NCBI GenBank assembly: GCA_024760545.1
Contig: CP060501.1
Coordinates: 3,860,036-3,924,035, forward strand
Length of the DNA stretch: 64,000 nt
Source: Nitrospira sp.
Lineage (GTDB): Bacteria; Nitrospirota; Nitrospiria; Nitrospirales; Nitrospiraceae
Direction: 5' to 3'
The translations under genes and the position numbers were made by a program. Below are positions 1-64,000 of the stretch, in pieces. Every line of letters starts with the position of its first letter. The first letter of the stretch is position 1. Under the pieces are notes generated by a model. The model made no database searches and had not been told where the DNA came from. It worked only from the letters and a program-made list of their open reading frames with translations.

Positions 1-291
1 TCCCTTTCCCAACTTGGTTGGTTTGCCATCGCTCCCATGACATCGAGCGCAATTGACTGCTGGATTACTTTTGCCTTCGTAAATCTCCTTCCCCACCACT
101 TGTGCTTTGGGGTCGTTGGGCATTCCGGTCGCCATAATTTTCCCAGCATACTCGATGGGAATAGCTTCCTCAGGTGCATCCTCCGCCGAAGCGGCGGTTC
201 CTGCCAAGGCAACCAGGAATCCGATGACCGCCCACATCTTGATCGCCACATTGCTTCTCCCCGTTACCAATCGACGATCTGCGTTTCCCAT
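1..291 (-). CDS. c-type cytochrome, partial (runs off left edge)
   Basis: The frame starts at an ATG preceded by AGGAGA eight bases upstream and stays open to base 1, so 97 codons are visible and the C-terminus is missing. The N-terminus is basic, followed by a hydrophobic stretch (about residues 19-36) ending AASAED, a signal peptide or anchor. A CARCH heme-binding motif lies near residue 84 in a context (VNCARCHGSDGK) typical of class I cytochrome c. It should be a periplasmic electron carrier. The membrane cytochrome just upstream on the same strand suggests one operon and perhaps one respiratory complex. The electron donor and acceptor cannot be told from this fragment. Confidence 0.8.
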   Translation of the reverse strand, partial: MGNADRRLVTGRSNVAIKMWAVIGFLVALAGTAASAEDAPEEAIPIEYAGKIMATGMPNDPKAQVVGKEIYEGKSNPAVNCARCHGSDGKPTKLGKG

Positions 292-324
292 TTGTCCGTT
301 CTCCTGTATGTGAACAGCAGCGCA

Positions 325-1035
325 TCAATGCATTGTCCGAGCAAACCACATCTCGTAAAGCGAAATCCCAATCTGCAACGCCAGAGACAGTCCCATCAGC
401 ACCCCTCCACCGATCACGATGTAGGCAAAGAGAGGAGCGTGTTTGGTAAACCACCAGGACCCGATGTCCAGCCAGATGGCGAGGAAAGGAATCGCCACCA
501 GAACGGCCCGAATGGAAGCGGGGATTTCACTGAAGACGAAGATGAGGCTCGTGAGCATAAAGATGAAACTCATGCCGAACAGATGAATATGAGAGACTCG
601 AACCAGTGACTGGATGGATTGGCCAAGGTCTAGTTCGGTATAGCGAACGACCTCAGTATAGGAAGAAAGCGACGGCAAGCCCGTCCCCGAGGACGCACTG
701 TGGCAGTCCCCGCAAGCCTGCTTGAGGATCGGCTGGACCTTCACGAAGTCGGTTTCGGCCGCGCCCGCTCGTATCCACTGGATCATCTGTGTTCGCTGCG
801 CGTCAGTAACATATTCTGTCATAGGTCCTCGGAGGGCCGCTTCAAGCTTTGTCGTGTCCCGTTGACCGTAATATTTCATGATCACGCCGGCGGTGAGTCC
901 CATGCCGTGTTTGGTGTGTGGCTCCACATCAATCAGGTAAAGGTACGCCAAGGCGAAAAGATAGGCCACGCCGATCGTGAGCAGAAAGACGCTCGCAAGT
1001 ACCTTGAGAGGCAAGGTCAATGATCGGAGAGTCAT
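325..1035 (-). CDS. membrane-bound cytochrome c protein
   Basis: A 236-residue protein with one N-terminal membrane helix (about residues 10-35), a periplasmic segment with one CGDCH heme site (C108, C111, H112), then a C-terminal bundle of about four hydrophobic helices (residues 148-230). The sequence RVSHIHLFGM at the start of the bundle has histidines that could ligand a second heme or a metal; this is inference. It lies 33 bp upstream of the partial cytochrome and is probably co-transcribed with it. The arrangement suggests quinone- or cytochrome-linked electron transfer at the inner membrane. I do not recognise a named family; membrane cytochrome c is as far as the sequence goes. Confidence 0.75.
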   Translation of the reverse strand: MTLRSLTLPLKVLASVFLLTIGVAYLFALAYLYLIDVEPHTKHGMGLTAGVIMKYYGQRDTTKLEAALRGPMTEYVTDAQRTQMIQWIRAGAAETDFVKVQPILKQACGDCHSASSGTGLPSLSSYTEVVRYTELDLGQSIQSLVRVSHIHLFGMSFIFMLTSLIFVFSEIPASIRAVLVAIPFLAIWLDIGSWWFTKHAPLFAYIVIGGGVLMGLSLALQIGISLYEMWFARTMH

Positions 1036-1074
1036 GCTATTTTCCCGCAGGCAACATCCGACAGGCCGATCGCT

Positions 1075-1251
1075 TCAAGGTTTGCGACCCTCAAATCCTT
1101 TCATGTACCGCACGGGATCCTCGTCAAACTGCTCTTTGCAGGGCTTCGAGCAGAAATAATAGGTCTGTCCTTGCCAGGTGCTGCGAAAGGGAGCCGTTTC
1201 CTTGTCGATCCACATCCCGCACACGCGATCCATGGCTTTTTGGTGTGTCAT
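1075..1251 (-). CDS. small YHS-domain protein
   Basis: A 58-residue protein that is almost entirely one YHS domain. It has C11 in the DRVCGM motif, then YYFCSKPC (C34, C38) and the closing DPVRYMKG segment. YHS domains are short Cys-containing modules found in metal-handling proteins, usually thought to bind or sense soft metals. The start is the ATG at 1251; a second in-frame ATG follows six codons later (MDRVCG) and could be the true start. The closest relative in this window is the N-terminal domain of the alpha-glucan phosphorylase at 5231-7063. It lies 39 bp upstream of the membrane cytochrome gene on the same strand. Confidence 0.75.
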   Translation of the reverse strand: MTHQKAMDRVCGMWIDKETAPFRSTWQGQTYYFCSKPCKEQFDEDPVRYMKGFEGRKP

Positions 1252-1328
1252 GGCTCTCCCTCCTTATCTCGTTTATCCCCGACCTGCGACCGGCACAGAG
1301 TCGCGCTCTAAAGAACCACCTACTTTCT

Positions 1329-1814
1329 CTATGTCTCTTCCCAGTTCTCATACCGGGTGCCGATCTCTTTCAGCCTACTTTGCATTTCGTGGAGGCAAAA
1401 AACTTCGCAGGCGTTCACGGGAACGTCCAGTTGCGCTCGATCCAGAATCTTGATCGTGACAGTCACCTCCGACCGATTGCATCGGATGGGGTCATAGAGA
1501 ATGACATTGTCCGAGACAGCTATCTCATACCGAGAGGGCCGCTCCGCTTTCGGCAGGATCCACTCTGCGATCTCGCGCAGATGGCCCAGAATGGTTCCAC
1601 ATCGCTCGCAGCCTGGTCTTGGCGGGTCGGTTCCGTGCGCATGGGCGCCGTAGAGTGCCAGATTGAAGCCGATCTGCAGCGGCTGCTCATCCGGGACAGG
1701 CAGTAGTACTGGTAATACCTCCCAGCACACGCGGTGTTCACGCCCGAACGCGCTCAACCGCACCATGGCGTAGGTGCTGGCTGTTTGTTTTCCTCGCTGC
1801 TCGTCTTGCGACAC
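1329..1814 (-). CDS. conserved hypothetical protein with CxxC pair
   Basis: A 161-residue soluble protein starting at a GTG six bases after a good GAGAGG ribosome site; the next ATG is at 1766. No signal peptide or membrane segment is apparent. A CERC pair lies near residue 69 and further cysteines occur near the C-terminus, so metal binding or a structural Zn site is possible. It lies in the row of minus-strand genes between the GH57 glycosidase and the YHS protein. I do not recognise the family. The coherent length and ribosome site support a real gene. Confidence 0.55.
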   Translation of the reverse strand: MSQDEQRGKQTASTYAMVRLSAFGREHRVCWEVLPVLLPVPDEQPLQIGFNLALYGAHAHGTDPPRPGCERCGTILGHLREIAEWILPKAERPSRYEIAVSDNVILYDPIRCNRSEVTVTIKILDRAQLDVPVNACEVFCLHEMQSRLKEIGTRYENWEET

Positions 1815-1903
1815 TGATCACCTCTCTCGGTTTTCTCCAAGCTCTGAACCTCAGTCTATCCCGCAGTAGACGCAGGCTTACGAGAGCCTCCACCAGACCT
1901 TCC

Positions 1904-4216
1904 CTAGCGCCGTCCCTGCGCCTGCTTCCCGGTGACCTCGATCCGCCGAAGTTCGAATCGGCAGCACGGATCGGTCCCGCAGCAAGCCGGATGCGCACAT
2001 TGGAATCGGAACTCAATCTGGCATGTCGCCGGGGCAAACGGTCCCAGCGTTACGCCGTAACGATGGATCGCGGCCATTACTCCTCCAGCCGAAACCATTT
2101 CACATGTTCGCCATTGGTCATCGGAATCGGTTCTCCAGCTGAGTCGACCAGGACAATTCGTCCGAATGGTAAGTCGGTCCTCTGGTCGGATTGAGGCAAT
2201 CGGACGTGCGAAGGTCCAGATCAGCGTATGGGGCACGATGGATTGATCAAGGGCCACCGGTGGGGTCCGGCCAATGGCGCGGTAGACCGTCTTCAGATGA
2301 TCGCGAAACAGGTCATCGAACTCCGCATCGGAGTCGGAAGCCTGGTCCTCGCCGAACCACCAGAACCAGTCGCTACCCTCGGCAGCGTACAGTGCCTCAA
2401 AGACCTTGGGATGACGCGATGCCGTAACCTTCATGCGGTCTATAAGATCACGGGTCTCCCCCAGTAAGTCCCACGCCCGGTTTTCTTCCGCCTCACCGAC
2501 CCAGGTGCCAAGATCGTTCCCGGGCCGCGAGCCGTTCTCGTCGATCCAGCTCGCTTCAGCGAGGTCATAGACTTTCGGCAATGCTTCGATCGGGTGAGCC
2601 GGCACCCGCCGCATCGGGTTACCCTCAAGGTACTCCCGAAACGTGACTGTGCGAATCTCCGGATCAGCGGCAAGCGCCGTATACAGGGCATGCAGAAACG
2701 GGCGCGCCTGGTGTGGATAGGCCCCCCACGCGTTTTCCCCATCTAGAATCACGGACACGATCCGGTTCGGAGGGTCGTTGACCTGCCAGGCGAACCGCTC
2801 TTTCAATTCTTGCAGAAAGTCGGCGGCCGCCTGTGCGGGACTTGCGTAGCTGTGGTAGTGAAAGCCGATCTTGTCTGACAAGACGGAATCGCGGAAAAAG
2901 ACGGCGACACCACGGCCCAGCCCATTTTTAGCTCGATACGCTTGGCATAGGACATTTGAGTCCTGGACGTCGTAACCATACTGCCCAGAGCGTGCCAGGA
3001 CGCCGCGATCGGTCGCGATCCATCGCACGCCGGACTCTGTGAAAAGAGAGATAACCGACTGGCCGACCGCGCCCTCAGCAGGCCATATCCCGGCGGGCGG
3101 ATGCCCGAAGCGTTCTTCGTAGAACCGCCTAGCACGATGGAATTGTGCCACTGCGTCTTCTGGGTGGTGAAACCGCCGGGGATGCACTGCGCCAGGACGA
3201 TCAATGGTGGCGCGATCCGAATCAACAAGCAGCGGAAGGATAGGATGGTAGAAGGGGGTAGTGGAAACCTCGATTTGGCCTCGCTCTTGGAGCTGTCGAT
3301 GGATCGTGGCGACATTGTGCAGGATCTTTAGTTGCTCCGTGATCATCTGCTCAATCTCACGGGCGGTATAGCCTGCGCCCTTTTCGACGAAGCGACGCAC
3401 GGAGGAAGTTCTGCCATTAGGCAGCGCCACCTTGCCTTCTTGAAACTCTGGGCCGAACCAGGACAGGTTGAACCACATCTGGAGATCCGCGAGATCCTGG
3501 ACCGTGAACGCACGACTGTTCTGGCGCTGCTCAAACAGTTCACGATAACGAGGCCAGGGAAAGATCTGGGTGTGCCAGTCGGCTTCGTAGAAGGTGGCGA
3601 GGAGCTCCTCGCGTTGGGCGGTTGAAAGCCGGTGCGCAGGAGTCATGGTCAGATCAAGGGCGCGATCCGTCGCCCCGCGCTCGACATAGTCCTCGATCTG
3701 CCACAGCAGCACCGGGGTCAGGTTGATGGTGAGGTGGACCTGAGGATGCTGTTCCAGCAACGCAGCCATAGCGTAGTAATCGCGGATGGCGTGCAGCCGC
3801 ACCCAGGGGAACCGATACGATCCCTGCGGTCGCTTGGCTTTGAGATTTTTGTACAATGGCTGGTGTTGATGCCAAAGGATCGCGAGATGAATTTTGGGAC
3901 CTACCTGAAAGGTGAAGGGGCCAATTTCACAAGCCCCGGACGGCGAACTCCCGTGCAGCCTGTACTCCACCCGATCTCCATCTGCAAACGGCCCGACGTT
4001 GATGAACCAGTAGCTATTGGCATCGCGGTTGAAGTTCCACGTTCCCTCGACACGCCTGGCCTCCTCGGCCCCGTTCGAATGCACAACCCGAACGTCGATC
4101 CAGGCATGCTGGCCCTCCTCGATCGGCCATGTGCCGAACTGGAGGTTAACGTTCTGCCCCGCACTAACATGGAACGGAAAGCACGGCGTGTCCGATGTGA
4201 GATGCCAGATCACCAT
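1904..4216 (-). CDS. glycoside hydrolase family 57 protein (amylase / glucanotransferase type)
   Basis: A 770-residue protein. Residues 1-105 resemble a carbohydrate-binding, Ig-like domain. The GH57 catalytic domain begins at LAILWHQHQP (near residue 112), the family's first conserved motif. GIWPAEGAVG carries the likely catalytic nucleophile (E381) and ILDGENAW the likely acid/base (D492). GH57 enzymes cleave or transfer alpha-1,4-glucans by a retaining mechanism. There is no signal peptide, so it probably acts on intracellular glycogen. The C-terminal part (from about residue 640) is beta-rich, with a Cys cluster HPACCGTDPCC that may bind metal. The glucan phosphorylase two genes upstream points to glycogen mobilisation. 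Amylase and 4-alpha-glucanotransferase activity cannot be separated from sequence alone. Confidence 0.85.
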   Translation of the reverse strand: MVIWHLTSDTPCFPFHVSAGQNVNLQFGTWPIEEGQHAWIDVRVVHSNGAEEARRVEGTWNFNRDANSYWFINVGPFADGDRVEYRLHGSSPSGACEIGPFTFQVGPKIHLAILWHQHQPLYKNLKAKRPQGSYRFPWVRLHAIRDYYAMAALLEQHPQVHLTINLTPVLLWQIEDYVERGATDRALDLTMTPAHRLSTAQREELLATFYEADWHTQIFPWPRYRELFEQRQNSRAFTVQDLADLQMWFNLSWFGPEFQEGKVALPNGRTSSVRRFVEKGAGYTAREIEQMITEQLKILHNVATIHRQLQERGQIEVSTTPFYHPILPLLVDSDRATIDRPGAVHPRRFHHPEDAVAQFHRARRFYEERFGHPPAGIWPAEGAVGQSVISLFTESGVRWIATDRGVLARSGQYGYDVQDSNVLCQAYRAKNGLGRGVAVFFRDSVLSDKIGFHYHSYASPAQAAADFLQELKERFAWQVNDPPNRIVSVILDGENAWGAYPHQARPFLHALYTALAADPEIRTVTFREYLEGNPMRRVPAHPIEALPKVYDLAEASWIDENGSRPGNDLGTWVGEAEENRAWDLLGETRDLIDRMKVTASRHPKVFEALYAAEGSDWFWWFGEDQASDSDAEFDDLFRDHLKTVYRAIGRTPPVALDQSIVPHTLIWTFARPIASIRPEDRLTIRTNCPGRLSWRTDSDDQWRTCEMVSAGGVMAAIHRYGVTLGPFAPATCQIEFRFQCAHPACCGTDPCCRFELRRIEVTGKQAQGRR

Positions 4217-4285
4217 GCTCTATGATTCTCCTGCTTCTTCTACCTCCATCATGTCGTCAAACGGCTGGTTCTGACTATCAACCCA

Positions 4286-4954
4286 TCAACTATCCAGACG
4301 CCCGTCAATTTGTTCTCGTCTCTGCCTTCCCCATCGCGGGAAGAAGGCGGGTGTGGTCTCTGCATAACGATCATAGGACTCGCCGAATTCCGCACGGACC
4401 TGCCTCTCCTCTTTGTGAGCGAGACGGACATACATCGTCACGAGTATGGGGAACATGAACAATGTTGGAATGGTTGGCCATTGGAGGAGAAAACCCAGCA
4501 TGATCACGATGAAGGCTACATACTGCGGATGTCTTATCCGGGCATAGGGTCCGGTCATGGCGAGGGTCTGGCTTCGTTGCGCCCTATACAAGACTTCCCA
4601 CGAAGCCGCCAGTAGAAAGAACCCTCCGAAGATCAGCAGCCCACTGAGAATGTGCAAGGGATCACTATGCGCATGGCTTTTCATGCCCAGCAGGGTATGC
4701 CAGAGATGCCCGGTTTCGTGGGACCATAGATTTACTCCGGGATATCGGCTTTCCAGCCATCCGGAGAGCAGATAGATGGTCAAGGGGAATCCGTACATCT
4801 CGGCAAACAGAGCCACGATAAACGCCGAAAAGGCACCCAGGGATCGCCAATCGCGTGTCGTCCGCGGCCGCGTGAAGCTAAACGCGAAGAGGATAAACAC
4901 CACCGAGTTGATGATCACTAACGACCATAACCCATAAGCCGATCCTTCATCCAT
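4286..4954 (-). CDS. NnrU / isoprenylcysteine methyltransferase-like membrane protein
   Basis: A 222-residue integral membrane protein. The chosen start (MDEGSAYG) overlaps the stop of the upstream small gene by 8 bp, which suggests translational coupling; the frame stays open further upstream but would overlap that gene. Five or six hydrophobic segments are visible. The C-terminal motif TGPYARIRHPQYVAFIVIM followed by a conserved basic and acidic end (EERQVRAEFGESYDRYAE) is the hallmark of the isoprenylcysteine carboxyl methyltransferase / phospholipid methyltransferase superfamily. In bacteria most such proteins have unknown substrates. Its partner, the short DUF2933-like protein upstream, often accompanies it in metal-resistance regions. 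Confidence 0.8.
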   Translation of the reverse strand: MDEGSAYGLWSLVIINSVVFILFAFSFTRPRTTRDWRSLGAFSAFIVALFAEMYGFPLTIYLLSGWLESRYPGVNLWSHETGHLWHTLLGMKSHAHSDPLHILSGLLIFGGFFLLAASWEVLYRAQRSQTLAMTGPYARIRHPQYVAFIVIMLGFLLQWPTIPTLFMFPILVTMYVRLAHKEERQVRAEFGESYDRYAETTPAFFPRWGRQRREQIDGRLDS

Positions 4955-5180
4955 GGGAATGGCCTCCGGTGTTGGCCTGTGAGTCGGGCTGCTTCCCGCC
5001 TGGTGGAGATTCGGAGTCATGACCACCATGTCGCCTGTGTAGAAGGAGATGGAACAACGGGCAGGCGAACAAGAGAAGATAGGGGAGTATTCCGAACACA
5101 TGCGCCCGGTGTTCGGTCACGAGAAAAAATCCCAGGACCGCGAGAAAGGCGTAGAGAACGAGCCGTCGTAAATTATTCAT
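4947..5180 (-). CDS. small membrane protein, DUF2933-like
   Basis: A 77-residue protein starting at ATG 5180. Two hydrophobic helices (about residues 6-20 and 29-46) with a short loop are followed by a His-rich tail (HLLLHRRHGGHD and a final GGHSHG). This arrangement is typical of DUF2933 proteins found beside metal-efflux genes, where the His-rich tail could bind metal ions; the function is unproven. It overlaps the methyltransferase-like gene by 8 bp, so the two are probably translated together. It follows the phosphorylase gene by 50 bp. Confidence 0.7.
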   Translation of the reverse strand: MNNLRRLVLYAFLAVLGFFLVTEHRAHVFGILPYLLLFACPLFHLLLHRRHGGHDSESPPGGKQPDSQANTGGHSHG

Positions 5181-5230
5181 CGAAATGGACCTCACTTGCA
5201 CCGGTGGATCATCGACGCGTGCATTTGCTC

Positions 5231-7063
5231 TTACACATAGGCATTGGCGGCATACTGCTGGACCATGCGGTGGGTGTTGAAGAATGACGCGTTGAACGCC
5301 ATCGTATGCCGCATCACGTTGATCCAACGATCCCGCGATTGGTAGTACATCGGCACGATCGTCCATCGCAGCTTCTGATACAGCTCACGCGCCTCTTCCG
5401 CTTCATCGGCGACTTGCCCCAATGTCCGTGAGCCGATCGACCAACCCGTCACGCCTTCGATGTGGCCTTCCACCCACCAGCCGTCCAACACACTCAAGCT
5501 TGGCACACCGTTGTGGGCCGCTTTCATGCCGGACGTCCCGGATGCTTCGAGCGGCCGCTGAGGCGTGTTCAGCCACAGATCCACGCCGGCTGTCAGGAGC
5601 CGGGCGAGGGTTACGTCGTAGTTGTCGAGGTAGAGAATCGTCACATCCCGTTCGAGCTGCTTAGCCGCTTGCACGATCCGGCGGATCATGTCCTTGCCGG
5701 GCTCATCCTTGGGGTGCGCCTTGCCCGCGAACAAGATCTGCAGCGGTCCTGCGTTCTTGGCCACGGCGGTCAATTCACGAGGTGCCGACAAGATTAAATC
5801 GGCCCGCTTGTATAAGGTTGCACGGCGGGCGAAGCCGATCGTGAAGGCATCCGGCCTCAACTGCTGCTGAGTGCGCTGCCTCACTTCTTCAAGCAGCCGC
5901 GTCTTGGCCTTGATATGCGCGTTCCAGATCTCCTGATTTGGGACACTAATCGTGTAGCGAAGAGAGAACGGATCGGTTCGCCAACCGGGAATCGACCGAT
6001 CGTAAAGATCCTGGAAGCTCTCGCTGGTCCAGGTGACTGAATGGATGCCGTTCGTGATCGAATCGATGACATGCGCGGGAAACATCTGTTGCGAGACTTC
6101 GCCATGCCGCTTGGCCACGCCATTGACATAGGTGCTCATGTTGAAGCCCAGGAGCGTCATGTTCAGGCGGTCCTGCCCACCTAGCATCTGTAAGACTTCC
6201 AACGGTAGTAGGTCCCCCATGACCCGACGAACACGGTCATACGCGAATTGATCGTGGCCGGACGGAACCGGCGTGTGGGTGGTAAAGACGCAGCGCCGTC
6301 TTACCGCAGGGAAGTCCCACTCTGTGGAACCGACCGGAGTTGACTCGCGTAGGAGTTGGAGCGTCAAGAAAGCGGCATGACCTTCATTCATATGGAATCG
6401 TTCCACTGCGGAATACCCAAGAGCCTGGAGCATTCGGATGCCGCCGATGCCCAGGATGATTTCTTGCGCGAGCCGGTAGCGGTCATCCCCTCCGTAGAGC
6501 CACAAGCTCAGCTCTCGGTCTTGCTGGGCATTGTCCGGACGATTGGCATCCAACAAGAGCACTGGTACCCGACCGCCCGTGACACCGATAAGATCATATT
6601 GCCAAGCCTGGACGATCACTGTCCGTGCTTCGATGGCCACGGTCACTGTGGCCGGGAGGAGGCGAAGTTGGACTCTCGGCTCCCACGACACCGGCTGCTC
6701 GTGCTGGTTGCCCCACTCGTCCAGCTTCTGCTCAAAATATCCGTTCCAGTACAGGAGGCTGACTCCAACGGCCGGAATTTTGAGATCGGCAAACGATCGG
6801 AGCGTATCTCCCGCTAGAACCCCCAACCCTCCACTGTAGGTGGGCATTGCAGGATCAAGCGCCACTTCCATCGTAAAATACGCTACACGTTGGGTGAAGG
6901 GGCCAGCCGTCCCGGCCGGTTCAAGCGGTCTCAGGTATCTCTCGGGACCAGCGAGGAAGGTGCGCCGACACAGATCGGAACAGAAGTAGAACATCCGGTC
7001 TCCGTAAGTGGCCGCCAAGGCCTGCTCTTGGAAGACCTTCATGCCACAGACCGGATCTTTCAT
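5231..7063 (-). CDS. glgP: alpha-glucan phosphorylase with N-terminal YHS domain
   Basis: A 610-residue protein. Residues 1-45 form a YHS domain (MKDPVCGMKV, then FYFCSDLC; C6, C28, C32). From about residue 55 it is a short-type family 35 glycosyltransferase, starting at RVAYFTMEVALDP, with RFHMNEGHAAF in the middle and EASGTSGMKAA near the end, where K514 should bind pyridoxal phosphate. Such enzymes release glucose-1-phosphate from glycogen or maltodextrin. The start has GGGAG seven bases upstream. A YHS domain on a phosphorylase is unusual and might tie activity to a metal; the separate YHS protein at 1075-1251 is a related module. The GH57 enzyme downstream probably works on the same polymer. 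Confidence 0.88.
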   Translation of the reverse strand: MKDPVCGMKVFQEQALAATYGDRMFYFCSDLCRRTFLAGPERYLRPLEPAGTAGPFTQRVAYFTMEVALDPAMPTYSGGLGVLAGDTLRSFADLKIPAVGVSLLYWNGYFEQKLDEWGNQHEQPVSWEPRVQLRLLPATVTVAIEARTVIVQAWQYDLIGVTGGRVPVLLLDANRPDNAQQDRELSLWLYGGDDRYRLAQEIILGIGGIRMLQALGYSAVERFHMNEGHAAFLTLQLLRESTPVGSTEWDFPAVRRRCVFTTHTPVPSGHDQFAYDRVRRVMGDLLPLEVLQMLGGQDRLNMTLLGFNMSTYVNGVAKRHGEVSQQMFPAHVIDSITNGIHSVTWTSESFQDLYDRSIPGWRTDPFSLRYTISVPNQEIWNAHIKAKTRLLEEVRQRTQQQLRPDAFTIGFARRATLYKRADLILSAPRELTAVAKNAGPLQILFAGKAHPKDEPGKDMIRRIVQAAKQLERDVTILYLDNYDVTLARLLTAGVDLWLNTPQRPLEASGTSGMKAAHNGVPSLSVLDGWWVEGHIEGVTGWSIGSRTLGQVADEAEEARELYQKLRWTIVPMYYQSRDRWINVMRHTMAFNASFFNTHRMVQQYAANAYV

Positions 7064-7141
7064 ACGGTATCTCCCATTTGCGGTGCCACCACGCCAGCAA
7101 AGTAGGGGACGGCCAACGTCGGATCACCACCGTCACTCCTG

Positions 7142-7348
7142 TCACTTCGGCGACGTGAGTATTTCTCGCTCCGCGTCAATCCAATCTTCCACATCACACC
7201 CCGGTCTGCAGCCTCGATCGATGTAGAGCTCATAAGCTCGCTTCGCAATCCGGTCACGAAGGTCATCGGACATGATTTGCTCTGGGATAGCAGCCTGTGT
7301 GGTATCAGCCTTGTCGTTGTGCCGTTTCTTTACCCGTTGCGGTTTCAT
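7142..7348 (-). CDS. DUF2934 family protein
   Basis: A 68-residue soluble protein. The ATG at 7348 is chosen because GGGGGAAG lies just upstream; the frame stays open further but without a better site. The N-terminus is Lys/Arg-rich. The C-terminal half reads IAKRAYELYIDRGCRPGCDVEDWIDAEREI, matching the DUF2934 pattern (RAYELYxxRG, then DWxxAExE), a short helical domain of unknown function common in Nitrospira-like and acidobacterial genomes. The two Cys in RGCRPGCD are not part of the usual pattern. It lies 78 bp upstream of the phosphorylase. Confidence 0.75.
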   Translation of the reverse strand: MKPQRVKKRHNDKADTTQAAIPEQIMSDDLRDRIAKRAYELYIDRGCRPGCDVEDWIDAEREILTSPK

Positions 7349-7495
7349 GCTTCCCCCTTTTCCAGTCCTAGAGATGAAATATCTACCGGGTGCTGCGAAC
7401 TGTTGAACCATGACTGAAATATGGGACTGATTCATGATTGAGCGGGCGGCTTCAGACTCATTGAAAAATCCGCATAGCGTTCAGAATATTGCCCT

Positions 7496-7834
7496 TCAGG
7501 GAATGCCTAGCTCTTGTTCGCGATGCAGCTTGGCGAGAGCCTCCGCTTCTTCGGCGGCCTTCGTGTAATAGCGCATGAAGTCGCGACAATGCCTGAGCAG
7601 CTCTCCCTTGGACTCTTTTGGAGAAAGCGGATAGTCGTGGGCTGCGTATCGATCGCTCATCTGACGCATTTCTTCTGCTTTACCGTGCAGGCGCAGAGCT
7701 TCCTGCTCATACCAGCTCGCCAGTCCACTGTGATTGTTGCGTTCAATGAGTTCGCGTGGTGGACCAGTTGAACAGGCCATGATCGCCACGCCGAAGAACA
7801 GGACAAACCACGACAGCTGCCGCGAGATCTTCAT
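7496..7834 (-). CDS. small predicted lipoprotein, paralogue of neighbour
   Basis: A 112-residue protein with a lipoprotein signal (hydrophobic stretch ending VAIMAC, lipobox Cys near residue 21), so it should be anchored to a membrane from the periplasmic side. The rest is charged and helical (YEQEALRLHGKAEEMRQMSDRY and YYTKAAEEAEALAKLH), likely a small helical hairpin. It shares layout and motifs (HSGLASWYEQEA against HQELAMYYAEQA; HCRDFMRYYTKAAEEAEALA against HCRQIARNYRKMADEAAALA) with the gene at 7977-8315, so the two are tandem duplicates. The start has GAAGGAG upstream. Function unknown. Confidence 0.7.
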   Translation of the reverse strand: MKISRQLSWFVLFFGVAIMACSTGPPRELIERNNHSGLASWYEQEALRLHGKAEEMRQMSDRYAAHDYPLSPKESKGELLRHCRDFMRYYTKAAEEAEALAKLHREQELGIP

Positions 7835-7976
7835 GGGCGCTTCACTCCTTCGAGCATGTGTTTATGCGCAGCTCGACACTCCAAAACCCAGAGCGGCGCC
7901 GGGGATCTTTTCGTACAAATTGCGTGATCGCCTCGGCGCCCCTGGTCATCCTATCGACATGTTCCGATGCTACAAC

Positions 7977-8315
7977 CTATGGTCCCTTGCGGGTTAAACC
8001 CAAGTGTTCGGTCGCCAAAGCTGCAGCCTCGTCTGCCATCTTCCGGTAGTTTCGCGCAATTTGACGGCAATGGGCCGCCTCGTCGGCAATGTCGCTCGAC
8101 TTATAGAGCTCCGGGTGATGCTCGTAGGATTCAGCGGTATTGTCCCAGAACCTTGCTTTCGCCTTGAAATCCTGGGCCTGCTCCGCATAGTACATCGCGA
8201 GTTCCTGATGATTACCCTTGGCAATCCCAGGCTCAGGACCTGTCATGGCAAAGCTTGGAATGGCCAAGCCCAGTAAGAGGACGATGAATGATAATCCCCT
8301 CATAACCTGTCGCAT
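7977..8315 (-). CDS. small exported helical protein, paralogue of neighbour
   Basis: A 112-residue protein with a normal signal peptide (about residues 1-23, ending PSFAMTG), without the lipobox Cys of its neighbour. The mature part is helical and charged, with two conserved blocks shared with the lipoprotein at 7496-7834: H-Q-E-L-A-M-Y-Y-A-E-Q-A and HCRQIARNYRKMADEAAALA. GGGGG lies seven bases before the ATG. The pair probably arose by duplication and then diverged in location, one lipid-anchored and one soluble. Function unknown. Confidence 0.7.
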   Translation of the reverse strand: MRQVMRGLSFIVLLLGLAIPSFAMTGPEPGIAKGNHQELAMYYAEQAQDFKAKARFWDNTAESYEHHPELYKSSDIADEAAHCRQIARNYRKMADEAAALATEHLGLTRKGP

Positions 8316-8504
8316 CGTAAATCCCCCCTTCTATTTTTGGCAGTGATCCATTTCACTGCCTGTGCTGATGCCGAAGCAATCAACGTACCAACTACTTAGG
8401 GCGATATTTTATATAGGAACCAATTCTATTACTGTATTAACTGACCAACACCTCCTCTTTTGCGACAATTCACCGTGGCAATAAAGGACAGGCTTCAATT
8501 TAAC

Positions 8505-8521
8505 TGTCGCGTAACGCGACA
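8505..8521. promoter_or_regulatory. 17-bp perfect palindrome in gene-free stretch
   Basis: TGTCGCGTAACGCGACA is a perfect 8-bp inverted repeat around one central base. It sits in the 319-bp gap (8316-8634) between cusA and the small exported protein gene. Another GCGACAAT lies near 8462. No T-run follows, so it is more like a protein-binding site than a terminator. Nothing else is recognisable in the gap. Confidence 0.35.
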
Positions 8522-8634
8522 ATGGGCCATTACAAATATTCTTCCGACGGGACCGTCTGGCCTCGAACAGGCTCCTCTTATTACAGTTTCTGCACGGATG
8601 TATGGCAATTCGTTTGTTAAGAACGTCACGAGTG

Positions 8635-11600
8635 TCATGATCCTCTCGCCTCAATTTTTATCGTCCGGCCTTGCCTGCGCTCGCTCCACCACCTCCACAT
8701 GACATAGATGGGCGGAATCACAAACAGCGTCAGGACCATTGCGGAGAACACCCCACCGACCTGTGGAGCGGCGATCCGCTTCATTACATCCGCCCCGGTT
8801 CCCGTAGCCCACATGACCGGGATCAACCCGATGACATCGACCAAGCCAATCATCATCATGGGCCTAATGCGTTCGACTGCCCCCAGCTGGACTGTGTCGA
8901 TTAAATCTTCCAACGTCGTGAGCCCGCCGGCCGCTTTGCGTCGGGCGCAAGCTTCATCCAAATAGGCCAGCATGACCGCGCTGGTTTCCGCCGCGGTCCC
9001 CACGACAGTGATCAGCCCCACCCACACGGCAATGCTCATGTTGTAGCCAAGGATCGAGAGGTACCAGACGGCCCCGACTAATGAGAGCGGCACCCCGATC
9101 ATCACCATGAAGGTCTTGGCCACCGACGCAAAAGAAAAGTAAAACGTGACAAAGATGATCACGAGCGTCAGCGGCACGACGAACTTCAGTCGTTCCTTTA
9201 CCCGCTGCATGAATTCATACTGGCCGGACCAAACGATCGTATAGCCCGCTGGCAGTTCGACTTTTGCTGCCACAACCCTTTTAAGGTCCTCCACGTATCC
9301 GCCGACATCACGCCCCGTCATGTCCAAGAACACATACCCTGAGAGCATGCCGTTTTCGTCACGGATCATCGGCGGCCCATTGACGAAACGTAGTGTCGCG
9401 AGTTGCGCTAGCGGCACTTGCGCGCCGGTCGGCGTATCCACCAGCACGCGCTTCAGCTTTTCAGGATCATCCCGCAATTCACGGAGATAACGGACGTTGA
9501 TTGGATACCGCTCACGGCCCTCGATCGTCGTCGCGATGTTTTCGCCGCCGATGGCCGTTTCGATGATCTTGCCGACATCCATCAGCTTGAGCCCATAGCG
9601 TGCGATCTCCTCGCGATTGATATCGTAATCAAGGAAGTAGCCGCCTGACACTCGCTCTGCATACACGCTGCGCGTGCCTGGGACCTCTTTGAGCACCATT
9701 TCCAGATGTCCACCGATCTGTTCGATCTGTTTCAGATCGGGACCAAAGATCTTGATCCCGACCGGCGTCCGAATGCCAGTCGTCAACATGTCGATCCGGG
9801 CCTTAATCGGCATGGTCCAGGCGTTCGTCACACCAGGAATCTGGAGCGCTCGGTCCATTTCATCCACGAGTCCCTCATAGCTCAGACCTGGCCGCCACTG
9901 GTCTTTGGACTTTAGCTCAACCACGACTTCCATCATGCCAAAGGGCGCCGGGTCGGTGGAGGTTTCGGCTCGTCCAGACTTGCCGAAGACATGCTCCACC
10001 TCCGGAAAGGATCGCAGCTTTTGATCCATAATCTGCAGTAGCCGGCTGGCCTCCGTCACTGACAAGCCCGGCAAAGTCGTCGGCATATAGAGGATCGTGC
10101 CTTCGTACAGGGGCGGCATAAATTCGGAGCCCATCTGCTGGTAGAGCGGGACGATGCTGGCCATCAACACAATAGCTCCGATCACGACCGCTTTCCGATA
10201 GTACAAGGCCGTGCGCAGCACGGGCGCATAGAGCCGTTGGAGCCCGCGGGTGACAGGATGCTTCAGTTCCGGAAAGATCTTGCCTCGAATGAACGTCGGT
10301 AAGCAGGCCGGGACCAACGTGATGGCCAGGACCGCGCACATCACGATGGCCAGGTTGTTGGTCCAGGCCAGCGGCTTGAACATGCGGCCTTCTTGCGCTT
10401 CGAGCACGAAGACCGGGATGAACGAGATCGCGATGACGAGCACCGACGCAAAAATGGGCGGGCCGACTTCCTTGGCCGAATCGATCAGGACTTGGAGCCG
10501 ATCGCCGACCTTCCCATCTCGTTCCCATTCCTCGAGGCGTTTGTGGGCGTTGTCCACCATCACGATAGCGGCATCGACCATGTCTCCGATCGCCACGATG
10601 ATGCCGCCGAGCGACATGATGTTGATGCCGATGTTCATCAGATAGATGGGAATGAAAGAGATCAGGACGGCCAGCGGAAGCGTCAGGATCGGGACAATCG
10701 CAGAACGGACATGGAGCAAAAACGCCAGGATCAGTACCCCCGTGACCACCAATTCTTCGATCAGACTTTCCTTAGCCGTGGCGATAGATTCGTGAATCAA
10801 GTCGCTCCGGTCGTAGACCGTGACGACCTTCACGCCTTTCGGCATGGACGGCTCAATCTCTTTCAGCTTCGTCTTGACTCGTTCGATCACATTGAGCGCA
10901 TTCTCGCCAAACCGCATAATCACAATGCCGCCTGCGACCTCGCCTTGCCCGTTGAACTCCGCCAGCCCTCGTCTCATGTCCGGCCCGAGCCGGACCGTGG
11001 CTACGTCGCGCAACAGAATTGGCGTCCCGTTCTCGTTGACTGCCACGGCGATCTTCTCTATGTCCTCAGCCCTCTTGATGTAGCCACGCCCGCGCACGAC
11101 GTATTCGATCCCCGAAAACTCTACGACACGACCGCCCACGTCGTTGTTGCTCTGTCGAATCGTTTCGACAATAGAAGGAAGAGAAAGGCGATAGGCCAAG
11201 ACCTTGGTCGGATCGAGATTTACTTGGTATTGCCGGACGAAACCGCCGATACTCGCCACTTCAGCCACGCCCTCCACGGCGCGCAGCCAATACCGGAGAT
11301 ACCAATCCTGGAAACTGCGCAGGGCGGCCAGATCATGCCGGCCAGTCTCATCGACGAGGGCGTACTGATAGACCCAGCCCACGCCCGTCGCGTCTGGGCC
11401 GAGCTGCGGCGTGACCCCTTCCGGCATCCGTCCAGAGAGTTGGCTCAACCGTTCGAGGATGCGCGACCTGGCCCAATAGATATCCGTGCCGTCTTTGAAG
11501 AGAATGTAGACATAGGAGTAGCCGAAGTCCGAGAAACCACGGACGACCGTCACGTTGGGAGCTGACAGGAGCGCTGTGACGATCGGATAGGTAATTTGGT

Positions 11601-11787
11601 CTTCGACCAGATCTGGCGAACGGCCCTGCCAGGTCGTATAGACGATGACTTGTGTATCGGAGATATCGGGCAGTGCGTCGATCGGCGTTTGCCACATGGC
11701 CCAGAGTCCGACCGCTGAGAATGCGAAGACCAGCAGGAAGACGATGAAGCGGTTTCTCGCGCTGAATTCGATGATCCATTCAACCAC
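8635..11787 (-). CDS. cusA: Cus-type RND transporter (Cu+/Ag+ efflux pump)
   Basis: A 1050-residue heavy-metal RND pump of normal family length, starting at GTG. The transmembrane helix 4 motif AIGDMVDAAIVMVDNAHK (near residue 400) is the signature of the monovalent-metal (Cu+/Ag+) branch. The three methionines that relay copper in E. coli CusA have counterparts here, in LYMP, DPAPFGMMEV and RIDMLTTG. The protein should be the inner-membrane proton antiporter that takes copper or silver from periplasm or cytoplasm and delivers it through CusB to CusC. It is the last gene of cusC-cusB-cusA, 6 bp after cusB. Likely regulator: the Cys-tailed ECF sigma factor at 15317, by inference. Confidence 0.95.
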   Translation of the reverse strand: MVEWIIEFSARNRFIVFLLVFAFSAVGLWAMWQTPIDALPDISDTQVIVYTTWQGRSPDLVEDQITYPIVTALLSAPNVTVVRGFSDFGYSYVYILFKDGTDIYWARSRILERLSQLSGRMPEGVTPQLGPDATGVGWVYQYALVDETGRHDLAALRSFQDWYLRYWLRAVEGVAEVASIGGFVRQYQVNLDPTKVLAYRLSLPSIVETIRQSNNDVGGRVVEFSGIEYVVRGRGYIKRAEDIEKIAVAVNENGTPILLRDVATVRLGPDMRRGLAEFNGQGEVAGGIVIMRFGENALNVIERVKTKLKEIEPSMPKGVKVVTVYDRSDLIHESIATAKESLIEELVVTGVLILAFLLHVRSAIVPILTLPLAVLISFIPIYLMNIGINIMSLGGIIVAIGDMVDAAIVMVDNAHKRLEEWERDGKVGDRLQVLIDSAKEVGPPIFASVLVIAISFIPVFVLEAQEGRMFKPLAWTNNLAIVMCAVLAITLVPACLPTFIRGKIFPELKHPVTRGLQRLYAPVLRTALYYRKAVVIGAIVLMASIVPLYQQMGSEFMPPLYEGTILYMPTTLPGLSVTEASRLLQIMDQKLRSFPEVEHVFGKSGRAETSTDPAPFGMMEVVVELKSKDQWRPGLSYEGLVDEMDRALQIPGVTNAWTMPIKARIDMLTTGIRTPVGIKIFGPDLKQIEQIGGHLEMVLKEVPGTRSVYAERVSGGYFLDYDINREEIARYGLKLMDVGKIIETAIGGENIATTIEGRERYPINVRYLRELRDDPEKLKRVLVDTPTGAQVPLAQLATLRFVNGPPMIRDENGMLSGYVFLDMTGRDVGGYVEDLKRVVAAKVELPAGYTIVWSGQYEFMQRVKERLKFVVPLTLVIIFVTFYFSFASVAKTFMVMIGVPLSLVGAVWYLSILGYNMSIAVWVGLITVVGTAAETSAVMLAYLDEACARRKAAGGLTTLEDLIDTVQLGAVERIRPMMMIGLVDVIGLIPVMWATGTGADVMKRIAAPQVGGVFSAMVLTLFVIPPIYVMWRWWSERRQGRTIKIEARGS

Positions 11788-11793
11788 GGGCGT

Positions 11794-13059
11794 TCAATCC
11801 TTCATCTTCATGCCGGGCATGCCACCCATGCTCTCGACGACGGCCTTAAGACGGCTTTCGCTGTCAATTAAGAAGTTGGCTGAGGTGACAATGTGCTCAC
11901 CTTCTTTCAGACCTGTCAGCACTTCAGACCATTCGCCGGTCTTGACTCCGGTTTTGATCAGGCGCGGCTCGAGTTTCCCGTCGCCCAGATGGAGAAAAAC
12001 GACCTGCTTTTGTCCCGATTCGATGATGGCTTCTTGCGGAATCGCCAAACGAATGCCCAAATTCACCCGCAACTCCACGTTGGCATACATGTCCGGCTTG
12101 AGCGTGTCATCACGGTTGTCGAGTTCGAACCGCACCTTTGCCGTGCGGGTTTTCGGGTCCAAGGTGGGATAAATGAAGCTCACGTGGCCAGTCAGCGCCG
12201 TGCCAGGGTCGTAGGAGAGGGTGACGGCAGCATTCTGTCCCGCTTTGATGAACGACAGCTCGTATTCGTAAATGTCCGCCAAGATCCAGATATGGGAGAG
12301 ATCCGCAATGGTATAGAGTTCTACTCCAGCATCCACATGCGCACCGGCGAGGGCGTCCTTCTTGATCACCGTTCCGGTGATGGGCGAATGGATCGGCAGG
12401 GTTTTCAGCACCTTCCCGGTCTTTTCGAGTTCTTGGATGTGATCATCCGTGATATCCCAGAGCTGAAAGCGGCGCTTGGTCGCTTCGAGCAAATCCTTGG
12501 AGCCTTGCGCCACTTCGGGAAACTCGCTGCCCCCCAATTGCTTCTGACTATGCACCGCGAGGAGATACTCCTCTTGAGTTGCGACCAGATCGGGACTATA
12601 GATCGTGAAGAGCGCCTGACCTTTCTTCACGTGATCCCCGAGCGCGCTGACGAACAGCTCTTCGATCCACCCGTGAAACTTGATCGTGACTTTGGCCTGC
12701 TTGCGCTCGTCAATGGCAACTCTGCCGACCGTGCGGATACTCTTCTCCAAGGGACGACGTACCACCTGCCCATACTTCACCCCGATTGTTTGCAGCCGTT
12801 CCGGTGCAATGGTCACGATGCCTGGCACACCTTCGGACTCGAGGGGAGTCTCCGGTCCAACCGCTTCCTCCACCGGGGCCGGTTTCCTCTGTTGCTCCTT
12901 TCCCATCCCCGGCATGTCCATCCCGGCCATCTCGTCCTGTCGGGAATCCGTCGGTGGAGGCACCACCGGCCTCGTCGTCAACCAGACAACTGCGGCAGCG
13001 GCTATGATTATGATGAGGACCGCTGCCATACCGATGACACGCTGACGAGTCATGATCAC
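11794..13059 (-). CDS. cusB: Cus-type periplasmic adaptor (membrane fusion protein)
   Basis: A 421-residue HlyD-like adaptor. An N-terminal membrane anchor (about residues 10-28) is followed by a Met-rich stretch (MAGMDMPGM, near residues 44-52), a plausible Cu+/Ag+ capture site as in CusB. Barrel-sandwich and beta-barrel domains follow (IYSPDLVATQEEYLLA; HSPITGTVIKKDALAGAHVD; GIRLAIPQEAII). Another Met cluster closes the protein (MGGMPGMKMKD). The GTG at 13059 overlaps the cusC stop by 4 bp; an ATG two codons later (13053) is the alternative start. It links CusA to the outer-membrane channel CusC. Confidence 0.93.
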   Translation of the reverse strand: MIMTRQRVIGMAAVLIIIIAAAAVVWLTTRPVVPPPTDSRQDEMAGMDMPGMGKEQQRKPAPVEEAVGPETPLESEGVPGIVTIAPERLQTIGVKYGQVVRRPLEKSIRTVGRVAIDERKQAKVTIKFHGWIEELFVSALGDHVKKGQALFTIYSPDLVATQEEYLLAVHSQKQLGGSEFPEVAQGSKDLLEATKRRFQLWDITDDHIQELEKTGKVLKTLPIHSPITGTVIKKDALAGAHVDAGVELYTIADLSHIWILADIYEYELSFIKAGQNAAVTLSYDPGTALTGHVSFIYPTLDPKTRTAKVRFELDNRDDTLKPDMYANVELRVNLGIRLAIPQEAIIESGQKQVVFLHLGDGKLEPRLIKTGVKTGEWSEVLTGLKEGEHIVTSANFLIDSESRLKAVVESMGGMPGMKMKD

Positions 13060-14360
13060 GGTTTTCTTTCCGACAACGGGCCGTCGAATGCCCCACCCGT
13101 TACAGCTTCGAGCCGAGCGAGCGCTTTCTCGTGGTTTACCATCTCGCCATGCAGCTCAAGCTGGCTTTCTTGCAACGTCAGGAGGCTATTCAGCAGCGTG
13201 AGGAAGTCTACTTTCCCCACCGCGTACCCTGCTTGCGCGGCCTGCAGGCCGAGCGTGGCCTGGGGAATGATGGCATCGCGTAAGATGGTGATCAGCCGCT
13301 CGGCCCGCTGGGCCTGCACAAATCCATCTTTCACCTGGAACAACAGATCCTGACGAGTCGCCGTAAAATCCTCACGCGCTCCCTCTAAGCTGGCTAGCGC
13401 TTCTCGGACCCCTTGTTTCTGTTTGGTTTCATAGAATAAGGGGATCTTGATGCCCACCATCACCTGGTAGCCGTTGTCATTGATCTTGTCGTTGCGGATG
13501 CCGAGAGCTGTGACATCGAAATCCGGATAGAACTGTCGCTTCGCAAGGGAGACAACCCGCTCAGAACGATCGATGCCTTTTGCCGTCGCGAGCAGCGCAG
13601 GTGAGAATTCGTTTGCCCGCCTGTTGAGTTCCTGAAGAGGGAGTGTCAGAAGGGTACTCTGTACGTCTTCCGGGGTGCCCAACGGACCATCTGGTGGACG
13701 ATTCAAGAGCCGATTGATGGCTGCGTGAAGGCTCTCTTTCTGCTGGTCGAGGACGGCCAGCCGATCGAGGACGCGTGAAATTTCGACCTGGGCGCGAAAC
13801 ACGTCCTGCTGCGCGGCTTGCCCAACGCTGTATCGAGTCTTGGCTGTCTTCTCGAATTGCGTCAGCAGTCCCTTGTTTCTCCCCACGATGTCGATGCTCT
13901 TATGGACGAAGTGGAGATCGAAATAAGCCTGCTTCAGCGCTGCCACGAGCCGCAAACGGGCCGCAAGATACTCTTGTTCCATTCGCTCCGCCTCCTGTTG
14001 AGCGACTTCTCCTCTCAGCTTGAGCTTGCCCGGAAAGGGGATGTCCTGCCCGACTCCATACATCACCCCTTCAACTACGGGAGGCACCATCGGCATACGC
14101 TGATAGCCAATTTGAAGACGAGGATCGGGCAAGGTCTGAACTTGTGGTACGACCGCCTTCGCGGATTCCCATCGTTGGCGGGCCGCCTTAATCTCGGGAT
14201 TTGCGGCTTCGAGTTCTCGAATAAGGCTGGAAAGCTCCAAGCGTGGTTCAGCCGATTCCTCGGCCGCGCCGACCGGCCAGGGGAGAAGCAGGAGCGTTAG
14301 CGTAATCAGCCACCCGGCCCGCACTCGAGGGAATGAAAGAGGGATACGAGTGTGTTTCAT
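13056..14360 (-). CDS. cusC: Cus-type outer-membrane efflux channel (TolC family)
   Basis: A 434-residue TolC-family protein with a signal peptide (residues 1-32, ending VGAAEE). It contains the duplicated outer-membrane efflux domain with long coiled-coil helices (first half from SSLIRELEAANPEI, second from ELNRRANEFSPALL). The DPRLQIGYQRMP and GVGQDIPFPGKL segments are typical of metal-RND outer-membrane factors. As the exit duct it completes the CusCBA tripartite pump. It overlaps cusB by 4 bp (GTGA), so translation is coupled. A small exported Met/Cys-containing protein lies 83 bp upstream. Confidence 0.92.
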   Translation of the reverse strand: MKHTRIPLSFPRVRAGWLITLTLLLLPWPVGAAEESAEPRLELSSLIRELEAANPEIKAARQRWESAKAVVPQVQTLPDPRLQIGYQRMPMVPPVVEGVMYGVGQDIPFPGKLKLRGEVAQQEAERMEQEYLAARLRLVAALKQAYFDLHFVHKSIDIVGRNKGLLTQFEKTAKTRYSVGQAAQQDVFRAQVEISRVLDRLAVLDQQKESLHAAINRLLNRPPDGPLGTPEDVQSTLLTLPLQELNRRANEFSPALLATAKGIDRSERVVSLAKRQFYPDFDVTALGIRNDKINDNGYQVMVGIKIPLFYETKQKQGVREALASLEGAREDFTATRQDLLFQVKDGFVQAQRAERLITILRDAIIPQATLGLQAAQAGYAVGKVDFLTLLNSLLTLQESQLELHGEMVNHEKALARLEAVTGGAFDGPLSERKP

Positions 14361-14443
14361 GACCCACCTCCGACGGTAAAAAGCATTACCGCCCGCTCAG
14401 CGTCAGCAGCTAAGCAGGGGACGACGAAACCGGAGGTGGACGA

Positions 14444-14797
14444 TCAGATGCGAAGAACCGAGGAGGAGCTTATAGAGAGAGGAACAAGGGAATACGCCGT
14501 ACTCCAAGACCACATCGTCTCAGTAGAGACATCGGTGGAGATTCCGGGATGATTGAGTAGAGACGGAACAGGATCAATCACCACCACGCTGTTTTTTATC
14601 TGACGCTCAGGAGACGCGGTCAGTGAGGGAGAGCACATGATGGCCCCGTCCATTGGACAGGCCATATCATTCATTTCTTCAGACACCTGTGGCAGGTCGT
14701 CAGCCAACGATAAATCCGGCACCGAACACATTATCCCGACGATCTGGCAGAAGGCAAAGACCAGAACCATGAACCGTATGGTAGCTTGGACACGCAT
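14444..14797 (-). CDS. small exported Cys/Met-containing protein at head of cus operon
   Basis: A 117-residue protein. The N-terminus is hydrophobic (residues 8-31) and ends DLSLADD, a probable signal peptide. The mature part has the cluster MNDMACPMDGAIMC, rich in Met and Cys and fit for copper or silver. The end is hydrophobic and Ser-rich (SLVPLSISSSSVLRI). Ribosome-site spacing at the first ATG is poor; the internal ATG at MVLVFAF is possible. Comparable small leader proteins precede both czc clusters here. By position and composition it resembles CopL/DUF2946-type metal-binding leader proteins, but sequence similarity is too weak to assign a family. Confidence 0.55.
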   Translation of the reverse strand: MRVQATIRFMVLVFAFCQIVGIMCSVPDLSLADDLPQVSEEMNDMACPMDGAIMCSPSLTASPERQIKNSVVVIDPVPSLLNHPGISTDVSTETMWSWSTAYSLVPLSISSSSVLRI

Positions 14798-15316
14798 TAT
14801 AAAATAAAGCCGACCTCTCCCACGCTAGGGCAATTAGTATACGCTCATTCGAGCAGGTCCATCAAGTCCAGCAAACTCCCTACAGGAGCATCAACAATGC
14901 CAGCAAACCAATTCGAGGAGCCTCACGGAATAGGAATTATGATTCCAAGAGATTGCGACGATCTCCAGTCGATGATGTCGATTTCTTTCCATGCAAGTAG
15001 TGGGGCGTTTCCGGACAGCTGCGTAGTTTGTAACCGTGGCGAATTGCCTCACGTGAGAGGATCAAGCAGAGCCATCCAGTTAGCGAAGTGAAGGAACAAG
15101 AAAGAATGTTGCCTGACTTGATGATACCATCCATATGGGCATGTCGTTCTACCGAAGCTTCGGTGACCATCTCCCGCTGGTGCGCAAAAGACGGCGCGAA
15201 CCGAGTCAAATTCAATTTTGTGGTGGGCATACGGGCGTGTTCTACACCAGAAATGGATTACCGCAGAAGGTCGGAATTCTGAGCTGCAGGTATAATGCGA
15301 TACGAAAGAGCTTCCC
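14798..15316. other. 519-bp stretch without a recognisable gene
   Basis: Between the cus leader gene (minus) and the ECF sigma gene (plus). Both strands have short open frames but none has a family resemblance or a convincing ribosome site. A TATAAT at 15291-15296 lies 20 bp before the sigma-factor ATG and is a possible -10 element; no good -35 is seen at the right spacing. Confidence 0.4.
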
Positions 15317-15907
15317 ATGACTACGCCAAAGAAGAAACAAACCGGTTTGTCTTCTAATGCCGAGTCAGTCATTCATCGACTAGCAGAGAATCAATCCCTT
15401 TTCGAGGCATTCCTGCGCCGTCGGGTGGAGGATGACTTCATCGTCCAGGACCTCCTCCAGCAGAGCTTGGTGAAAGCTATTCAGCAACAGCATTCGTTGA
15501 ACAACGAAGAAAGCGTAGTGCCGTGGTTTTATCGAATACTTCGCAATACCGTGATCGATTACTATCGTTCAAAAGCATCCGAGAAAGCCAGACGAAACGA
15601 TTTTCTGGAACAAGCCAAGGTCTTAGCCGACGACCATGTACCGTCGTTGGATGAGGTCAAATCGACGGTGTGTCGCTGCCTGGATGACGCCATATCGGTT
15701 CTTCGTCCAGGTTATTCCGAATTGATCCGACGGATTGATTTGGCGGGTGAAACCGTCTCTGTAGTCGCAAAAGATTTGCAGATCACGCCCAACAATGCAA
15801 CGGTTCGCCTTCATCGCGCCCGTCAGGCTTTACGACAAAGTTTGGAGCTGTCATGCGGCGTATGCAGCACGCATGGTTGTATCAACTGCACGTGCAAAGA
15901 ATCCTAG
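15317..15907 (+). CDS. ECF sigma factor with Cys-rich C-terminal tail (CorE-like)
   Basis: A 196-residue sigma-70 family protein of the ECF type. Region 2 is around VVPWFYRILRNTVIDYYRSK and region 4 around SELIRRIDLAGETVSVVAKDL to VRLHRARQALRQSLE. No anti-sigma gene lies beside it. Instead the protein ends in a tail with five cysteines (CGVCSTHGCINCTC). That layout matches the ECF group of CorE from Myxococcus, whose Cys-rich tail senses copper and switches the sigma factor directly. Position beside cusCBA supports copper sensing and control of metal genes here, by inference. Confidence 0.85.
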   Translation: MTTPKKKQTGLSSNAESVIHRLAENQSLFEAFLRRRVEDDFIVQDLLQQSLVKAIQQQHSLNNEESVVPWFYRILRNTVIDYYRSKASEKARRNDFLEQAKVLADDHVPSLDEVKSTVCRCLDDAISVLRPGYSELIRRIDLAGETVSVVAKDLQITPNNATVRLHRARQALRQSLELSCGVCSTHGCINCTCKES

Positions 15908-16038
15908 AACTTGCGCGATTTCATCCATGTGCCGGTCCCTTCCCGCGTGAACTGTAACATTCGGTGGCTCCTTCCGTCAGTAAAGGTGTACGAGGCGAAT
16001 CAATCGACTCAGAACCCACAGATGATAAGGAGGTAGTA

Positions 16039-16104
16039 ATGCAGATATTGGCAGTACAGATCGACGGTAGGACCAGCGGGCATTGCATTGTAAGAATTAT
16101 CTAG
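16039..16104 (+). pseudogene. decayed heavy-metal-associated (HMA) domain remnant
   Basis: A strong ribosome site (AAGGAGG) precedes an ATG and 21 codons reading MQILAVQIDGRTSGHCIVRI. This matches the first strand and metal loop of a copper-chaperone-like HMA domain, where GMTCGHC is expected. The Met and first Cys of the loop are replaced by Arg and Ser, and a TAG follows directly. The in-frame continuation (AVKG) still resembles the family for a few residues before running into the end of the CDF gene. It looks like the stump of a deleted metallochaperone gene. Confidence 0.5.
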
Positions 16105-16118
16105 GCAGTGAAGGGCTG

Positions 16119-17000
16119 CTATTCCACCTGAATCCTCTCCGATCGTTCCTCCATAATCTGAAGAGTGGTATGCTCAATTTTCCACCGGTCTCGTAGCAAC
16201 GATTGAAGACGGCCCAACACTGCATCCCGATCCTCACCTACCGAGACCACCACGTGAGCGCTAAGGGCGTCCAAGCCGGTAGTAATGGTCCAAATGTGAA
16301 GATCATGAATTCCTATCACCCCAGGCACACCAGCCATGGCTTGTCCCACCTGTATAGCGTTCAGATGAGTCGGCACCCCTTCCATGAGGACATGCGCGGC
16401 TTGAGAAAGCAGTCCCCATGTGCGCCACACAATAAAGAGACTGATTCCAGCGCTCAGGAGAGGATCGATGAGCACCCATCCAGTCATCCAGATGATGCTC
16501 CCGCCGAGTATGACCCCGAACGAACTAATGGCATCACTGAGCATTTCGAGATAAGCACTGCGAACATTCAGACTTGATGCGGATTCGTGAGCAAGCAGTT
16601 TCATGCTAGCAACATTTACAGCGAGGCCGACAAGTCCGATGAACAACATCGGAATGCCAAATACATGGGCCGGCTCGAATACACGTCGGTACGCCTCGTA
16701 GAGAATCCAGACCGACAGCAACAACAGCACCACGGCATTAGTAACAGCGGCAAGTATCTCAGCACGGTGATACCCATAGCTTTTCTCCGGCGTGGATGGC
16801 CTTTCCGCCATCCACATGGCAAACGCACTGAGTCCAAGCGCTGCCACATCCGTCAGCATATGGCCTGCATCCGCCAACAACGCTAAACTTCCCGTGAACA
16901 AACCGCCGATCACCTCAATGACCATAAACGTTCCAGTCATCATTAGGACGATCAGCAGATTTTTTTGCTGTCCGGATCTGCGTTCTGAATGGCTATGCAT
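16119..17000 (-). CDS. czcD: cation diffusion facilitator (CzcD/ZitB type)
   Basis: A 293-residue CDF exporter. The start MHSHSERRSG has GAGG upstream. Six membrane helices are seen. The Zn2+ transport site is present: ALLADAGHMLTDVAALG (H/D in helix 2) and LEMLSDAISSFGVILGG (S/D in helix 5). A C-terminal cytoplasmic domain (from about residue 205: VPTHLNAIQVGQAMAGVPGVIGIHDLHIW) carries the usual HDLHIW motif. The protein exchanges cytoplasmic Zn2+/Cd2+/Co2+ for protons, passing them to the periplasm where CzcCBA can expel them. It lies 132 bp downstream of czcA, probably in the same operon. Confidence 0.92.
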   Translation of the reverse strand: MHSHSERRSGQQKNLLIVLMMTGTFMVIEVIGGLFTGSLALLADAGHMLTDVAALGLSAFAMWMAERPSTPEKSYGYHRAEILAAVTNAVVLLLLSVWILYEAYRRVFEPAHVFGIPMLFIGLVGLAVNVASMKLLAHESASSLNVRSAYLEMLSDAISSFGVILGGSIIWMTGWVLIDPLLSAGISLFIVWRTWGLLSQAAHVLMEGVPTHLNAIQVGQAMAGVPGVIGIHDLHIWTITTGLDALSAHVVVSVGEDRDAVLGRLQSLLRDRWKIEHTTLQIMEERSERIQVE

Positions 17001-17132
17001 GAGAGCCTCTTTCGTTTGAGCCGCTGGCTTTCTCCAGTCTTGCTTGTAGTAGGTTCTGCATCGTAATTGTGCCCCAGGAGTAGCAATCATACTGTCGAAG
17101 CACGATAAGCCTCTTCACAATCATGGTTTTGT

Positions 17133-20100
17133 CTACAGAGTAGATCGTCGGGCACCGACTAGAGAGTCCGTTTCCTGTCGTTCAACCATTCGGTGTTCCA
17201 TCCACCGATAGAGCACCGGCAATACCAGGAGGGTTAAAGCGGTCGATGAGAACAGGCCCCCGATCACGACCGTGGCGAGCGGTCGCTGGATCTCGGAACC
17301 GGGCCCAGTCGCCAACAACAGCGGAATGAGCGCCATCATCGCGACAATCGCCGTCATCAATACGGGACGTAACCGCAAAACCATACCGGTCAGCACGGCC
17401 TCGTCTAGCGGCATGCCTTGTCCGCGCAGTTGGTTGATATAGGCGATTTTCACGACCCCATTGAGCACCGCGACACCGAACAAGGCAATAAATCCGACTG
17501 ATGCCGGAACGGAGAGGTAGAGCCCGCCGAGCAACAGTCCCAGTAGCCCCCCGACCATCGCAAACGGAATCGCCAGGAGAATGAGCGCCGCTTGCCTGAG
17601 GTTGCCGAAGGTAAAAAAGAGCAGCAGAAAGATTAGTGCAATAACGAGAGGCACGACGATAGCCAGGCGAGCCATCGCCTGCTGTTGGTTTTCGAATTGG
17701 CCTCCCCAGACGACATAATAGCCTGACGGAAGCTTCACCAGCCGATCGACTGCTGCTTGCGCCTCTTCGACCGCGCCGACCAGGTCGCGACCGACGACAT
17801 TGGCTTCGATCACAATTCGGCGGCTCGCGTGCTCACGGCTGATCTGTGCCGGGCCGTCCACAATTCGAATATCGGCCAAATCCCGAAGAGGAATGCGGGA
17901 GCCGTCCGGCGCGGTCACCCAGAGTGCGGCAATCGTCGACACATCGGCGCGCCGATCATCCGGAAATCGTACCCTGATCGGAAAACGCCATTGCCCTTCG
18001 AACATTTCCCCTGCGGCAAGGCCACCACCGACGGCTTCAATCACTTCTGTGATTTCAGCCACGTTGATTCCATGGCGCGCAATTTTGGCACGGTCGATGT
18101 CGAGCTTCAGATAATAGAGGCCCGATACCTGTTCAACCCGAAGATCGGACATTCCGCGCACATCCCGCAGCACCCGCGCCATCTCATCCGCCTTCGCCCG
18201 CAAGGTCTCAAGATCCTCGCCGAACAGTTTGACGGCGACCTGAGACCGGACCCCCGAAACCAATTCATCAACGCGCATGGCGATCGGCTGTGATAACCCG
18301 AACGCGATGCCGGGTACTTGCTCCATCCGGCTGCGAACCTGCTCCTCAATCTCTGGTTTAGACTTGGCTTCCCACTCGGATTTGGGCTTGAGCAAGACGT
18401 ACATGTCACTGACTTCCATCCCCATCGGATCGGTGCCCAGTTCATTTGCTCCCGTACGGGAAATGACAGAGCGCACGTCCGGGATCTCAAGCAAGACTCG
18501 TTCGACCTCCCCGGAGATCTTCAGCGATTCGGTCAAGCTGATGCTGGGAAGCCGCATGATATTCACCACGATCGTGCCTTCATCCATGATGGGGACGAAC
18601 TCCCGGCCTATGAACGGAATCAGTGCCGCCCCCCCGACGAGCACACCCGCCGCTATGAGGACGACCAGACCCGTGTGGTGGATGGCCTGCTCTAACAGCC
18701 GGCGATACCCTCGCCGCCAGCGCTCCAACAGGGGCCCGCTCTTCTCCGTGGCCCGAGGCTTCATCAGCACCGCAGCCAGCACGGGGATGACTGTCATCGA
18801 GAGCAGTAAGGAACTCAGGAGGGCGATCACCACCGTGAGGGCCAGCGGAACGAACATTTTGCCTTCCATGCCTTGAAGCGTCAGGAGGGGAACAAAGGTC
18901 AATGCAATGATCAATTCTCCGAAGAGGCTCGGTTTCCGTACTTCCAGCACAGCGCGTAAGACAACTGGCAATCGGTCCGTGATCGAGAGGGCACGGCCCT
19001 TGGTTTGCTCCGTCAAATGCCGCTCGACATTCTCAACCTGCACGATGGCCGCATCGACAATCATTCCAAGCGAAATGGCCAACCCGCCCAGAGACATCAG
19101 ATTCGCCGACAGGCCGACCTGTTGCATGATCAGGAATGTGGCGAGGACGGCCAGTGGTAATGTCAGGGCGACAACAAGGGCGCCACGCAGATTTCGGAGA
19201 AACAAATACAGCACGAGAATGACGACCGCGACACCCTCCAGCAAGGCCCGTTCGACCGTATCGAGGGCGCGTGTCACCAATTCGATGCGATCCAGGAAAG
19301 GCACCATCTTCACATCGGCCGGCAAGACCCGATTGATCAGCTCGACCTTGTCTTTCACTGTGGAGACAATGTCCCGACTGTTGCCGCCTCGCAGCATGAC
19401 GGCAATCCCTTCCAGCACCTCGCCCTTCCCGTCACGCGTCGTGCCCCCCAAACGGATGGCCATGCCTTGTCGAACCTGCGCGACGTCTCGAAGATAGATC
19501 GGTGTGCCCTTGTGCGCGGCGACCACGATCTGCTCCAAATCTTGTGCGGAGCGGGCCAGTCCTACACCATGGACGACCAACTTATCTCCGCCGTGCTCAA
19601 TGTAACTGCCCCCGGCATTTTGGTTGTTGCCTGCGACGGCCGCATGGACCTGCCGCAACGTGAGGTCAAAGCTCGTCAATCGATTGGGATCGACGAGGAC
19701 CTCATACTGTTTTGCAAAGCCCCCCAAGGTATCGACATCCGCGAGGCCTGGGACCGCGCGCAGCATCGGACGGATCACCCAGTCTTGCAGAGTCCGCAAC
19801 TCCATGAGACTCTGTGTCGAGCCCTCGACGAGATACATGTAGACCTCGCTCAATCCAGTACTGACCGGTCCCAGTACCGGCTCGGCGCTTTGTGGGAGCC
19901 CGGATTGCGCCCGGAGTATCCGTTCCAAAACGAGTTGTCTTGCGAAATAGAGATCGATCCGATCCTCAAAGACCACCGTGATCACAGAAAGTCCGAATCG
20001 CGAAATAGACCGCATTTCCGTTTTGCCCGGCAGGTTCGTTAGTTCGATCTCCAATGGGAAAGTCACGAGGCGTTCGATTTCTGAGGGAGCGAGGGACGGT

Positions 20101-20258
20101 GCGCGGGTGATCACTTGGACCTGAACTGGCGTGACATCGGGAAAGGCATCGATCGGGAGATGGCGGAACGCCGCTATGCCGCTCACGATGAGCACGACCG
20201 TGGCGAGCAACACGATGAGCCGTTGTTCGAGCATGGTGTAAATCAGCCGTTCAATCAT
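17133..20258 (-). CDS. czcA: heavy-metal RND transporter, divalent type (first czc set)
   Basis: A 1041-residue CzcA-family RND pump. N-terminal LPIDAFPDVTPVQVQVITRAPSL and the internal repeat are typical. The helix 4 motif is AISLGMIVDAAIVQVENVERHL, which lacks the DFG of classic CzcA and differs from the Cus-type motif, so it belongs to another heavy-metal RND subgroup, probably for divalent cations. The ATG overlaps the czcB stop by 4 bp. With czcB and czcC it forms a complete tripartite efflux system. The exact metal cannot be read from sequence. Confidence 0.93.
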   Translation of the reverse strand: MIERLIYTMLEQRLIVLLATVVLIVSGIAAFRHLPIDAFPDVTPVQVQVITRAPSLAPSEIERLVTFPLEIELTNLPGKTEMRSISRFGLSVITVVFEDRIDLYFARQLVLERILRAQSGLPQSAEPVLGPVSTGLSEVYMYLVEGSTQSLMELRTLQDWVIRPMLRAVPGLADVDTLGGFAKQYEVLVDPNRLTSFDLTLRQVHAAVAGNNQNAGGSYIEHGGDKLVVHGVGLARSAQDLEQIVVAAHKGTPIYLRDVAQVRQGMAIRLGGTTRDGKGEVLEGIAVMLRGGNSRDIVSTVKDKVELINRVLPADVKMVPFLDRIELVTRALDTVERALLEGVAVVILVLYLFLRNLRGALVVALTLPLAVLATFLIMQQVGLSANLMSLGGLAISLGMIVDAAIVQVENVERHLTEQTKGRALSITDRLPVVLRAVLEVRKPSLFGELIIALTFVPLLTLQGMEGKMFVPLALTVVIALLSSLLLSMTVIPVLAAVLMKPRATEKSGPLLERWRRGYRRLLEQAIHHTGLVVLIAAGVLVGGAALIPFIGREFVPIMDEGTIVVNIMRLPSISLTESLKISGEVERVLLEIPDVRSVISRTGANELGTDPMGMEVSDMYVLLKPKSEWEAKSKPEIEEQVRSRMEQVPGIAFGLSQPIAMRVDELVSGVRSQVAVKLFGEDLETLRAKADEMARVLRDVRGMSDLRVEQVSGLYYLKLDIDRAKIARHGINVAEITEVIEAVGGGLAAGEMFEGQWRFPIRVRFPDDRRADVSTIAALWVTAPDGSRIPLRDLADIRIVDGPAQISREHASRRIVIEANVVGRDLVGAVEEAQAAVDRLVKLPSGYYVVWGGQFENQQQAMARLAIVVPLVIALIFLLLFFTFGNLRQAALILLAIPFAMVGGLLGLLLGGLYLSVPASVGFIALFGVAVLNGVVKIAYINQLRGQGMPLDEAVLTGMVLRLRPVLMTAIVAMMALIPLLLATGPGSEIQRPLATVVIGGLFSSTALTLLVLPVLYRWMEHRMVERQETDSLVGARRSTL

Positions 20259-21475
20259 GAGCCGCCCTCCGATGGGAGCTGTTCGCGAAGGTACTCGGAC
20301 TTGAGGGCATAACTGCCTTGGGTCACGACTTCATCTCCGACCACCACTCCAGTGAGAACCTGAATGTACTCGCTTGATCCCTGGCCAAGGGTCACATCAT
20401 GGGCTTCGAATCGACGTGGTCCCTGCACCACAAAGGCGACGGTCCGGCTGCCGACCTGCTGCACCGCCGCACGTGGCAGGCTCAAGACGGATTGCTCCTC
20501 TGTAGACACCGCGACTTCGGCGAACATCTCCGGCCGTAATCGGCCCTCAGGGTTGGACACATCCGCTCGCACCATGACTGTCCGCGTAGCCGGATCGATG
20601 ACCGCCCCCACGTAGTTGATAGCGCCTCGGAAAACCGCGTCCGGATAGGCCGACACCCGCACCTCAAGGGTGAGTCCGGTTTTCAGCTGACCGGCCTGTT
20701 GCTCCGGGAAGTCCGCGCGCACCCAGACAGTCGAGAGATCCGCCACGGTGAACAGGGTCTTATTGGGATCAACCACTTCGCCGATCGTCGCGTTCCGTTC
20801 GATCACTTCGCCGGTAAAGGGGGCGCGAAGGGAGACTTGCGCGACCTCCGCATGGGGCAAGGTCTTGTCGGTCAACCGCTGAATCTCCCGTTCCGTCATG
20901 CCGAGTAAATGCAGCTTTTCTTCCGCTTCAAGGAGAGCGGCCCGGGCGTTCTCATAGTCGGCCTCGCGCCGTTGGTATTCCCCTGCGCCGATCGCCCCGC
21001 GATCCAGCAACGCGGTAGCCCGGTCCAGCGCCTTTTCTGTGACCGTTAGCGTCGCCTTTCCTTTGCGATATTCCAATTGTGCTTCTCCAAAGGCAGGACT
21101 ATCGAGCAGAAGCAGCCGGTTGCCTTCTTTGACTTGGTCTCCCAGGTTGGCATAGACGGCCACGATATGCCCGGGAACTCTCGCGCTGAGGTGCGCCAAT
21201 CGATTCTCATTGGCCAAAACCTTTCCCCCTTGCGCCTTGAGGACGGTCCGAATGGGCCGGATCGCCACTCGATCCGTCTGAAGCTTTGTGACGGTCGGGC
21301 TCCCTTCCGGCAGTTCGAGGATGCCGGGCTCAGCAGATGCCGTAGCGTTCGGTGGAGGTGGCTTCGGCACCTCGTCTTGCTTGGACTCACAAGACATAAG
21401 CAAGGTGGCGACGAACAGGAACTGGACGATCCATACAAGAAGCGATGACGGAGGCATCACCACACGACTATTCAT
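20255..21475 (-). CDS. czcB: RND periplasmic adaptor (first czc set)
   Basis: A 406-residue membrane fusion protein. The N-terminal hydrophobic segment ends LLMSCES, a lipobox (Cys near residue 29), so it is likely lipid-anchored. The lipoyl/barrel-sandwich halves are at RLAHLSARVPGHIVAVYANLGDQVKEG and ISLRAPFTGEVIERN-like segments, with a long coiled-coil hairpin between (ALDRATALLDRGAIGAGEY to LLEAEEKLHLLGM). It overlaps czcC upstream and czcA downstream by 4 bp (ATGA) each, so the three genes are translationally coupled. Confidence 0.92.
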   Translation of the reverse strand: MNSRVVMPPSSLLVWIVQFLFVATLLMSCESKQDEVPKPPPPNATASAEPGILELPEGSPTVTKLQTDRVAIRPIRTVLKAQGGKVLANENRLAHLSARVPGHIVAVYANLGDQVKEGNRLLLLDSPAFGEAQLEYRKGKATLTVTEKALDRATALLDRGAIGAGEYQRREADYENARAALLEAEEKLHLLGMTEREIQRLTDKTLPHAEVAQVSLRAPFTGEVIERNATIGEVVDPNKTLFTVADLSTVWVRADFPEQQAGQLKTGLTLEVRVSAYPDAVFRGAINYVGAVIDPATRTVMVRADVSNPEGRLRPEMFAEVAVSTEEQSVLSLPRAAVQQVGSRTVAFVVQGPRRFEAHDVTLGQGSSEYIQVLTGVVVGDEVVTQGSYALKSEYLREQLPSEGGS

Positions 21476-22731
21476 GGCAATCCTCCCACCGCCCGCTCCA
21501 GTCGGGCCAACGCGATGGAATGATCAGCTTGTGCTTGGGCATATTCGAGCAAGGTCTGGCGATAGACACGCTGTGCGTCAATGACTTCGAGCAGGCTGGT
21601 CGCTCCGTGGCGAAAACTGAACTGGGCGATGTCGAGGGCTTCTTGGGCTTGATGCAGAAGCCCTTGTTCAAAAACCTTCATCTGCGCTTGACCGGTCTGC
21701 ATGTCCTGAAAATGCCGTACGATGGTCTGCTCTAATTCCTGCTGCATTCGATCTCGCTCCGCTTGCGCTTCTCGATGTGTTCCCATCGCCACCCCGATTT
21801 CGCCCTGTCGGCGATACCAAACGGGCAGTGCCACACTGAATCCCGCCGTGATGGATTCATCGCCGGCTTCTCGATGATATTGGCCGATCACTGAGACATT
21901 CGGGATGCGCGACGCGCGTTCGTGCTCGATCGTGTATGCGGCTTGCTCGACCACCTTTTGCTGTCGCCGCAGTGCAGGTTGTCGGTCGATCGCTTGATTC
22001 ATCAATGTGTGGAGTTCCAAGTCGGCTCTCACTGTTTCAAACTCTCCTTGAACGGCAAATGATTCTCCCAAAGCTTTGCCTGTCACCGTGTTGAGTTGCG
22101 CCCGAGCGACGAGAAGAGCATTATCTGCCCTCGCCAGATCCTTTTGGGATTTCTGGAGTTCGACGGTCGCCTTGATCAACTCGAATTTCGCCGCCTCCTT
22201 GGTACTGACCCGCGCACTTACCAATTTGACGAGATCTTCGACCGTCTTCAGATTCTCTCTCGCAAGTTGTGCAGCGTGTTGCGCAAAGAGCAATTGAAAG
22301 AACGACTCTTTGACGCCAGCCAGGACCATCACTTTGGCTTGTTCCAAGCCGGCGAGGGCACCCCCTACGCCCGCTTCAGCAACCCGTTGCCTAGCTGCAC
22401 GTTTGCCCAGCCACTCCAGCGGCTGCTCCACGGTAATGGTTCGTTCGGCAATGGAGACACCTGTTCTGGGGTCACGAATCGACCCTCGGCCGATGGAGCC
22501 GGTCATCGTGGGATTGAGATAAGCGTCGGCCGTGATCCGTTGACTCCGACTCTGTTCCAAGACTGCTTCCGAACCCTTCATTGTGGGGTTGTGTTGAAGC
22601 GCGAGTTGCACGACTTGACTCAATGTGTATCCGCTAGAGTTAAGCTCGGTGGCAGAGCTCTCAGGATAGGCTCCAGATATCATCGCGCATCCGAACGCGG
22701 CGATGATTCTGCAAACAAATGCAGGTCTCAT
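21472..22731 (-). CDS. czcC: RND outer-membrane channel (first czc set, TolC family)
   Basis: A 419-residue TolC-family protein. The start MRPAFVCR is chosen because GAGGA lies five bases upstream; the frame is open 22 codons further. A signal peptide is followed by the coiled-coil efflux repeats (LSQVVQLALQHNPTMKGSEA; ELHTLMNQAIDRQPAL). It is the exit channel of the CzcCBA pump. It resembles the second CzcC here (26526-27779) in the EQPLEWLGKRAARQR / SQPVEWPGMRQARQR segment, so the two sets share ancestry at least in this gene. Confidence 0.9.
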   Translation of the reverse strand: MRPAFVCRIIAAFGCAMISGAYPESSATELNSSGYTLSQVVQLALQHNPTMKGSEAVLEQSRSQRITADAYLNPTMTGSIGRGSIRDPRTGVSIAERTITVEQPLEWLGKRAARQRVAEAGVGGALAGLEQAKVMVLAGVKESFFQLLFAQHAAQLARENLKTVEDLVKLVSARVSTKEAAKFELIKATVELQKSQKDLARADNALLVARAQLNTVTGKALGESFAVQGEFETVRADLELHTLMNQAIDRQPALRRQQKVVEQAAYTIEHERASRIPNVSVIGQYHREAGDESITAGFSVALPVWYRRQGEIGVAMGTHREAQAERDRMQQELEQTIVRHFQDMQTGQAQMKVFEQGLLHQAQEALDIAQFSFRHGATSLLEVIDAQRVYRQTLLEYAQAQADHSIALARLERAVGGLP

Positions 22732-22833
22732 GCTGTCCTCCCTCATCGGCGCCATAGCCATTCGCCTCCAGGAGAGACGGACATGACCACCGCTCAAATA
22801 TATTGAATCGTCAGTAGCTATGAAAAAATGAGA

Positions 22834-23304
22834 TCACACGGAAGGGGGAGCACGGGAAGGAAGATTGGTTATTAGAAAAAGGTTCGTCAGCGAAGTACAA
22901 GAGTGCGGTTGGCATGTCGCCTGACTCTTTGTTGGTTCATGCCTAGAGAAAGAATATGGGGCCATGTCCAAGCCGGTATCTTTGCCGACTTGAGGCTTGG
23001 CAGAAGATGCAAGAACGAAATCTATTTGTGGGTGCTCCGCTCCATGGAGCGGTTGCGCAATCAGGTGAAGCGGACAGCGGGATTCGTTTGCTGCAACCAA
23101 AACATGATCGTAGTGCGAGAACTCGCAGCTGAGGTCGGGTGAAAAAACCGTATGAACTGTACCACCGTGAACATGACTCGGGTCGCCATGTCGATGGTCG
23201 GCCTCAGGATGGATATGCACCAATGGAGCGACAAGCATCCATAGGACGGTCCACATAAGGACGGCCACATTAGGCAACTGTATAATATTTTTCCTCAATC
23301 GCAT
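22834..23304 (-). CDS. His-rich exported protein at head of czc operon
   Basis: A 156-residue protein. A hydrophobic N-terminus (residues 13-29) acts as signal peptide or anchor. Directly after comes a His-rich stretch (HIHPEADHRHGDPSHVHGG), well suited to Zn2+, Co2+ or Ni2+, and more His and Cys follow (FSHYDHV; CPLHLIAQPLHGAEHPQ; CQPHSCTS). The last residues read NLPSRAPPSV, an end resembling CopL/DUF2946-type proteins. It precedes czcC by 102 bp on the same strand and may buffer or sense periplasmic divalent metal. No family could be named with confidence. Confidence 0.6.
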   Translation of the reverse strand: MRLRKNIIQLPNVAVLMWTVLWMLVAPLVHIHPEADHRHGDPSHVHGGTVHTVFSPDLSCEFSHYDHVLVAANESRCPLHLIAQPLHGAEHPQIDFVLASSAKPQVGKDTGLDMAPYSFSRHEPTKSQATCQPHSCTSLTNLFLITNLPSRAPPSV

Positions 23305-23433
23305 CGCGACAGCTGTTAATCCGCTTATAATTGAGAGATCTGCAGGAGCGAATTTTACGCCTACTGTTGCTGCTTAGCAATGCGTATTGCCTCTGGACCA
23401 CATGTTTCGATGCATCCATGAAAAAAGATATTT

Positions 23434-23889
23434 TCAAGAGTAAAAACGAGAGGGAGGTCTCTCCTTCCTTTTCGGTGCAGTACGAGAAGATTCGTCCTGT
23501 TCCAGAGCTCGAATAATAGGGCATCCTCTTGGAGACCTTCCGGCGTCGCATTGTCGCACAAGAGCGGCCAGTGCCTTGCGCATGCTCGTGAGTCCGGTCA
23601 ATTTCTGGTCAATTGCGTTTATCTTGTCCAGGGCGAGAGCGCGGGTCTTGCCACAGGCGGGGGCTTCCTTCAATTCCATGAGGACGGCGACCTCATTTAA
23701 GGTAAACCCCAGAGCCTGAGCGCGTTTGATAAAGCGGATGTGTTTCACCATGTCCGCCGGATAGCGGCGGTATCCCATGTAAGGCTTGTCCGGCTCCGCT
23801 AGAAGCCCTCGCCGCTGGTAATAGCGGATCGTCTCGACATTGACCTCAACCAGCTTCGCCACCTTTCCTATTGTCAATTGCTGAGCCAT
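23434..23889 (-). CDS. merR: MerR family mercury-responsive regulator
   Basis: A 151-residue MerR protein. The winged-helix domain (LTIGKVAKLVEVNVETIRYYQRRGLL, then GYRRYPADMVKHIRFIKRAQALGF) is followed by a dimerisation helix. C79, C114 and C123 have the spacing (35 and 9) of the three Hg2+-binding cysteines of Tn501 MerR, so mercury is the expected inducer. The start MAQQLTIGK is chosen over an upstream ATG that would run into the mer promoter. It is divergent from merT-merP and should repress, then activate, that promoter and limit its own expression. The C-terminal tail is long and basic, unlike most MerR. Confidence 0.92.
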   Translation of the reverse strand: MAQQLTIGKVAKLVEVNVETIRYYQRRGLLAEPDKPYMGYRRYPADMVKHIRFIKRAQALGFTLNEVAVLMELKEAPACGKTRALALDKINAIDQKLTGLTSMRKALAALVRQCDAGRSPRGCPIIRALEQDESSRTAPKRKERPPSRFYS

Positions 23890-23901
23890 CGAAGTTGCCC
23901 C

Positions 23902-23933
23902 TTGATTCCGTAGCTTAGTACAGGGTTTAGGAT
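23902..23933 (+). promoter_or_regulatory. mer promoter/operator
   Basis: Between merR and merT. TTGATT (23902-23907) is the -35 and TTAGGA or TAGGAT (23927-23933) the -10, separated by 19-20 bp, longer than the normal 17 as in all MerR-controlled promoters. The spacer holds an imperfect dyad, CCGTA-gctta-GTACAGG, close to the classic mer operator. MerR would twist this DNA to activate merT when mercury is bound. Confidence 0.7.
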
Positions 23934-23964
23934 GAATCAAGAAACGGGTTCTAGAGAGGAACTT

Positions 23965-24312
23965 ATGGATTCACGGAATGGAAACGGAACGCTCATTGTG
24001 GGTGCATTGGCTGCGGTGGGCGCGTCGTTATGCTGTGTCGGACCACTCGTCCTGCTAGCATTTGGCATCAGCGGGGCATGGGTCAGTAGCTTGATTGCGC
24101 TGGAACCGTTGCGCCCGGTGTTCATCGGTTTGACGCTGCTGTTTCTGGGACTAACCTTTCGCAAGCTCTATCTCCATCCTCAAGCTTGTGTCCCCGGCAC
24201 AGCATGCGCTGACCCCCGCATAGTCAAACGTCAGCGCGGCTTATTTTGGGTAGTCGCGGGGCTGCTGCTCACCCTGCTCGCGGTGCCGTGGGCTGCACCA
24301 TTCTTCTACTGA
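23965..24312 (+). CDS. merT: mercuric transport protein MerT
   Basis: A 115-residue membrane protein with three hydrophobic helices. Cys pair C23-C24 in the first helix (GASLCCVGPLVL) and the second pair C75/C81 in the cytoplasmic loop (ACVPGTACADP) are the mercury-relay residues of MerT. An ATG at 23932 is also in frame but overlaps the promoter -10, so the ATG at 23965, with GAGAGGA upstream, is taken as the start. MerT receives Hg2+ from periplasmic MerP and carries it inward. No mercuric reductase gene follows in this window. Confidence 0.93.
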   Translation: MDSRNGNGTLIVGALAAVGASLCCVGPLVLLAFGISGAWVSSLIALEPLRPVFIGLTLLFLGLTFRKLYLHPQACVPGTACADPRIVKRQRGLFWVVAGLLLTLLAVPWAAPFFY

Positions 24313-24324
24313 AAGGATATTTAG

Positions 24325-24612
24325 ATGCGCAAAGTAAAATTGTTGTTATGTGTTTTCATCTTCTTGGATGGTTGGGTTGCCGTGGCCGCTCCGCCTGAAA
24401 CGGTTACGCTCGCTGTGAAGAATATGACGTGCGAACTTTGTCCTATCACCGTGAAGAAGGCGCTCGAAAAAGTTCCGGGAGTGAGCACGGTGAGTGTGAA
24501 TTTTGACAAGAAAACTGCCACTGTGATCTTTGATCCTGACAAGGCTAATCCGGAAATGATGACGAAAGCCACGACCGATGAGGGATATCCATCGGTAATG
24601 GGAAAGGAGTGA
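24325..24612 (+). CDS. merP: periplasmic mercury-binding protein MerP
   Basis: A 95-residue protein with a signal peptide (residues 1-22) and one HMA-fold domain with the NMTCELCPITVKKAL metal loop (C36, C39). It binds Hg2+ in the periplasm and hands it to MerT. GAAAGGA lies before the ATG. It is 12 bp after merT and one base before the next gene. Confidence 0.93.
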   Translation: MRKVKLLLCVFIFLDGWVAVAAPPETVTLAVKNMTCELCPITVKKALEKVPGVSTVSVNFDKKTATVIFDPDKANPEMMTKATTDEGYPSVMGKE

Positions 24613-24613
24613 G

Positions 24614-24820
24614 ATGGTAGACGTACTGCTTCAATCGGTTTTGACGTGCCCGCAATGTCAGAGCACTGTGAAAGAATCAATGCCGACCGATGCCTGTTTG
24701 CAGGTTTACGAATGCCTGCAATGTAAAGCGGTGCTGCGGCGAAAAGACGGGGATTGCTGTGTGTTCTGTTCTTATGGATCGGTAAAATGCCCGCCGGTGC
24801 AGACCTCGTGTCAATCATGA
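24614..24820 (+). CDS. GDCCVxC-domain small Cys-rich protein
   Basis: A 68-residue protein with ten cysteines, including CPQC, CLQC and the family motif GDCCVFCSYGSVKCPP. NCBI names this family GDCCVxC domain-containing (seleno)protein; members sit next to merT/merP and other metal genes, but the biochemical role is unknown. Here all positions are Cys codons, no in-frame TGA. The strong ribosome site (AAAGGAG) overlaps the merP stop. It could be a cytoplasmic Hg2+ acceptor in place of MerA; this is speculation. Confidence 0.8.
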   Translation: MVDVLLQSVLTCPQCQSTVKESMPTDACLQVYECLQCKAVLRRKDGDCCVFCSYGSVKCPPVQTSCQS

Positions 24821-24865
24821 ATCCAGTTCCTGGATCGCTGCAAACTATGGTATATTAGCGAACCC

Positions 24866-25180
24866 ATGATAAAGCCAAGACACTCAAATGTGTTGCTTAT
24901 CGCGCTGGTTCTACTGCTTGGAGTCCAACTTACCGGTCTCACCTGTCTGGATGAGTGGCAGGGTCCGATCCACTCAGCACAAGCTGAAATACTGAGCGGA
25001 TCTCCGGCTACTGAGGCGAATGTGTTGGATCATGGGTGTCCTTGTCATTTTGTATTCCAGTCGGTATCCCTTGGTGTTCCTGAGATCTTGTCTCCTCACA
25101 CAGATGATATAGGCTCAAGTCACAGGCTATACGTGCCAACCTTCGTCGTGTCCCTCTTCCATCCTCCTCTCAGCATCTAA
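24866..25180 (+). CDS. small exported protein ahead of second czc cluster
   Basis: A 104-residue protein with a signal peptide (residues 9-25, TGLTC) and a short mature part carrying DHGCPCHFVFQS and ending VSLFHPPLSI. The CPCH motif and the Pro-rich end parallel the small leader proteins ahead of the other two RND clusters. A TATATT (24851-24856) just upstream may be a -10, without a clear -35. It starts 45 bp after the GDCCVxC gene, so it could belong to the mer operon or begin a new one. Function unknown; metal binding is plausible. Confidence 0.5.
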   Translation: MIKPRHSNVLLIALVLLLGVQLTGLTCLDEWQGPIHSAQAEILSGSPATEANVLDHGCPCHFVFQSVSLGVPEILSPHTDDIGSSHRLYVPTFVVSLFHPPLSI

Positions 25181-25365
25181 CGCATCACCAGAGTCGTTGC
25201 ACATAGTGCGATCGAGGCCAGCATTGTCCGCCTGCGGACAATGGGGATTCCTGCACTATACGATCATGTGGCTTATCGGCAGCATTACGTTGCTCTTAGA
25301 AGGCACCGGGAATCGCCGCGCATGAACGATGGCTCAAGTCCAGAGGTGACGAAAGGAGCAATCTC

Positions 25366-25572
25366 ATGATGGGGATGCGAGGGTCGAATTGGGTGGGGTT
25401 TGTGATGTTGGTGATCTTAATCATCGCTGCTGAGCCGATATGGCTGATCCTGGGGTTAGACACCCAGGAATTTGATAGCACGAAGATCCTGTGGGCCATT
25501 CCGATTGCAGCTTACGCCATTGTGGCGATCGTATTGTTAATACGAGGAGGTCCGGACCGCGACCTCTCCTGA
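25366..25572 (+). CDS. small two-helix membrane protein, first of tandem pair
   Basis: A 68-residue protein with two predicted membrane helices (about residues 8-28 and 42-60) joined by an acidic loop (LDTQEFDSTKI). GAAAGGAG precedes the ATG. The N-terminus MMGMRGSNWVGFVMLVILI closely resembles MMDMRWWNWVGVAMLVILL in the next gene, so the two are tandem duplicates. No family is recognised. The 185 bp upstream (25181-25365) show nothing else. Confidence 0.6.
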   Translation: MMGMRGSNWVGFVMLVILIIAAEPIWLILGLDTQEFDSTKILWAIPIAAYAIVAIVLLIRGGPDRDLS

Positions 25573-25612
25573 TTCTGGTTTTACGATGAGGCGGATGAAA
25601 GGAGCTAATTTC

Positions 25613-25783
25613 ATGATGGATATGCGCTGGTGGAATTGGGTGGGCGTTGCGATGTTGGTGATCCTCCTCTTTAGTTATGTGCCGATATCGCAGTTCGTGT
25701 CGTCGGACACCGAGAACATTAAGTGGATTGTAGCCTACATCATCGTTGCCATTTTACTGTTAATAAAGGGAGCGGACAGATAG
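25613..25783 (+). CDS. small two-helix membrane protein, second of tandem pair
   Basis: A 56-residue protein with two helices (about residues 7-26 and 36-52) and a short polar loop. The start at 25613 has AAAGGAG upstream and aligns with the start of its paralogue at 25366. The C-terminal AYIIVAILLLIKGADR matches AYAIVAIVLLIRGGPD in the first copy. The pair may form a small membrane complex; function unknown. Confidence 0.6.
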   Translation: MMDMRWWNWVGVAMLVILLFSYVPISQFVSSDTENIKWIVAYIIVAILLLIKGADR

Positions 25784-25869
25784 TGCCGAAGCTTCTTGCA
25801 ATAAGCACGTATTCTACTAATCCGTCAATCGAGGCACGCACCAAGTGTTTAAAATAATTTGAAGTACGG

Positions 25870-26496
25870 ATGGTGGGTCACGAATCGCAGTGTCACTCAT
25901 GTGATGAGCAGGAAGAATTCGGTGAGCTGCTCAAATATACCGGGGCAGGATTTGCCGGGGGACTTATTACCGGCGCAGTACTTGATCATTTTGGATTCCA
26001 GCAAAGCGCACTCGGTCAATGACTCGTTCGCACGCTTTCCGGAGAAGGAGAAAGCCTGCTTGAAGGCATCTATGCCATCCGGCAACGCATTCGAGGTTCA
26101 GCCGGGTCAATGGCGTACGGATGGGGAAAGTTGTCTGGGATGATATTCCCGTGGGTCATCGATTGGGGAAGCCGAATGATCGGAATTGATGTCTACGCAG
26201 TGGAAGGGTTTTACATCCCGTTCTTTTACGCGTTGAGCGACCAATTTGGGGCGAGTGTCGCCGGATTCATCTTCCTTCGAAAAAGATCAGGGGCCTGGGG
26301 AAGAGCGCTGAATGAATACGTTAGACATCCCGTCATGCTGAGCAGTGCTGCAATTATTCTCCTGGTCCCTATTGGCCTGCTAACCGCGAGGCTGCTGGGG
26401 TTCAGTCCCACGACACAGACGTTAACGGCCATCGAAACTATTGTTGCGAATCTCTGTTGGATACCGCCGCTTATAGGTTGGGTGATGCGCAAGTAA
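25870..26496 (+). pseudogene. membrane protein gene interrupted by an in-frame TGA
   Basis: From ATG 25870 the frame reads 50 codons ([21 protein letters not shown], then a Gly-rich helix [23 protein letters not shown]), meets TGA at 26020-26022, and continues in the same frame for 157 codons. The second part holds at least two strong helices ([24 protein letters not shown] and a final [16 protein letters not shown]). An internal ATG (26110) could start a 128-residue product, and the 50-codon part could be made separately. The single frame across the stop suggests one original gene with a nonsense mutation. The N-terminal HxxxCHSC could bind metal. The family is not recognised. Confidence 0.55.
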
Positions 26497-26525
26497 CCGT
26501 CCCTCACAAGTAAGGAGGAGTTGTC

Positions 26526-27779
26526 ATGGTACATCTGCCGCGAACTCTGCTTTTGGTCGGAGTCCTCCTCATGCCGGCTCTCCTGAGCTGCACAGTGGTC
26601 CTGGCGCAAGAAAATCGTTCCTATCGATTGGACGAAATGACCGATATGGCGTTGAAACACAATCCCGCTTTGCAGGAAGCGGCCACTCTCATCGATCAAG
26701 GGAGGGGTGCTCAAGTGACTGCAGCGGCCTATCCTAATCCATCCATTACCGGAACCTTGGGACCGGGCAGAACGCGAGAGGGCCTCCGCGATAGCAGTTT
26801 TTTCGAGCGTGGAGTGGCAGTAAGCCAACCGGTGGAGTGGCCGGGTATGCGTCAAGCCCGTCAGCGGGCGGCAGAGGCCGCGCTCGCCGGATCCCAGGCG
26901 GCTGTTGATGCGACTCGTTTGAATCTGCTTGCTGAGGTAAAGATCGCCTTCTATCAACTCCTTCTCGCACAGCGCAATGAAAAACTGATAATGGAAGCTC
27001 TCGCCAGTGTTCAGGACTTCCTACGCGGCGTCAAGGCAAGGGTGGATGCTGGGCAGGCGAGACCATTTGAAGCCCTGAAAGCAAATGTAGAAGTGCAAAA
27101 GGTAAGCAATGATCTGAATCATGCAAGACACACCTTGGTTGTCGGACGCTCTCGACTGAATGCGTTGACCGGCGGCTTGCTCGGTAAGAACTTCGATGTT
27201 CAGGGCACCTTCGTTTCACCCCCGCTAGAACTCAACTCTGATGGTTTGGTTGCAAGCGCTAGAACACAGCACCCGACTCTCCGTCGTGTCAAAAAAGAGA
27301 TTGAACGAGCGGAGCATAGCGTTGTGCAGGAACGCCAATCGCTGATTCCCTTTGTCACCGTCTCCGGCATCTTTCAACAGGAAGCTGCCGAGACGGCCTA
27401 CCTGGCTCGATTGAGTGTCCCCATACCGCTCTGGTATCGGCGGCAGGGAGAAATCACAGGGGCCTTGTCGGCGAAGCAACGCGCTGAAGCAGAACATGCG
27501 AGGTTACAAAACGAACTAGTGGCAGCGATTACCGAATCTGTGGAGGAGGCCCACGCCGCCCAGGACCGGATCGGGGTATATGAGAAAGGGTTATTAAAAC
27601 AGGCGGAAGAAACGTTGAGGATCGCGAGGATAAGTTTTCAGCAGGGCGCGGCGAGCCTGCTCGAATTCATTGACGCCCAACGAGTGCATCGACAAATGTT
27701 GCTGGAGTATGCGCAAGCACAGGCGAGTTTCTCCATCGAGATGGCGCGGTTGGAACGCTGGACAGGGGAGCTTCGATGA
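26526..27779 (+). CDS. czcC: RND outer-membrane channel (second czc set, TolC family)
   Basis: A 417-residue TolC-family channel with a signal peptide ending VVLAQEN and coiled-coil efflux repeats (LDEMTDMALKHNPALQEAATL; VASARTQHPTLRRVKKEIER). AAGGAGGAG precedes the ATG. It resembles the first CzcC (21472-22731), notably in SQPVEWPGMRQARQR and the C-terminal LLEFIDAQRVHRQMLLEYAQAQ. It overlaps czcB by 4 bp. Exit duct of the second CzcCBA pump. Confidence 0.92.
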   Translation: MVHLPRTLLLVGVLLMPALLSCTVVLAQENRSYRLDEMTDMALKHNPALQEAATLIDQGRGAQVTAAAYPNPSITGTLGPGRTREGLRDSSFFERGVAVSQPVEWPGMRQARQRAAEAALAGSQAAVDATRLNLLAEVKIAFYQLLLAQRNEKLIMEALASVQDFLRGVKARVDAGQARPFEALKANVEVQKVSNDLNHARHTLVVGRSRLNALTGGLLGKNFDVQGTFVSPPLELNSDGLVASARTQHPTLRRVKKEIERAEHSVVQERQSLIPFVTVSGIFQQEAAETAYLARLSVPIPLWYRRQGEITGALSAKQRAEAEHARLQNELVAAITESVEEAHAAQDRIGVYEKGLLKQAEETLRIARISFQQGAASLLEFIDAQRVHRQMLLEYAQAQASFSIEMARLERWTGELR

Positions 27780-29011
27780 GCTGGCGCACTAAAGAGTCTC
27801 GCATCAGTGTGAATGCCGGTATTCTTTTGGGAAGTCTGCTTGTTTCCCTTGCCCTGGGCTGCAATGACAGTCCCGCACCACAACCGGCGCAGAAGGCACC
27901 CGCTGAGCAAGAGAGAATCCAACCTGGTCATGAGACCGGTGAGGCGCACCAACTAACCGTTCAACCTGAGGCGCTCGAGGGACAAGCACTCCAGACGGCA
28001 ATCATCGAACGCCGCTCCTTCCGGGATGAAATCACGGCTACGGCCACGATCAAGCCCAACGAATACCGCCTGGCACACCTCAGCCCTCGCATCGAAGGCC
28101 GGGTCATCGATGTTAAGGCGGTGCTTGGTCAACACGTGAAGTCAGGGCAAGTCCTGGCCCTCATGGATAGTATTGAACTGGGCCAAAAGAAATCCGACTT
28201 CCTTCAGGCCAAGACGAATCACTATGTCGATAAACGGAACTATGTTCGGGAAGAAGGGCTGTACAAACAACAGATTACCTCGGAAAAGGAATTCCTGGAC
28301 GCCAAGGGGCGCTATGAAAAGAGCCTTGCCGCCTTCCACGCCGCGCATGAAGCGTTACGCCTCATCGGCCTCTCCGAGGAAGACATCAATCACATCGATT
28401 GGAGTAGTAAGAAGCACCCCCTCTCCTATTTTCCTTTGGTCTCTTCCTTGAACGGCACTGTCATCGAACGGACGATCGCGTTGGGAGAATTAATCAGTCC
28501 GAAGGATACGGCCTTTACGGTCGTCGACTTGGCTACGGTGTGGATCATCCTTGATGTCTATGAACAGAATCTCGCAGCTGTTCGAGTGGGAGCCAATGTG
28601 GAGATTATGGTGGACGCCCTTCCTGGCGAAACCTTCAAGGGGGCAATCGTCTATCTCAGTGACGTCATGAATCCCGCAACCCGCACGGTCGATGCGCGCA
28701 TCGAAATACCCAATTCCCAGCGTCGTCTCAGGCCCGGCATGTTTGCCAGAGCTGCGGTCATCTTGCCGGGGCGGGGCAATGATACGCTCGTCGCGCCGCT
28801 GGATGCTCTTCACCAGGTGAACGACAAGACAGTGGCGTTTGTGGAAAACAAACCAGGCACGTATGAGGTGAGGCAGGTGACCGTAGGACGGCGATCACCG
28901 CCGTACGGCGAGATTCGCTCCGGCTTGCATGAGGGTGAGAAGATCGTGACGACGGGGGCTTTCTATCTCAAATCGATCTTATTGAAAGAACAGATAGGTG
29001 GAGGAGGTTAG
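27776..29011 (+). CDS. czcB: RND periplasmic adaptor (second czc set)
   Basis: A 411-residue membrane fusion protein with a lipobox signal (VSLALGCND). A His-containing segment (HETGEAHQL) follows the anchor. Barrel-sandwich halves are at RLAHLSPRIEGRVIDVKAVLGQHV and FPLVSSLNGTVIERTIALGE, flanking a coiled-coil hairpin (YVDKRNYVREEGLYKQQI). It overlaps czcC by 4 bp and is followed 29 bp later by czcA. It joins the inner-membrane pump to the outer channel. Confidence 0.92.
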   Translation: MSWRTKESRISVNAGILLGSLLVSLALGCNDSPAPQPAQKAPAEQERIQPGHETGEAHQLTVQPEALEGQALQTAIIERRSFRDEITATATIKPNEYRLAHLSPRIEGRVIDVKAVLGQHVKSGQVLALMDSIELGQKKSDFLQAKTNHYVDKRNYVREEGLYKQQITSEKEFLDAKGRYEKSLAAFHAAHEALRLIGLSEEDINHIDWSSKKHPLSYFPLVSSLNGTVIERTIALGELISPKDTAFTVVDLATVWIILDVYEQNLAAVRVGANVEIMVDALPGETFKGAIVYLSDVMNPATRTVDARIEIPNSQRRLRPGMFARAAVILPGRGNDTLVAPLDALHQVNDKTVAFVENKPGTYEVRQVTVGRRSPPYGEIRSGLHEGEKIVTTGAFYLKSILLKEQIGGGG

Positions 29012-29040
29012 CGGCTGATGCCACTCGGAGAGCACCTGTT

Positions 29041-32000
29041 ATGCTGAATCGAGTCCTCGAATTTGCGCTAGCAAACCGCTTTCTGATTCTGGTGTTTGCC
29101 CTGCTCATCCTCATCAGCGGCGTCTATGCCATGCGGCAGCTGCCGATTGATGCCGTTCCGGACGTAACACCGAACCAAGTCCAGATCCTCACGAATGGGC
29201 CTGGCCTTTCCCCAGTCGAGGTCGAGCAATTCATCACCTTCCCGGTCGAGGCTGCGATGTCCGGATTGCCTGGTATCACCCTGATTCGGTCTGTCTCCCG
29301 GTTCGGGCTCTCGGCAGTGACCATCTATTTTGACGAGGGAATGGACATCTACTTTTGTCGGCGCCTGGTGATGGAACGATTGCCTCGGGCCCGCGAAGCG
29401 ATCGGACCGCGTTTTGGTAACCCAGAGCTAGGACCAATTTCCACGGGATTGGGCGAGATCTTCCAGTTCGAGGTCAAGGGAGATGGCTACTCCCTCATGG
29501 AGCTGCGGACCATTCTCGATTGGGACATCGCGTTCAAGCTCCGCTCCGTTCCTGGGGTGGTGGAAGTTAACACCTATGGCGGAGAGTTGAAGACGTATGA
29601 AGTGCAACTGGACGCCGCCAAACTGGTCTCCTACAAAATCCCGCTCGAGCAAGTCTTCCGAGCGCTCGAACAAAACAATGCCAATTCCGGCGGGGGCTAT
29701 ATCGAACATGCGCAGGAACAGTATTTGATCCGAGGCGAAGGCCTTGTGCAGACACTGGATGACATCGACAACATCATCGTGGCGACCGGACATGACGGGA
29801 CGCCGATTTATATTCGCAATTTGGGCAAGGCGCAGTTCGCTCCGATGGTCCGGCAAGGCGCGGTCACACGCGACGGTCGTGGCGAGGTGGTTACGGGCAT
29901 CGTCATGATGCTCATTGGTGAGAATGGACGCGTCGTCGTAGATCGGGTGAAAACCAAGCTACAGCAAATCGAGAAAACCTTGCCCGCCGGTGTGACCATC
30001 GAACCCTATTACGATCGGACCGATTTGGTCAGAAAAACCATCAAGACCGTCAGTATTAACTTGACCGAGGGTGCGCTGCTGGTGATCGCCGTGCTGTTTC
30101 TCATTCTGGGAAATCTCCGGGCCGGTCTTATCGTCGCCGCCGCCATCCCGCTTTCCATGCTGGTGGCGTTCACCGGGATGCTAACCGCCGGCATCTCGGG
30201 CAACCTGATGAGCCTCGGCGCGATCGACTTCGGCCTGATCGTCGATGCCTCCGTCGTCATGATTGAAAATACCATCCGGCATTTGACCGAGCGACGGCCT
30301 GCCGCCGGGGGTGACCGGCGCATGTCGGAAGACCAGATGCGCACGGTGGTCATCGAGGCAGGACGAGAAGTGCTCCGTCCGATCGTGTTTGCGGTCGGGA
30401 TCATTATCATCGTCTACCTGCCGATTCTGACCCTGCAAGGGATTGAAGGAAAGATGTTTCGCCCGATGGCCGTGACCGTCATCTTTGCGCTCGTGGGGTC
30501 TCTCGTGCTGACCTTGACCGTCACGCCGGTGCTGGCAAGTCTGTTCCTTAACCAAGGCGTGAAAGAGGAGGAGACCTGGATCATTCGTCAGGCCAAGCGA
30601 TGGTATCGCCCATTTCTCTCAAAGACGATGCAGCGCCCGGCTATTGCCGTAAGCCTTGCCGCTGCGCTGTTTGCCACCAGCCTCGGCGTAGCCGCCTTTC
30701 TTGGCGCAGAGTTCATTCCGACGCTCGATGAAGGCACCATCGCGCTGCAAGCATGGCGGCTGCCGAGCGTCTCTTTAGAGGAATCAGTTCGGACCACCAC
30801 CCGCATTGAGCAGGTCCTCAAAGAGTTTCCAGAAGTGGCCACAGTTGTATCGAGAACTGGACGAGCAGAAATCGCGACCGATCCAATGGGTGTCGAGGTT
30901 AGCGACATCTATCTCATTTTGAAGCCTGACTCGGAGTGGACGACCGCCAGGACGAAGGACGACTTGATTGAGGCGATCAACCTGGCGCTGACTAAGGCCG
31001 TTCCCGGCAACATGTTCAGTTATTCCCAGCCGATTGAGCTCCGGGTCCAGGAATTGATTGCGGGGGTGCGATCCGACATCGCCATTACCATTTTTGGTGA
31101 AGATATGGAGACCCTCCGCCGCCTCGGCGATCAGGTCGTCCGGGCGGTGTCAAAAGTTCCCGGAGCGGCAGACACCAAGTCTGAGCAGGTGGCTGGAATG
31201 CCGTACCACGTAGTGGCCATTGACCGCGAAAAGATCGCTCGCTATGGCATCAATGCGGGGCAGATTTTGGATACCGTCACAGCGTTGGGGGGCCGAATTG
31301 TCGGTCAAGTCGTGCAAGGCAACCGTCGCTTTTTCATGCAAGTGCGGTTTAGTCCTGAAGACCGCAAGAATTTCGAGCGCATTCTGGATATTCGCATCGC
31401 CGATGCGCAGGGTCGCCTCATTCCGCTCAGGCAATTAGCTAATATTCGTATCGAAACCGGTCTGGCGCAAATCAGCCGGGAGAACATTCAACGGCGGCTG
31501 GCCGTCGAAACTAATGTGCGCGGGCGAGACCTCGCTGGATTTGTTGGCGCAGCGCAGAAGGCGGTGGCCAGTCACGTGACCCTGCCGTCTGGATATTGGA
31601 TTGAATGGGGTGGCGAATTTAAAAATCTGCAGCGCGCGTCTGCTCGGCTCGCGATTGTCGTACCGATCGCACTGTTTCTTATCTTCGTCCTCTTGTACGC
31701 GACTTTCAATAGCCTCCGGCCGGCTCTGCTCATCTATCTCAATGTGCCACTGGCGGCAACCGGAGGCATTCTGGCGTTGGTGTTCCGTGGCATGCCCTTT
31801 TCGATCTCCGCGGGCGTCGGGTTCATTGCGCTCTTCGGCGTGGCGGTGCTCAACGGTGTCGTGTTGATGTCCTACATTTTAGATCTTCGCAAGCAGGGGC
31901 GCTCGGCGGAAGACGCAGCCTATGAAGGGGCGTTGGTTCGCATGCGTCCGGTCTTGATGACCGCGCTGGTAGCCAGCTTGGGATTCGCACCCATGGCTCT

Positions 32001-32184
32001 CTCAACGTCCGCTGGTGCGGAGGTGCAACGTCCACTCGCGACGGTGGTGATTGGCGGACTTGTGACATCGACTGCGCTCACGCTTCTCGTCCTTCCAACG
32101 CTGTATGTGTGGGAGGAGCGGTTCCGAGAGGCCTGGGCACATTGGTGGTATAAGACTAAAGAATCTTCGAAGCCATACGGGTAA
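29041..32184 (+). CDS. czcA: heavy-metal RND transporter, divalent CzcA type (second czc set)
   Basis: A 1047-residue CzcA-family pump. The helix 4 motif is LGAIDFGLIVDASVVMIENTIRHL, the DFG...D...EN pattern of divalent-cation (Zn/Co/Cd/Ni) RND pumps. This differs from both other RND pumps in the window, so three substrate classes are likely. ELRVQELIAGVRSDIAI in the periplasmic part is typical of CzcA. ATG start 29 bp after czcB. The pump uses the proton gradient to drive metal out through CzcB and CzcC. Confidence 0.94.
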   Translation: MLNRVLEFALANRFLILVFALLILISGVYAMRQLPIDAVPDVTPNQVQILTNGPGLSPVEVEQFITFPVEAAMSGLPGITLIRSVSRFGLSAVTIYFDEGMDIYFCRRLVMERLPRAREAIGPRFGNPELGPISTGLGEIFQFEVKGDGYSLMELRTILDWDIAFKLRSVPGVVEVNTYGGELKTYEVQLDAAKLVSYKIPLEQVFRALEQNNANSGGGYIEHAQEQYLIRGEGLVQTLDDIDNIIVATGHDGTPIYIRNLGKAQFAPMVRQGAVTRDGRGEVVTGIVMMLIGENGRVVVDRVKTKLQQIEKTLPAGVTIEPYYDRTDLVRKTIKTVSINLTEGALLVIAVLFLILGNLRAGLIVAAAIPLSMLVAFTGMLTAGISGNLMSLGAIDFGLIVDASVVMIENTIRHLTERRPAAGGDRRMSEDQMRTVVIEAGREVLRPIVFAVGIIIIVYLPILTLQGIEGKMFRPMAVTVIFALVGSLVLTLTVTPVLASLFLNQGVKEEETWIIRQAKRWYRPFLSKTMQRPAIAVSLAAALFATSLGVAAFLGAEFIPTLDEGTIALQAWRLPSVSLEESVRTTTRIEQVLKEFPEVATVVSRTGRAEIATDPMGVEVSDIYLILKPDSEWTTARTKDDLIEAINLALTKAVPGNMFSYSQPIELRVQELIAGVRSDIAITIFGEDMETLRRLGDQVVRAVSKVPGAADTKSEQVAGMPYHVVAIDREKIARYGINAGQILDTVTALGGRIVGQVVQGNRRFFMQVRFSPEDRKNFERILDIRIADAQGRLIPLRQLANIRIETGLAQISRENIQRRLAVETNVRGRDLAGFVGAAQKAVASHVTLPSGYWIEWGGEFKNLQRASARLAIVVPIALFLIFVLLYATFNSLRPALLIYLNVPLAATGGILALVFRGMPFSISAGVGFIALFGVAVLNGVVLMSYILDLRKQGRSAEDAAYEGALVRMRPVLMTALVASLGFAPMALSTSAGAEVQRPLATVVIGGLVTSTALTLLVLPTLYVWEERFREAWAHWWYKTKESSKPYG

Positions 32185-32384
32185 GAAGTTTAATGCAGCG
32201 CGAGTTCCTCCTCTGTGAAGATGGGTAGGACGATAGAAGATCGTAGTCAGTTTAGAGCTATGCCTGTAAAGGCGGCGGGAATCCACGGAGCGGAACATGT
32301 GCTCGACGGTCGAAGTGATCATGAACTGAGCAGGAAAAGCGGGATTCAAGATAAGCCGTGGAGTGCCCATGGGAGGGAAGGGCA

Positions 32385-33304
32385 ATGATAGCCGAAACGA
32401 GCGGTAAGGGGGTAGCGGCTCTAGCCAGTAACCGCATGCGCAGCCAGACATGCCTCCTAGGTGTGCCCACCCTGATCCTGCTCTGCGTGACCGGTGGGTG
32501 CGCTGGCTGGTGGTCCAGAACGCGCTGCCGCCGTCGGATCCTCCGCTGAAGATCGTGGTGGCACAGATCACGCTGGAGGCACCCATCACCAAGAGCACAC
32601 AAATGCATACGTTTGAGGAGACGCCGTCTCCGGAGATCGAACCGAATCTCCGGGCTCAACTGGTTGAGGAAGTGGAGCTCAGAGCTCAACGGTTCTTGAC
32701 GGAACAGTTGTCGGCGCAACCGGGGTTCCAAGTCCTGCCGTTCGCCGAGACCAGGCGTCTATTTGGCAATCTCGGCTTTCGACGGGAACATCTCAGCGAC
32801 GCGCAACTCCGTGCCCTTGCCGACGAAAGCGGGGCCGATAACATTGTCACAGGACGCATTCTCGATTATGGTGCCGTCCGCTGGCAGTACTGGGTGAGTG
32901 GGTGGGGCTTGAGCGCGAGCATTAATCTGACGGTTATCGGTTTTGCGACTGCATGGAATCCCGCAGCCATCGGCTCGTACATGGCATTCGATCTGTTGAC
33001 CGACCTCCCGCTCTGGTGGGGCGGCGCGTATGCCTTCGGCTGGGCGCTTCGGCCGGTACGGGTGCAGGTGGAGGCGGTGCAGCCCGGCCAGTGTGAAGGA
33101 CCGGTGTGGAGCACAGAGGATGTCGTCGTGCTGATTCCAGGAAAAACGCTCGCGACCTTCCCGCCGGAAGAGCGGCGGCGGAAGGAAGTTCAGCTGAGGG
33201 TCAATCTGGAACGCGCCATGACACACATCGCGGAGGCGGCAGGCCGGTCGCTGCGGCTAAAACCATGTGCGACCGAACAGGAACTCGGGGAAACCCTGCA
33301 ATGA
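32385..33304 (+). pseudogene. lipoprotein gene with internal frameshift
   Basis: The ATG at 32385 follows GGGAGGGAAGG and leads into a lipoprotein signal (MRSQTCLLGVPTLILLCVTGGCAGWW). That frame soon stops at about 32549. The remaining protein, from about IVVAQITLEAPI to the stop at 33304, lies in the frame one base back. It has a conserved-looking body: ADESGADNIVTGRILDYGAVRW, then WGLSASINLTVIGFATAWNP, the kind of domain found in outer-membrane-associated curli/LpoB-like lipoproteins. So a 1-base loss (or 2-base gain) around 32500-32560 separates signal and body. It could be true decay or a sequencing error. It follows czcA by 200 bp of sequence with no other gene. Confidence 0.6.
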
Positions 33305-33334
33305 AGAGACGGCATAAATATAAAGGAGACAGCC

Positions 33335-33567
33335 ATGCATGAACCAATGATGGGGCCTTGGGGCTGGACGGGGTCTGTCTTCATGATCGCCTTTTGGGCA
33401 CTACTGATTGTTGCGCTTGTCCTGTGGATCAAGTCGCTGCTGCGGCAGGAAAGAAGGGCGTCGGCATTTGGAGAACCGGAATCAGCGTTGGAGATTCTGA
33501 AAAAGCGCTACGCCGTGGGGAGATCAGCAAAGAAGAATTCGAAAAGCAACGCAGCGATCTCCTCTAA
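33335..33567 (+). pseudogene. SHOCT-domain small membrane protein with frameshift
   Basis: The first frame (ATG 33335, ribosome site AAAGGAG) encodes a membrane helix (GSVFMIAFWALLIVALVLWIK) and the start of a SHOCT domain (SALEILKKRYA). The rest, RRGEISKEEFEKQRSDLL with its stop at 33567, is in the frame one base back. Restoring one C in the run at about 33513-33518 gives KKRYARGEISKEEFEKQRSDL, a perfect SHOCT ending. SHOCT domains are short oligomerisation modules in bacterial membrane proteins. The indel is in a short homopolymer, so a sequencing error is possible. Confidence 0.7.
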
Positions 33568-33657
33568 AAAACGAAAGAGGGAGAAGTTGAATGAGAGCTT
33601 CAGGTGCACCGCCTTCACGGTAGCAGGTAAGGGCCGATGAACACCGAGGAGCAGGTG

Positions 33658-35559
33658 ATGGACCGAAACCATAACGGCGGCTTTGCGGGCTCATGGTGGC
33701 AATACCCGGTTCTGCGTAATGCGCTGATAGCCGGCATGCTGGCGGGCGTGGGATTTGCGTTGGCTTATCTGGGTGCGGTCTCTGAGCGGACCGAGGCCCT
33801 GTTCTATTTTGTGGCCATTCCGCTGGGCGGCTACCACTGGGGCTGGGAAGCCCTGGAGTCCCTGATCCACGAACGGGTCATCGGGATCGACTTCCTCATG
33901 ATGGCGGCCACCGTCGGGTCCGGCATCCTGGGGCTGTGGGATGAAGCCGCCTTCCTGGTGTTTCTCTATGGGTCAGCCGAGGGCCTGGAAGAATATACCT
34001 ACGCGCGCACGCGCTCGGCGATCCGCGCGCTCTTGGACTTGGCGCCCAAAGAGGCACATGTCCTTCGCAATGGCCAGGAAGTCACGATTCCCGCCGAAGC
34101 TCTGCAGGTGGGAAACCGGTTCCTCTCCCGGCCTGGCGAGACCATTCCAACCGACGGGGTGATTCGGATCGGAAATTCCAGCCTAGACGAAGCGGCAGTC
34201 ACCGGTGAATCCATTCCGGTCGATAAGGTCCCTGGCATGAAGGTCTTCGCAGGCACCCTCAACCGGCAAGGCCTCCTGGAGATCGAGGCGACCGCGTCGT
34301 TTCAAGACAACACCCTGGCCAAGATTATTCATCTCGTGGAGGCGGCGCAGGAGCGCAAGGGGCAAGCACAGCAGTGGATCGAGCGCTTCGGTCGCCGCTA
34401 CAGCCCCGCCGTGTTGCTGGTGTCGGTGGGGTTTCTCCTTGTACCCTGGCTTCTCGGTTTGCCGCTGGAGAATTGGGCCGAGCGCGCGGTGGTGCTCTTA
34501 GTCGCAGCTGCGCCATGCGCGCTGGTGATGTCGACGCCCGTGGCGACTGCTGCCGCGATTGGCTGGGCCGGCAAGCATGGCATTCTCATCAAAGGCGGCG
34601 TGCATCTGGAGCATCTCGGGAGGATCCGCGTGGCAGCCTTCGATAAGACGGGTACCCTTACTGCCGGCAAGCCGGTTGTCACAGACCTCATCACTCTCAA
34701 CGGCTCACCAGGTGAATTGCTCGCGGTCGCGGCCGGCATCGAGCATGGCTCTGAACATCCGCTGGCGCGGGCCGTCCTTGAGAAGGCACGGGCTGAAGGG
34801 CTTGCTCTAAGACCAATGCAGAAGTTTGAGGCTCTGACCGGCGTGGGGGCTACCGCAGTGTCTTCTGATGGCGTGAGGTGGTATGTCGGCAGTCCGGCGC
34901 TGTTCGAAGAACTAGGGATCCCATTGGACGCAGTCCGAGAGAAGGTGCAGACACAGCAAGCCCAGGGAAAAACTGTCGTCCTCGTTGGGACGAATCACAA
35001 CCTGTACGGCCTGCTCATCTTGCAGGATCGTGTCCGCGACGGCGTGAAGGATGTCATCCTTGAGCTCCGCCGCATGGGGCTCCGCTCGGTCATGCTGACC
35101 GGAGATAACGCGAGCACGGCCCGAACTGTGGCGGAGAGCTTCGGCCTTGATGACAGCCTGGCGGATCTCAAGCCGGAGGACAAGGTTGAAGCGGTCAAGG
35201 AGTTGGAACGTCGCCACGGACCGGTTCTGATGGTCGGCGATGGGATTAATGATGCGCCGGCCCTGGCGGCTGCAACCTGCGGCGTGGCCATGGGAGCTGC
35301 GGGAACCGATGCGGCGATCGAGGCGGCAGATGTGGCACTGATGGCCGATGATCTGGCGAAAGTGCCTGAGGTACTGCGGCTTGCGTTCAGAGCGAAGCGG
35401 ATTAGCACGCAGAACATCGTCTTCTCCCTTCTATTGCTGGCCATTCTCATTCCTTTGGCCGTAAGCGGTGTCCTGAGTGTGGCCTTGGCCGTCGTTGTCC
35501 ATGAAGTCAGTGAACTGATCGCCGTCGCCAATGGTCTCCGGGTCGCTCGGACGACCTAA
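33658..35559 (+). CDS. P1B-type heavy-metal ATPase without N-terminal metal domain
   Basis: A 633-residue ATPase from the ATG at 33658 (GAGGAG six bases upstream; ATG 33637 is the alternative). It has the actuator motif DEAAVTGESIPV, phosphorylation site FDKTGTLTAG (about D329) and hinge VGDGINDAPALAAA. The metal-site motif in the sixth helix is APC (A285-P-C287) instead of the usual CPC. The last helix has VVHEVSELIAVANGLRV. There is no HMA or His-rich domain at the N-terminus. It resembles ZntA/CadA-like and P1B-4-like exporters of Zn2+/Cd2+/Co2+; the APC motif leaves substrate uncertain. It lies downstream of the second czc set. Confidence 0.9.
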   Translation: MDRNHNGGFAGSWWQYPVLRNALIAGMLAGVGFALAYLGAVSERTEALFYFVAIPLGGYHWGWEALESLIHERVIGIDFLMMAATVGSGILGLWDEAAFLVFLYGSAEGLEEYTYARTRSAIRALLDLAPKEAHVLRNGQEVTIPAEALQVGNRFLSRPGETIPTDGVIRIGNSSLDEAAVTGESIPVDKVPGMKVFAGTLNRQGLLEIEATASFQDNTLAKIIHLVEAAQERKGQAQQWIERFGRRYSPAVLLVSVGFLLVPWLLGLPLENWAERAVVLLVAAAPCALVMSTPVATAAAIGWAGKHGILIKGGVHLEHLGRIRVAAFDKTGTLTAGKPVVTDLITLNGSPGELLAVAAGIEHGSEHPLARAVLEKARAEGLALRPMQKFEALTGVGATAVSSDGVRWYVGSPALFEELGIPLDAVREKVQTQQAQGKTVVLVGTNHNLYGLLILQDRVRDGVKDVILELRRMGLRSVMLTGDNASTARTVAESFGLDDSLADLKPEDKVEAVKELERRHGPVLMVGDGINDAPALAAATCGVAMGAAGTDAAIEAADVALMADDLAKVPEVLRLAFRAKRISTQNIVFSLLLLAILIPLAVSGVLSVALAVVVHEVSELIAVANGLRVARTT

Positions 35560-35697
35560 AGCCCCTAATCGAGGTTCTCCAGCAGCTCCTACGAGATTGA
35601 TGTAGAAGCGATCATGCCAGGCTAAAGATTTTGGAAGTACGATTGGATCGGGTTTAGGGCGCAGGAATCAGCTAATTATAAGGCTGGAGTAGGATTC

Positions 35698-35835
35698 ATG
35701 AGTCTACCGATCTCTCTTGGATTATTTGTACTTGCCGAATTATGCGAGATTGTGAGGTGGGTATCTTGATATGGCTGGCAAGCGGAGAGGGCAGGCATTG
35801 GGGTTACGGCGCAGCCGGCTCACTTTGGGCGCTCA
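35698..35835 (+). pseudogene. truncated, frameshifted UPF0060 (YnfA-like) gene
   Basis: ATG 35698 starts MSLPISLGLFVLAELCEI, the first helix of a UPF0060/YnfA small multidrug-resistance-like protein. After a +1/-1 shift near 35750 the next frame reads VGILIWLASGEGRHWGYGAAGSLWAL, matching the second part of the family (E-I-G-x-x-L-x-W-L-W). Beyond about 35835 the resemblance stops although the family is normally about 108 residues. So the gene is both shifted and cut short. The surrounding 35560-36338 has no intact gene. Confidence 0.6.
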
Positions 35836-36338
35836 AGCCCAATGCGGCCTATAGTGTTAGAAAGGTGAGCCAGGCCCAGAAATGTCTGCTTGTTGTAAGA
35901 ATGACGAGAGGAGTCAGACTGATGAGCAAGGAGCCTCATGAGTCGGCATGCCGCTGAAGTAGATTTTCCCCTGTGCATCCAGGAGAACGGTGGATTTGTT
36001 TGCATTCGCCGATCGAGGGCTGATGAATTAGAAATACCGTTGACGGGTAACATGGACGAGGGATAGAGGTCGGCAGACCATACGTTGCCTACGCTTCCCA
36101 CGGTAAGCCCTCGGCTGGTACAGATTTCCAGTCTATATTGCAATCTCGAATCAAGTTCTCCTCCGCATCAGTCTCTTGCGAGCACAGTACTTCGAATCTG
36201 ATCTTTCCGGTTCTTCCTTCTATCGTTTCATCATAGCGTTATCTGCCCGGCTCCGCACGCGAGCTCATCCCGCCGTTTCCTCTGTAGCGGGACGAAAGCC
36301 TGAGATGCGGGCAGGAAAGCTCTGGGAAGGACCATCCC

Positions 36339-37628
36339 ATGACTCGCTCAATTCGATTTTTGCTGCTGGCCATAACAGTCCTGAGCATGACCCTCGCGGT
36401 AGATGGACGCCATGCCGTCGATGCCGCCGATCAGGCTGCACAATCGTCCTTGGCGTTACCAGATTTGATCCCGGAAGCCTTGGCCAGAAATCCGGAACTT
36501 GTGGCGGCGCGCAGGCAATGGGAAGCCGCCTCGCAACGGATTGTGCAAGCTCGATCGCTGGATGATCCCACGCTGTCCGTGCACTTGTGGAATTTTCCGC
36601 AGACCTTCAACGTCACGCAGACGCAGAACAGCATTTTCGGTCTTTCGCAGAATCTCCCGTTCCCCGGCAAACTAGCTCTGAAGAGCGAAATAGCGAGCCG
36701 GTCGGCCGAAATGACAGAACAGGTTCTCCATGGGAAAGAAAGGGAACTGATCGCTCGCGTCAAGGAGGCTTACTACGACCTGTTTCTTGCGCACAAGGCA
36801 ATCCAGATTCATTATGAACAGGTCGAATTGCTCAGGCAGTTCTTCGAGATTGCGAACGTGAAGTTCCGGACGAGGAAGGGATCGCAGGCCGATGTGCTCA
36901 AGGCTCAGGTCGAGCTATCTGTGTTGCACCAGCAACTTCCCGTTCTGGAACAGCGTCGCGAGACCGCAGCAGCGCTGCTGAACACCCTCCTGGACAGGGA
37001 CCCTCTATCGCCTTTGGGCGTTCCTCAGGAGCCGTCTCTGATGCCGATCGACATAACCATCAACGATCTGCATCGTCTTGCACTGGACACTAGGCCGGAG
37101 TTGAAAGCCGCAGAACTGGCTGTTCGACATAGTGAACAAACTCGCGCGCTTGCCCAGCGTCAGTACTACCCGGACTTCAACGTGGCGTTTCAGCGCTTTC
37201 AGAACTTTCAAGCCAGCGATGGATTCGGCGCCTACGTGGCGATGACCATCCCCTTTTCGTTCTGGACCAAACCGAAGTATGACGCTGGTCTGCAAGAAGC
37301 TGTCGCGTCGGTTGAAGCCGCGCGGGCACAGCGGCACACGTTAGAAAACATGACTCGCTTTCAGGTCAAAGACCTCCTAGCCAAGGTTCGGGCGAGTGAA
37401 CAGGTGGCCAAGTTGTATCACACCACGATCCTTCCTCAGGCCGTACAGAACCTTGAAGCCGCGCGAGTGGGGTATCGCGTGGGAAGGGGAGGGTTTCTGG
37501 ATCTTATTGATACGCAACGAGCCTGGAGGGGATTTCAGCATGAATACTACCGAGCGCTGGTCGAGCGGGAGCATCGTCTTGCGGAACTCGAACAGGTGAT
37601 CGGAACTGGTCTGAATAAAAACAGCTAA
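36339..37628 (+). CDS. TolC-family outer-membrane channel, orphan
   Basis: A 429-residue TolC-family protein with a signal peptide (residues 1-30). Repeats start at LALPDLIPEALARNPELVAARRQWEAA and DLHRLALDTRPELKAAELAVRHSE. The LSQNLPFPGKLALKSEIASRSAEM segment resembles CusC (13056-14360), so it is likely from a metal-RND system. AAGGA precedes the ATG. No adaptor or pump gene follows: only a strong ribosome site and a dozen codons of a lost gene (37645), then the ars region. It may serve one of the other pumps or be a relic. Confidence 0.9.
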   Translation: MTRSIRFLLLAITVLSMTLAVDGRHAVDAADQAAQSSLALPDLIPEALARNPELVAARRQWEAASQRIVQARSLDDPTLSVHLWNFPQTFNVTQTQNSIFGLSQNLPFPGKLALKSEIASRSAEMTEQVLHGKERELIARVKEAYYDLFLAHKAIQIHYEQVELLRQFFEIANVKFRTRKGSQADVLKAQVELSVLHQQLPVLEQRRETAAALLNTLLDRDPLSPLGVPQEPSLMPIDITINDLHRLALDTRPELKAAELAVRHSEQTRALAQRQYYPDFNVAFQRFQNFQASDGFGAYVAMTIPFSFWTKPKYDAGLQEAVASVEAARAQRHTLENMTRFQVKDLLAKVRASEQVAKLYHTTILPQAVQNLEAARVGYRVGRGGFLDLIDTQRAWRGFQHEYYRALVEREHRLAELEQVIGTGLNKNS

Positions 37629-37644
37629 GAAGGGAGGTATGGGC

Positions 37645-37704
37645 ATGCGACAGTTCCTGCGCAAAAAAAGTCTTGTTGTACCTGAGGCGGAATTCCGCCC
37701 ATAG
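37645..37704 (+). pseudogene. start of a truncated gene downstream of tolC
   Basis: A strong ribosome site (AAGGGAGG) precedes ATG 37645 and the codons MRQFLRKKSLVV, a basic N-terminus turning hydrophobic like the start of a membrane-fusion protein. The frame runs into the rearrangement junction at GTAC (37678-37681) and stops at 37704. In RND operons an adaptor gene normally follows the channel, so this is probably the stump of that gene. Confidence 0.4.
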
Positions 37705-38262
37705 ATACTGATCGGACTATCGCCCAGCCCGTCAGCAAAGCCGGCCTCTTTCCACATCCGAATGTTGCCATCGTGGCCCCAGCGGCGGCTCTTGGAGAAG
37801 ATCGCATCGACTTGCGCCATCGTGAGTCCTTGTATCGGATTGTCCTTGTTGACGTAGACCGCAAGCGCATCAATGGCGACGGGGATCGCGGTGGGTTTAT
37901 ATCTGTGTTTCTTTTCGAAGGCATCGATCTCGGTATTTTTCATCGAGCGGGACATCGGCCCAAACTGCGCCGTGCCTTCGATCAATGCCGGTGGAGCGGT
38001 GCTCGAACCCTTGCCTTCGATCTGAATTTTGACGCTGGGATATTGTTTGCGAAATCCTTCGGGCCCAGAGGGTCATCAGATTATTGAGCGTATCCGAGCC
38101 GATGCTGTTGACATTGCCGGATACCCCGCTGACCTTGACGTAGGCTTTCAAACCGGGGTCGAGCGTGACCACGTTATCGGCATAGACCGGAGAACTGTTG
38201 GACATAAACGCCCCAAGAAGGGCGACACACCCCAGACCGGACCAGGTAATTGCTCTGTTCAT
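37678..38262 (-). pseudogene. 5' half of pstS-like phosphate-binding protein gene, cut and frameshifted
   Basis: The ATG at 38262 follows a perfect AAAGGAGG and begins a signal peptide (to about VYADN), then [30 protein letters not shown], the start of a PstS-type phosphate-binding protein. One extra base in the GGGCCC at 38061-38066 shifts the frame; it continues [20 protein letters not shown] through [14 protein letters not shown], and YGRNSASGT. There, at GTAC (37678-37681), homology stops in mid-domain. The missing half lies at 41054-41466 on the opposite strand and resumes with the very next residues. It follows acr3, as phosphate-binding genes often do in ars operons. Confidence 0.85.
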
Positions 38263-38318
38263 TGCGACCTCCTTTCATCATGCATAAAGGTTGATGTTTG
38301 AGGGAGACCCGAGTTGAG

Positions 38319-39443
38319 TTACTGGAGCGTAGCCGGCTCGCGAGCGTGAACGAGTTGTGAAGGCTGGCCATCTCTTTCTTGAGACTCTGGGGGGAACCAA
38401 TGCCGTGTCTGGTTGCAGACCCGACAGATGGAGAGCATCACAGGCACTTCCACCAGCACGCCGACCACTGTCACCAGAGCGGCACCGGATTCAACACCAA
38501 AGAGCGCGATCGCCGTGGCGACGGCCAATTCAAAGAAATTGCTAGCTCCGATCAATGCGCCCGGAGCCGCCACCGAATACGGCACCTTGAGCCATTTCAT
38601 CGACCCATACGCCAGCGACGCATTCAAGTAGACCTGGAGCAAAATCGGAATGGCGATCAAGATTACATGCCAGAGTTTCCCGGTAATGTTCTCCGCCTGA
38701 AAGGCGAATATCAGCACCAGGGTGAGCAGCAATGCCACAATGGTGACAGGACCGAACCGGCCTATTATGTTCGCTTCGAACCATTCTTTTCCGTACTGAC
38801 CGATGAACCACATCCGCGCCGCAATGCCGATGGTCAACGGAATCACAATGAACGCAAGGACTGAATAGAAGAGTACTTCAAATGGAACGCTGAGCGATGA
38901 CGCCCCGCTGACCAGAAACCCGACGATCGGCGCGAATAGGACGAGCATAATGAGATCGTTGACTGCTACCTGAACCAAGGTGTAGCCGGGATCGCCGTCC
39001 GTGAGATAACTCCAGACGAACACCATAGCGGTACATGGCGCTGCCGCCAGGATGATCGAACCCGCGATATATTGGTCAGCTTCCCCCGGCGTGACCCAGG
39101 CGGAAAAGATGTAGCGAAAGAACAGCCACGCGAAGAAGGCCATCGAGAACGGCTTCACCAGCCAGTTGATCACCAACGTCACGGCCAGGCCTTTCGGCCG
39201 CTTGCTGACATTGCGCACGGAGGCAAAGTCCACCTTCATCATCATCGGAATGATCATCAACCAGATCAACATGGCGATGGGGAAATTGATGTGGCTCCCT
39301 TCACCGAATTCCAGACTTCGGAAGGTCTGAACGACATCAGGCAAGGCCTTCCCAAGGATAACCCCCGCCGCCATGCAGCCAGCGACCCAGAGGGTGAGAT
39401 ACCGCTCAAAGAGATTGAGTTGTTTGCTCGCGGGTGCCGTCAT
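38319..39443 (-). CDS. acr3: arsenite exporter, ACR3 family
   Basis: A 374-residue membrane protein with about ten helices. The segment IILAAAPCTAMVFVWSYLTDGDPGYTLVQVAVNDLIML includes the conserved Cys of the ACR3 family's fourth helix, and PGALIGASNFFELAVATAI is its other signature. It expels As(III) using the proton gradient. Its ATG overlaps the arsC stop by 4 bp. The last stretch after residue 350 is hydrophilic and not conserved. Upstream are arsC, arsI and arsR; downstream the broken pstS. Confidence 0.95.
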   Translation of the reverse strand: MTAPASKQLNLFERYLTLWVAGCMAAGVILGKALPDVVQTFRSLEFGEGSHINFPIAMLIWLMIIPMMMKVDFASVRNVSKRPKGLAVTLVINWLVKPFSMAFFAWLFFRYIFSAWVTPGEADQYIAGSIILAAAPCTAMVFVWSYLTDGDPGYTLVQVAVNDLIMLVLFAPIVGFLVSGASSLSVPFEVLFYSVLAFIVIPLTIGIAARMWFIGQYGKEWFEANIIGRFGPVTIVALLLTLVLIFAFQAENITGKLWHVILIAIPILLQVYLNASLAYGSMKWLKVPYSVAAPGALIGASNFFELAVATAIALFGVESGAALVTVVGVLVEVPVMLSICRVCNQTRHWFPPESQERDGQPSQLVHAREPATLQ

Positions 39444-39862
39444 TTCAGTAATTCCTCAATACGGTTCTTGAGCATGAAAAACGCCTGATCAAACGCCGCG
39501 TCTTTTTCGGCCTCGGATCCGGTGACTTTCGCCGGATCAGGTGTACTCCAATGCAGTTTCTTCGCCTTGCCGGGGAATAGCGGGCAGCTCTCTCCGGCGG
39601 CTCGGTCGCAAACCGTGATGATGAGGTTGTATGCTTGCCAAGCGACTTCATCCACTGACTTGCTGCTTGGATTCCCAGGATTGATACCATGGCGTTGTAG
39701 CGTCTCGATCGACTTCGGGTGAACATAACGCGCGGGCACGGTTCCGGCGCTCCAGGCCTGATAGCAGCCTTGGCCGAAATGGTTAATCAGGGCTTCGGCC
39801 ATAATGGAGCGGCAGGAATTTCCCGTACACAGCACCAGCACTTTGAGCGGATGCTTTTCCAT
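39440..39862 (-). CDS. arsC: arsenate reductase, thioredoxin-coupled (low-MW phosphatase fold)
   Basis: A 140-residue protein. VLVLCTGNSCRSIMAEAL holds the CX5R catalytic loop (C12 to R18). Two further cysteines in TVCDRAAGESCPLFPG form the relay disulfide reduced by thioredoxin. It converts As(V) to As(III) for ACR3. The start MEKHPLKV shares one base with the arsI stop (TGATG), so translation is coupled; longer starts would overlap arsI. It overlaps acr3 by 4 bp. Confidence 0.94.
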   Translation of the reverse strand: MEKHPLKVLVLCTGNSCRSIMAEALINHFGQGCYQAWSAGTVPARYVHPKSIETLQRHGINPGNPSSKSVDEVAWQAYNLIITVCDRAAGESCPLFPGKAKKLHWSTPDPAKVTGSEAEKDAAFDQAFFMLKNRIEELLK

Positions 39863-40335
39863 CAGCCGCAACATCCCGCTGTGTTCTCGGAAGGCTCGCA
39901 GCAATTCGGCGTGCCCATCGTTTCCGGTGTGCAGCAGGCACTTTCTGGGCTAACGGGTTTCTCAGCAAAAATCTGGGCGTCTTCCATCGTCCGGTAGGTT
40001 TCCCATGCCACGCCCGCAGGGTCTTGCACCCAAGTTTTATCGGACTTGGCATAGCAACAGACCGTTTCACCTTCATCAAACACGGGCAACGCTGCGCTTT
40101 TCATCCGTCCGCGTAATTCATCCAGCTCGCCAGTGTCATCAACTTGAATCCCGAGATGGTCGACACCCTTCTTGCTGGCGCGGGTCGAAACCGCAAAATT
40201 CACGTGCGGGTCATCGAGCAGCCACTTCGCATAGTCCGCTTTGGTTTTGACTGGCTCCGCGCCGAACAGGGCACTATAGAAGGGAATGGCCTGTTCGATA
40301 TTTTCGACACCGACATGGATGTGAAGGCGTTTCAT
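39862..40335 (-). CDS. arsI: ArsI-type dioxygenase (glyoxalase fold, C-As lyase) / CadI family
   Basis: A 157-residue glyoxalase/bleomycin-resistance-fold protein. HxH at 5-7, H60 (GVDHLGIQVDD) and E112 (AWETY) are the Fe(II)-site candidates, and the vicinal pair C93-C94 (TVCCYAKSDKTWVQDP) is the trivalent-arsenical binding site of ArsI. ArsI cleaves methyl or aromatic groups from trivalent organoarsenicals. The tail adds three more Cys-Cys pairs (ACCTPE, NCCEPS, GCCG). Databases often call these CadI. Overlaps arsR by 4 bp. Confidence 0.88.
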   Translation of the reverse strand: MKRLHIHVGVENIEQAIPFYSALFGAEPVKTKADYAKWLLDDPHVNFAVSTRASKKGVDHLGIQVDDTGELDELRGRMKSAALPVFDEGETVCCYAKSDKTWVQDPAGVAWETYRTMEDAQIFAEKPVSPESACCTPETMGTPNCCEPSENTAGCCG

Positions 40336-40703
40336 GATGTTTTCTCCTTTGCTTCGCAGCAGTTGGACAATTCAATGATCGAACATTTCCGCTTTTTATC
40401 ATTGCGGATGCTGGCAAACTCGATCCTGCAGCAGTCTTCGACCATGAAGCGGATCAACCCTGAGAAAAATTCGAAATTAGCACTGTAGATAATGGAGCGA
40501 CCTTCTCGACGCGACACGACAAGATCTGCATGACTCATATGCGACAAGTGAAACGAAAGCGTATTGTGAGGGATCTGCAAGGCCTCGCTCAGTGAACCGG
40601 CCGACGCACCAGACGGTCCATATTTCACGAGCATACGAAACACCCGCAGGCGGGTATCCTGTGAGAGCGAATCAAAGGCGGCGAGAGCTTGTTTAGTGTC
40701 CAT
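40332..40703 (-). CDS. arsR: ArsR family arsenic-responsive repressor
   Basis: A 123-residue ArsR/SmtB winged-helix protein. DNA-binding helices are at SAGSLSEALQIPHNTLSFHLSHMSHADL. The typical helix-3 CVC site is missing; instead Cys lie near the C-terminus (C91-C92, C107, C115-C116), like the alternative As(III) sites of other ArsR lineages. It should repress its own operon (arsR-arsI-arsC-acr3) until arsenite binds. A palindrome lies just upstream of its start. Confidence 0.93.
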   Translation of the reverse strand: MDTKQALAAFDSLSQDTRLRVFRMLVKYGPSGASAGSLSEALQIPHNTLSFHLSHMSHADLVVSRREGRSIIYSANFEFFSGLIRFMVEDCCRIEFASIRNDKKRKCSIIELSNCCEAKEKTS

Positions 40704-40704
40704 A

Positions 40705-40722
40705 TGTCCAGAATACTAGACA
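40705..40722 (-). promoter_or_regulatory. candidate ArsR operator
   Basis: TGTCTAG-TATT-CTGGACA read on the minus strand is a near-perfect 7-bp inverted repeat that ends one base from the arsR ATG. A TATAAT lies just upstream (40724-40729). The overlap of dyad and transcription start region fits an autorepressor site. A -35 box with normal spacing is not evident. The gap 40704-41053 holds nothing else recognisable. Confidence 0.5.
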
Positions 40723-41053
40723 AATTATAATGAGTCAACCCTCCCCTTCCCTCTTGTCTCTGTGACGGCCGCGATGAAACCTCATCAGACACCTTCGATG
40801 ATCCTTTCTCAGACACTGCCCGCACCCCGCGGATCCTTCGCCCGAGTCTTTCACGACGGAGAGACGCGTGATGGACAGCGTCGAGCTGTCCTAGGTCGCC
40901 ACCACCGTTTCATCTATTCTTGAGACGACGAACGATTAGAAATGAGGCAACATGCTCATCAGTCAGTTATTCACTGTGATTGTTGCGCACCAACATGTTG
41001 TTCATGAAGTTATCCTCAGAACATGGGATCTCAGAGCCGTAATGTTTTCACTT

Positions 41054-41466
41054 GTACCTATGGATTCTTCAAGGAACATGCCCTCAAAAACGGGGATTTC
41101 AAGGACGAAGTCAAAGAACAGCCGGGCTCAGCCTCCGTGGTCCAAGGTATAAGTGAAGACCAGGCGGGTATCGGCTATAGCGGTATAGGATATCTCACCT
41201 CGAACGTCCGCACCGTTCCACTGGCAGAGAAGGACGGCATGCCGTATCAAGAGGCCAACCAACAAAACGCGGACAATGGATCCTATCCGCTCTGGCGCCA
41301 TCTCTACCTCTATGTCAACAAGGTGCCGAATAAACCTTTGGATCCTATCGTCAGAGAATTCGTCAAATTCATCTAGAGCAAAGAAGGGCAACAGGTGGTG
41401 ATCAAGGATGGGTTTTTCCCACTGAAAGCCGAGATGATCGAGAAAGAACTGAAGAAACTTGATTAG
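41054..41466 (+). pseudogene. 3' half of pstS-like phosphate-binding protein gene
   Basis: From GTAC (41054-41057) the plus strand reads [19 protein letters not shown], then [21 protein letters not shown] and [21 protein letters not shown], the C-terminal half of PstS, directly continuing the residues lost from the piece ending at 37678. A TAG at 41374-41376 interrupts VKFI-SKEGQQVV; the frame then runs to the natural stop at 41466 (KELKKLD). No start codon or ribosome site belongs to it, so it cannot be expressed as a normal protein. Confidence 0.85.
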
Positions 41467-41776
41467 CGCGTGGTGCCCGCTATGGGACGATGATATCTCC
41501 CTCGCCCCTTATGGCGGGGGAGAATATCGAGAATCTGTCCCTGGCTCATCGCCATTACCGGCGTGAAGATCTACCCACATCGACACCTTAGCACAGCCAT
41601 AGGCTCCAGCTACTGCCGCGTCTTTAACTGCAACCATGCTGCAGCAGTCCGGACGAAGCGAGTCCCACCCGGCGGAAGGCCTGGGGACACTGGAAACATC
41701 AGCCGGGTGCGAGTCGCTCGTCCAACTCGTTGAACCACCGATGCCACCGTTCCAAGTTTCCTGGACCAGCATCGCT
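41467..41776. other. 310-bp stretch without a recognisable gene
   Basis: Lies between the pstS fragment and hipB. A G/C-rich imperfect hairpin (CTCGCCCC-TTAT-GGCGGGGGAG, about 41501-41522) might end transcription of the old pstS, but no T-run follows. No coding sequence is supported. Confidence 0.3.
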
Positions 41777-41977
41777 TCAAGCCAGCCCCAGGCATCTGAG
41801 GATTTTCAGAGCTGATCCCAGCGTAATGGTCGACCGTTTCTGTTCGAAATCATTAACCGTCGGGCCGCTGACACCCGCCAGCACGGCCAGCTTCTTCTGG
41901 CTTAATTTCTGTTCCTTGCGGCGCCTTACCGCTTCTTCGACAAGGCCTTGCCAATCAAGGCGAAGGTTCCGTTCCAT
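41777..41977 (-). CDS. hipB: HipB-like antitoxin, XRE family HTH
   Basis: A 66-residue helix-turn-helix protein (VEEAVRRRKEQKLSQKKLAVLAGVSGPTVNDFEQ) in the HipB size range. It begins inside the end of hipA (52-bp overlap) in a different frame, so the antitoxin comes after the toxin, the reverse of E. coli hipBA. It should bind DNA at the palindromes upstream of hipA and hold HipA inactive. Confidence 0.82.
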   Translation of the reverse strand: MERNLRLDWQGLVEEAVRRRKEQKLSQKKLAVLAGVSGPTVNDFEQKRSTITLGSALKILRCLGLA

Positions 41978-43131
41978 CGTTTGTCCATGTGTGAGAATAT
42001 TTCATCTTTTATCGAATTGCTGCCGATCTTGCTCTTCGCGATGGCCTCCCTGGCGGCCTGCCGGCGTCGATCCAGCTGACCCGTTGCCATCGCCATAGCG
42101 TCTGTGGATAAACCGAAATCCTCACCCAATCGGATCAGTGTCTGCGGCTTCAAATTCACTATCGAAATATTCGTAGCACCGCCGATCGATAGCGCAATGG
42201 TCTTATATCCATACAAGACTGCCGATACGGCGTCGTACGCGGGTGACAATCGCAAGCCGGTATCGGTATGGAACATGGCGAAGTTCTTTAGATGCATGTC
42301 GGTGTTGCCGAGCAGAACCCCGGCGAGGATGCGCAAATAGAGCTTGTAGATCTCGGCGGGCAGGCAGCCCGGCGTCTGCCGAAGGAAATCCGCCATGCTT
42401 TGGTGGCTTCCGCTGTATTTTGCCTCGGAAGGGTTGCCCAGCAACTGGTTAAACTCCTCGAAATGTATCCGTTGGCTGTCCGCTGTCCGGTCAAAACGCT
42501 TGATGATCAGCGCCTGATCGGTAAAGCCCTCAATGCGTCCCATGTACAGATGAACAATGCTGTCGTCGGGCAGCAGCGCCTTGAGCGCCATCGTTGTCAG
42601 GTATTCATTGGCCGTCAGGTCCTCATGACGCGGCGACGGGAATTTTCCGATATGCGTGCTCAATTCCCTCGCGCGCGCCGGCCTGAATTTTCCATCCTCC
42701 TCGATGAGGGCCAACTTGGGCTGGATACCCGAGAGCGATGCCCGCCCGGCCATGACCGCCATGTCCATGGGGTTGTCAGGTTGGATGGTGCCGCGCTCCT
42801 GCGGTTCCGGATCGATCACGGAGACGGCGCCAGCGCAGTCCTGCCCGAAAGCCAACAGCAATTCAAAGCGCGAGGCCCGGCGCTTGGCCAGTAGGCGCGT
42901 CTGCGCTTCTTCCAGCCAGCCTTCTGCGACCAGGTTGTCAAAGAATGGCGGCAGCCCGGACTCCGATATCACGGGCTCTGTCTGAAGAGGAAGAGTATGC
43001 GCTATGGACGGCTGACCAGAGGAAAAGTAACTTTCATGATAGGTAAAAGAAGTCCGGTCTCCTGGTTCCTGGCGCAGGATTCCTGCGAAGTGGTCCTTAT
43101 AATAGATGTTTCCCCAAAGTAAGTTTGCCAT
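41926..43131 (-). CDS. hipA: HipA-type serine/threonine kinase toxin
   Basis: A 401-residue HipA protein. The N-terminal couple_hipA domain is about residues 1-105. SLSGIQPKLALI is the phosphate-binding loop that carries the autophosphorylated Ser in E. coli HipA. ALIIKRFDR supplies the ATP lysine, LGNTDMHLKNFA the catalytic Asp and Asn, and LSPAYDAVS the metal-binding Asp. HipA phosphorylates glutamyl-tRNA synthetase in E. coli, stopping translation and giving persistence; the target here is unknown. The ATG lies at the edge of a perfect operator palindrome. Confidence 0.92.
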   Translation of the reverse strand: MANLLWGNIYYKDHFAGILRQEPGDRTSFTYHESYFSSGQPSIAHTLPLQTEPVISESGLPPFFDNLVAEGWLEEAQTRLLAKRRASRFELLLAFGQDCAGAVSVIDPEPQERGTIQPDNPMDMAVMAGRASLSGIQPKLALIEEDGKFRPARARELSTHIGKFPSPRHEDLTANEYLTTMALKALLPDDSIVHLYMGRIEGFTDQALIIKRFDRTADSQRIHFEEFNQLLGNPSEAKYSGSHQSMADFLRQTPGCLPAEIYKLYLRILAGVLLGNTDMHLKNFAMFHTDTGLRLSPAYDAVSAVLYGYKTIALSIGGATNISIVNLKPQTLIRLGEDFGLSTDAMAMATGQLDRRRQAAREAIAKSKIGSNSIKDEIFSHMDKRWNGTFALIGKALSKKR

Positions 43132-43150
43132 GGTAAATTATAATTTACCA
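43131..43150. promoter_or_regulatory. hip operator 1, perfect 20-bp palindrome
   Basis: TGGTAAATTATAATTTACCA is a perfect palindrome that starts at the last base of the hipA start codon. It is the first of three related sites 40 bp apart. Confidence 0.75.
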
Positions 43151-43170
43151 TGAACGAATTTAATTTAAAA

Positions 43171-43190
43171 GGGTAAACTATATTTTACTG
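43171..43190. promoter_or_regulatory. hip operator 2, imperfect palindrome
   Basis: GGGTAAACTATATTTTACTG is a weaker version (GTAAA...TTTAC) exactly 40 bp beyond operator 1. Confidence 0.6.
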
Positions 43191-43210
43191 TTAATATGTT
43201 ATTGATTCTG

Positions 43211-43230
43211 TGGTAAACCAAAGTTTACCA
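43211..43230. promoter_or_regulatory. hip operator 3, palindrome
   Basis: TGGTAAAC-CAAA-GTTTACCA has perfect 8-bp arms, exactly 40 bp beyond operator 2. The equal spacing puts all three on the same face of the helix, suiting cooperative binding by HipB/HipAB. Confidence 0.72.
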
Positions 43231-43530
43231 ATTCAGATTCAACGGGGAGAGGAAGATGGTTAACGGTTGTCGAGCCTGCGATCACGCCGTCGATTAGTAG
43301 GAAGACCAAACAGAGGCGAAAAGTGGCGTAGATTAGCCCTAGCTCATTCTTCACTCCAAGCACATAAGCATAAACCCTACGTGTTCCCGGCGTGTTCTCT
43401 TCACAGCACAACTGGCCCAAATTCCCCTGAATTGGGCTGACCAGAACTGAGTCGAAAAAAAGCCAAACGCCGCTCCTACAGATGGTTTTCACTGTTCTGA
43501 CAAGGAGATGTGAGGGAAGGTCGGAAGGGC
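43231..43530. other. 300-bp stretch without a recognisable gene
   Basis: Between the hip operators and the first tRNA-Arg half. Short open frames exist on the minus strand but none resembles a known protein or has a credible ribosome site. Confidence 0.3.
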
Positions 43531-43569
43531 TTAGGAAACCGCTGCTCTATCCAACTGAGCTACGGGGGC
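43531..43569 (-). repeat. 5' half of a tRNA-Arg(CCU) gene, copy 1
   Basis: Read on the minus strand: acceptor strand GCCCCCG, TA, D-arm GCTC-AGTTGGATA-GAGC, A, anticodon stem GCGGT and loop TTCCTAA with anticodon CCT. It ends exactly at the end of the anticodon loop; the next bases (GCCCT) do not pair with the stem and no TPsiC arm follows. It matches copy 2 at 37 of 39 positions. Confidence 0.75.
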
Positions 43570-43719
43570 GTGACTGTAGTTTCAATGGTTTGCGACTCCC
43601 TGTCAACCCCGATCGTACCCTCCATTCCGGTTTCAGCCTCCTGTTCCCATAGATAGCCTTCTCTGTATGGCTAGCCTACCGAGATGCATGCCGCCATTCG
43701 CCGTGATTGACTTGGCCCT

Positions 43720-43825
43720 CATGACCATGGTTTCGTACCGCCGCTGATCAGCGGATCAGCAACGCCAAAGAAACCGGGTGAATGCCGGTCAGGGCGCAGG
43801 TTCCCAACCGTGAGGGATGAGGAGG
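43720..43825 (+). promoter_or_regulatory. structured leader of carbonic anhydrase gene, faintly cobalamin-riboswitch-like
   Basis: A perfect 14-bp palindrome CCGCTGATCAGCGG is followed by AAACCGGGTGAATGCCGG, TCAGGGCGC and AACCGTGAGG, in the order seen around the core of cobalamin riboswitches. The fit is partial: the core is missing bases and the expected upstream helix is not clear. It may be only a structured 5' leader. Confidence 0.22.
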
Positions 43826-43834
43826 GCATGGCAC

Positions 43835-44539
43835 ATGGAAGATCGTACGTCGAGTGACTCGGTGGTCAGCAGGAGGCAGGTTCTGCAAACGATCGTGTCA
43901 GGCGTGGTGGTAGGCATTGCCACTCAGGCGGGAAGCGAGCTGGTTTTTCCTCGAAGAAGCTATGCCCAAAGCAGTTTGAGTCCGGACGAAGCTCTGGAGA
44001 AATTGCTTGTAGGGAATCAGCGCACAGTCGCGAATCAACTGACCTCGCTCGAACACGACCTCGCCATTCTGAGAGAGCATACGGTCGACAAACAAGAGCC
44101 ATTCGCCGGGATCCTTGCCTGCGCCGATTCTCGTGTGCCTGTGGAACTCGTGTTCGATCAAACGATCGGCCGACTATTTGTCACTCGAGTGGCTGGAAAT
44201 ATGGTCACGCCAGAGGTGATTGCCGGACTCGAATATGGAGTTGCCGTCCTTGGGATCAAAGTGCTGCTGGTCCTCGGTCATAGTGGATGCGGAGCGGTCA
44301 AGGCGGCGATGAAAACTACAGCGGTACCCGGGCAAATCAGCGCTCTGTATCAACACCTTCAGCCGGGAGTGGCACGGTCCGGCGGCAACATCGATGCGGC
44401 AATTGAAGCCAATGCGCGGATTCAGGCAGAGTTGCTGCGCATGTCTTCTCCTGTGATCCGGGATGCGATCAAAGCCGGAAACCTCAGAGTAGAAGCTGCG
44501 GTGTACGATCTTGCCACCGGCAAAGTTTCGATGAGGTGA
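43835..44539 (+). CDS. beta-class carbonic anhydrase with Tat signal
   Basis: A 234-residue protein. The start at 43835 has GAGGAGG upstream; six more codons are open before it. SRRQVLQTIVSGVVVGIATQAG (from residue 12) is a twin-arginine signal peptide. The enzyme domain has the zinc ligands and dyad CADSR (C96, D98, R100) and HSGCG (H149, C152). It interconverts CO2 and bicarbonate, most likely in the periplasm as a folded, Tat-exported protein. It sits alone between two tRNA-Arg halves, suggesting it came in or moved with a mobile segment. Confidence 0.93.
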   Translation: MEDRTSSDSVVSRRQVLQTIVSGVVVGIATQAGSELVFPRRSYAQSSLSPDEALEKLLVGNQRTVANQLTSLEHDLAILREHTVDKQEPFAGILACADSRVPVELVFDQTIGRLFVTRVAGNMVTPEVIAGLEYGVAVLGIKVLLVLGHSGCGAVKAAMKTTAVPGQISALYQHLQPGVARSGGNIDAAIEANARIQAELLRMSSPVIRDAIKAGNLRVEAAVYDLATGKVSMR

Positions 44540-44643
44540 CTGCCCGGCGCACAAAGTGACTGACGCGACTTGGCCATATCCCGAACGGGATGGAACGCTC
44601 CCATGTTCGACATCGTGTGCCGCTGGAGAAGCCCTCGTCTTGT

Positions 44644-44682
44644 TTAGGAAACCGCTGCTCCATCCAACTGAGCTATGGGGGC
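44644..44682 (-). repeat. 5' half of a tRNA-Arg(CCU) gene, copy 2
   Basis: Same orientation as copy 1 and 1113 bp away: GCCCCCA-TA-GCTC-AGTTGGATG-GAGC-A-GCGGT-TTCCTAA. It too ends at the last base of the anticodon loop and is followed by unrelated sequence. It provides the in-frame stop and last 13 or so codons of the gene at 44644-45462. Confidence 0.75.
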
Positions 44683-45462
44683 ATGGCCGAACGCTAGGGC
44701 ACTGGCAGTCGGATTGGAAGGGGAGAGGTGGTCTGCGCCGAGGCCCTCAAAATGCTCTGCATAAGCGGGCATGGGGTCAAACGAGAGTTCTTCCGTTATG
44801 ATTTTCCCCTGCGCTTCATGTACACGGATGCAACGGTGGCTCATCACACGCAATGCGGTAAACAGCCGATGAGCCGGAGTCATCGGCCTTGGAATGGAAG
44901 GGCAGGGGCAGAGCAGTGAAACTCCCTGCCGCGTCAAGTGGCGCACCGATTCGATCATCCGGTCCGCCAGCCGGTCGGCCTCGTTGTCCGTCAAGCCGTT
45001 TACAGACAGAGTTTCAAGCAGGCCGGAGATCACCGCCGTGTTGGTTTGATAGCGCTCTAAGGCGCCGGCCAAACACTGGGACATCAGGCGTTCCAATTGC
45101 CGCGCGCTGAAGGCACGCGCCACATGGATCATCGCAAGGGCTTTCCGAGTCTGCTGCCGTCGGCCGCGAGCCAATTTCCCGATAAGCAGCGCATCGAATG
45201 TGTGGACTCCATCCAGGTACACGATTGGACGCCCGGATAGGGCATGATCGACGAGAACCTGTGAGGCGATTCTTGAGGCGACCGGATGACCATATAACAC
45301 CGTTAGTCGATCGGATGGATTCAGTACAATCGCATGGCTGCCCTGATCTCTCGCTGCTTCTCTCACAGATTTTGGCCGTGAAGCGCGCCTGTCACGGAGA
45401 TGCCCCACGCCAGTAGCCGGCAACCGTATCGCGCTATTTTTTGTTGCTTCTGCGCCGCTCAT
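44644..45462 (-). CDS. unknown protein with RecA/RadA-like look, C-terminus from tRNA sequence
   Basis: A 272-residue soluble protein from ATG 45462 (AGGAG eleven bases upstream). The part SGRPIVYLDGVHTFDALLIGKLAR followed by ALAMIHVARAFSARQLERLMSQ recalls the core of RecA-fold proteins after the nucleotide loop, but no Walker A is present. It stands third after a LexA-like repressor gene, where imuA/sulA-type damage genes are often found; this link is inference. The last residues, HAPIAQLDGAAVS, are encoded by the truncated tRNA-Arg half, so the original C-terminus has probably been replaced. Confidence 0.5.
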   Translation of the reverse strand: MSGAEATKNSAIRLPATGVGHLRDRRASRPKSVREAARDQGSHAIVLNPSDRLTVLYGHPVASRIASQVLVDHALSGRPIVYLDGVHTFDALLIGKLARGRRQQTRKALAMIHVARAFSARQLERLMSQCLAGALERYQTNTAVISGLLETLSVNGLTDNEADRLADRMIESVRHLTRQGVSLLCPCPSIPRPMTPAHRLFTALRVMSHRCIRVHEAQGKIITEELSFDPMPAYAEHFEGLGADHLSPSNPTASALAFGHAPIAQLDGAAVS

Positions 45463-45476
45463 GCCGAGGTGTTCTC

Positions 45477-45659
45477 CTATCCGCAGCACCCACCGGAAAA
45501 GACTTGTCGCTGCCGGTACGCATTCCAGCAGGAGGCGCACAGCTGAACCGTGGAGTGGGTCAGACTATCAATTGATTCCACCCGCTGCTCGACGACCAGG
45601 CCACAATCAGAACAGGGGCCTGTCGTCACCGATGATGATCTATGCTCTTGGACTATCAT
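45477..45659 (-). CDS. small zinc-ribbon-like protein
   Basis: A 60-residue protein starting at ATG 45659 (AGGTGG upstream). Two CxxC pairs, CSDC and CASC, frame a 27-residue loop (GLVVEQRVESIDSLTHSTVQL), the layout of a zinc ribbon; the end is GGCCG. It lies between the genes at 45640 and 44644 and overlaps the former by 20 bp. Function unknown; DNA or protein binding is plausible. Confidence 0.55.
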   Translation of the reverse strand: MIVQEHRSSSVTTGPCSDCGLVVEQRVESIDSLTHSTVQLCASCWNAYRQRQVFSGGCCG

Positions 45660-45888
45660 GAGGCACCACCTTCGTATTCGAACGCACACGTTGATTGCAG
45701 ACTGCCGACATAAACTCGTTTCCCTGTCTGGATCTCATCATGCTCCGAAAACGCCCAATCAGTGAGCCGGTATGAGGTGGCTGCAGTCCCCACTGAATCG
45801 TTCGCAGTCGGGTATCCAACGCGGCCACAGTCCTCTCCAAATTCATCAACCGGTCTTTCGTGATGACTGTTTGTTCGATCATGTCCAT
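45640..45888 (-). CDS. small hypothetical protein downstream of lexA-like gene
   Basis: An 82-residue protein starting at MDMIEQTV with AAAGGAGGG upstream, the best ribosome site in this operon. The first part is a helical heptad-like stretch (DRLMNLERTVAALDTRLRTIQWGL), then a basic region (GRFRSMMRSRQG). No family is recognised. It lies 20 bp after the LexA-like gene and is surely co-transcribed. Confidence 0.55.
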   Translation of the reverse strand: MDMIEQTVITKDRLMNLERTVAALDTRLRTIQWGLQPPHTGSLIGRFRSMMRSRQGNEFMSAVCNQRVRSNTKVVPHDSPRA

Positions 45889-45908
45889 CGCTCCCTCCTT
45901 TGAGTTGT

Positions 45909-46454
45909 CTAGACGGTACAATGGCGAATGACGCCGATGACAATCCCTTCGATGTGAAACTCATCCGATGGCCGGACGATGATCGGCTGCATTGTTTCAT
46001 TGGCCGGGTGAAGTTCAATACGCGAGTCCTTCTTAAAATACGTCTTGATCGTGGCCTCGCGATTCACCAAGGCGACGACGGTTTGCCCGTTTTTAGCCGT
46101 GCTCTGTTTGCGCACGACCACCAGATCGCCGGGTAAAATCCCGTCATCTTTCATGGACTCGCCTTTCACCTTTAACGCGAAGGTCTCACCGCCTCGCAAC
46201 ATACTGGGCGGCACGTCCACGAGTTCCGATTGCGGCACCGGGTCGATGGGGAAACCGGCTGCAACTAGACCAGCCATCGGAATCGCCGTCTTCTGTCGTA
46301 ATTGATCCAGCACAACTGACACGACACCGGGAATCTTCCGCATCCCGGCTTCATACCGCGCGACGGATACCCGTGTGGTGTGCAATGCATCAGCAAGTTG
46401 CTGCTGCGTGAGGCCTAGTTCTTCTCGAAGGCGTTTGAGGTCTTGTGCTCTCAT
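45909..46454 (-). CDS. LexA/CI-like repressor with XRE HTH and S24 peptidase
   Basis: A 181-residue repressor. The N-terminal XRE domain is LKRLREELGLTQQQLADALHTTRVSVARYE, unlike the winged helix of E. coli LexA. The S24 self-cleavage domain has the AG scissile site (A66-G67, LVAAGFPIDP), S100 (KGESMKDDG) and K137 (EATIKTYF); the 37-residue Ser-Lys spacing equals LexA. So RecA-triggered autocleavage should relieve repression after DNA damage. It has no clear ribosome site and may be translated from a short leader. It controls, by inference, its own operon of three downstream genes. Confidence 0.88.
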   Translation of the reverse strand: MRAQDLKRLREELGLTQQQLADALHTTRVSVARYEAGMRKIPGVVSVVLDQLRQKTAIPMAGLVAAGFPIDPVPQSELVDVPPSMLRGGETFALKVKGESMKDDGILPGDLVVVRKQSTAKNGQTVVALVNREATIKTYFKKDSRIELHPANETMQPIIVRPSDEFHIEGIVIGVIRHCTV

Positions 46455-46907
46455 GGTGTAACCATTGGTAACATGCCTATTCCTCCCTGTCAAGGGAGGA
46501 TATTTCGGGATATTCACGAGGGCTGCTGTGTATAACTTCTGGACTTGGGGAAAATTTCAACGTTACGAACTCTCTAACAATTTCGAAACATAGAATTAAC
46601 CGACTTTTAGAGCTTTTCTTTCCGCGTCCGCCGAAGACCACTAGATGTAGTGGCCCATTTCCATTTTCAATCAATGATTAAAAAATAGGCAAAAGGGTCT
46701 CTCCCCACGCATTCGGCTGATTCAGGCATCGCGAAGGCACTTGTTCACAGACTTATCCACAGAAATTGGGGAGAGTGGAATCCCTCGAGAAAGTGAAAAG
46801 GAATAAGTGTGCGAGCTAAATGTGGTGACCGTCAGTTGAATCAAGGAAGATTGCGTGATGAGAAGCTGAAGAAGAAATCGGCAGCGATGGCAACACACAC
46901 AAACGCC

Positions 46908-46935
46908 GCTTACCCGCCTCAACGAGCGGGTAAGC
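46908..46935. terminator. inverted repeat downstream of mop, possible terminator
   Basis: GCTTACCCGC-8 nt-GCGGGTAAGC forms a perfect 10-bp stem just past the 3' end of the mop gene. No T-run follows on either strand, so it may be a factor-dependent or RNA-stabilising hairpin. Confidence 0.4.
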
Positions 46936-46954
46936 TGAGCGTTATCCTGATCTC

Positions 46955-46969
46955 TATCGCGACGCGATA
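46955..46969. promoter_or_regulatory. 15-bp perfect palindrome near mop
   Basis: TATCGCG-A-CGCGATA lies 12 bp beyond the mop stop. It resembles in style the palindrome at 8505-8521 (CGCG core around one A). A protein-binding role is possible. Confidence 0.25.
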
Positions 46970-46981
46970 AGTAACGAGCCG

Positions 46982-47185
46982 TTACTTTCCGATCATCACT
47001 TCTGTGGCTTTGATGGCGACCAACACTGAGTCATTCACCTTCAACCCCATATTCTTGACGGAGCCTTCCGTGATGGCCGCAACAAACTCGAGTGTGCCGA
47101 CCTTAACCGTTACTTCGGCCATTGCTTGTCCTTCTGTGATGCGACTGACGGTGCCTTGGAACTGATTGCGCGCGCTAAGTTTCAT
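46982..47185 (-). CDS. mop: molbindin (Mop/TOBE single-domain protein)
   Basis: A 67-residue protein starting at MKLSARNQFQGTVSRITEG, the classic N-terminus of Mop, followed by VTVKVGTLEFVAAITEGSVKNMGLKVNDSVLVAIKATEVMIG. Such domains form hexamers that bind molybdate or tungstate in the cytoplasm as a store or buffer. AAAGGAGG precedes the ATG. The gene is the last of the mod row on this strand. Confidence 0.9.
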   Translation of the reverse strand: MKLSARNQFQGTVSRITEGQAMAEVTVKVGTLEFVAAITEGSVKNMGLKVNDSVLVAIKATEVMIGK

Positions 47186-47356
47186 GATCTGTCCTCCTTT
47201 GATAAGTAAAGAATCACCGTAGCTCCTCCCCATACCGTATCAGTCTCTCGTGAGAAACGGATGTACGTTCGGTAAGAATTTTTCGCTAGTCTGTGCGGGA
47301 TCGATTGGTTTTTGTAAGTCAAGACAGTCGGGACGAGGTGGTTCGAATTGATCGGT

Positions 47357-47749
47357 TTAGTTTTTCACGATCATGACCTCGGTCGCTTTGACCAAAGCAA
47401 TGGCGGTGTCTCCGATGCGAAGCCCGAGTTCGTCCAGCGCATCACGAGTGATCACGGCGGTGATCTTGTGGGAACCAATGTCGACGTCGATCTGTGCCAT
47501 AATCGCGTCCCGCTTGATTCCAGTCACCCTGCCGACGAGCTTATTTCGTCCACTGACATCATCAGCGCCGGATGGCTTTTTGCCAAGCCACCGGTCCAGC
47601 AACGATTTTGTAAACCGATAGCGTCCCCCAATCTTCGGGGCCTCAATTTTGCCCTCCCAGATATATCGATAGAATGTCGGCAATGTCAGCCGAACATATC
47701 GTGCCGCTTCCTTGGCGGTTAGCACGTCACCCATCATTCTTTTCGCCAT
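47357..47749 (-). CDS. excisionase-type HTH fused to a molybdate-binding (TOBE) domain
   Basis: A 130-residue protein. Residues 8-57 are an excisionase/MerR-like DNA-binding domain (LTAKEAARYVRLTLPTFYRYIWEGKIEAPKIGGRYRFTKS). Residues 68-130 are a Mop domain (GRNKLVGRVTGIKRDAIMAQIDVDIG to ALVKATEVMIVKN). This is a compact molybdate-sensing regulator, different from classical ModE. It likely controls the mod genes next to it. Confidence 0.88.
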   Translation of the reverse strand: MAKRMMGDVLTAKEAARYVRLTLPTFYRYIWEGKIEAPKIGGRYRFTKSLLDRWLGKKPSGADDVSGRNKLVGRVTGIKRDAIMAQIDVDIGSHKITAVITRDALDELGLRIGDTAIALVKATEVMIVKN

Positions 47750-47811
47750 CGATGGTTCCTATCATTGAATCGACTACCCTGGAGTCTGTTTAGCCTAGAC
47801 AGGGTCTTCCA

Positions 47812-48381
47812 CTAAAGTGGCATCGACGTATCTTTGGCACTGCAGCCCTGCATCCACATTCGTCCGTATACCAACGCCTCGGGCTCCAGAGCAGCCACTC
47901 GCTGACTGGGAAATAGCTGGATTCTGCGGGGATCGACGATGATACTGACTGGATCCCATGTTCGAGCTGAACTCGTGGATCCCAAGACCGGGATCGTGCT
48001 GGCCAGAGCCCAGCTTTCGCCATGAATTTTTGCTGTGACGGTTTGCCCTTCCTTGAGCGGCTTTATCAGCACAATGCGACCGTACCAGCGGTTCAGTCGC
48101 TGTCTACTCCGACGAAATAAACCCGCCTCAAGCCGAACGGCCTCAGCCGGAATCTTGGCGATGACGGGCTGTCCGGGGAAAAAGCAATGGTCATCGCCGA
48201 GTGCCAGCCTGATGCGCATGTCGACTCGGCGTCCCGCACGGATGCGTACTGTGGGGTGAAGAAGACCCACGTACTGGGAATGAACGATTCCTTTCACAAG
48301 GGTGACCATGGAATCGGCGAGGAGCATGTTGCCCTCTGGATGATCAGGAACCCTCCCGCCAGAGATGGTGTCATGATTCAT
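47812..48381 (-). CDS. unknown protein downstream of modC
   Basis: A 189-residue soluble protein starting at MNHDTISGG with GGAGG seven bases upstream. It is beta-rich with two repeated-looking parts: VRIRAGRRVDMRIRLALGDDHCFFPGQPVIAKIPAEAVRLEAG and AKIHGESWALASTIPVLG to IIVDPRRIQLFP. The latter resembles the C-terminal regulatory part of ABC transporter ATPases, so it could be a detached molybdate-related or RNA-associated domain. No family is named with confidence. It lies 33 bp after modC. Confidence 0.55.
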   Translation of the reverse strand: MNHDTISGGRVPDHPEGNMLLADSMVTLVKGIVHSQYVGLLHPTVRIRAGRRVDMRIRLALGDDHCFFPGQPVIAKIPAEAVRLEAGLFRRSRQRLNRWYGRIVLIKPLKEGQTVTAKIHGESWALASTIPVLGSTSSARTWDPVSIIVDPRRIQLFPSQRVAALEPEALVYGRMWMQGCSAKDTSMPL

Positions 48382-48414
48382 GACCGGACCTCCGATCGTA
48401 AATGATGCCATGCA

Positions 48415-49506
48415 CTAGGCCATCAACTCTTCATTCAACGCCACGGTCTTGATATGGGCGAATACCCGTTGTCTAGGTTTCAATCCCAGCGTGACGAGCG
48501 ATTTTCGAGTGATGCTGGCTACGAGTGGAACTCCGATGTCCAACAGCACGTCGACCGAGGCCTGGTCCATCTCCCGGATCTCGACAATCGTGGCCTCCAG
48601 AATATTCAACACACTGGTCGGCGCGATGGTCTTCTCCAAGACGAGGCTGACATCGCTGGAAAGGATGTGGACGCGCACGACCTGTCCAACGGTGACCGAC
48701 TGAAGCGGCACAAAGAGGCGCTGGCCGTTGAATTCCAGTTGAGTGAGGCCGTACTGCGCTTCATGAACAGCGACACGAGCCTCCAAGATGGCGCCGATTC
48801 GATGCGCTCCGAAATGTCCCCGGAATTGCAAAGAAGTGAACACCTCATTAAGCGCGCCGGACGCGATGACCTTCCCCTCTTTCAAAAGAACGACACGGTC
48901 TGCCAGTTGAAGGATTTCAGCGATCGCATGGCTGACGTACATCACCGGGATACGGAGTTCCTCATGCAGACGACGGATGAAGGGAAGGAGCTCTTGCTTG
49001 CGTTGAATATCCAGCGAGGCAAGTGGCTCATCCAGAAGGAGCAGTTTGGGACTTGTCAGCAGCGCACGGCCGATCGCCACTCGCTGTTGCTCCCCGCCGG
49101 ATAGTTTGTGAATGCGGCGTTCAAGAAGATGGCCGATTCCCAGAATGTCGACGACTTGCTCGATCGTAATGCGGCGTTCTTCTGAAGAGATACGCTTGTA
49201 CCCGTACAGCAGATTCGCGCGTACGTTGTAATGGGGGAACAAGCGGGGTTCTTGGAAGACATACCCGACCGGTCGTTTATGGAGCGGTAGGCACAGATCT
49301 TTTGTTTCATCCTGCCAGACATCGTCGCCGAACCGCATGACGCCGTTCGGAGCCCGTTCGAGCCCGGCCAGACACCTCAAGAGAGTGGTCTTTCCTGATC
49401 CGGACGGTCCGAAGATGGCAGTAATGCCCGACATTGGGACATCCACATCAACGTCCAAATGAAAGGCCGGAAATCGTACATCAAAGCGTGCCAGCAGACG
49501 GCTCAT
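48415..49506 (-). CDS. modC: molybdate ABC transporter ATPase
   Basis: A 363-residue ATPase. Walker A is FGPSGSGKTTLLRCLAGL, signature HKLSGGEQQRVAIGRAL, Walker B LLLLDEPLASLD and switch His VSHAIAEI. The C-terminal third carries two TOBE-like parts (GAILEARVAVHEAQ; VLNILEATIVEIREMDQASVDVLLDIG). It powers ModB/ModA import. The ATG overlaps the modB stop by 4 bp; the frame is open much further upstream but that would lie inside modB. Confidence 0.95.
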   Translation of the reverse strand: MSRLLARFDVRFPAFHLDVDVDVPMSGITAIFGPSGSGKTTLLRCLAGLERAPNGVMRFGDDVWQDETKDLCLPLHKRPVGYVFQEPRLFPHYNVRANLLYGYKRISSEERRITIEQVVDILGIGHLLERRIHKLSGGEQQRVAIGRALLTSPKLLLLDEPLASLDIQRKQELLPFIRRLHEELRIPVMYVSHAIAEILQLADRVVLLKEGKVIASGALNEVFTSLQFRGHFGAHRIGAILEARVAVHEAQYGLTQLEFNGQRLFVPLQSVTVGQVVRVHILSSDVSLVLEKTIAPTSVLNILEATIVEIREMDQASVDVLLDIGVPLVASITRKSLVTLGLKPRQRVFAHIKTVALNEELMA

Positions 49507-50183
49507 GACACATGGATGGGAAATCGTCGGTTTGTGATATAGACCGCCAACAGCACCAGAAACGAAAAGATCAGCATGAAGGCTGAGACGGCGTGCGCCT
49601 GAGCGTATTCCCCGACTTCGACATGCTCGAAGATGGTTGTGGATAGGACACGTGTTTGCCCCGGAATGGATCCACCGACCATAAGCACCACTCCAAATTC
49701 TCCCATCGTATGTGCAAACCCCAGCACAATTGCACTGATATAGCCTCGCAGTGCGATCGGGGAGATAACCGTTAGAAACGCATCCCACTTTGAAGCACGG
49801 AGTGACCAGGCCGCTTCCATGGGTGCCTTGCCGACCGCTTCAAATGCGCTTTGCAACGGCTGAATGATGAATGGCATTGAATAAAACACTGAGGCGATCA
49901 CCAGACCGATGAAGGTGAAGGCGAGGGAGAGATCTGCAAACCGGCCGAGCGGCCCGTAAGGACCTAGTGCGACGAGAATGTAGAATCCCAGGACGGTGGG
50001 CGGAAGCACGATCGGGAGCGCGACCACAGCTTCTATGATAGGTCTCAACCGGGATCGTGTATGTGCCAGCCACCAAGCGAGGGGCGTGCCTACGATCAGC
50101 AGAACGATCACTGTCATCGTGGCCAGTCGGACGCTGACCCACAGCGCGCTCAGATCCAGATCTGTCAAAGCTCCCATATGCAC
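49503..50183 (-). CDS. modB: molybdate ABC transporter permease
   Basis: A 226-residue permease with about five helices. The coupling loop motif EAAWSLRASKWDAFLTVISPIALRGYISAIVLGFAHTMGEFGVVLMVGG includes the EAA-type segment and the ModB-typical GEFGVVLMVGG. The first codon is GTG; an ATG two codons in (50177) is the alternative start. It begins 3 bp after modA and overlaps modC by 4 bp. Confidence 0.95.
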   Translation of the reverse strand: MHMGALTDLDLSALWVSVRLATMTVIVLLIVGTPLAWWLAHTRSRLRPIIEAVVALPIVLPPTVLGFYILVALGPYGPLGRFADLSLAFTFIGLVIASVFYSMPFIIQPLQSAFEAVGKAPMEAAWSLRASKWDAFLTVISPIALRGYISAIVLGFAHTMGEFGVVLMVGGSIPGQTRVLSTTIFEHVEVGEYAQAHAVSAFMLIFSFLVLLAVYITNRRFPIHVS

Positions 50184-50186
50184 GTT

Positions 50187-50942
50187 CTACTTCAACTCAT
50201 AACCATAGTGTTCGATGATCGCCTTTGCCTGCGGGCCACCCATGAACTCCATGAGCGCTTTGGCCGCCGGGTTGTCTTTTCCCTTCGTCAGCAAGATCAC
50301 GTCTTGTTTGATCGGTTCATGCAGATTGGTAGGGACGTCCCATCGACTACCTTGACCCTTGATTTTCGGATCGAGGACCTGTGATAACGCCACAAAACCC
50401 AATTGAACATTGCCCGACTCGATGAATCCCATGGTCTGGCCGATATTTTCTCCCATGACAATTTGGGGTTGTAGACCCTCCCAGAGATCCAACTTTTGCA
50501 TGGTCTGCATCGCCGCCAGGCCGTAAGGCGCGGTCTTGGGATTCGCGATGGCGAGGCGCTTGAAATTTTTTGAGCGTAACGTTTCCTCTCCTTTCACCAG
50601 GTCGGCATTCGGACTCCACAGCACGAGGCGGCCTATGGCATACGTCAAACGGGAACCCTTGACCCCCAACCCCTCGTCTTCCAACAGCTTTGGACGTTCC
50701 ATATCGGCAGAGAAGAACACATCGAACGGCGCCCCGTTCTTGATTTGCGAATAGAAGTTTCCGGAGGAACCGGCGGCCACCCGGAGGTTGTGACCGGTTG
50801 CGGTTTCGAATTCAATCGCTATTTCACGAAATGGCGGAACAAAATTGGCGGCGACGGCCACCAAGACCTGCTCGGCGAAAGCCGGTGTCACCGCCGCACT
50901 CGCGATGACACACACATACCATGCTAGAAACCTCTGTTTCAT
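50187..50942 (-). CDS. modA: molybdate-binding protein
   Basis: A 251-residue periplasmic protein; the true start is the ATG at 50942 (AAAGGATTGACC upstream). A signal peptide ends at TPAFAEQ. VAVAANFVPPFREIAIEFETATGHNLRVAAGSSGNFYSQIKNGAPFDVFFSADME is the oxyanion-binding first lobe typical of ModA. It delivers molybdate or tungstate to ModBC. Molybdenum would supply nitrite oxidoreductase if the organism is Nitrospira-like (inference). Confidence 0.95.
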   Translation of the reverse strand: MKQRFLAWYVCVIASAAVTPAFAEQVLVAVAANFVPPFREIAIEFETATGHNLRVAAGSSGNFYSQIKNGAPFDVFFSADMERPKLLEDEGLGVKGSRLTYAIGRLVLWSPNADLVKGEETLRSKNFKRLAIANPKTAPYGLAAMQTMQKLDLWEGLQPQIVMGENIGQTMGFIESGNVQLGFVALSQVLDPKIKGQGSRWDVPTNLHEPIKQDVILLTKGKDNPAAKALMEFMGGPQAKAIIEHYGYELK

Positions 50943-50954
50943 GGTCAATCCTTT

Positions 50955-52499
50955 CTAGATCCTGACTCGCATCTGCGCGTAAAAGTAATCACTATCCTTG
51001 TTCCCGCCGGTCGGCATTTGAGCCAGGATGGCGGGGCTGTCGAAATAGGAGCCCTTGAACCAATGGATATAGCCGACATCAAAGTCCAGGTTCTTATTGA
51101 CCGCCCACCGTGCGCGTAGTTGCATGTCATGTCCGAGCGAACCACCGGAGTTGCCGGTGGGGTCCCGCAACCCAGAACTCCCGAAGACATCCTTGTTCTG
51201 GGCGAGATACCAGACGCGATGTTTGACTTCCAGAATCCAGCTGGGGGAGGGGGCGAGGATCAGCCGCCACCCCGGCGTAATGAGGTTAGTTCGGTAAAAT
51301 GGCCCCCACATACTGGTGATCATGTATTCAAAGTTGCGTGCGCCAAATAACGTATCGAACCCTTCGTCTTGACTATCGCCCGGCTTGTGATCGCCGCTGA
51401 CGTAGTCGAAGTGAAAGAGCAGCCGGGGTGTCCAAGGCAGATTGAACATATAGCCGATATCTAAGTGCTGAAAATGGGCGAAGTGTTTGGTCACGCCCCG
51501 GTGGCCGATCTGCCAGGCGGTCTCGATTTCATAATCCACTTCTCCCGGTTTAGCCTCTTTAAAGAGGCGACCGCCAAACGTGTTATAGGTGCGATGGCTA
51601 GTCACCGTCGCGACCCGCCGATCATTCAGGCCCAGGTAATAGGCGTCCAGGTTAAACCAGCGGAACTGCTGGCTCTCAAAATAGGCCCCCCAAAAGAGCG
51701 ACTTATTGTTCTCGGTATCGAGGCTCACATCGTCTCGCTGGACCGTCTCTGTGACGAAGGCCTTGAGCCGCCAGGCATTGGGCTGACTAAGTTGCCAAAG
51801 AAACCCATCGAAGGCATTGGTGGTATTGCGGAAGTCGTTGCGCGCGACCAGGCGCCGGTTGCCCAGGTCCAGGGTAAAGCGTCCAAAGAGAAGATCGGTC
51901 CGCAACCCGGTGCTCAGGACATTGTCCAATTTCACGGCTCCAAAGAGCTGAAGCACATCGAATTCATTGATCATCGTGAGGTCTCGGAAATCGCCGGGCT
52001 TTCCATTATCAAACGACCGCGAGTCCTGTCCCTCGAAGAGAAATCGCAGCGGCCCATTGCCGCCCAAGCCCACACGAAGCCGCGACCGCATGGGAATTTG
52101 GAAGTCTGTCGCTCCGTTTCCAATTTTTTGGGCAGCCCTCCATGGGTGGTCATACGACTCAAATCTGGTCCGGTTTTCGAGCCCCAGATCGATCCAGTCG
52201 GGCAGGTGCAGCGCGGTTTTCAGGTAGCGGTTCCATTCGATATCCCTCCGGCGATTGAGGATTGCATCGGCCGGCTCAATCCAGTTTTTGCCGGTCTGTT
52301 CCGAAATTTGAAAATATCGCTCATTCGAGATCCGGCCTGTGTCACGCATGTACTTAAAGACCGGATCTTCGGTATTCTTAAATACCCATTGCCCATCTTT
52401 CTGGACCAATTCTCCATACTCGACGGCGTTCGTTGTGCTTGCTCCCACAAGCAGGAGCGACACACTGAGCAAGGCCCACCACAACGATTTCTTCGACAT
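50955..52499 (-). CDS. outer-membrane porin (alginate-export-like) beside molybdate genes
   Basis: A 514-residue protein with a signal peptide ending near A26 and a beta-barrel with alternating aromatic strands, ending FYAQMRVRI. The body (LGLENRTRFESYDHPWR; TFGGRLFKEAKPGEVDYEIETAWQIG) matches the alginate-export porin family. Residues 27-65 (EYGELVQKDGQWVFKNTEDP, then KYMRDTGRISNERYF) form a separate motif shared with the porin at 54392. Only 12 bp separate it from modA, so it probably lets molybdate through the outer membrane (inference). Confidence 0.88.
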   Translation of the reverse strand: MSKKSLWWALLSVSLLLVGASTTNAVEYGELVQKDGQWVFKNTEDPVFKYMRDTGRISNERYFQISEQTGKNWIEPADAILNRRRDIEWNRYLKTALHLPDWIDLGLENRTRFESYDHPWRAAQKIGNGATDFQIPMRSRLRVGLGGNGPLRFLFEGQDSRSFDNGKPGDFRDLTMINEFDVLQLFGAVKLDNVLSTGLRTDLLFGRFTLDLGNRRLVARNDFRNTTNAFDGFLWQLSQPNAWRLKAFVTETVQRDDVSLDTENNKSLFWGAYFESQQFRWFNLDAYYLGLNDRRVATVTSHRTYNTFGGRLFKEAKPGEVDYEIETAWQIGHRGVTKHFAHFQHLDIGYMFNLPWTPRLLFHFDYVSGDHKPGDSQDEGFDTLFGARNFEYMITSMWGPFYRTNLITPGWRLILAPSPSWILEVKHRVWYLAQNKDVFGSSGLRDPTGNSGGSLGHDMQLRARWAVNKNLDFDVGYIHWFKGSYFDSPAILAQMPTGGNKDSDYFYAQMRVRI

Positions 52500-52563
52500 T
52501 GATTCTCCTCTTTGTTCCGGCGGTTGATGTGAATGTGTGTCGTAACCCTTGGCGAGAAAGTAC

Positions 52564-53745
52564 TTAAACGGCCCTCAGGACATGGACTTTCCCCGTGTCG
52601 CTCGTGTCGTATCCTCCCAAGGCTTCGACCTCATTTCGAAAAGCTTTGCTCACGATGGTTTCAAACAAGTGGGCTAGGGTCGGATGAGATTTTAAGTAGA
52701 GCTTGGGTACGACCAGATCGTAGCGCGCGGCTTGGAGTGGAACGAAGTCGAGTTCAAAAAGTTGTGCCGCCGAGCGAATGCCAAGCCCAACGTCGGCCTG
52801 GCGCCCATTGACGGCTCGAGCTACTTCAAAATGAGAGGATACGACTCGGTCGTATCCTTGAACGTGTGTCGGCTCTACTCCGGAAGCCCGCAATCGTTGA
52901 TCAAGCAACAGCCTCGCCCCGGAGCCTTCCTCCCGATTGATCAAGGTGACCGTCGGTTGGCCAAGATCAGCAGCAGTCCGGATGGACAATGGATTCCCTT
53001 TTCGAACTAAGAAGCCCTCTTCCCACGTCGCAAAAGTGACGACCTCATAGGCCGATCCTTTGAGGTGTCGCCGAAGGAACGGCATATTCGATTCGCCGGT
53101 GGCTGGATCAAATAAGTGCAATCCGGCAACATGGACCTCGCCACGCTGCAATGCCCGCAGTGCCGCCATACTGCCCATCGGCCAACCGATGACCGTCGTC
53201 TGATCCTTGTGTCGCCGCAAATATTCGCCGGCCAAAAAAATTGCCGGGTCGCATCCGGCTACGGAGATTTCCTGTTGGATCGCTTCCCGGTCGCGTGAGA
53301 GTTTTACTCGAACGGTTGAGCCGGAGGGCTTGAGATGTGTGTGGGTGATATATCCATCGGCAGGAATTGCAAAGGAAAGTTGCCCGCCCAAGTCGGCGAC
53401 AGGACGCACGATCATCCGTCTTCCTATAGTGGAAACCTTGACCCGAATGGGCGAGATAGTCGGCTCTTTTTCTACGCGCTGACCGATCAACTCACCTTCG
53501 ATTATGTCTTCAGCTGGGATAAGAGCGAATAGATCCTCTACGCGGCATGTCAAAACAGAGGCCAACCGGAGCGCAACGGCCGTGGTCGGCAAATACAGAT
53601 TTGATTCAATCGAAGAGACAGCCTGCCGCGTCATGCCTGCTCGCCTGGCGAGTTCACCTTGGGAGAACCCGTTCTTCGTTCGGACAGATTTGAGGTGATT
53701 GGAAAACTGAACGGCGTTTTCCTGTTGTTTGGTCTGAATTTTCAT
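52564..53745 (-). CDS. HTH regulator with periplasmic-binding-protein-like domain
   Basis: A 393-residue protein from ATG 53745; a longer start (53781) would lie inside the palindrome. The N-terminal XRE domain is RTKNGFSQGELARRAGMTRQAVSSIESN. The C-terminal half (from IIGWPMGSMAALRALQRGEVHVAGLHLFDPATGESN, LINREEGSGARLLLDQRL, ADVGLGIRSAAQLFELDFVPL) is the PBP-like domain of molybdate/molybdopterin-linked regulators. It likely senses molybdate or a cofactor and controls the neighbouring mod and sulfate genes. It lies 65 bp upstream of the porin on the same strand. Confidence 0.85.
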   Translation of the reverse strand: MKIQTKQQENAVQFSNHLKSVRTKNGFSQGELARRAGMTRQAVSSIESNLYLPTTAVALRLASVLTCRVEDLFALIPAEDIIEGELIGQRVEKEPTISPIRVKVSTIGRRMIVRPVADLGGQLSFAIPADGYITHTHLKPSGSTVRVKLSRDREAIQQEISVAGCDPAIFLAGEYLRRHKDQTTVIGWPMGSMAALRALQRGEVHVAGLHLFDPATGESNMPFLRRHLKGSAYEVVTFATWEEGFLVRKGNPLSIRTAADLGQPTVTLINREEGSGARLLLDQRLRASGVEPTHVQGYDRVVSSHFEVARAVNGRQADVGLGIRSAAQLFELDFVPLQAARYDLVVPKLYLKSHPTLAHLFETIVSKAFRNEVEALGGYDTSDTGKVHVLRAV

Positions 53746-53763
53746 GGCGGCTGTATAGCAATC

Positions 53764-53785
53764 ATAATTGTCATATGTCAATTAT
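53764..53785. promoter_or_regulatory. palindrome upstream of the HTH/PBP regulator
   Basis: ATAATTGTCAT-ATGTCAATTAT is a 22-bp inverted repeat with one mismatched pair. It lies 18 bp from the regulator start, in the divergent region with yezD, a likely autoregulatory operator. Confidence 0.6.
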
Positions 53786-53947
53786 AATTTACTCAATCTT
53801 TTTGTATAGCTAAAAAATGAGTAAATCGCCTGGCAGGGAATATTGGTAATCGAGAGCATGTGAAACAATCATTTAAGAATATAAATATCTCCTAACAAGT
53901 TGATTGTATTACAAGGATTAGAAATTTTCACTTTATTATTTATTATG

Positions 53948-53977
53948 TTGACAAAGAAACTCTAGTTTAGATATAAG
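53948..53977 (+). promoter_or_regulatory. sigma-70 promoter of the sulfate cluster
   Basis: TTGACA (53948-53953) and TATAAG (53972-53977) with an 18-bp spacer form a near-consensus promoter 67 bp upstream of yezD. The surrounding 53786-54044 is AT-rich and gene-free. Confidence 0.7.
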
Positions 53978-54044
53978 ATGCATCGTTAATCACGATCGGT
54001 AATGTAAAGATTGACGTGGCGATCGAGAAAGTAGAGTCAAAAAC

Positions 54045-54233
54045 ATGTTTAAAGCAGATCAAGAGGTAACGAATCCAAGCTTAGATTCGGCGGTCGAGCA
54101 AGCAATCCTGCTTGCCCTGAAGGGGATTCGGTTCGGATCTGTCGAAATCATCGTTCATGACTCAAAAGTGGTCCAGATCGAACGAAAAGAAAAGACACGA
54201 TTCGACGGCACACTTTCACGCTCGATTCGATGA
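54045..54233 (+). CDS. YezD family small protein (DUF2292)
   Basis: A 62-residue protein with the DUF2292/YezD pattern: LLALKGIRFGSVEIIVHDSKVVQIERKEKTRF. Such proteins are coded next to sulfur- and metal-related genes, for example in sulfate-assimilation operons; their function is not known. It lies directly behind the strong promoter at 53948 and opens the sulfate cluster. Confidence 0.85.
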   Translation: MFKADQEVTNPSLDSAVEQAILLALKGIRFGSVEIIVHDSKVVQIERKEKTRFDGTLSRSIR

Positions 54234-54391
54234 CGCGCTGATGACAGTACAAAAAGAGCCGTTGTACCTAGGAGTATTCAGATGATCAGGTAGGTAGTCC
54301 AGACGACTGGAAGTGCCAGAGTTGCTATTAATTCATTTAACTAAGAACTGACCGGACCACCGGAAGTTCACATGTCAGGGAGGAATGCGAC

Positions 54392-56032
54392 ATGAGAATT
54401 TCCGGTTCCATTCTTTTGCTTGTGATCATGGCGATTTCGCTTACACGTGTTTCACCGACTTTGGCCGTGGAAGAAGGTCAATTCGTGAGGAAGGACGGCA
54501 AGTGGGAATACTACTCGGGCGAAGATCCAGGCTTGAAGTATCTCTACTTGAAAGGACTGATTTCGGAAGAAGAGTACAGCAAAGGCCTGAAGGTCATCGA
54601 AACCAGAGAACGGCTCACCAAGCCGAACTTTAACGTCGATGTCAACAATGGCTTGAACTTCCGCGTCGGTGAAAAATTTCTGCTCAAACTGCGGCTTCTT
54701 ACACAGGTTCGCTATACCCACAGCAATTACAATGAAGCCTGGGGGACCATCGGTGACTCGAGAAATCCGGAGATTCTCGGCGGGCAAGTCGAGTATCGGG
54801 CATATCGGTATGCGAGCGATTCGAATAAATTTTCAGTTTCCAATGTGCAGCTTCAATTCATGGGGCATGCCTTCGATCCTGACCTTCGGTACAATTTTTC
54901 TTTGGCCGCGACCCAACCGGCCTTTGACCAAGAAGGGGGGAGCGGGCGACTCAACCTGCTTGATGCCTATATTTCGTCATGGCACATCCCTTGGGCCACT
55001 GTTCAAGTCGGTCAGCAACGAGTCTGGTTCAATCGTGCGCTGATCACTTCCAATGCCACGACGACTTTTGCAGATAACATGGTGGTGCAGAGGGTCTTTG
55101 CGGCGAACCTCCAGAGCAGTCGGGACGTGGGTATCACCATTATGAGTGATGAAGAGAAGTATAAGTTTAACTATGCCATCGGTATTTGGGGAGGGGTTGG
55201 AGCAAATCTCACGCGAGAGGGTACGGCGGTCAGTCAGAATGTGTTGCCCCAAACCGGAACTCCGGGCGCACCAAATGCTGGAACGACCAGAACATACAAC
55301 TACGATACTCGTTTTTTGACCGGCGAGATGATGTATACGGTCAGGTTGCTTTATAAGATCGCTGGCAATCCAGGGTACGGACAGGGAGATATTCTCAATT
55401 CACGTACCCCACAAACAGCCATTGCGTTCGCCTATGCGTATGATCCGGCTCAAAACTACCTGAGCTCGATCCGATCCGACATCGTCGAGCGGACGTTTCG
55501 TCAGCGAGTTACCCAGGCCTACAATGGGAGGCTACTCGGTGGCGGCATTTACGACTTTCACACGTTTAACCTGGATTATATCCTCAAATACAAGGGCTGG
55601 TCGCTTCAAGCGGAAGGGTTCTATCGCATTCAAGATGTACGGAATAGCGATGCTGGAACCAGACCGTTCGACTTGGGAACAATCCCCACCAGTCCCCTCG
55701 CCGTTGGGCCGCCGGTGTCACTTGGCGATGCATGGGGCTGGTATGTGCAAGTGGGGAAGTATGTGATCCCACGCAAGCTCGAAGTCGCAGTCCGATACGG
55801 CATCCTGGATCCTTCGATTAGACAGAAACAGGATTTGACCAAAGAACTGGGCGTTGCCATCAGCTATAGCTTCGACGGCACGTACAATAATCGCATTATT
55901 CTCGATTACTCGAATATTACGATGGGCAGCGGTGGACGAGCGCCGGATCGATTTCCCTTCGAAAATCTTCCGGGATTTGGTCGGGATCTCGTCGAAAACC
56001 GGTTCAATGTCCAATATCAGTTCTATTTCTAA
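54392..56032 (+). CDS. outer-membrane porin heading the sulfate cluster
   Basis: A 546-residue protein with a signal peptide ending near A26 and a beta-barrel of about 16 strands ending RFNVQYQFYF, a terminal aromatic typical of porins (phosphate-selective O/P type). GGGAGGA lies before the ATG. Residues 27-64 (EEGQFVRKDGKWEYYSGEDP, then KYLYLKGLISEEEYS) share the N-terminal motif of the porin at 50955. It probably admits sulfate or a related anion. The ModA-like protein gene follows. Confidence 0.85.
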   Translation: MRISGSILLLVIMAISLTRVSPTLAVEEGQFVRKDGKWEYYSGEDPGLKYLYLKGLISEEEYSKGLKVIETRERLTKPNFNVDVNNGLNFRVGEKFLLKLRLLTQVRYTHSNYNEAWGTIGDSRNPEILGGQVEYRAYRYASDSNKFSVSNVQLQFMGHAFDPDLRYNFSLAATQPAFDQEGGSGRLNLLDAYISSWHIPWATVQVGQQRVWFNRALITSNATTTFADNMVVQRVFAANLQSSRDVGITIMSDEEKYKFNYAIGIWGGVGANLTREGTAVSQNVLPQTGTPGAPNAGTTRTYNYDTRFLTGEMMYTVRLLYKIAGNPGYGQGDILNSRTPQTAIAFAYAYDPAQNYLSSIRSDIVERTFRQRVTQAYNGRLLGGGIYDFHTFNLDYILKYKGWSLQAEGFYRIQDVRNSDAGTRPFDLGTIPTSPLAVGPPVSLGDAWGWYVQVGKYVIPRKLEVAVRYGILDPSIRQKQDLTKELGVAISYSFDGTYNNRIILDYSNITMGSGGRAPDRFPFENLPGFGRDLVENRFNVQYQFYF

Positions 56033-56067
56033 CGCAGATGAAACAGCACAGACATAAGGAGATTGTC

Positions 56068-56892
56068 ATGACATTCGCGCCTCTTCTTGCTCGCGCACTG
56101 TTCTTCGTCAGTATCGTCGCGTTTACCGAATCAGTGGCTACACCCGCGTATGCACAATCCGAGGTCCTCACCATCGCGGCGGCTAATAACCTGAAAGACG
56201 TGCTTCGGAAGATATTGCCTCTTTTCGAAGCGCAAAACCGAGACATCGCCGTACGGGTCATTTATGCACAACCCAAGACACTCACCAAGCAAATCGAGGA
56301 AGGGGCACCAGTGGATGTCTTTCTTCCTGCGCTCATCGAGGACATCGATCAGCTGGAGAGCAAGGAGCTTATCCTTAAAGGCACCAAACATGTCTACGCT
56401 CGCACGGCCCTTGTGTTGATCACCAACAGCGCGTTCCCGGCGCAGCTCGACTCCATTCAAGATCTTGAAACCAAACCGGTGAGGCATATCGCTATCGGAG
56501 ATCCCTCGACGTCAGCCGTCGGCAAAGACACCATCCAGTTCTTGAGAGATCGAAATCTCGAGTCCCGTCTGAAATCTCAATTCATCTACGGAGAACATTC
56601 TCGAGCCGTGCTGGATCTTGTCTCAAGGGGAGAGGCGGAGTTGGGTGTGGTACATCGAACCGATGCCATCGGATCGAAGCGAGTGCGCATCATCGATTCG
56701 GCGCCATCCGACAGTCATAGACCGATCGCATACGGAGTCGTCTCACCTTGGACAGCACGCAACATTTCGGGAGCCCGCGACTTCGTTTCGTTCCTACAGA
56801 GCGAAAAGGCGCAGGGAGAATTCAAGCAATACGGTTTTGAGTCGGTCGTTTCAGATATCAACCTCACACAGCGCGAGGAGGTCAAGCCATGA
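56068..56892 (+). CDS. second ModA-like oxyanion-binding protein
   Basis: A 274-residue periplasmic protein from ATG 56068 (AAGGAG upstream; an ATG at 56038 is open too). A signal peptide ends at AYAQSE. EVLTIAAANNLKDVLRKILPLFEAQN and EEGAPVDVFLPALIEDIDQLE are ModA-family features, but APVDVFLPA has Pro-Ala where ModA usually has Ser-Ala. No permease or ATPase accompanies it; it may feed the sulfate or molybdate transporter nearby. It overlaps the next gene by 4 bp. Confidence 0.85.
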   Translation: MTFAPLLARALFFVSIVAFTESVATPAYAQSEVLTIAAANNLKDVLRKILPLFEAQNRDIAVRVIYAQPKTLTKQIEEGAPVDVFLPALIEDIDQLESKELILKGTKHVYARTALVLITNSAFPAQLDSIQDLETKPVRHIAIGDPSTSAVGKDTIQFLRDRNLESRLKSQFIYGEHSRAVLDLVSRGEAELGVVHRTDAIGSKRVRIIDSAPSDSHRPIAYGVVSPWTARNISGARDFVSFLQSEKAQGEFKQYGFESVVSDINLTQREEVKP

Positions 56893-57587
56893 GGGAATGG
56901 ACAAGCAGCGACAATCATAAGAGCTCATGGTTTGCCCGCACACTTCTCGTTCTAAGCATCGGCATCGTGACTGGTTGCGCAGGGACTTCAGTTGCGCCAG
57001 AGATGAGCATTTATCAATCTGGACTCAATCGTGTGTATTTGGAAAAAGATCCTGCTCCTCACGTGAACACCCATCCAACGGCATTAACTTCAAGCGAGGT
57101 CGGTTCGTTGTTGCGAGGGGTGCGCATTTGGAAACAACGCAACATTGTCCATCGACTCCTTTCCGGAGAAGCCGAGCGAACAAGGGCCTTTCGCAATGAA
57201 GAGGTAGCGGTGCTCGCACCGGCAATTTCCAGAGCCTTGGAGCTGGCCTCACCCGATCAGCGTGTCTATTTTCACCTCGGTCAGGTGACTGAGTACGGAG
57301 AAGAGGAAACGACGACCGGTTGGTTGTCCATTCAAGGCAATCTGCTATATCTCGCCTTGACCGAGGCCCATGACCGCCATAGTCCCGGGCCTGACATCAG
57401 CAAGTACGACCGTCAGATGCCGAATGTGCCCGAACAGGCTCCTGCCTTTCACGCGACATTTGAGCCGGAAGAGTATTTGCACACGGTCCATTCAGGATGG
57501 AGGTTGTTCACGATCGACCAGCGAGAGGAACTGCACATTCGATATCGCGATGCACTTGACGCTCTCACAAAAAGTCCCCGCTCGTGA
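56889..57587 (+). CDS. predicted lipoprotein
   Basis: A 232-residue protein with a lipobox ([13 protein letters not shown]; Cys near residue 30). The body is mixed ([36 protein letters not shown], then [36 protein letters not shown]), hinting at a small beta-rich domain. Its family is not recognised, but its place between a binding protein and Sbp suggests a role in anion uptake. Overlaps the upstream gene by 4 bp. Confidence 0.65.
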
Positions 57588-57645
57588 ACGAACAGTACGG
57601 TTCGACCGGTCTGAACGGGATTGCTGTCATGGAGGCGATTGGGTC

Positions 57646-58695
57646 ATGAAGACTGAGAAGAGAAAGGAGTATGTTGTGCAGATAAAACGGTTAGCTTCCA
57701 TATCTATAATGGCAGTGTTGTCTGGATTGTTTGTGCTGAGTTCATCGCTTCAGGCTGCCGAGTCCGTGGTCATCTTGAATGTGTCCTATGATCCGACGCG
57801 GGAGCTGTACCAGGAATTCAATGCGGCCTTTGCAAAGTATTGGCAGAAGGAAAAAGGCCAACCGGTCGTCGTCAAACAATCGCATGCTGGGTCCAGCAAG
57901 CAAGCGCGGGCCGTGATCGACGGCCTGGATGCCGACGTGGTGACGTTGGCCTTGGCCTATGACGTGGATGCCATCGCCAAAGCTCGCCTGTTGCCGGCAA
58001 ATTGGCAGACACGGTTGCCACACAACAGTTCACCCTATACCTCGACTATTGTCTTCCTGGTGCGGAAGGGAAATCCCAAAGCCATTCGTGATTGGGACGA
58101 CCTCGTGAAACCCGGAGTGGCGGTCATTCCTGCGAATCCGAAAACGTCGGGGGCCGCGCGTTGGGCCTATCTGTCCGCGTGGGGTTATGCACTAAAAAAG
58201 TATGACAATAGTGAAACGAAGGCCAAGGAGTTTATCGGAAAGTTTTACGCGAATGTGCCGGTGCTTGATTCCGGTGCGCGGGGTGCAACCACGACATTCG
58301 TTGAGCGCGGAATCGGGGACGTGTTGGTCGGATGGGAAAACGAGGCATATTTGGCGCTCAAGGAATTCGGCGCAGGGAAATTCGAGATTGTGACCCCATC
58401 GGTCAGCATCCTCGCGGAGCCGACCGTATCGCTCGTCGATTCGGTGGCGAAGAAAAAGGGCACCGAAACACAGGCGCAGGCCTACCTGCAGTATCTCTAT
58501 TCAGATGAAGGGCAGGAGATCGCAGCCAAGCACTTTTACCGCCCCCGTTCGGAGGCGGCGTTGGCCAAGTATGCAAATCAGTTCTCCAAGGTGAGTTTAT
58601 TTACGATTGATGACGTATTCGGAGGGTGGCAAAAGGCACAGCAGACACACTTTGCAGACGGTGGGGTCTTCGATGAGATCTACAAACTGAAATAG
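57646..58695 (+). CDS. sbp: sulfate-binding protein
   Basis: A 349-residue periplasmic protein. ATG 57646 has GGAGG ten bases upstream; a GTG at 57676 with AAAGGAG is an equally good start. A signal peptide ends [30 protein letters not shown] and [37 protein letters not shown] are the sulfate-binding signatures of Sbp/CysP. It carries sulfate to the CysTWA transporter coded 1.3 kb downstream. Confidence 0.95.
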
Positions 58696-58796
58696 TTCGC
58701 TGAGCGTGAAGTTTCTGGCGGAGGCGGCAGGGAGCTGGCGGTGCTCCTTGCACGATGAGAAGGTGGTCGTCGAACAGCAAACGGTCAGGAGATACC

Positions 58797-59114
58797 ATGA
58801 ACATCCTTCTGGTCGGCGGTGATTCCGCCGAAGTGTTCCGGAAGCGCTCGGGTGGCAGAAAAAGTCGTGTGGAGCATTGGACGGGGCGCAAGCATCGTGA
58901 TCTGGTGCGATCAATCCCGAAAGCCACTGAGGCAGTCGTCGTGGTGTTGGACCGGGTGAGTCACACATTGGCGAGAAAAGTGCGCGGTGAAGCGTCGCGA
59001 CGCGGGTTGCCTGTGTATTTTTTGAAGCGAGGCCGACAGATGGATGTCGATGCGCGCTCGGAATCTGTTTGTTTTGATTCTCGTCGATATCGGGAGCTTT
59101 CTGTCAATGGGTAA
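58797..59114 (+). CDS. DUF2325 family protein
   Basis: A 105-residue protein from ATG 58797 (CAGGAGATACC upstream). MNILLVGGDSAEVFRKR and TEAVVVVLDRVSHTLARKVRGEASRRGLPVYFLKR match DUF2325, a small Rossmann-like domain of unknown function found beside uptake operons. It overlaps the racemase-like gene by 8 bp. Confidence 0.75.
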   Translation: MNILLVGGDSAEVFRKRSGGRKSRVEHWTGRKHRDLVRSIPKATEAVVVVLDRVSHTLARKVRGEASRRGLPVYFLKRGRQMDVDARSESVCFDSRRYRELSVNG

Positions 59115-59898
59115 CCTCACTCCAAGAATTCCGCACATCGGGATTGTTGCCGGAACGGCTGAGGGGGCGGCCCTCTGTTACCGAACCATCTGTCTGGAAG
59201 CGGAGCATGTCATGGGGCGCCGATATGTGCATCCGGAGATCACGCTCCATTCGTCCCCGCTTCATCTATATCTCAACGCAATCGATCGGAACGACTGGAG
59301 AGGGGTGGCTGCTCTCATGTCTCACTCGGCCTCGAAACTGGCCCGGGTCGGCGCCGATTTCTTTATTTGTCCGAACAACACGTTGCACCAGGCTATTGAC
59401 TTGGTTGAATCACCGCTCCCGTGGCTGCACATCGCCAAGCCGGTTCTGGAAGAAATCATACAGCACGGTTGGCGACGAGTCGGAATTCTCGGAACGCAGA
59501 TCGTCATGGAAGGGTCGATCTATTCGCATGCACTGAAGCAGCGAGATGTCGAGACGGTGATTCCAGCGGGGGCCGACAGGGTTCGAATTCAGCATATGAT
59601 TCGGAGCGAACTGATTGCAGGCCGGTTTACAAGCGACTCTCGCCTTTTTTTGCAGAAGGTGATCTCGGAGATGGCTGATGAGGGAGTCGAGGCGGTCATT
59701 CTCGGATGCACGGAATTGCCTTTATTCCTCTCTGAAGAACAATCAATTCTTCCGATGCTGGATTCAACACGCTTGCTGGCGCGAGCCGCGCTGCGTTACG
59801 GGGTCCAGAGGGAATGGCACCCGGGAGAAGAGCGTGAGACGGGTCGTCGATGTGGGGCGAGTTTCACCGACAGAGTGTTGTGTGCGGACCAAAACTGA
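59107..59898 (+). CDS. aspartate/glutamate racemase family protein
   Basis: A 263-residue enzyme. The start MGNLTPRIPHIGIVAGTAEG overlaps the stop of the DUF2325 gene. Two catalytic Cys are C88 (FFICPNNTLHQA) and C201 (ILGCTELPLFL). The family racemises aspartate or glutamate, but relatives also handle hydantoins and maleate. Its reason for being in a sulfate operon is not clear. It precedes cysT by 83 bp. Confidence 0.85.
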   Translation: MGNLTPRIPHIGIVAGTAEGAALCYRTICLEAEHVMGRRYVHPEITLHSSPLHLYLNAIDRNDWRGVAALMSHSASKLARVGADFFICPNNTLHQAIDLVESPLPWLHIAKPVLEEIIQHGWRRVGILGTQIVMEGSIYSHALKQRDVETVIPAGADRVRIQHMIRSELIAGRFTSDSRLFLQKVISEMADEGVEAVILGCTELPLFLSEEQSILPMLDSTRLLARAALRYGVQREWHPGEERETGRRCGASFTDRVLCADQN

Positions 59899-59981
59899 CA
59901 TGGCGATGAAGGCTTCGGTGATGAGACGAATAGGTTTTCGTATACACGGAATTTCCACGAATTGATACGGACAAACACCTT

Positions 59982-60818
59982 ATGCGCCTGACGTTGAAAC
60001 AGCCCAGCGTGCTCCCAGGATTCGGTCTGACATTGGGGTTCACCGTCTTTTATTTCAGCCTCATCGTGTTGATCCCTCTCAGCGGACTCTTCGTGAAGAC
60101 CAGCACGTTGTCCTGGGAGCAGTTTTGGGAGATCGTCACCAATCCACGGGCCATTGCCTCCTATCAGCTGACGTTCGGGGCTTCGCTGGTCGGCGCGCTC
60201 ATCAACGGATTGTTCGGGTCGATCATCGCGTGGGTGTTGGTCAGGTACCGTTTCCCAGGCCGGTCTCTCGTCGATGCGCTCGTCGATCTACCCTTTGCCC
60301 TGCCGACCGCAGTCGCCGGCATTACGCTGACGGCGATCTATGCGTCAAACGGATGGATCGGCCGGTATCTGGAACCGTTGGGCATCAAGGTCGCTTTCAC
60401 TCCGTTGGGTGTGCTTGTTGCGCTGACGTTCATCGGATTGCCGTTCGTCGTCCGTACCGTTCAGCCGGTGCTGCAGGACTTGGACAAGGAAGTCGAAGAG
60501 GCCGCCACCACGTTGGGGGCCAATCGATGGCAAACATTTCGAGCCGTCATCGTGCCCGAGCTTTGGCCTGCGCTCCTGACCGGGATCGCGATGGCGTTTG
60601 CGCGCGCCGTCGGGGAGTATGGATCGGTCATTTTCATTGCGGGCAATATGCCGCTCAAATCGGAGATCACCCCGCTGCTGATCATGACCAAATTGGAACA
60701 GTACAATTATTCGGGAGCCACTGCGCTGGGCGTGGTGATGCTTGTGGCATCGTTTGTCCTGGCCTTGGCGATCAACCTCCTTCAGTGGTGGAGCAGCACT
60801 CGCCACATGAATCAATAG
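59982..60818 (+). CDS. cysT: sulfate ABC transporter permease CysT
   Basis: A 278-residue permease with six helices. [20 protein letters not shown] and the coupling loop [52 protein letters not shown] are CysT/CysU hallmarks. It pairs with CysW. Ribosome site is weak. CysW follows 6 bp later. Confidence 0.95.
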
Positions 60819-60824
60819 GAACCT

Positions 60825-61700
60825 ATGAATTCTGTCACGACTGCCGCCGACAAGGATCTGGAGTGGAAAGATTCGCTCACGACCGAGAGCTCTCTCGTCC
60901 GTAGGCTGTTGATTGCCGCCGCGTTCCTTTATTTGACGCTCTTCCTATTCGTCCCGATTGTCGCCATCTTTAGCGAGGCGTTGAAACATGGACTCGCCAG
61001 TTACTTCGATTCGTTTCTCAATGAGGATGCCCTTGCAGCTATTCGTTTGACCCTCCTGGTCGCGGCTGTGGCTGTGCCGCTGAACGCCGTCTTCGGGGTG
61101 GCGGCGGCTTGGGCTATCGCCAAGTTCGAATTCATCGGTAAGCAGGCGCTTATTACCCTGATCGATATGCCGTTGGCCGTCTCTCCCGTGATCTCCGGAT
61201 TGATCTATGTCCTGCTCTTTGGGGCTCAGGGCTGGCTGGGTCCGTGGTTGGCCGAGCATGATATCAAGATCATCTTTGCGTTGCCCGGTATCGTCCTCGC
61301 AACGATTTTTGTGACGGTTCCGTTTGTCGCCCGCGAGCTCATTCCCCTTATGCAATCGCAAGGGCGTGAGGAAGAGGAAGCGGCCATCACGCTGGGGGCC
61401 TCGGGCTGGCAAATGTTTACACGCGTGACGCTCCCGAATATCAAATGGAGTCTCCTCTATGGGGTGATTTTGTGCAATGCGCGTGCGATGGGTGAGTTCG
61501 GCGCGGTGTCGGTGGTCTCAGGCCATATTCGAGGGCTGACGAATACGATGCCGCTGCACGTCGAGATTTTATACAATGAGTACAACGCTGCGTCGGCGTT
61601 CGGCGTCGCCTCACTCCTGACCCTGTTGGCGATCGTAACCCTCTCAGCAAAGGCGCTGATCGAGCGGAAAACAGCCTCACCGCATCAGCGCATGCCCTAG
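60825..61700 (+). CDS. cysW: sulfate ABC transporter permease CysW
   Basis: A 291-residue permease with six helices. [20 protein letters not shown] and the coupling loop [56 protein letters not shown] mark CysW. AATAGGA precedes the ATG. It forms the membrane channel with CysT. Confidence 0.95.
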
Positions 61701-61741
61701 CGGTAACTGGACACAGATGCCTATTTAGCCAGGAGTCCATC

Positions 61742-62809
61742 ATGAGTATCCGGGTCGATCATGTCACGAAACGGTTTGGAACGTTCACCGTCTTGAACGA
61801 CGTCAATCTGCAGGTTGAGGCGGGAGAACTTGTTGCGCTCCTCGGCCCGTCAGGTTGCGGCAAGACGACGCTGCTGAGAATTCTCGCTGGATTGGAACGT
61901 CCGGACCAGGGACGCATCTTTCTGCATGGCACGGAGGTGACCGATCAGCGAATCACCGAGCGCCGCGTGGGATTCGTCTTTCAGCATTACGCGCTGTTCC
62001 GTCATATGACCGTGGCGGAGAATGTCGCGTTTGGGCTGAGCGTACTGCCTCGGACACAACGGCCTTCCGCAGCCCGCATCCAGGACAAGGTCCATGAACT
62101 GCTCACGCTTGTGCAGCTGCAGGCAATGGCCGATCGGTATCCCAGCCAGTTGTCGGGCGGCCAACGACAGCGCGTTGCGCTGGCCAGAGCGCTGGCCGTG
62201 GAACCGAAGCTCCTTCTGCTGGATGAACCCTTTGGGGCATTGGATGCGAAGGTCCGTAAAGAACTCCGCCGCTGGCTCCGGCGGCTCCACGACGACTTGC
62301 ATATTACGAGCATCTTAGTAACCCATGACCAAGAAGAAGCTCTTGAAGCGGCTCATCGTGTCGTCGTGATGCATCAGGGGAATATCGAGCAGGTGGGTAC
62401 GCCGGATGAAGTCTATGAAAATCCGGCAACTCCCTTCGTGTATCAATTCCTCGGCGATGTCAATGTCTTTCACGGGCGCATGGCACATGACCGACTCCTG
62501 GACAGAGAAGCCGGTGAACGGGCGCAGGCCGATGGAGATGCTTCCGATCATAAGGAAGTGACGTTCGTGCGGCCTCATGATTTTGAGCTCAGCCCGACTC
62601 GGACGGCACCGACACAACTCGAGGCGACCGTCCAGTTTCTCATTACGGCCGGCGCGCGAGTTCACGTGGAACTGGTGTCGAAAGAATCGTCTGAAATTAT
62701 CGCGGTCGAGTTGACGAAGGAACGGTATCGTGAGTTGAAATTACAGCAAGGTGATGTCGTCTTTGTGCACCCGAAGCAGTTGCAGGTGTTCAAAGTGCCT
62801 CATGCTTAA
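61742..62809 (+). CDS. cysA: sulfate ABC transporter ATPase
   Basis: A 355-residue ATPase. Walker [20 protein letters not shown], signature [16 protein letters not shown], Walker [30 protein letters not shown], switch His [13 protein letters not shown]. The C-terminal TOBE domain (from [25 protein letters not shown]) is typical of CysA. CCAGGAG precedes the ATG. It powers CysTW with Sbp. Confidence 0.96.
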
Positions 62810-62852
62810 TTCCGCTCTGCCAGATTGATTGTCGATATATGAAGGTCAAACC

Positions 62853-63272
62853 ATGACACAGCAACCTCGTTTTGTCGTGTTTGCGCACAATGCGACCTAT
62901 GACAAACTCCACCAGGTGGCAACGCTCGGCATGACCGCAGCTGCAATGGGGAAGGATGTCATCATCGTGCTGCTCTTCTGGACGATCAAGAAACTTGCGG
63001 AAGGGAAAAGCGATGAAGTGGATTTTCCTCCGGAGTATGCCTCTGTGTCCGGTGAGGTCTCACGTTTGTTGCGGGAGAAAAAAGTTCCAAAGATTTCTGA
63101 GATGTTTGCAGATGCCAAGCTGGTGGGCAAGCTCCGATTGATCGCCTGTAGCGCAGGGCTTGAGTACATGGGTGTGGAAGAAGAAGCGGTCACGACACGG
63201 GTGGATGCGGTGATGGGATTGCCGGCTATCCTGACATTGACCGCCGGCGCCGAAACCACATTGTTCATCTAG
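62853..63272 (+). CDS. DsrE-like sulfur-relay family protein
   Basis: A 139-residue protein from ATG 62853. RFVVFAHNATYDKLHQVATLGMTAAAMGKDVIIVLLFW and a single Cys at C99 (LRLIACSAGLEYMG) are characteristic of DsrE/DsrF/peroxiredoxin-like sulfurtransferase subunits. The Cys would carry persulfide sulfur. It stands between the sulfate transporter and a ThiS-like carrier, which favours a role in sulfur transfer. Confidence 0.8.
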   Translation: MTQQPRFVVFAHNATYDKLHQVATLGMTAAAMGKDVIIVLLFWTIKKLAEGKSDEVDFPPEYASVSGEVSRLLREKKVPKISEMFADAKLVGKLRLIACSAGLEYMGVEEEAVTTRVDAVMGLPAILTLTAGAETTLFI

Positions 63273-63301
63273 CGGTCCGGAGGCGGGAGTGAACACTCGG
63301 C

Positions 63302-63502
63302 ATGGTGATCACGGTTAATGGAAAGCCTGAAGACATTCAGGCGTCGGTTCTCTTGGATCTTCTGAATGTCAAGCGGATTGAACCTCAAATGGTTGCCGTG
63401 GAATTGAACGATGTCATGATCGCACAGGACCAGTTGGCCGGCACGCCGCTCAAGGAGGGCGACCGTGTCGAGTTCTTGTTTTACATGGGAGGCGGTCGGT
63501 GA
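63302..63502 (+). CDS. thiS: ThiS/MoaD-like sulfur carrier
   Basis: A 66-residue beta-grasp protein: [24 protein letters not shown], then [33 protein letters not shown]. Carriers of this kind take sulfur as a thiocarboxylate on a C-terminal Gly-Gly. Here an extra Arg follows the Gly-Gly-Gly, so trimming may be needed. Its stop overlaps the cysteine synthase start (GTGA), which suggests the CysO-CysM type of cysteine synthesis. Confidence 0.85.
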
Positions 63503-64000
63503 CCGGTCGACGGCATAACAATGCGACGGAATTGATCGGGAATACTCCACTCGTTCGGCTGAATCGGCTTTCGCCCAAAGGCGGTGCAACGATCTATGCG
63601 AAGGTGGAATATGCGAACCCCGGCGGGAGTGTAAAGGACAGAATTTGCCTCAATATGATCGATGAGGCGGAGCGGAGCGGGCGGCTGAAGCCCGGCGCGA
63701 CGATCGTCGAGCCAACCAGTGGGAACACCGGCATCGGCCTGGCGCTTGTCGCAGCGGTACGAGGGTACAAATTGATCCTAGTCATGCCGGAAACCATGAG
63801 TCTGGAACGGGCCAGTCTCTTATCGTCGTATGGAGCGGAATTGGTGTGCACCGCCGGTTGGGAAGGGATGTTGGGTTCAATTAGAGAAGCCGACCGCATT
63901 GTGAGCCGTAACCCGTCATACTTCAAACCGGATCAATTCTCCAACCCCGCAAATCCGGCGATCCATCGGAGAACGACGGCTGAGGAGATTTGGAATGCGT
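63499..64000 (+). CDS. cysteine synthase, partial (runs off right edge)
   Basis: A GTG start (63499) overlaps the ThiS-like stop by 4 bp; 167 codons are visible. [25 protein letters not shown] with the pyridoxal-phosphate lysine K46, and [16 protein letters not shown] are the cysteine synthase/CBS signature motifs. It makes cysteine from an activated serine plus sulfide or a sulfur carrier. Whether it is CysK- or CysM-type needs the missing half. Confidence 0.95.

Follow-up and report, generated by a model that had tools for sequence, protein, structure and literature searches.

A gene joining a YHS domain to the N-terminal end of a glucan phosphorylase was identified in a 64,000-nucleotide stretch of a Nitrospira sp. 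genome (hereafter, the window), and the same fusion is carried in an open frame at 34 loci in the Nitrospirota, Planctomycetota, Cyanobacteria, Acidobacteriota, and Deltaproteobacteria, with some of these copies near-identical to one another (Nostoc, Aulosira). Because the fusion is open at these 34 loci and its YHS part is under purifying selection, it is confirmed to be real and not a product of chance. The best explanation of its role, to which we assign about an even chance, is that the protein would serve as an accessory phosphorylase in copper/silver-type resistance clusters, gated by copper or silver through the N-terminal YHS domain and mobilising glycogen during metal stress.

The fused gene occupies positions 5231..7063 on the minus strand and encodes a single chain of 610 amino acids; the plus-strand reading of this interval is interrupted by stops. 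An earlier sequence-only reading of the window had placed an N-terminal YHS module with C6, C28, and C32 here, and both the coordinates and the residues were right, with the gene lying on the minus strand. The YHS domain (residues 1-46; 6926..7063, minus strand) matched Pfam PF04945 over residues 1-44 with 41.3 bits against a cut-off of 30.3, and D3, C6, C28, and C32 are its proposed metal ligands. It is followed by a linker (residues 47-58; 6890..6925, minus strand), which is the least conserved part of the protein, and by the alpha-glucan phosphorylase part (GT35 short form; residues 59-610 plus the stop; 5231..6889, minus strand), assigned from its NCBIfam match, motifs, and fold. The TIGR02094 model (alpha-glucan family phosphorylase) matched residues 60-609, near end to end, with 548.5 bits against a cut-off of 191.7. 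The GT35 part is a complete short form without the DUF3417 domain found in the long paralogue of this genome, and in that sense the full GT35 enzyme claimed by the sequence-only reading holds. The active-site motifs are intact: K514, R413, R414, and K419 are invariant in both alignments (A1 and A2), and R420 is likewise invariant. We take K514 to be the PLP lysine and R413, R414, K419, and R420 to be the phosphate-site motifs.

The GT35 part also aligns to the solved Segatella copri enzyme. A structure model of the fusion had a mean pLDDT of 88.3, with values of 72-87 by blocks in the YHS domain and below 50 at residues 46-56, and its best solved-structure matches were glycogen phosphorylases (top match 20yr, TM 0.83 by query), such that the modelled protein has the glycogen phosphorylase fold. 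By profile and motifs, the fusion is classed as a member of the alpha-glucan family phosphorylases (TIGR02094, GT35), and phosphorolysis is its predicted activity. The source genome (4.81 Mb, two contigs) contains two more GT35 genes, one short and unfused and one long with DUF3417, and the closest named relatives are Nitrospira sp. UBA2082 (84%) and N. moscoviensis (81%), which puts the window in the genus Nitrospira or near it.

The sequence-only reading had proposed a search for the YHS plus GT35 architecture, and in that search the fusion recurred in several phyla, as described above. Among 98 related genomes (including the source genome), the fusion is open in 7 and broken in 2, and all 7 of the former carry one or more further GT35 matches (in two pieces in G053), so the fused copy is an extra one. 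The YHS-to-GT35 junction is present in 18 of 395 sampled Nitrospirota genomes, a count that includes the frame-broken genes of G007 (C31, L126) and G012 (C1, L127); since such broken copies exist, the gene is dispensable. G021 (C45, L122) has, upstream of its intact copy, a second one that is truncated. A scan of named-species genomes confirmed 565 stretches, of which the best 80 were analysed: 19 genes were fused (L051 with an in-frame stop), 59 were unfused, and 2 were truncated by a contig end. The YHS profile matched the phosphorylase frames of 19/19 fused and 0/59 unfused genes in this best 80 of 565, where L094 and L105, with frames broken at the start, were read by eye. The 19 fused genes belong to the Nitrospirota, Planctomycetota (including Gemmata, Isosphaera, and Kuenenia), Cyanobacteria, Acidobacteriota, and Deltaproteobacteria. 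Five cyanobacterial plasmid records matched from residue 1 at approximately 60% identity among the 40 listed of 545 with some match; two further plasmid rows (H14 and H23), matching from residue 2, were ruled out as fusions since they are long forms with DUF3417 and without YHS.

The YHS motifs are strictly maintained across these copies. Both D-x2-C-x-M and C-x3-C are kept in all 38 copies, comprising the 34 in open frames and four that are broken or partial (L126, L127, L144, which equals L051, and the second copy in L122), and the only invariant YHS positions in 19 aligned fusions are D3, V5, C6, M8, C28, C32, and F36. CHM/CRM variants of the motif occur in L051, L054, and L059. The domain carries the D/C, C, C, C ligand set of PF04945, from which metal ligation is predicted. 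Values of dN/dS for the YHS part ranged from 0.14 to 0.20 in four computable pairs, three of which are not independent, and were undefined in two further pairs; those for the GT35 part ranged from 0.10 to 0.13 in six pairs. The YHS part is thus under purifying selection. Searching solved structures with the stand-alone YHS protein yielded only weak matches, including phenol hydroxylase.

The group of fused genes that includes the window's own lies apart from the Deltaproteobacterial pair L054/L059 in a tree built from 107 GT35 sequences (27 of them fused). A single origin of all 27 fused rows was rejected, at a cost of 142 log-likelihood units (p-AU 0.00017, 89 rows), which points to at least two occasions on which YHS joined the short-form glucan phosphorylase. 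Constraining the 24 non-Deltaproteobacterial fused rows (Kuenenia included) to one clade gives a better fit than an unconstrained tree (p 0.708), and these rows are compatible with one origin; all origin tests were quick tree searches.

All described genes from position 14360 down to 325 of the window lie on the minus strand, with a largest gap of approximately 320 bases. The run begins with a gene in the position of an outer-membrane factor (13056..14360), an open reading frame that is CusC-like by place and clusters with the similarly placed gene of other loci, followed by a CusB-like periplasmic adaptor (11794..13059; above the cut-off of TIGR01730, with CusB as the best model but below its cut-off) and a CusA-type RND pump (8635..11787; TIGR00914, 1150 bits against a cut-off of 701). 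Three methionines of this pump align with those of E. coli CusA, giving the triad MMM; we take the triad positions, in role and numbering, to be the copper/silver residues of CusA. Next are two 112-amino-acid proteins of the same cluster, both without a Pfam match (7977..8315 and 7496..7834, the latter recurring near fusions), and, just upstream of the fusion, a DUF2934 protein (7142..7435; PF11154). Downstream of the fusion, the run continues with a DUF2933 protein (4947..5180; PF11666, with the start picked by eye within the open reading frame 4947-5366), an ICMT-like methyltransferase open reading frame (4286..5101; PF04140, 25.7 bits against a cut-off of 24, with the true start probably near 4951), a glycoside hydrolase family 57 (GH57) enzyme (1904..4216; PF03065), and a 161-amino-acid open reading frame product (1329..1814) that recurs in three loci and has a homologue without a Pfam match. 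The last two genes encode a stand-alone YHS protein of 58 amino acids (1075..1251; PF04945, 56.1 bits), real as the sequence-only reading had it and on the minus strand, and a 236-amino-acid membrane protein (325..1035) in which a CxxCH haem-c-like motif was recognised by eye and whose Pfam matches all fall below cut-off.

The fusion thus sits in a one-strand run with a CusA-family pump, with which it may be co-expressed. Promoter and terminator scans showed no difference from shuffled sequences, and nothing decisive was found among terminators, promoters, tRNAs, and base composition. A second RND set is located at 16119-22797 of the window, its CusA-like pump having N, V, and E in place of the methionine triad. 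With a gene for a CDF cation-efflux protein (16119-17090) as well, several metal exporters are present in the region.

The window region is read as accessory from comparison with G382, the sole same-species genome compared, in which no match above 87% identity was found to window positions 1-20000 or 20001-40000 or to the preceding 20 kb (87% over 38 bases). As a yardstick, a 20-kb stretch that contains the unfused short GT35 gene (L130; G000:C1:2326001-2346000) matched G382 at 100% over 4 kb, and the remainder matched at no more than 87% or had no match; this stretch too is therefore mostly variable. G382 has a fusion of its own, 65% identical over the first 120 residues and downstream of a CusCBA-like set.

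A total of 37 fused loci were mapped, all picked for being fused, and the gene profiles were built from these loci. Of the 22 mapped Nitrospirota loci, 17 have a CusA-like gene, in some cases a fragment, upstream of the fusion and on its strand; none was found in the other five (L121, L125, L133, L135, and L156), of which L121 and L156 are short contigs. The methionine triad is kept in 13 of 15 distinct CusA-like proteins longer than 900 amino acids, the exceptions being the second pump of the window and one Planctomycete pump. On four cyanobacterial plasmids, genes for a YHS-bearing CPC-motif ATPase, DUF2933, ICMT, and DUF5676 lie upstream of the fusion within approximately 11 kb, accompanied in three of the four by a stand-alone YHS gene, and the ATPase of the Chroococcidiopsis plasmid scores above the copper-ATPase cut-off. 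In the independent Deltaproteobacterial pair, the fusion is closely preceded by genes for a cupredoxin and a CPC-type copper ATPase, with the ATPase of L146 above the copper cut-off.

Metal markers, defined as any of ICMT, CPx ATPase, a YHS-type gene, DUF2933, CusA-like, or DUF5676, were found within 4 kb of 17 of 19 fused genes compared to 7 of 59 unfused genes in the best 80 of 565 stretches. The fused count was again 17/19 when the profiles were rebuilt leaving out each locus's own lineage (with the mixed ATPase marker). With this mixed marker (CPx plus calcium-/magnesium-type ATPases) the unfused count is 13/59, with CPx alone it is 7/59, and the fused count is 17/19 both ways. The Fisher p of 7e-10 for this association is a guide only, given that fused loci supplied the profiles and that the loci lack independence. 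Considered singly, ICMT lies within 4 kb of 8/19 fused and 0/59 unfused genes, and a YHS-type gene within 4 kb of 8/19 fused and 5/59 unfused genes, two of these five being YHS-kinase genes; the latter counts bear out the common theme with a nearby YHS gene that the sequence-only reading had seen. No marker was found in the examined flanks of two of the 19 fused loci (L042 and L049, the latter on a short contig). A GH57 enzyme adjoins the fusion in several Nitrospirota and a phosphoketolase occurs in some lineages, with no phosphoketolase enrichment near fusions (2/19 fused versus 4/59 unfused). An involvement of glucose-1-phosphate in feeding an envelope polymer was rejected as too thin, with a nucleotidyltransferase (mannose-1-phosphate type, below cut-offs) near the fusion in three loci.

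YHS domains also occur on other proteins in these neighbourhoods. In the Thermodesulfovibrio locus L062, which belongs to the sister group of the Deltaproteobacterial fusions, an unfused GT35 gene lies between a CPx ATPase and an adjoining gene for a YHS-histidine kinase (5883-6749; YHS, HisKA, HATPase_c), and in L076 a comparable arrangement includes an additional intervening open reading frame, with a similar, putative kinase gene at 4613-5488. Near a Deltaproteobacterial fusion, L147 encodes a YHS domain fused to a pyridine-nucleotide-disulphide (flavin) oxidoreductase (109-1209, minus strand). In Planctomycetes, a SLOG-cluster-4 protein with a C-terminal YHS domain is encoded at a distance of two genes upstream of the fusion, identified by Pfam in L141 (12233-13072, minus strand) and by likeness in L139 (1-603). 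A partly similar set without YHS is found on the Methylophaga pinxianii plasmid (L119), where an unfused glgP occurs with DUF1622, MerR, DUF2934, SHOCT, DUF2933, and glgX.

Copper or silver gating is favoured because the YHS-adenylyl cyclase of Mycobacterium phlei is copper-switched and has the same proposed ligand set, and because YHS domains occur on other proteins nearby, a kinase among them. According to the report on that cyclase (PMC4626032), copper at 1-10 µM raises its activity sixfold in the presence of Mn and, with Mg, switches on an otherwise inactive enzyme, while copper only inhibits the isolated catalytic domain, above 10 µM; one aspartate and three cysteines are the proposed ligands. 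By analogy, cytosolic copper (or silver) would bind the D3/C6/C28/C32 site of the fusion, and this binding would change phosphorylase activity by way of the short linker. We infer both the gating and its sign from the M. phlei enzyme, with activation being likelier. The glucose-1-phosphate released from glycogen could then supply energy and reductant while the pumps clear the metal, and the adjoining GH57 enzyme and, in some lineages, phosphoketolase would fit such a module. We also infer that the domain binds metal, which metal it binds, and the physiological purpose, a reading under which copper stress might itself directly trigger the consumption of stored sugar.

The sequence-only reading had raised metal or redox control of glycogen breakdown; metal control is well supported as a hypothesis, based on the invariant ligand residues, the copper/silver-type resistance neighbours, the at least two origins, and the M. 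phlei copper switch (PMC4626032), and a direct redox role is not supported. Several observations count against gating, including the loci without a marker (2/19) or without a CusA-like gene (5/22), the broken copies, promoter and terminator scans resembling shuffles, marker profiles built from fused loci, and the YHS domain of toluene-4-hydroxylase, which is reported to carry no metal and to have no known role (PMC4626032). In Synechocystis, high copper lowered transcripts of the housekeeping glgP and glgX (ratios of 0.35 and 0.33; PMC4182526); this also counts against gating, yet it could explain the use of a copper-dedicated copy.

There are several other potential explanations for the fusion. 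The YHS domain may be a docking or metal-passing module that recruits the phosphorylase to a YHS-ATPase, a stand-alone YHS protein, or the pump, or trades copper with one of them, leaving catalysis uncontrolled. The nearby YHS-ATPase and stand-alone YHS genes and the flexible linker agree with docking, but the YHS-enzyme that has been tested is gated (PMC4626032), and there is no evident reason to bring a phosphorylase to a metal pump, so we consider docking unlikely. It is quite unlikely, in our estimate, that the domain is a structural or protective site that binds zinc or buffers copper and keeps the enzyme active in metal-loaded cells with no regulation. Treble-clef-type zinc folds are often structural, and high copper does inhibit unprotected enzymes such as the isolated cyclase domain (PMC4626032); however, similar phosphorylases do without YHS at 59 of 80 loci (best 80 of 565), and the fusion is concentrated in metal-gene settings.

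Resistance islands gather stress genes, and the fusion could be a shuffling accident kept without a metal role. The region appears to be accessory, with no match above 87% identity to window positions 1-40000 in G382, and islands also hold stress and carbon genes, but such hitch-hiking is very doubtful given that the fusion arose twice independently, that the ligand residues do not vary, and that YHS is under purifying selection. Finally, the sequence-only reading had considered that the YHS part might be a separate gene in relatives, joined here by a lost stop. This fails for the present lineage, for which no such case was found; the unfused loci L062 and L076, sister to the Deltaproteobacterial fusions, do encode YHS apart from the phosphorylase, although there it belongs to a histidine kinase. 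A lost stop or an assembly error is rejected, its probability being close to negligible, as the fusion recurs in open frames at 34 loci that include the complete N. moscoviensis chromosome and complete plasmids.

Metal gating may also belong to a wider pattern, which is put forward tentatively and at somewhat less than an even chance: YHS would be a portable copper switch acting in the cytosol, which resistance islands couple to various outputs, at least twice independently to a glucan phosphorylase and also to the histidine kinase, flavin oxidoreductase, and SLOG-family protein nearby, making the fusion the first metal-gated glycogen phosphorylase and coupling copper shock to stored sugar. 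In animals and yeast, phosphorylases are under allosteric control, with phosphorylation and nucleotides acting at the N-terminal region; if gating is true, a metal-sensing domain at this position would be a new kind of input, copper defence would be linked to carbon reserves, and the numerous YHS domains of resistance islands would gain a suggested role.

No literature pairing a YHS domain with phosphorylase, glycogen phosphorylase, or glycogen was found in a search of largely open-access literature. A report on a yeast under copper describes a spot called glycogen phosphorylase that rose 35-fold and whose best database match is a Burkholderia protein (PMC6436437). In its catalytic part, the fusion resembles the TIGR02094 short form throughout, with the invariant active-site motifs and the fold, whereas the unfused members examined have no YHS (0/59 frames) and long forms have DUF3417 instead. 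YHS-bearing copper P-type ATPases share the N-terminal YHS domain, the motif, and the clusters, although the partner there is a transporter and not a soluble enzyme. In Alteromonas and other marine bacteria, genes for DUF2933 and ICMT are found beside copper ATPases, with many of these sets lying on genomic islands (PMC8478169), similar to the DUF2933-ICMT pair after the fusion in the window and to the copper ATPase and cupredoxin of the Deltaproteobacterial fusions; in contrast to the fusion loci, YHS, phosphorylase, and glycogen are nowhere mentioned in that paper. The closest parallel in design is the M. phlei YHS-adenylyl cyclase (PMC4626032), in which YHS is likewise attached to a catalytic domain and has the proposed ligands D, C, C, and C in D-x2-C and C-x3-C. 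There, however, the domain is C-terminal instead of N-terminal, the second and third ligands are spaced by 22 residues compared to 21 in the fusion, and the output is cAMP as opposed to the predicted glycogen phosphorolysis; copper switching is a feature of the cyclase, and a metal response of the fusion would follow by analogy. Both domains and one YHS-gated enzyme were already known, and what is new is this output for a known sensor module.
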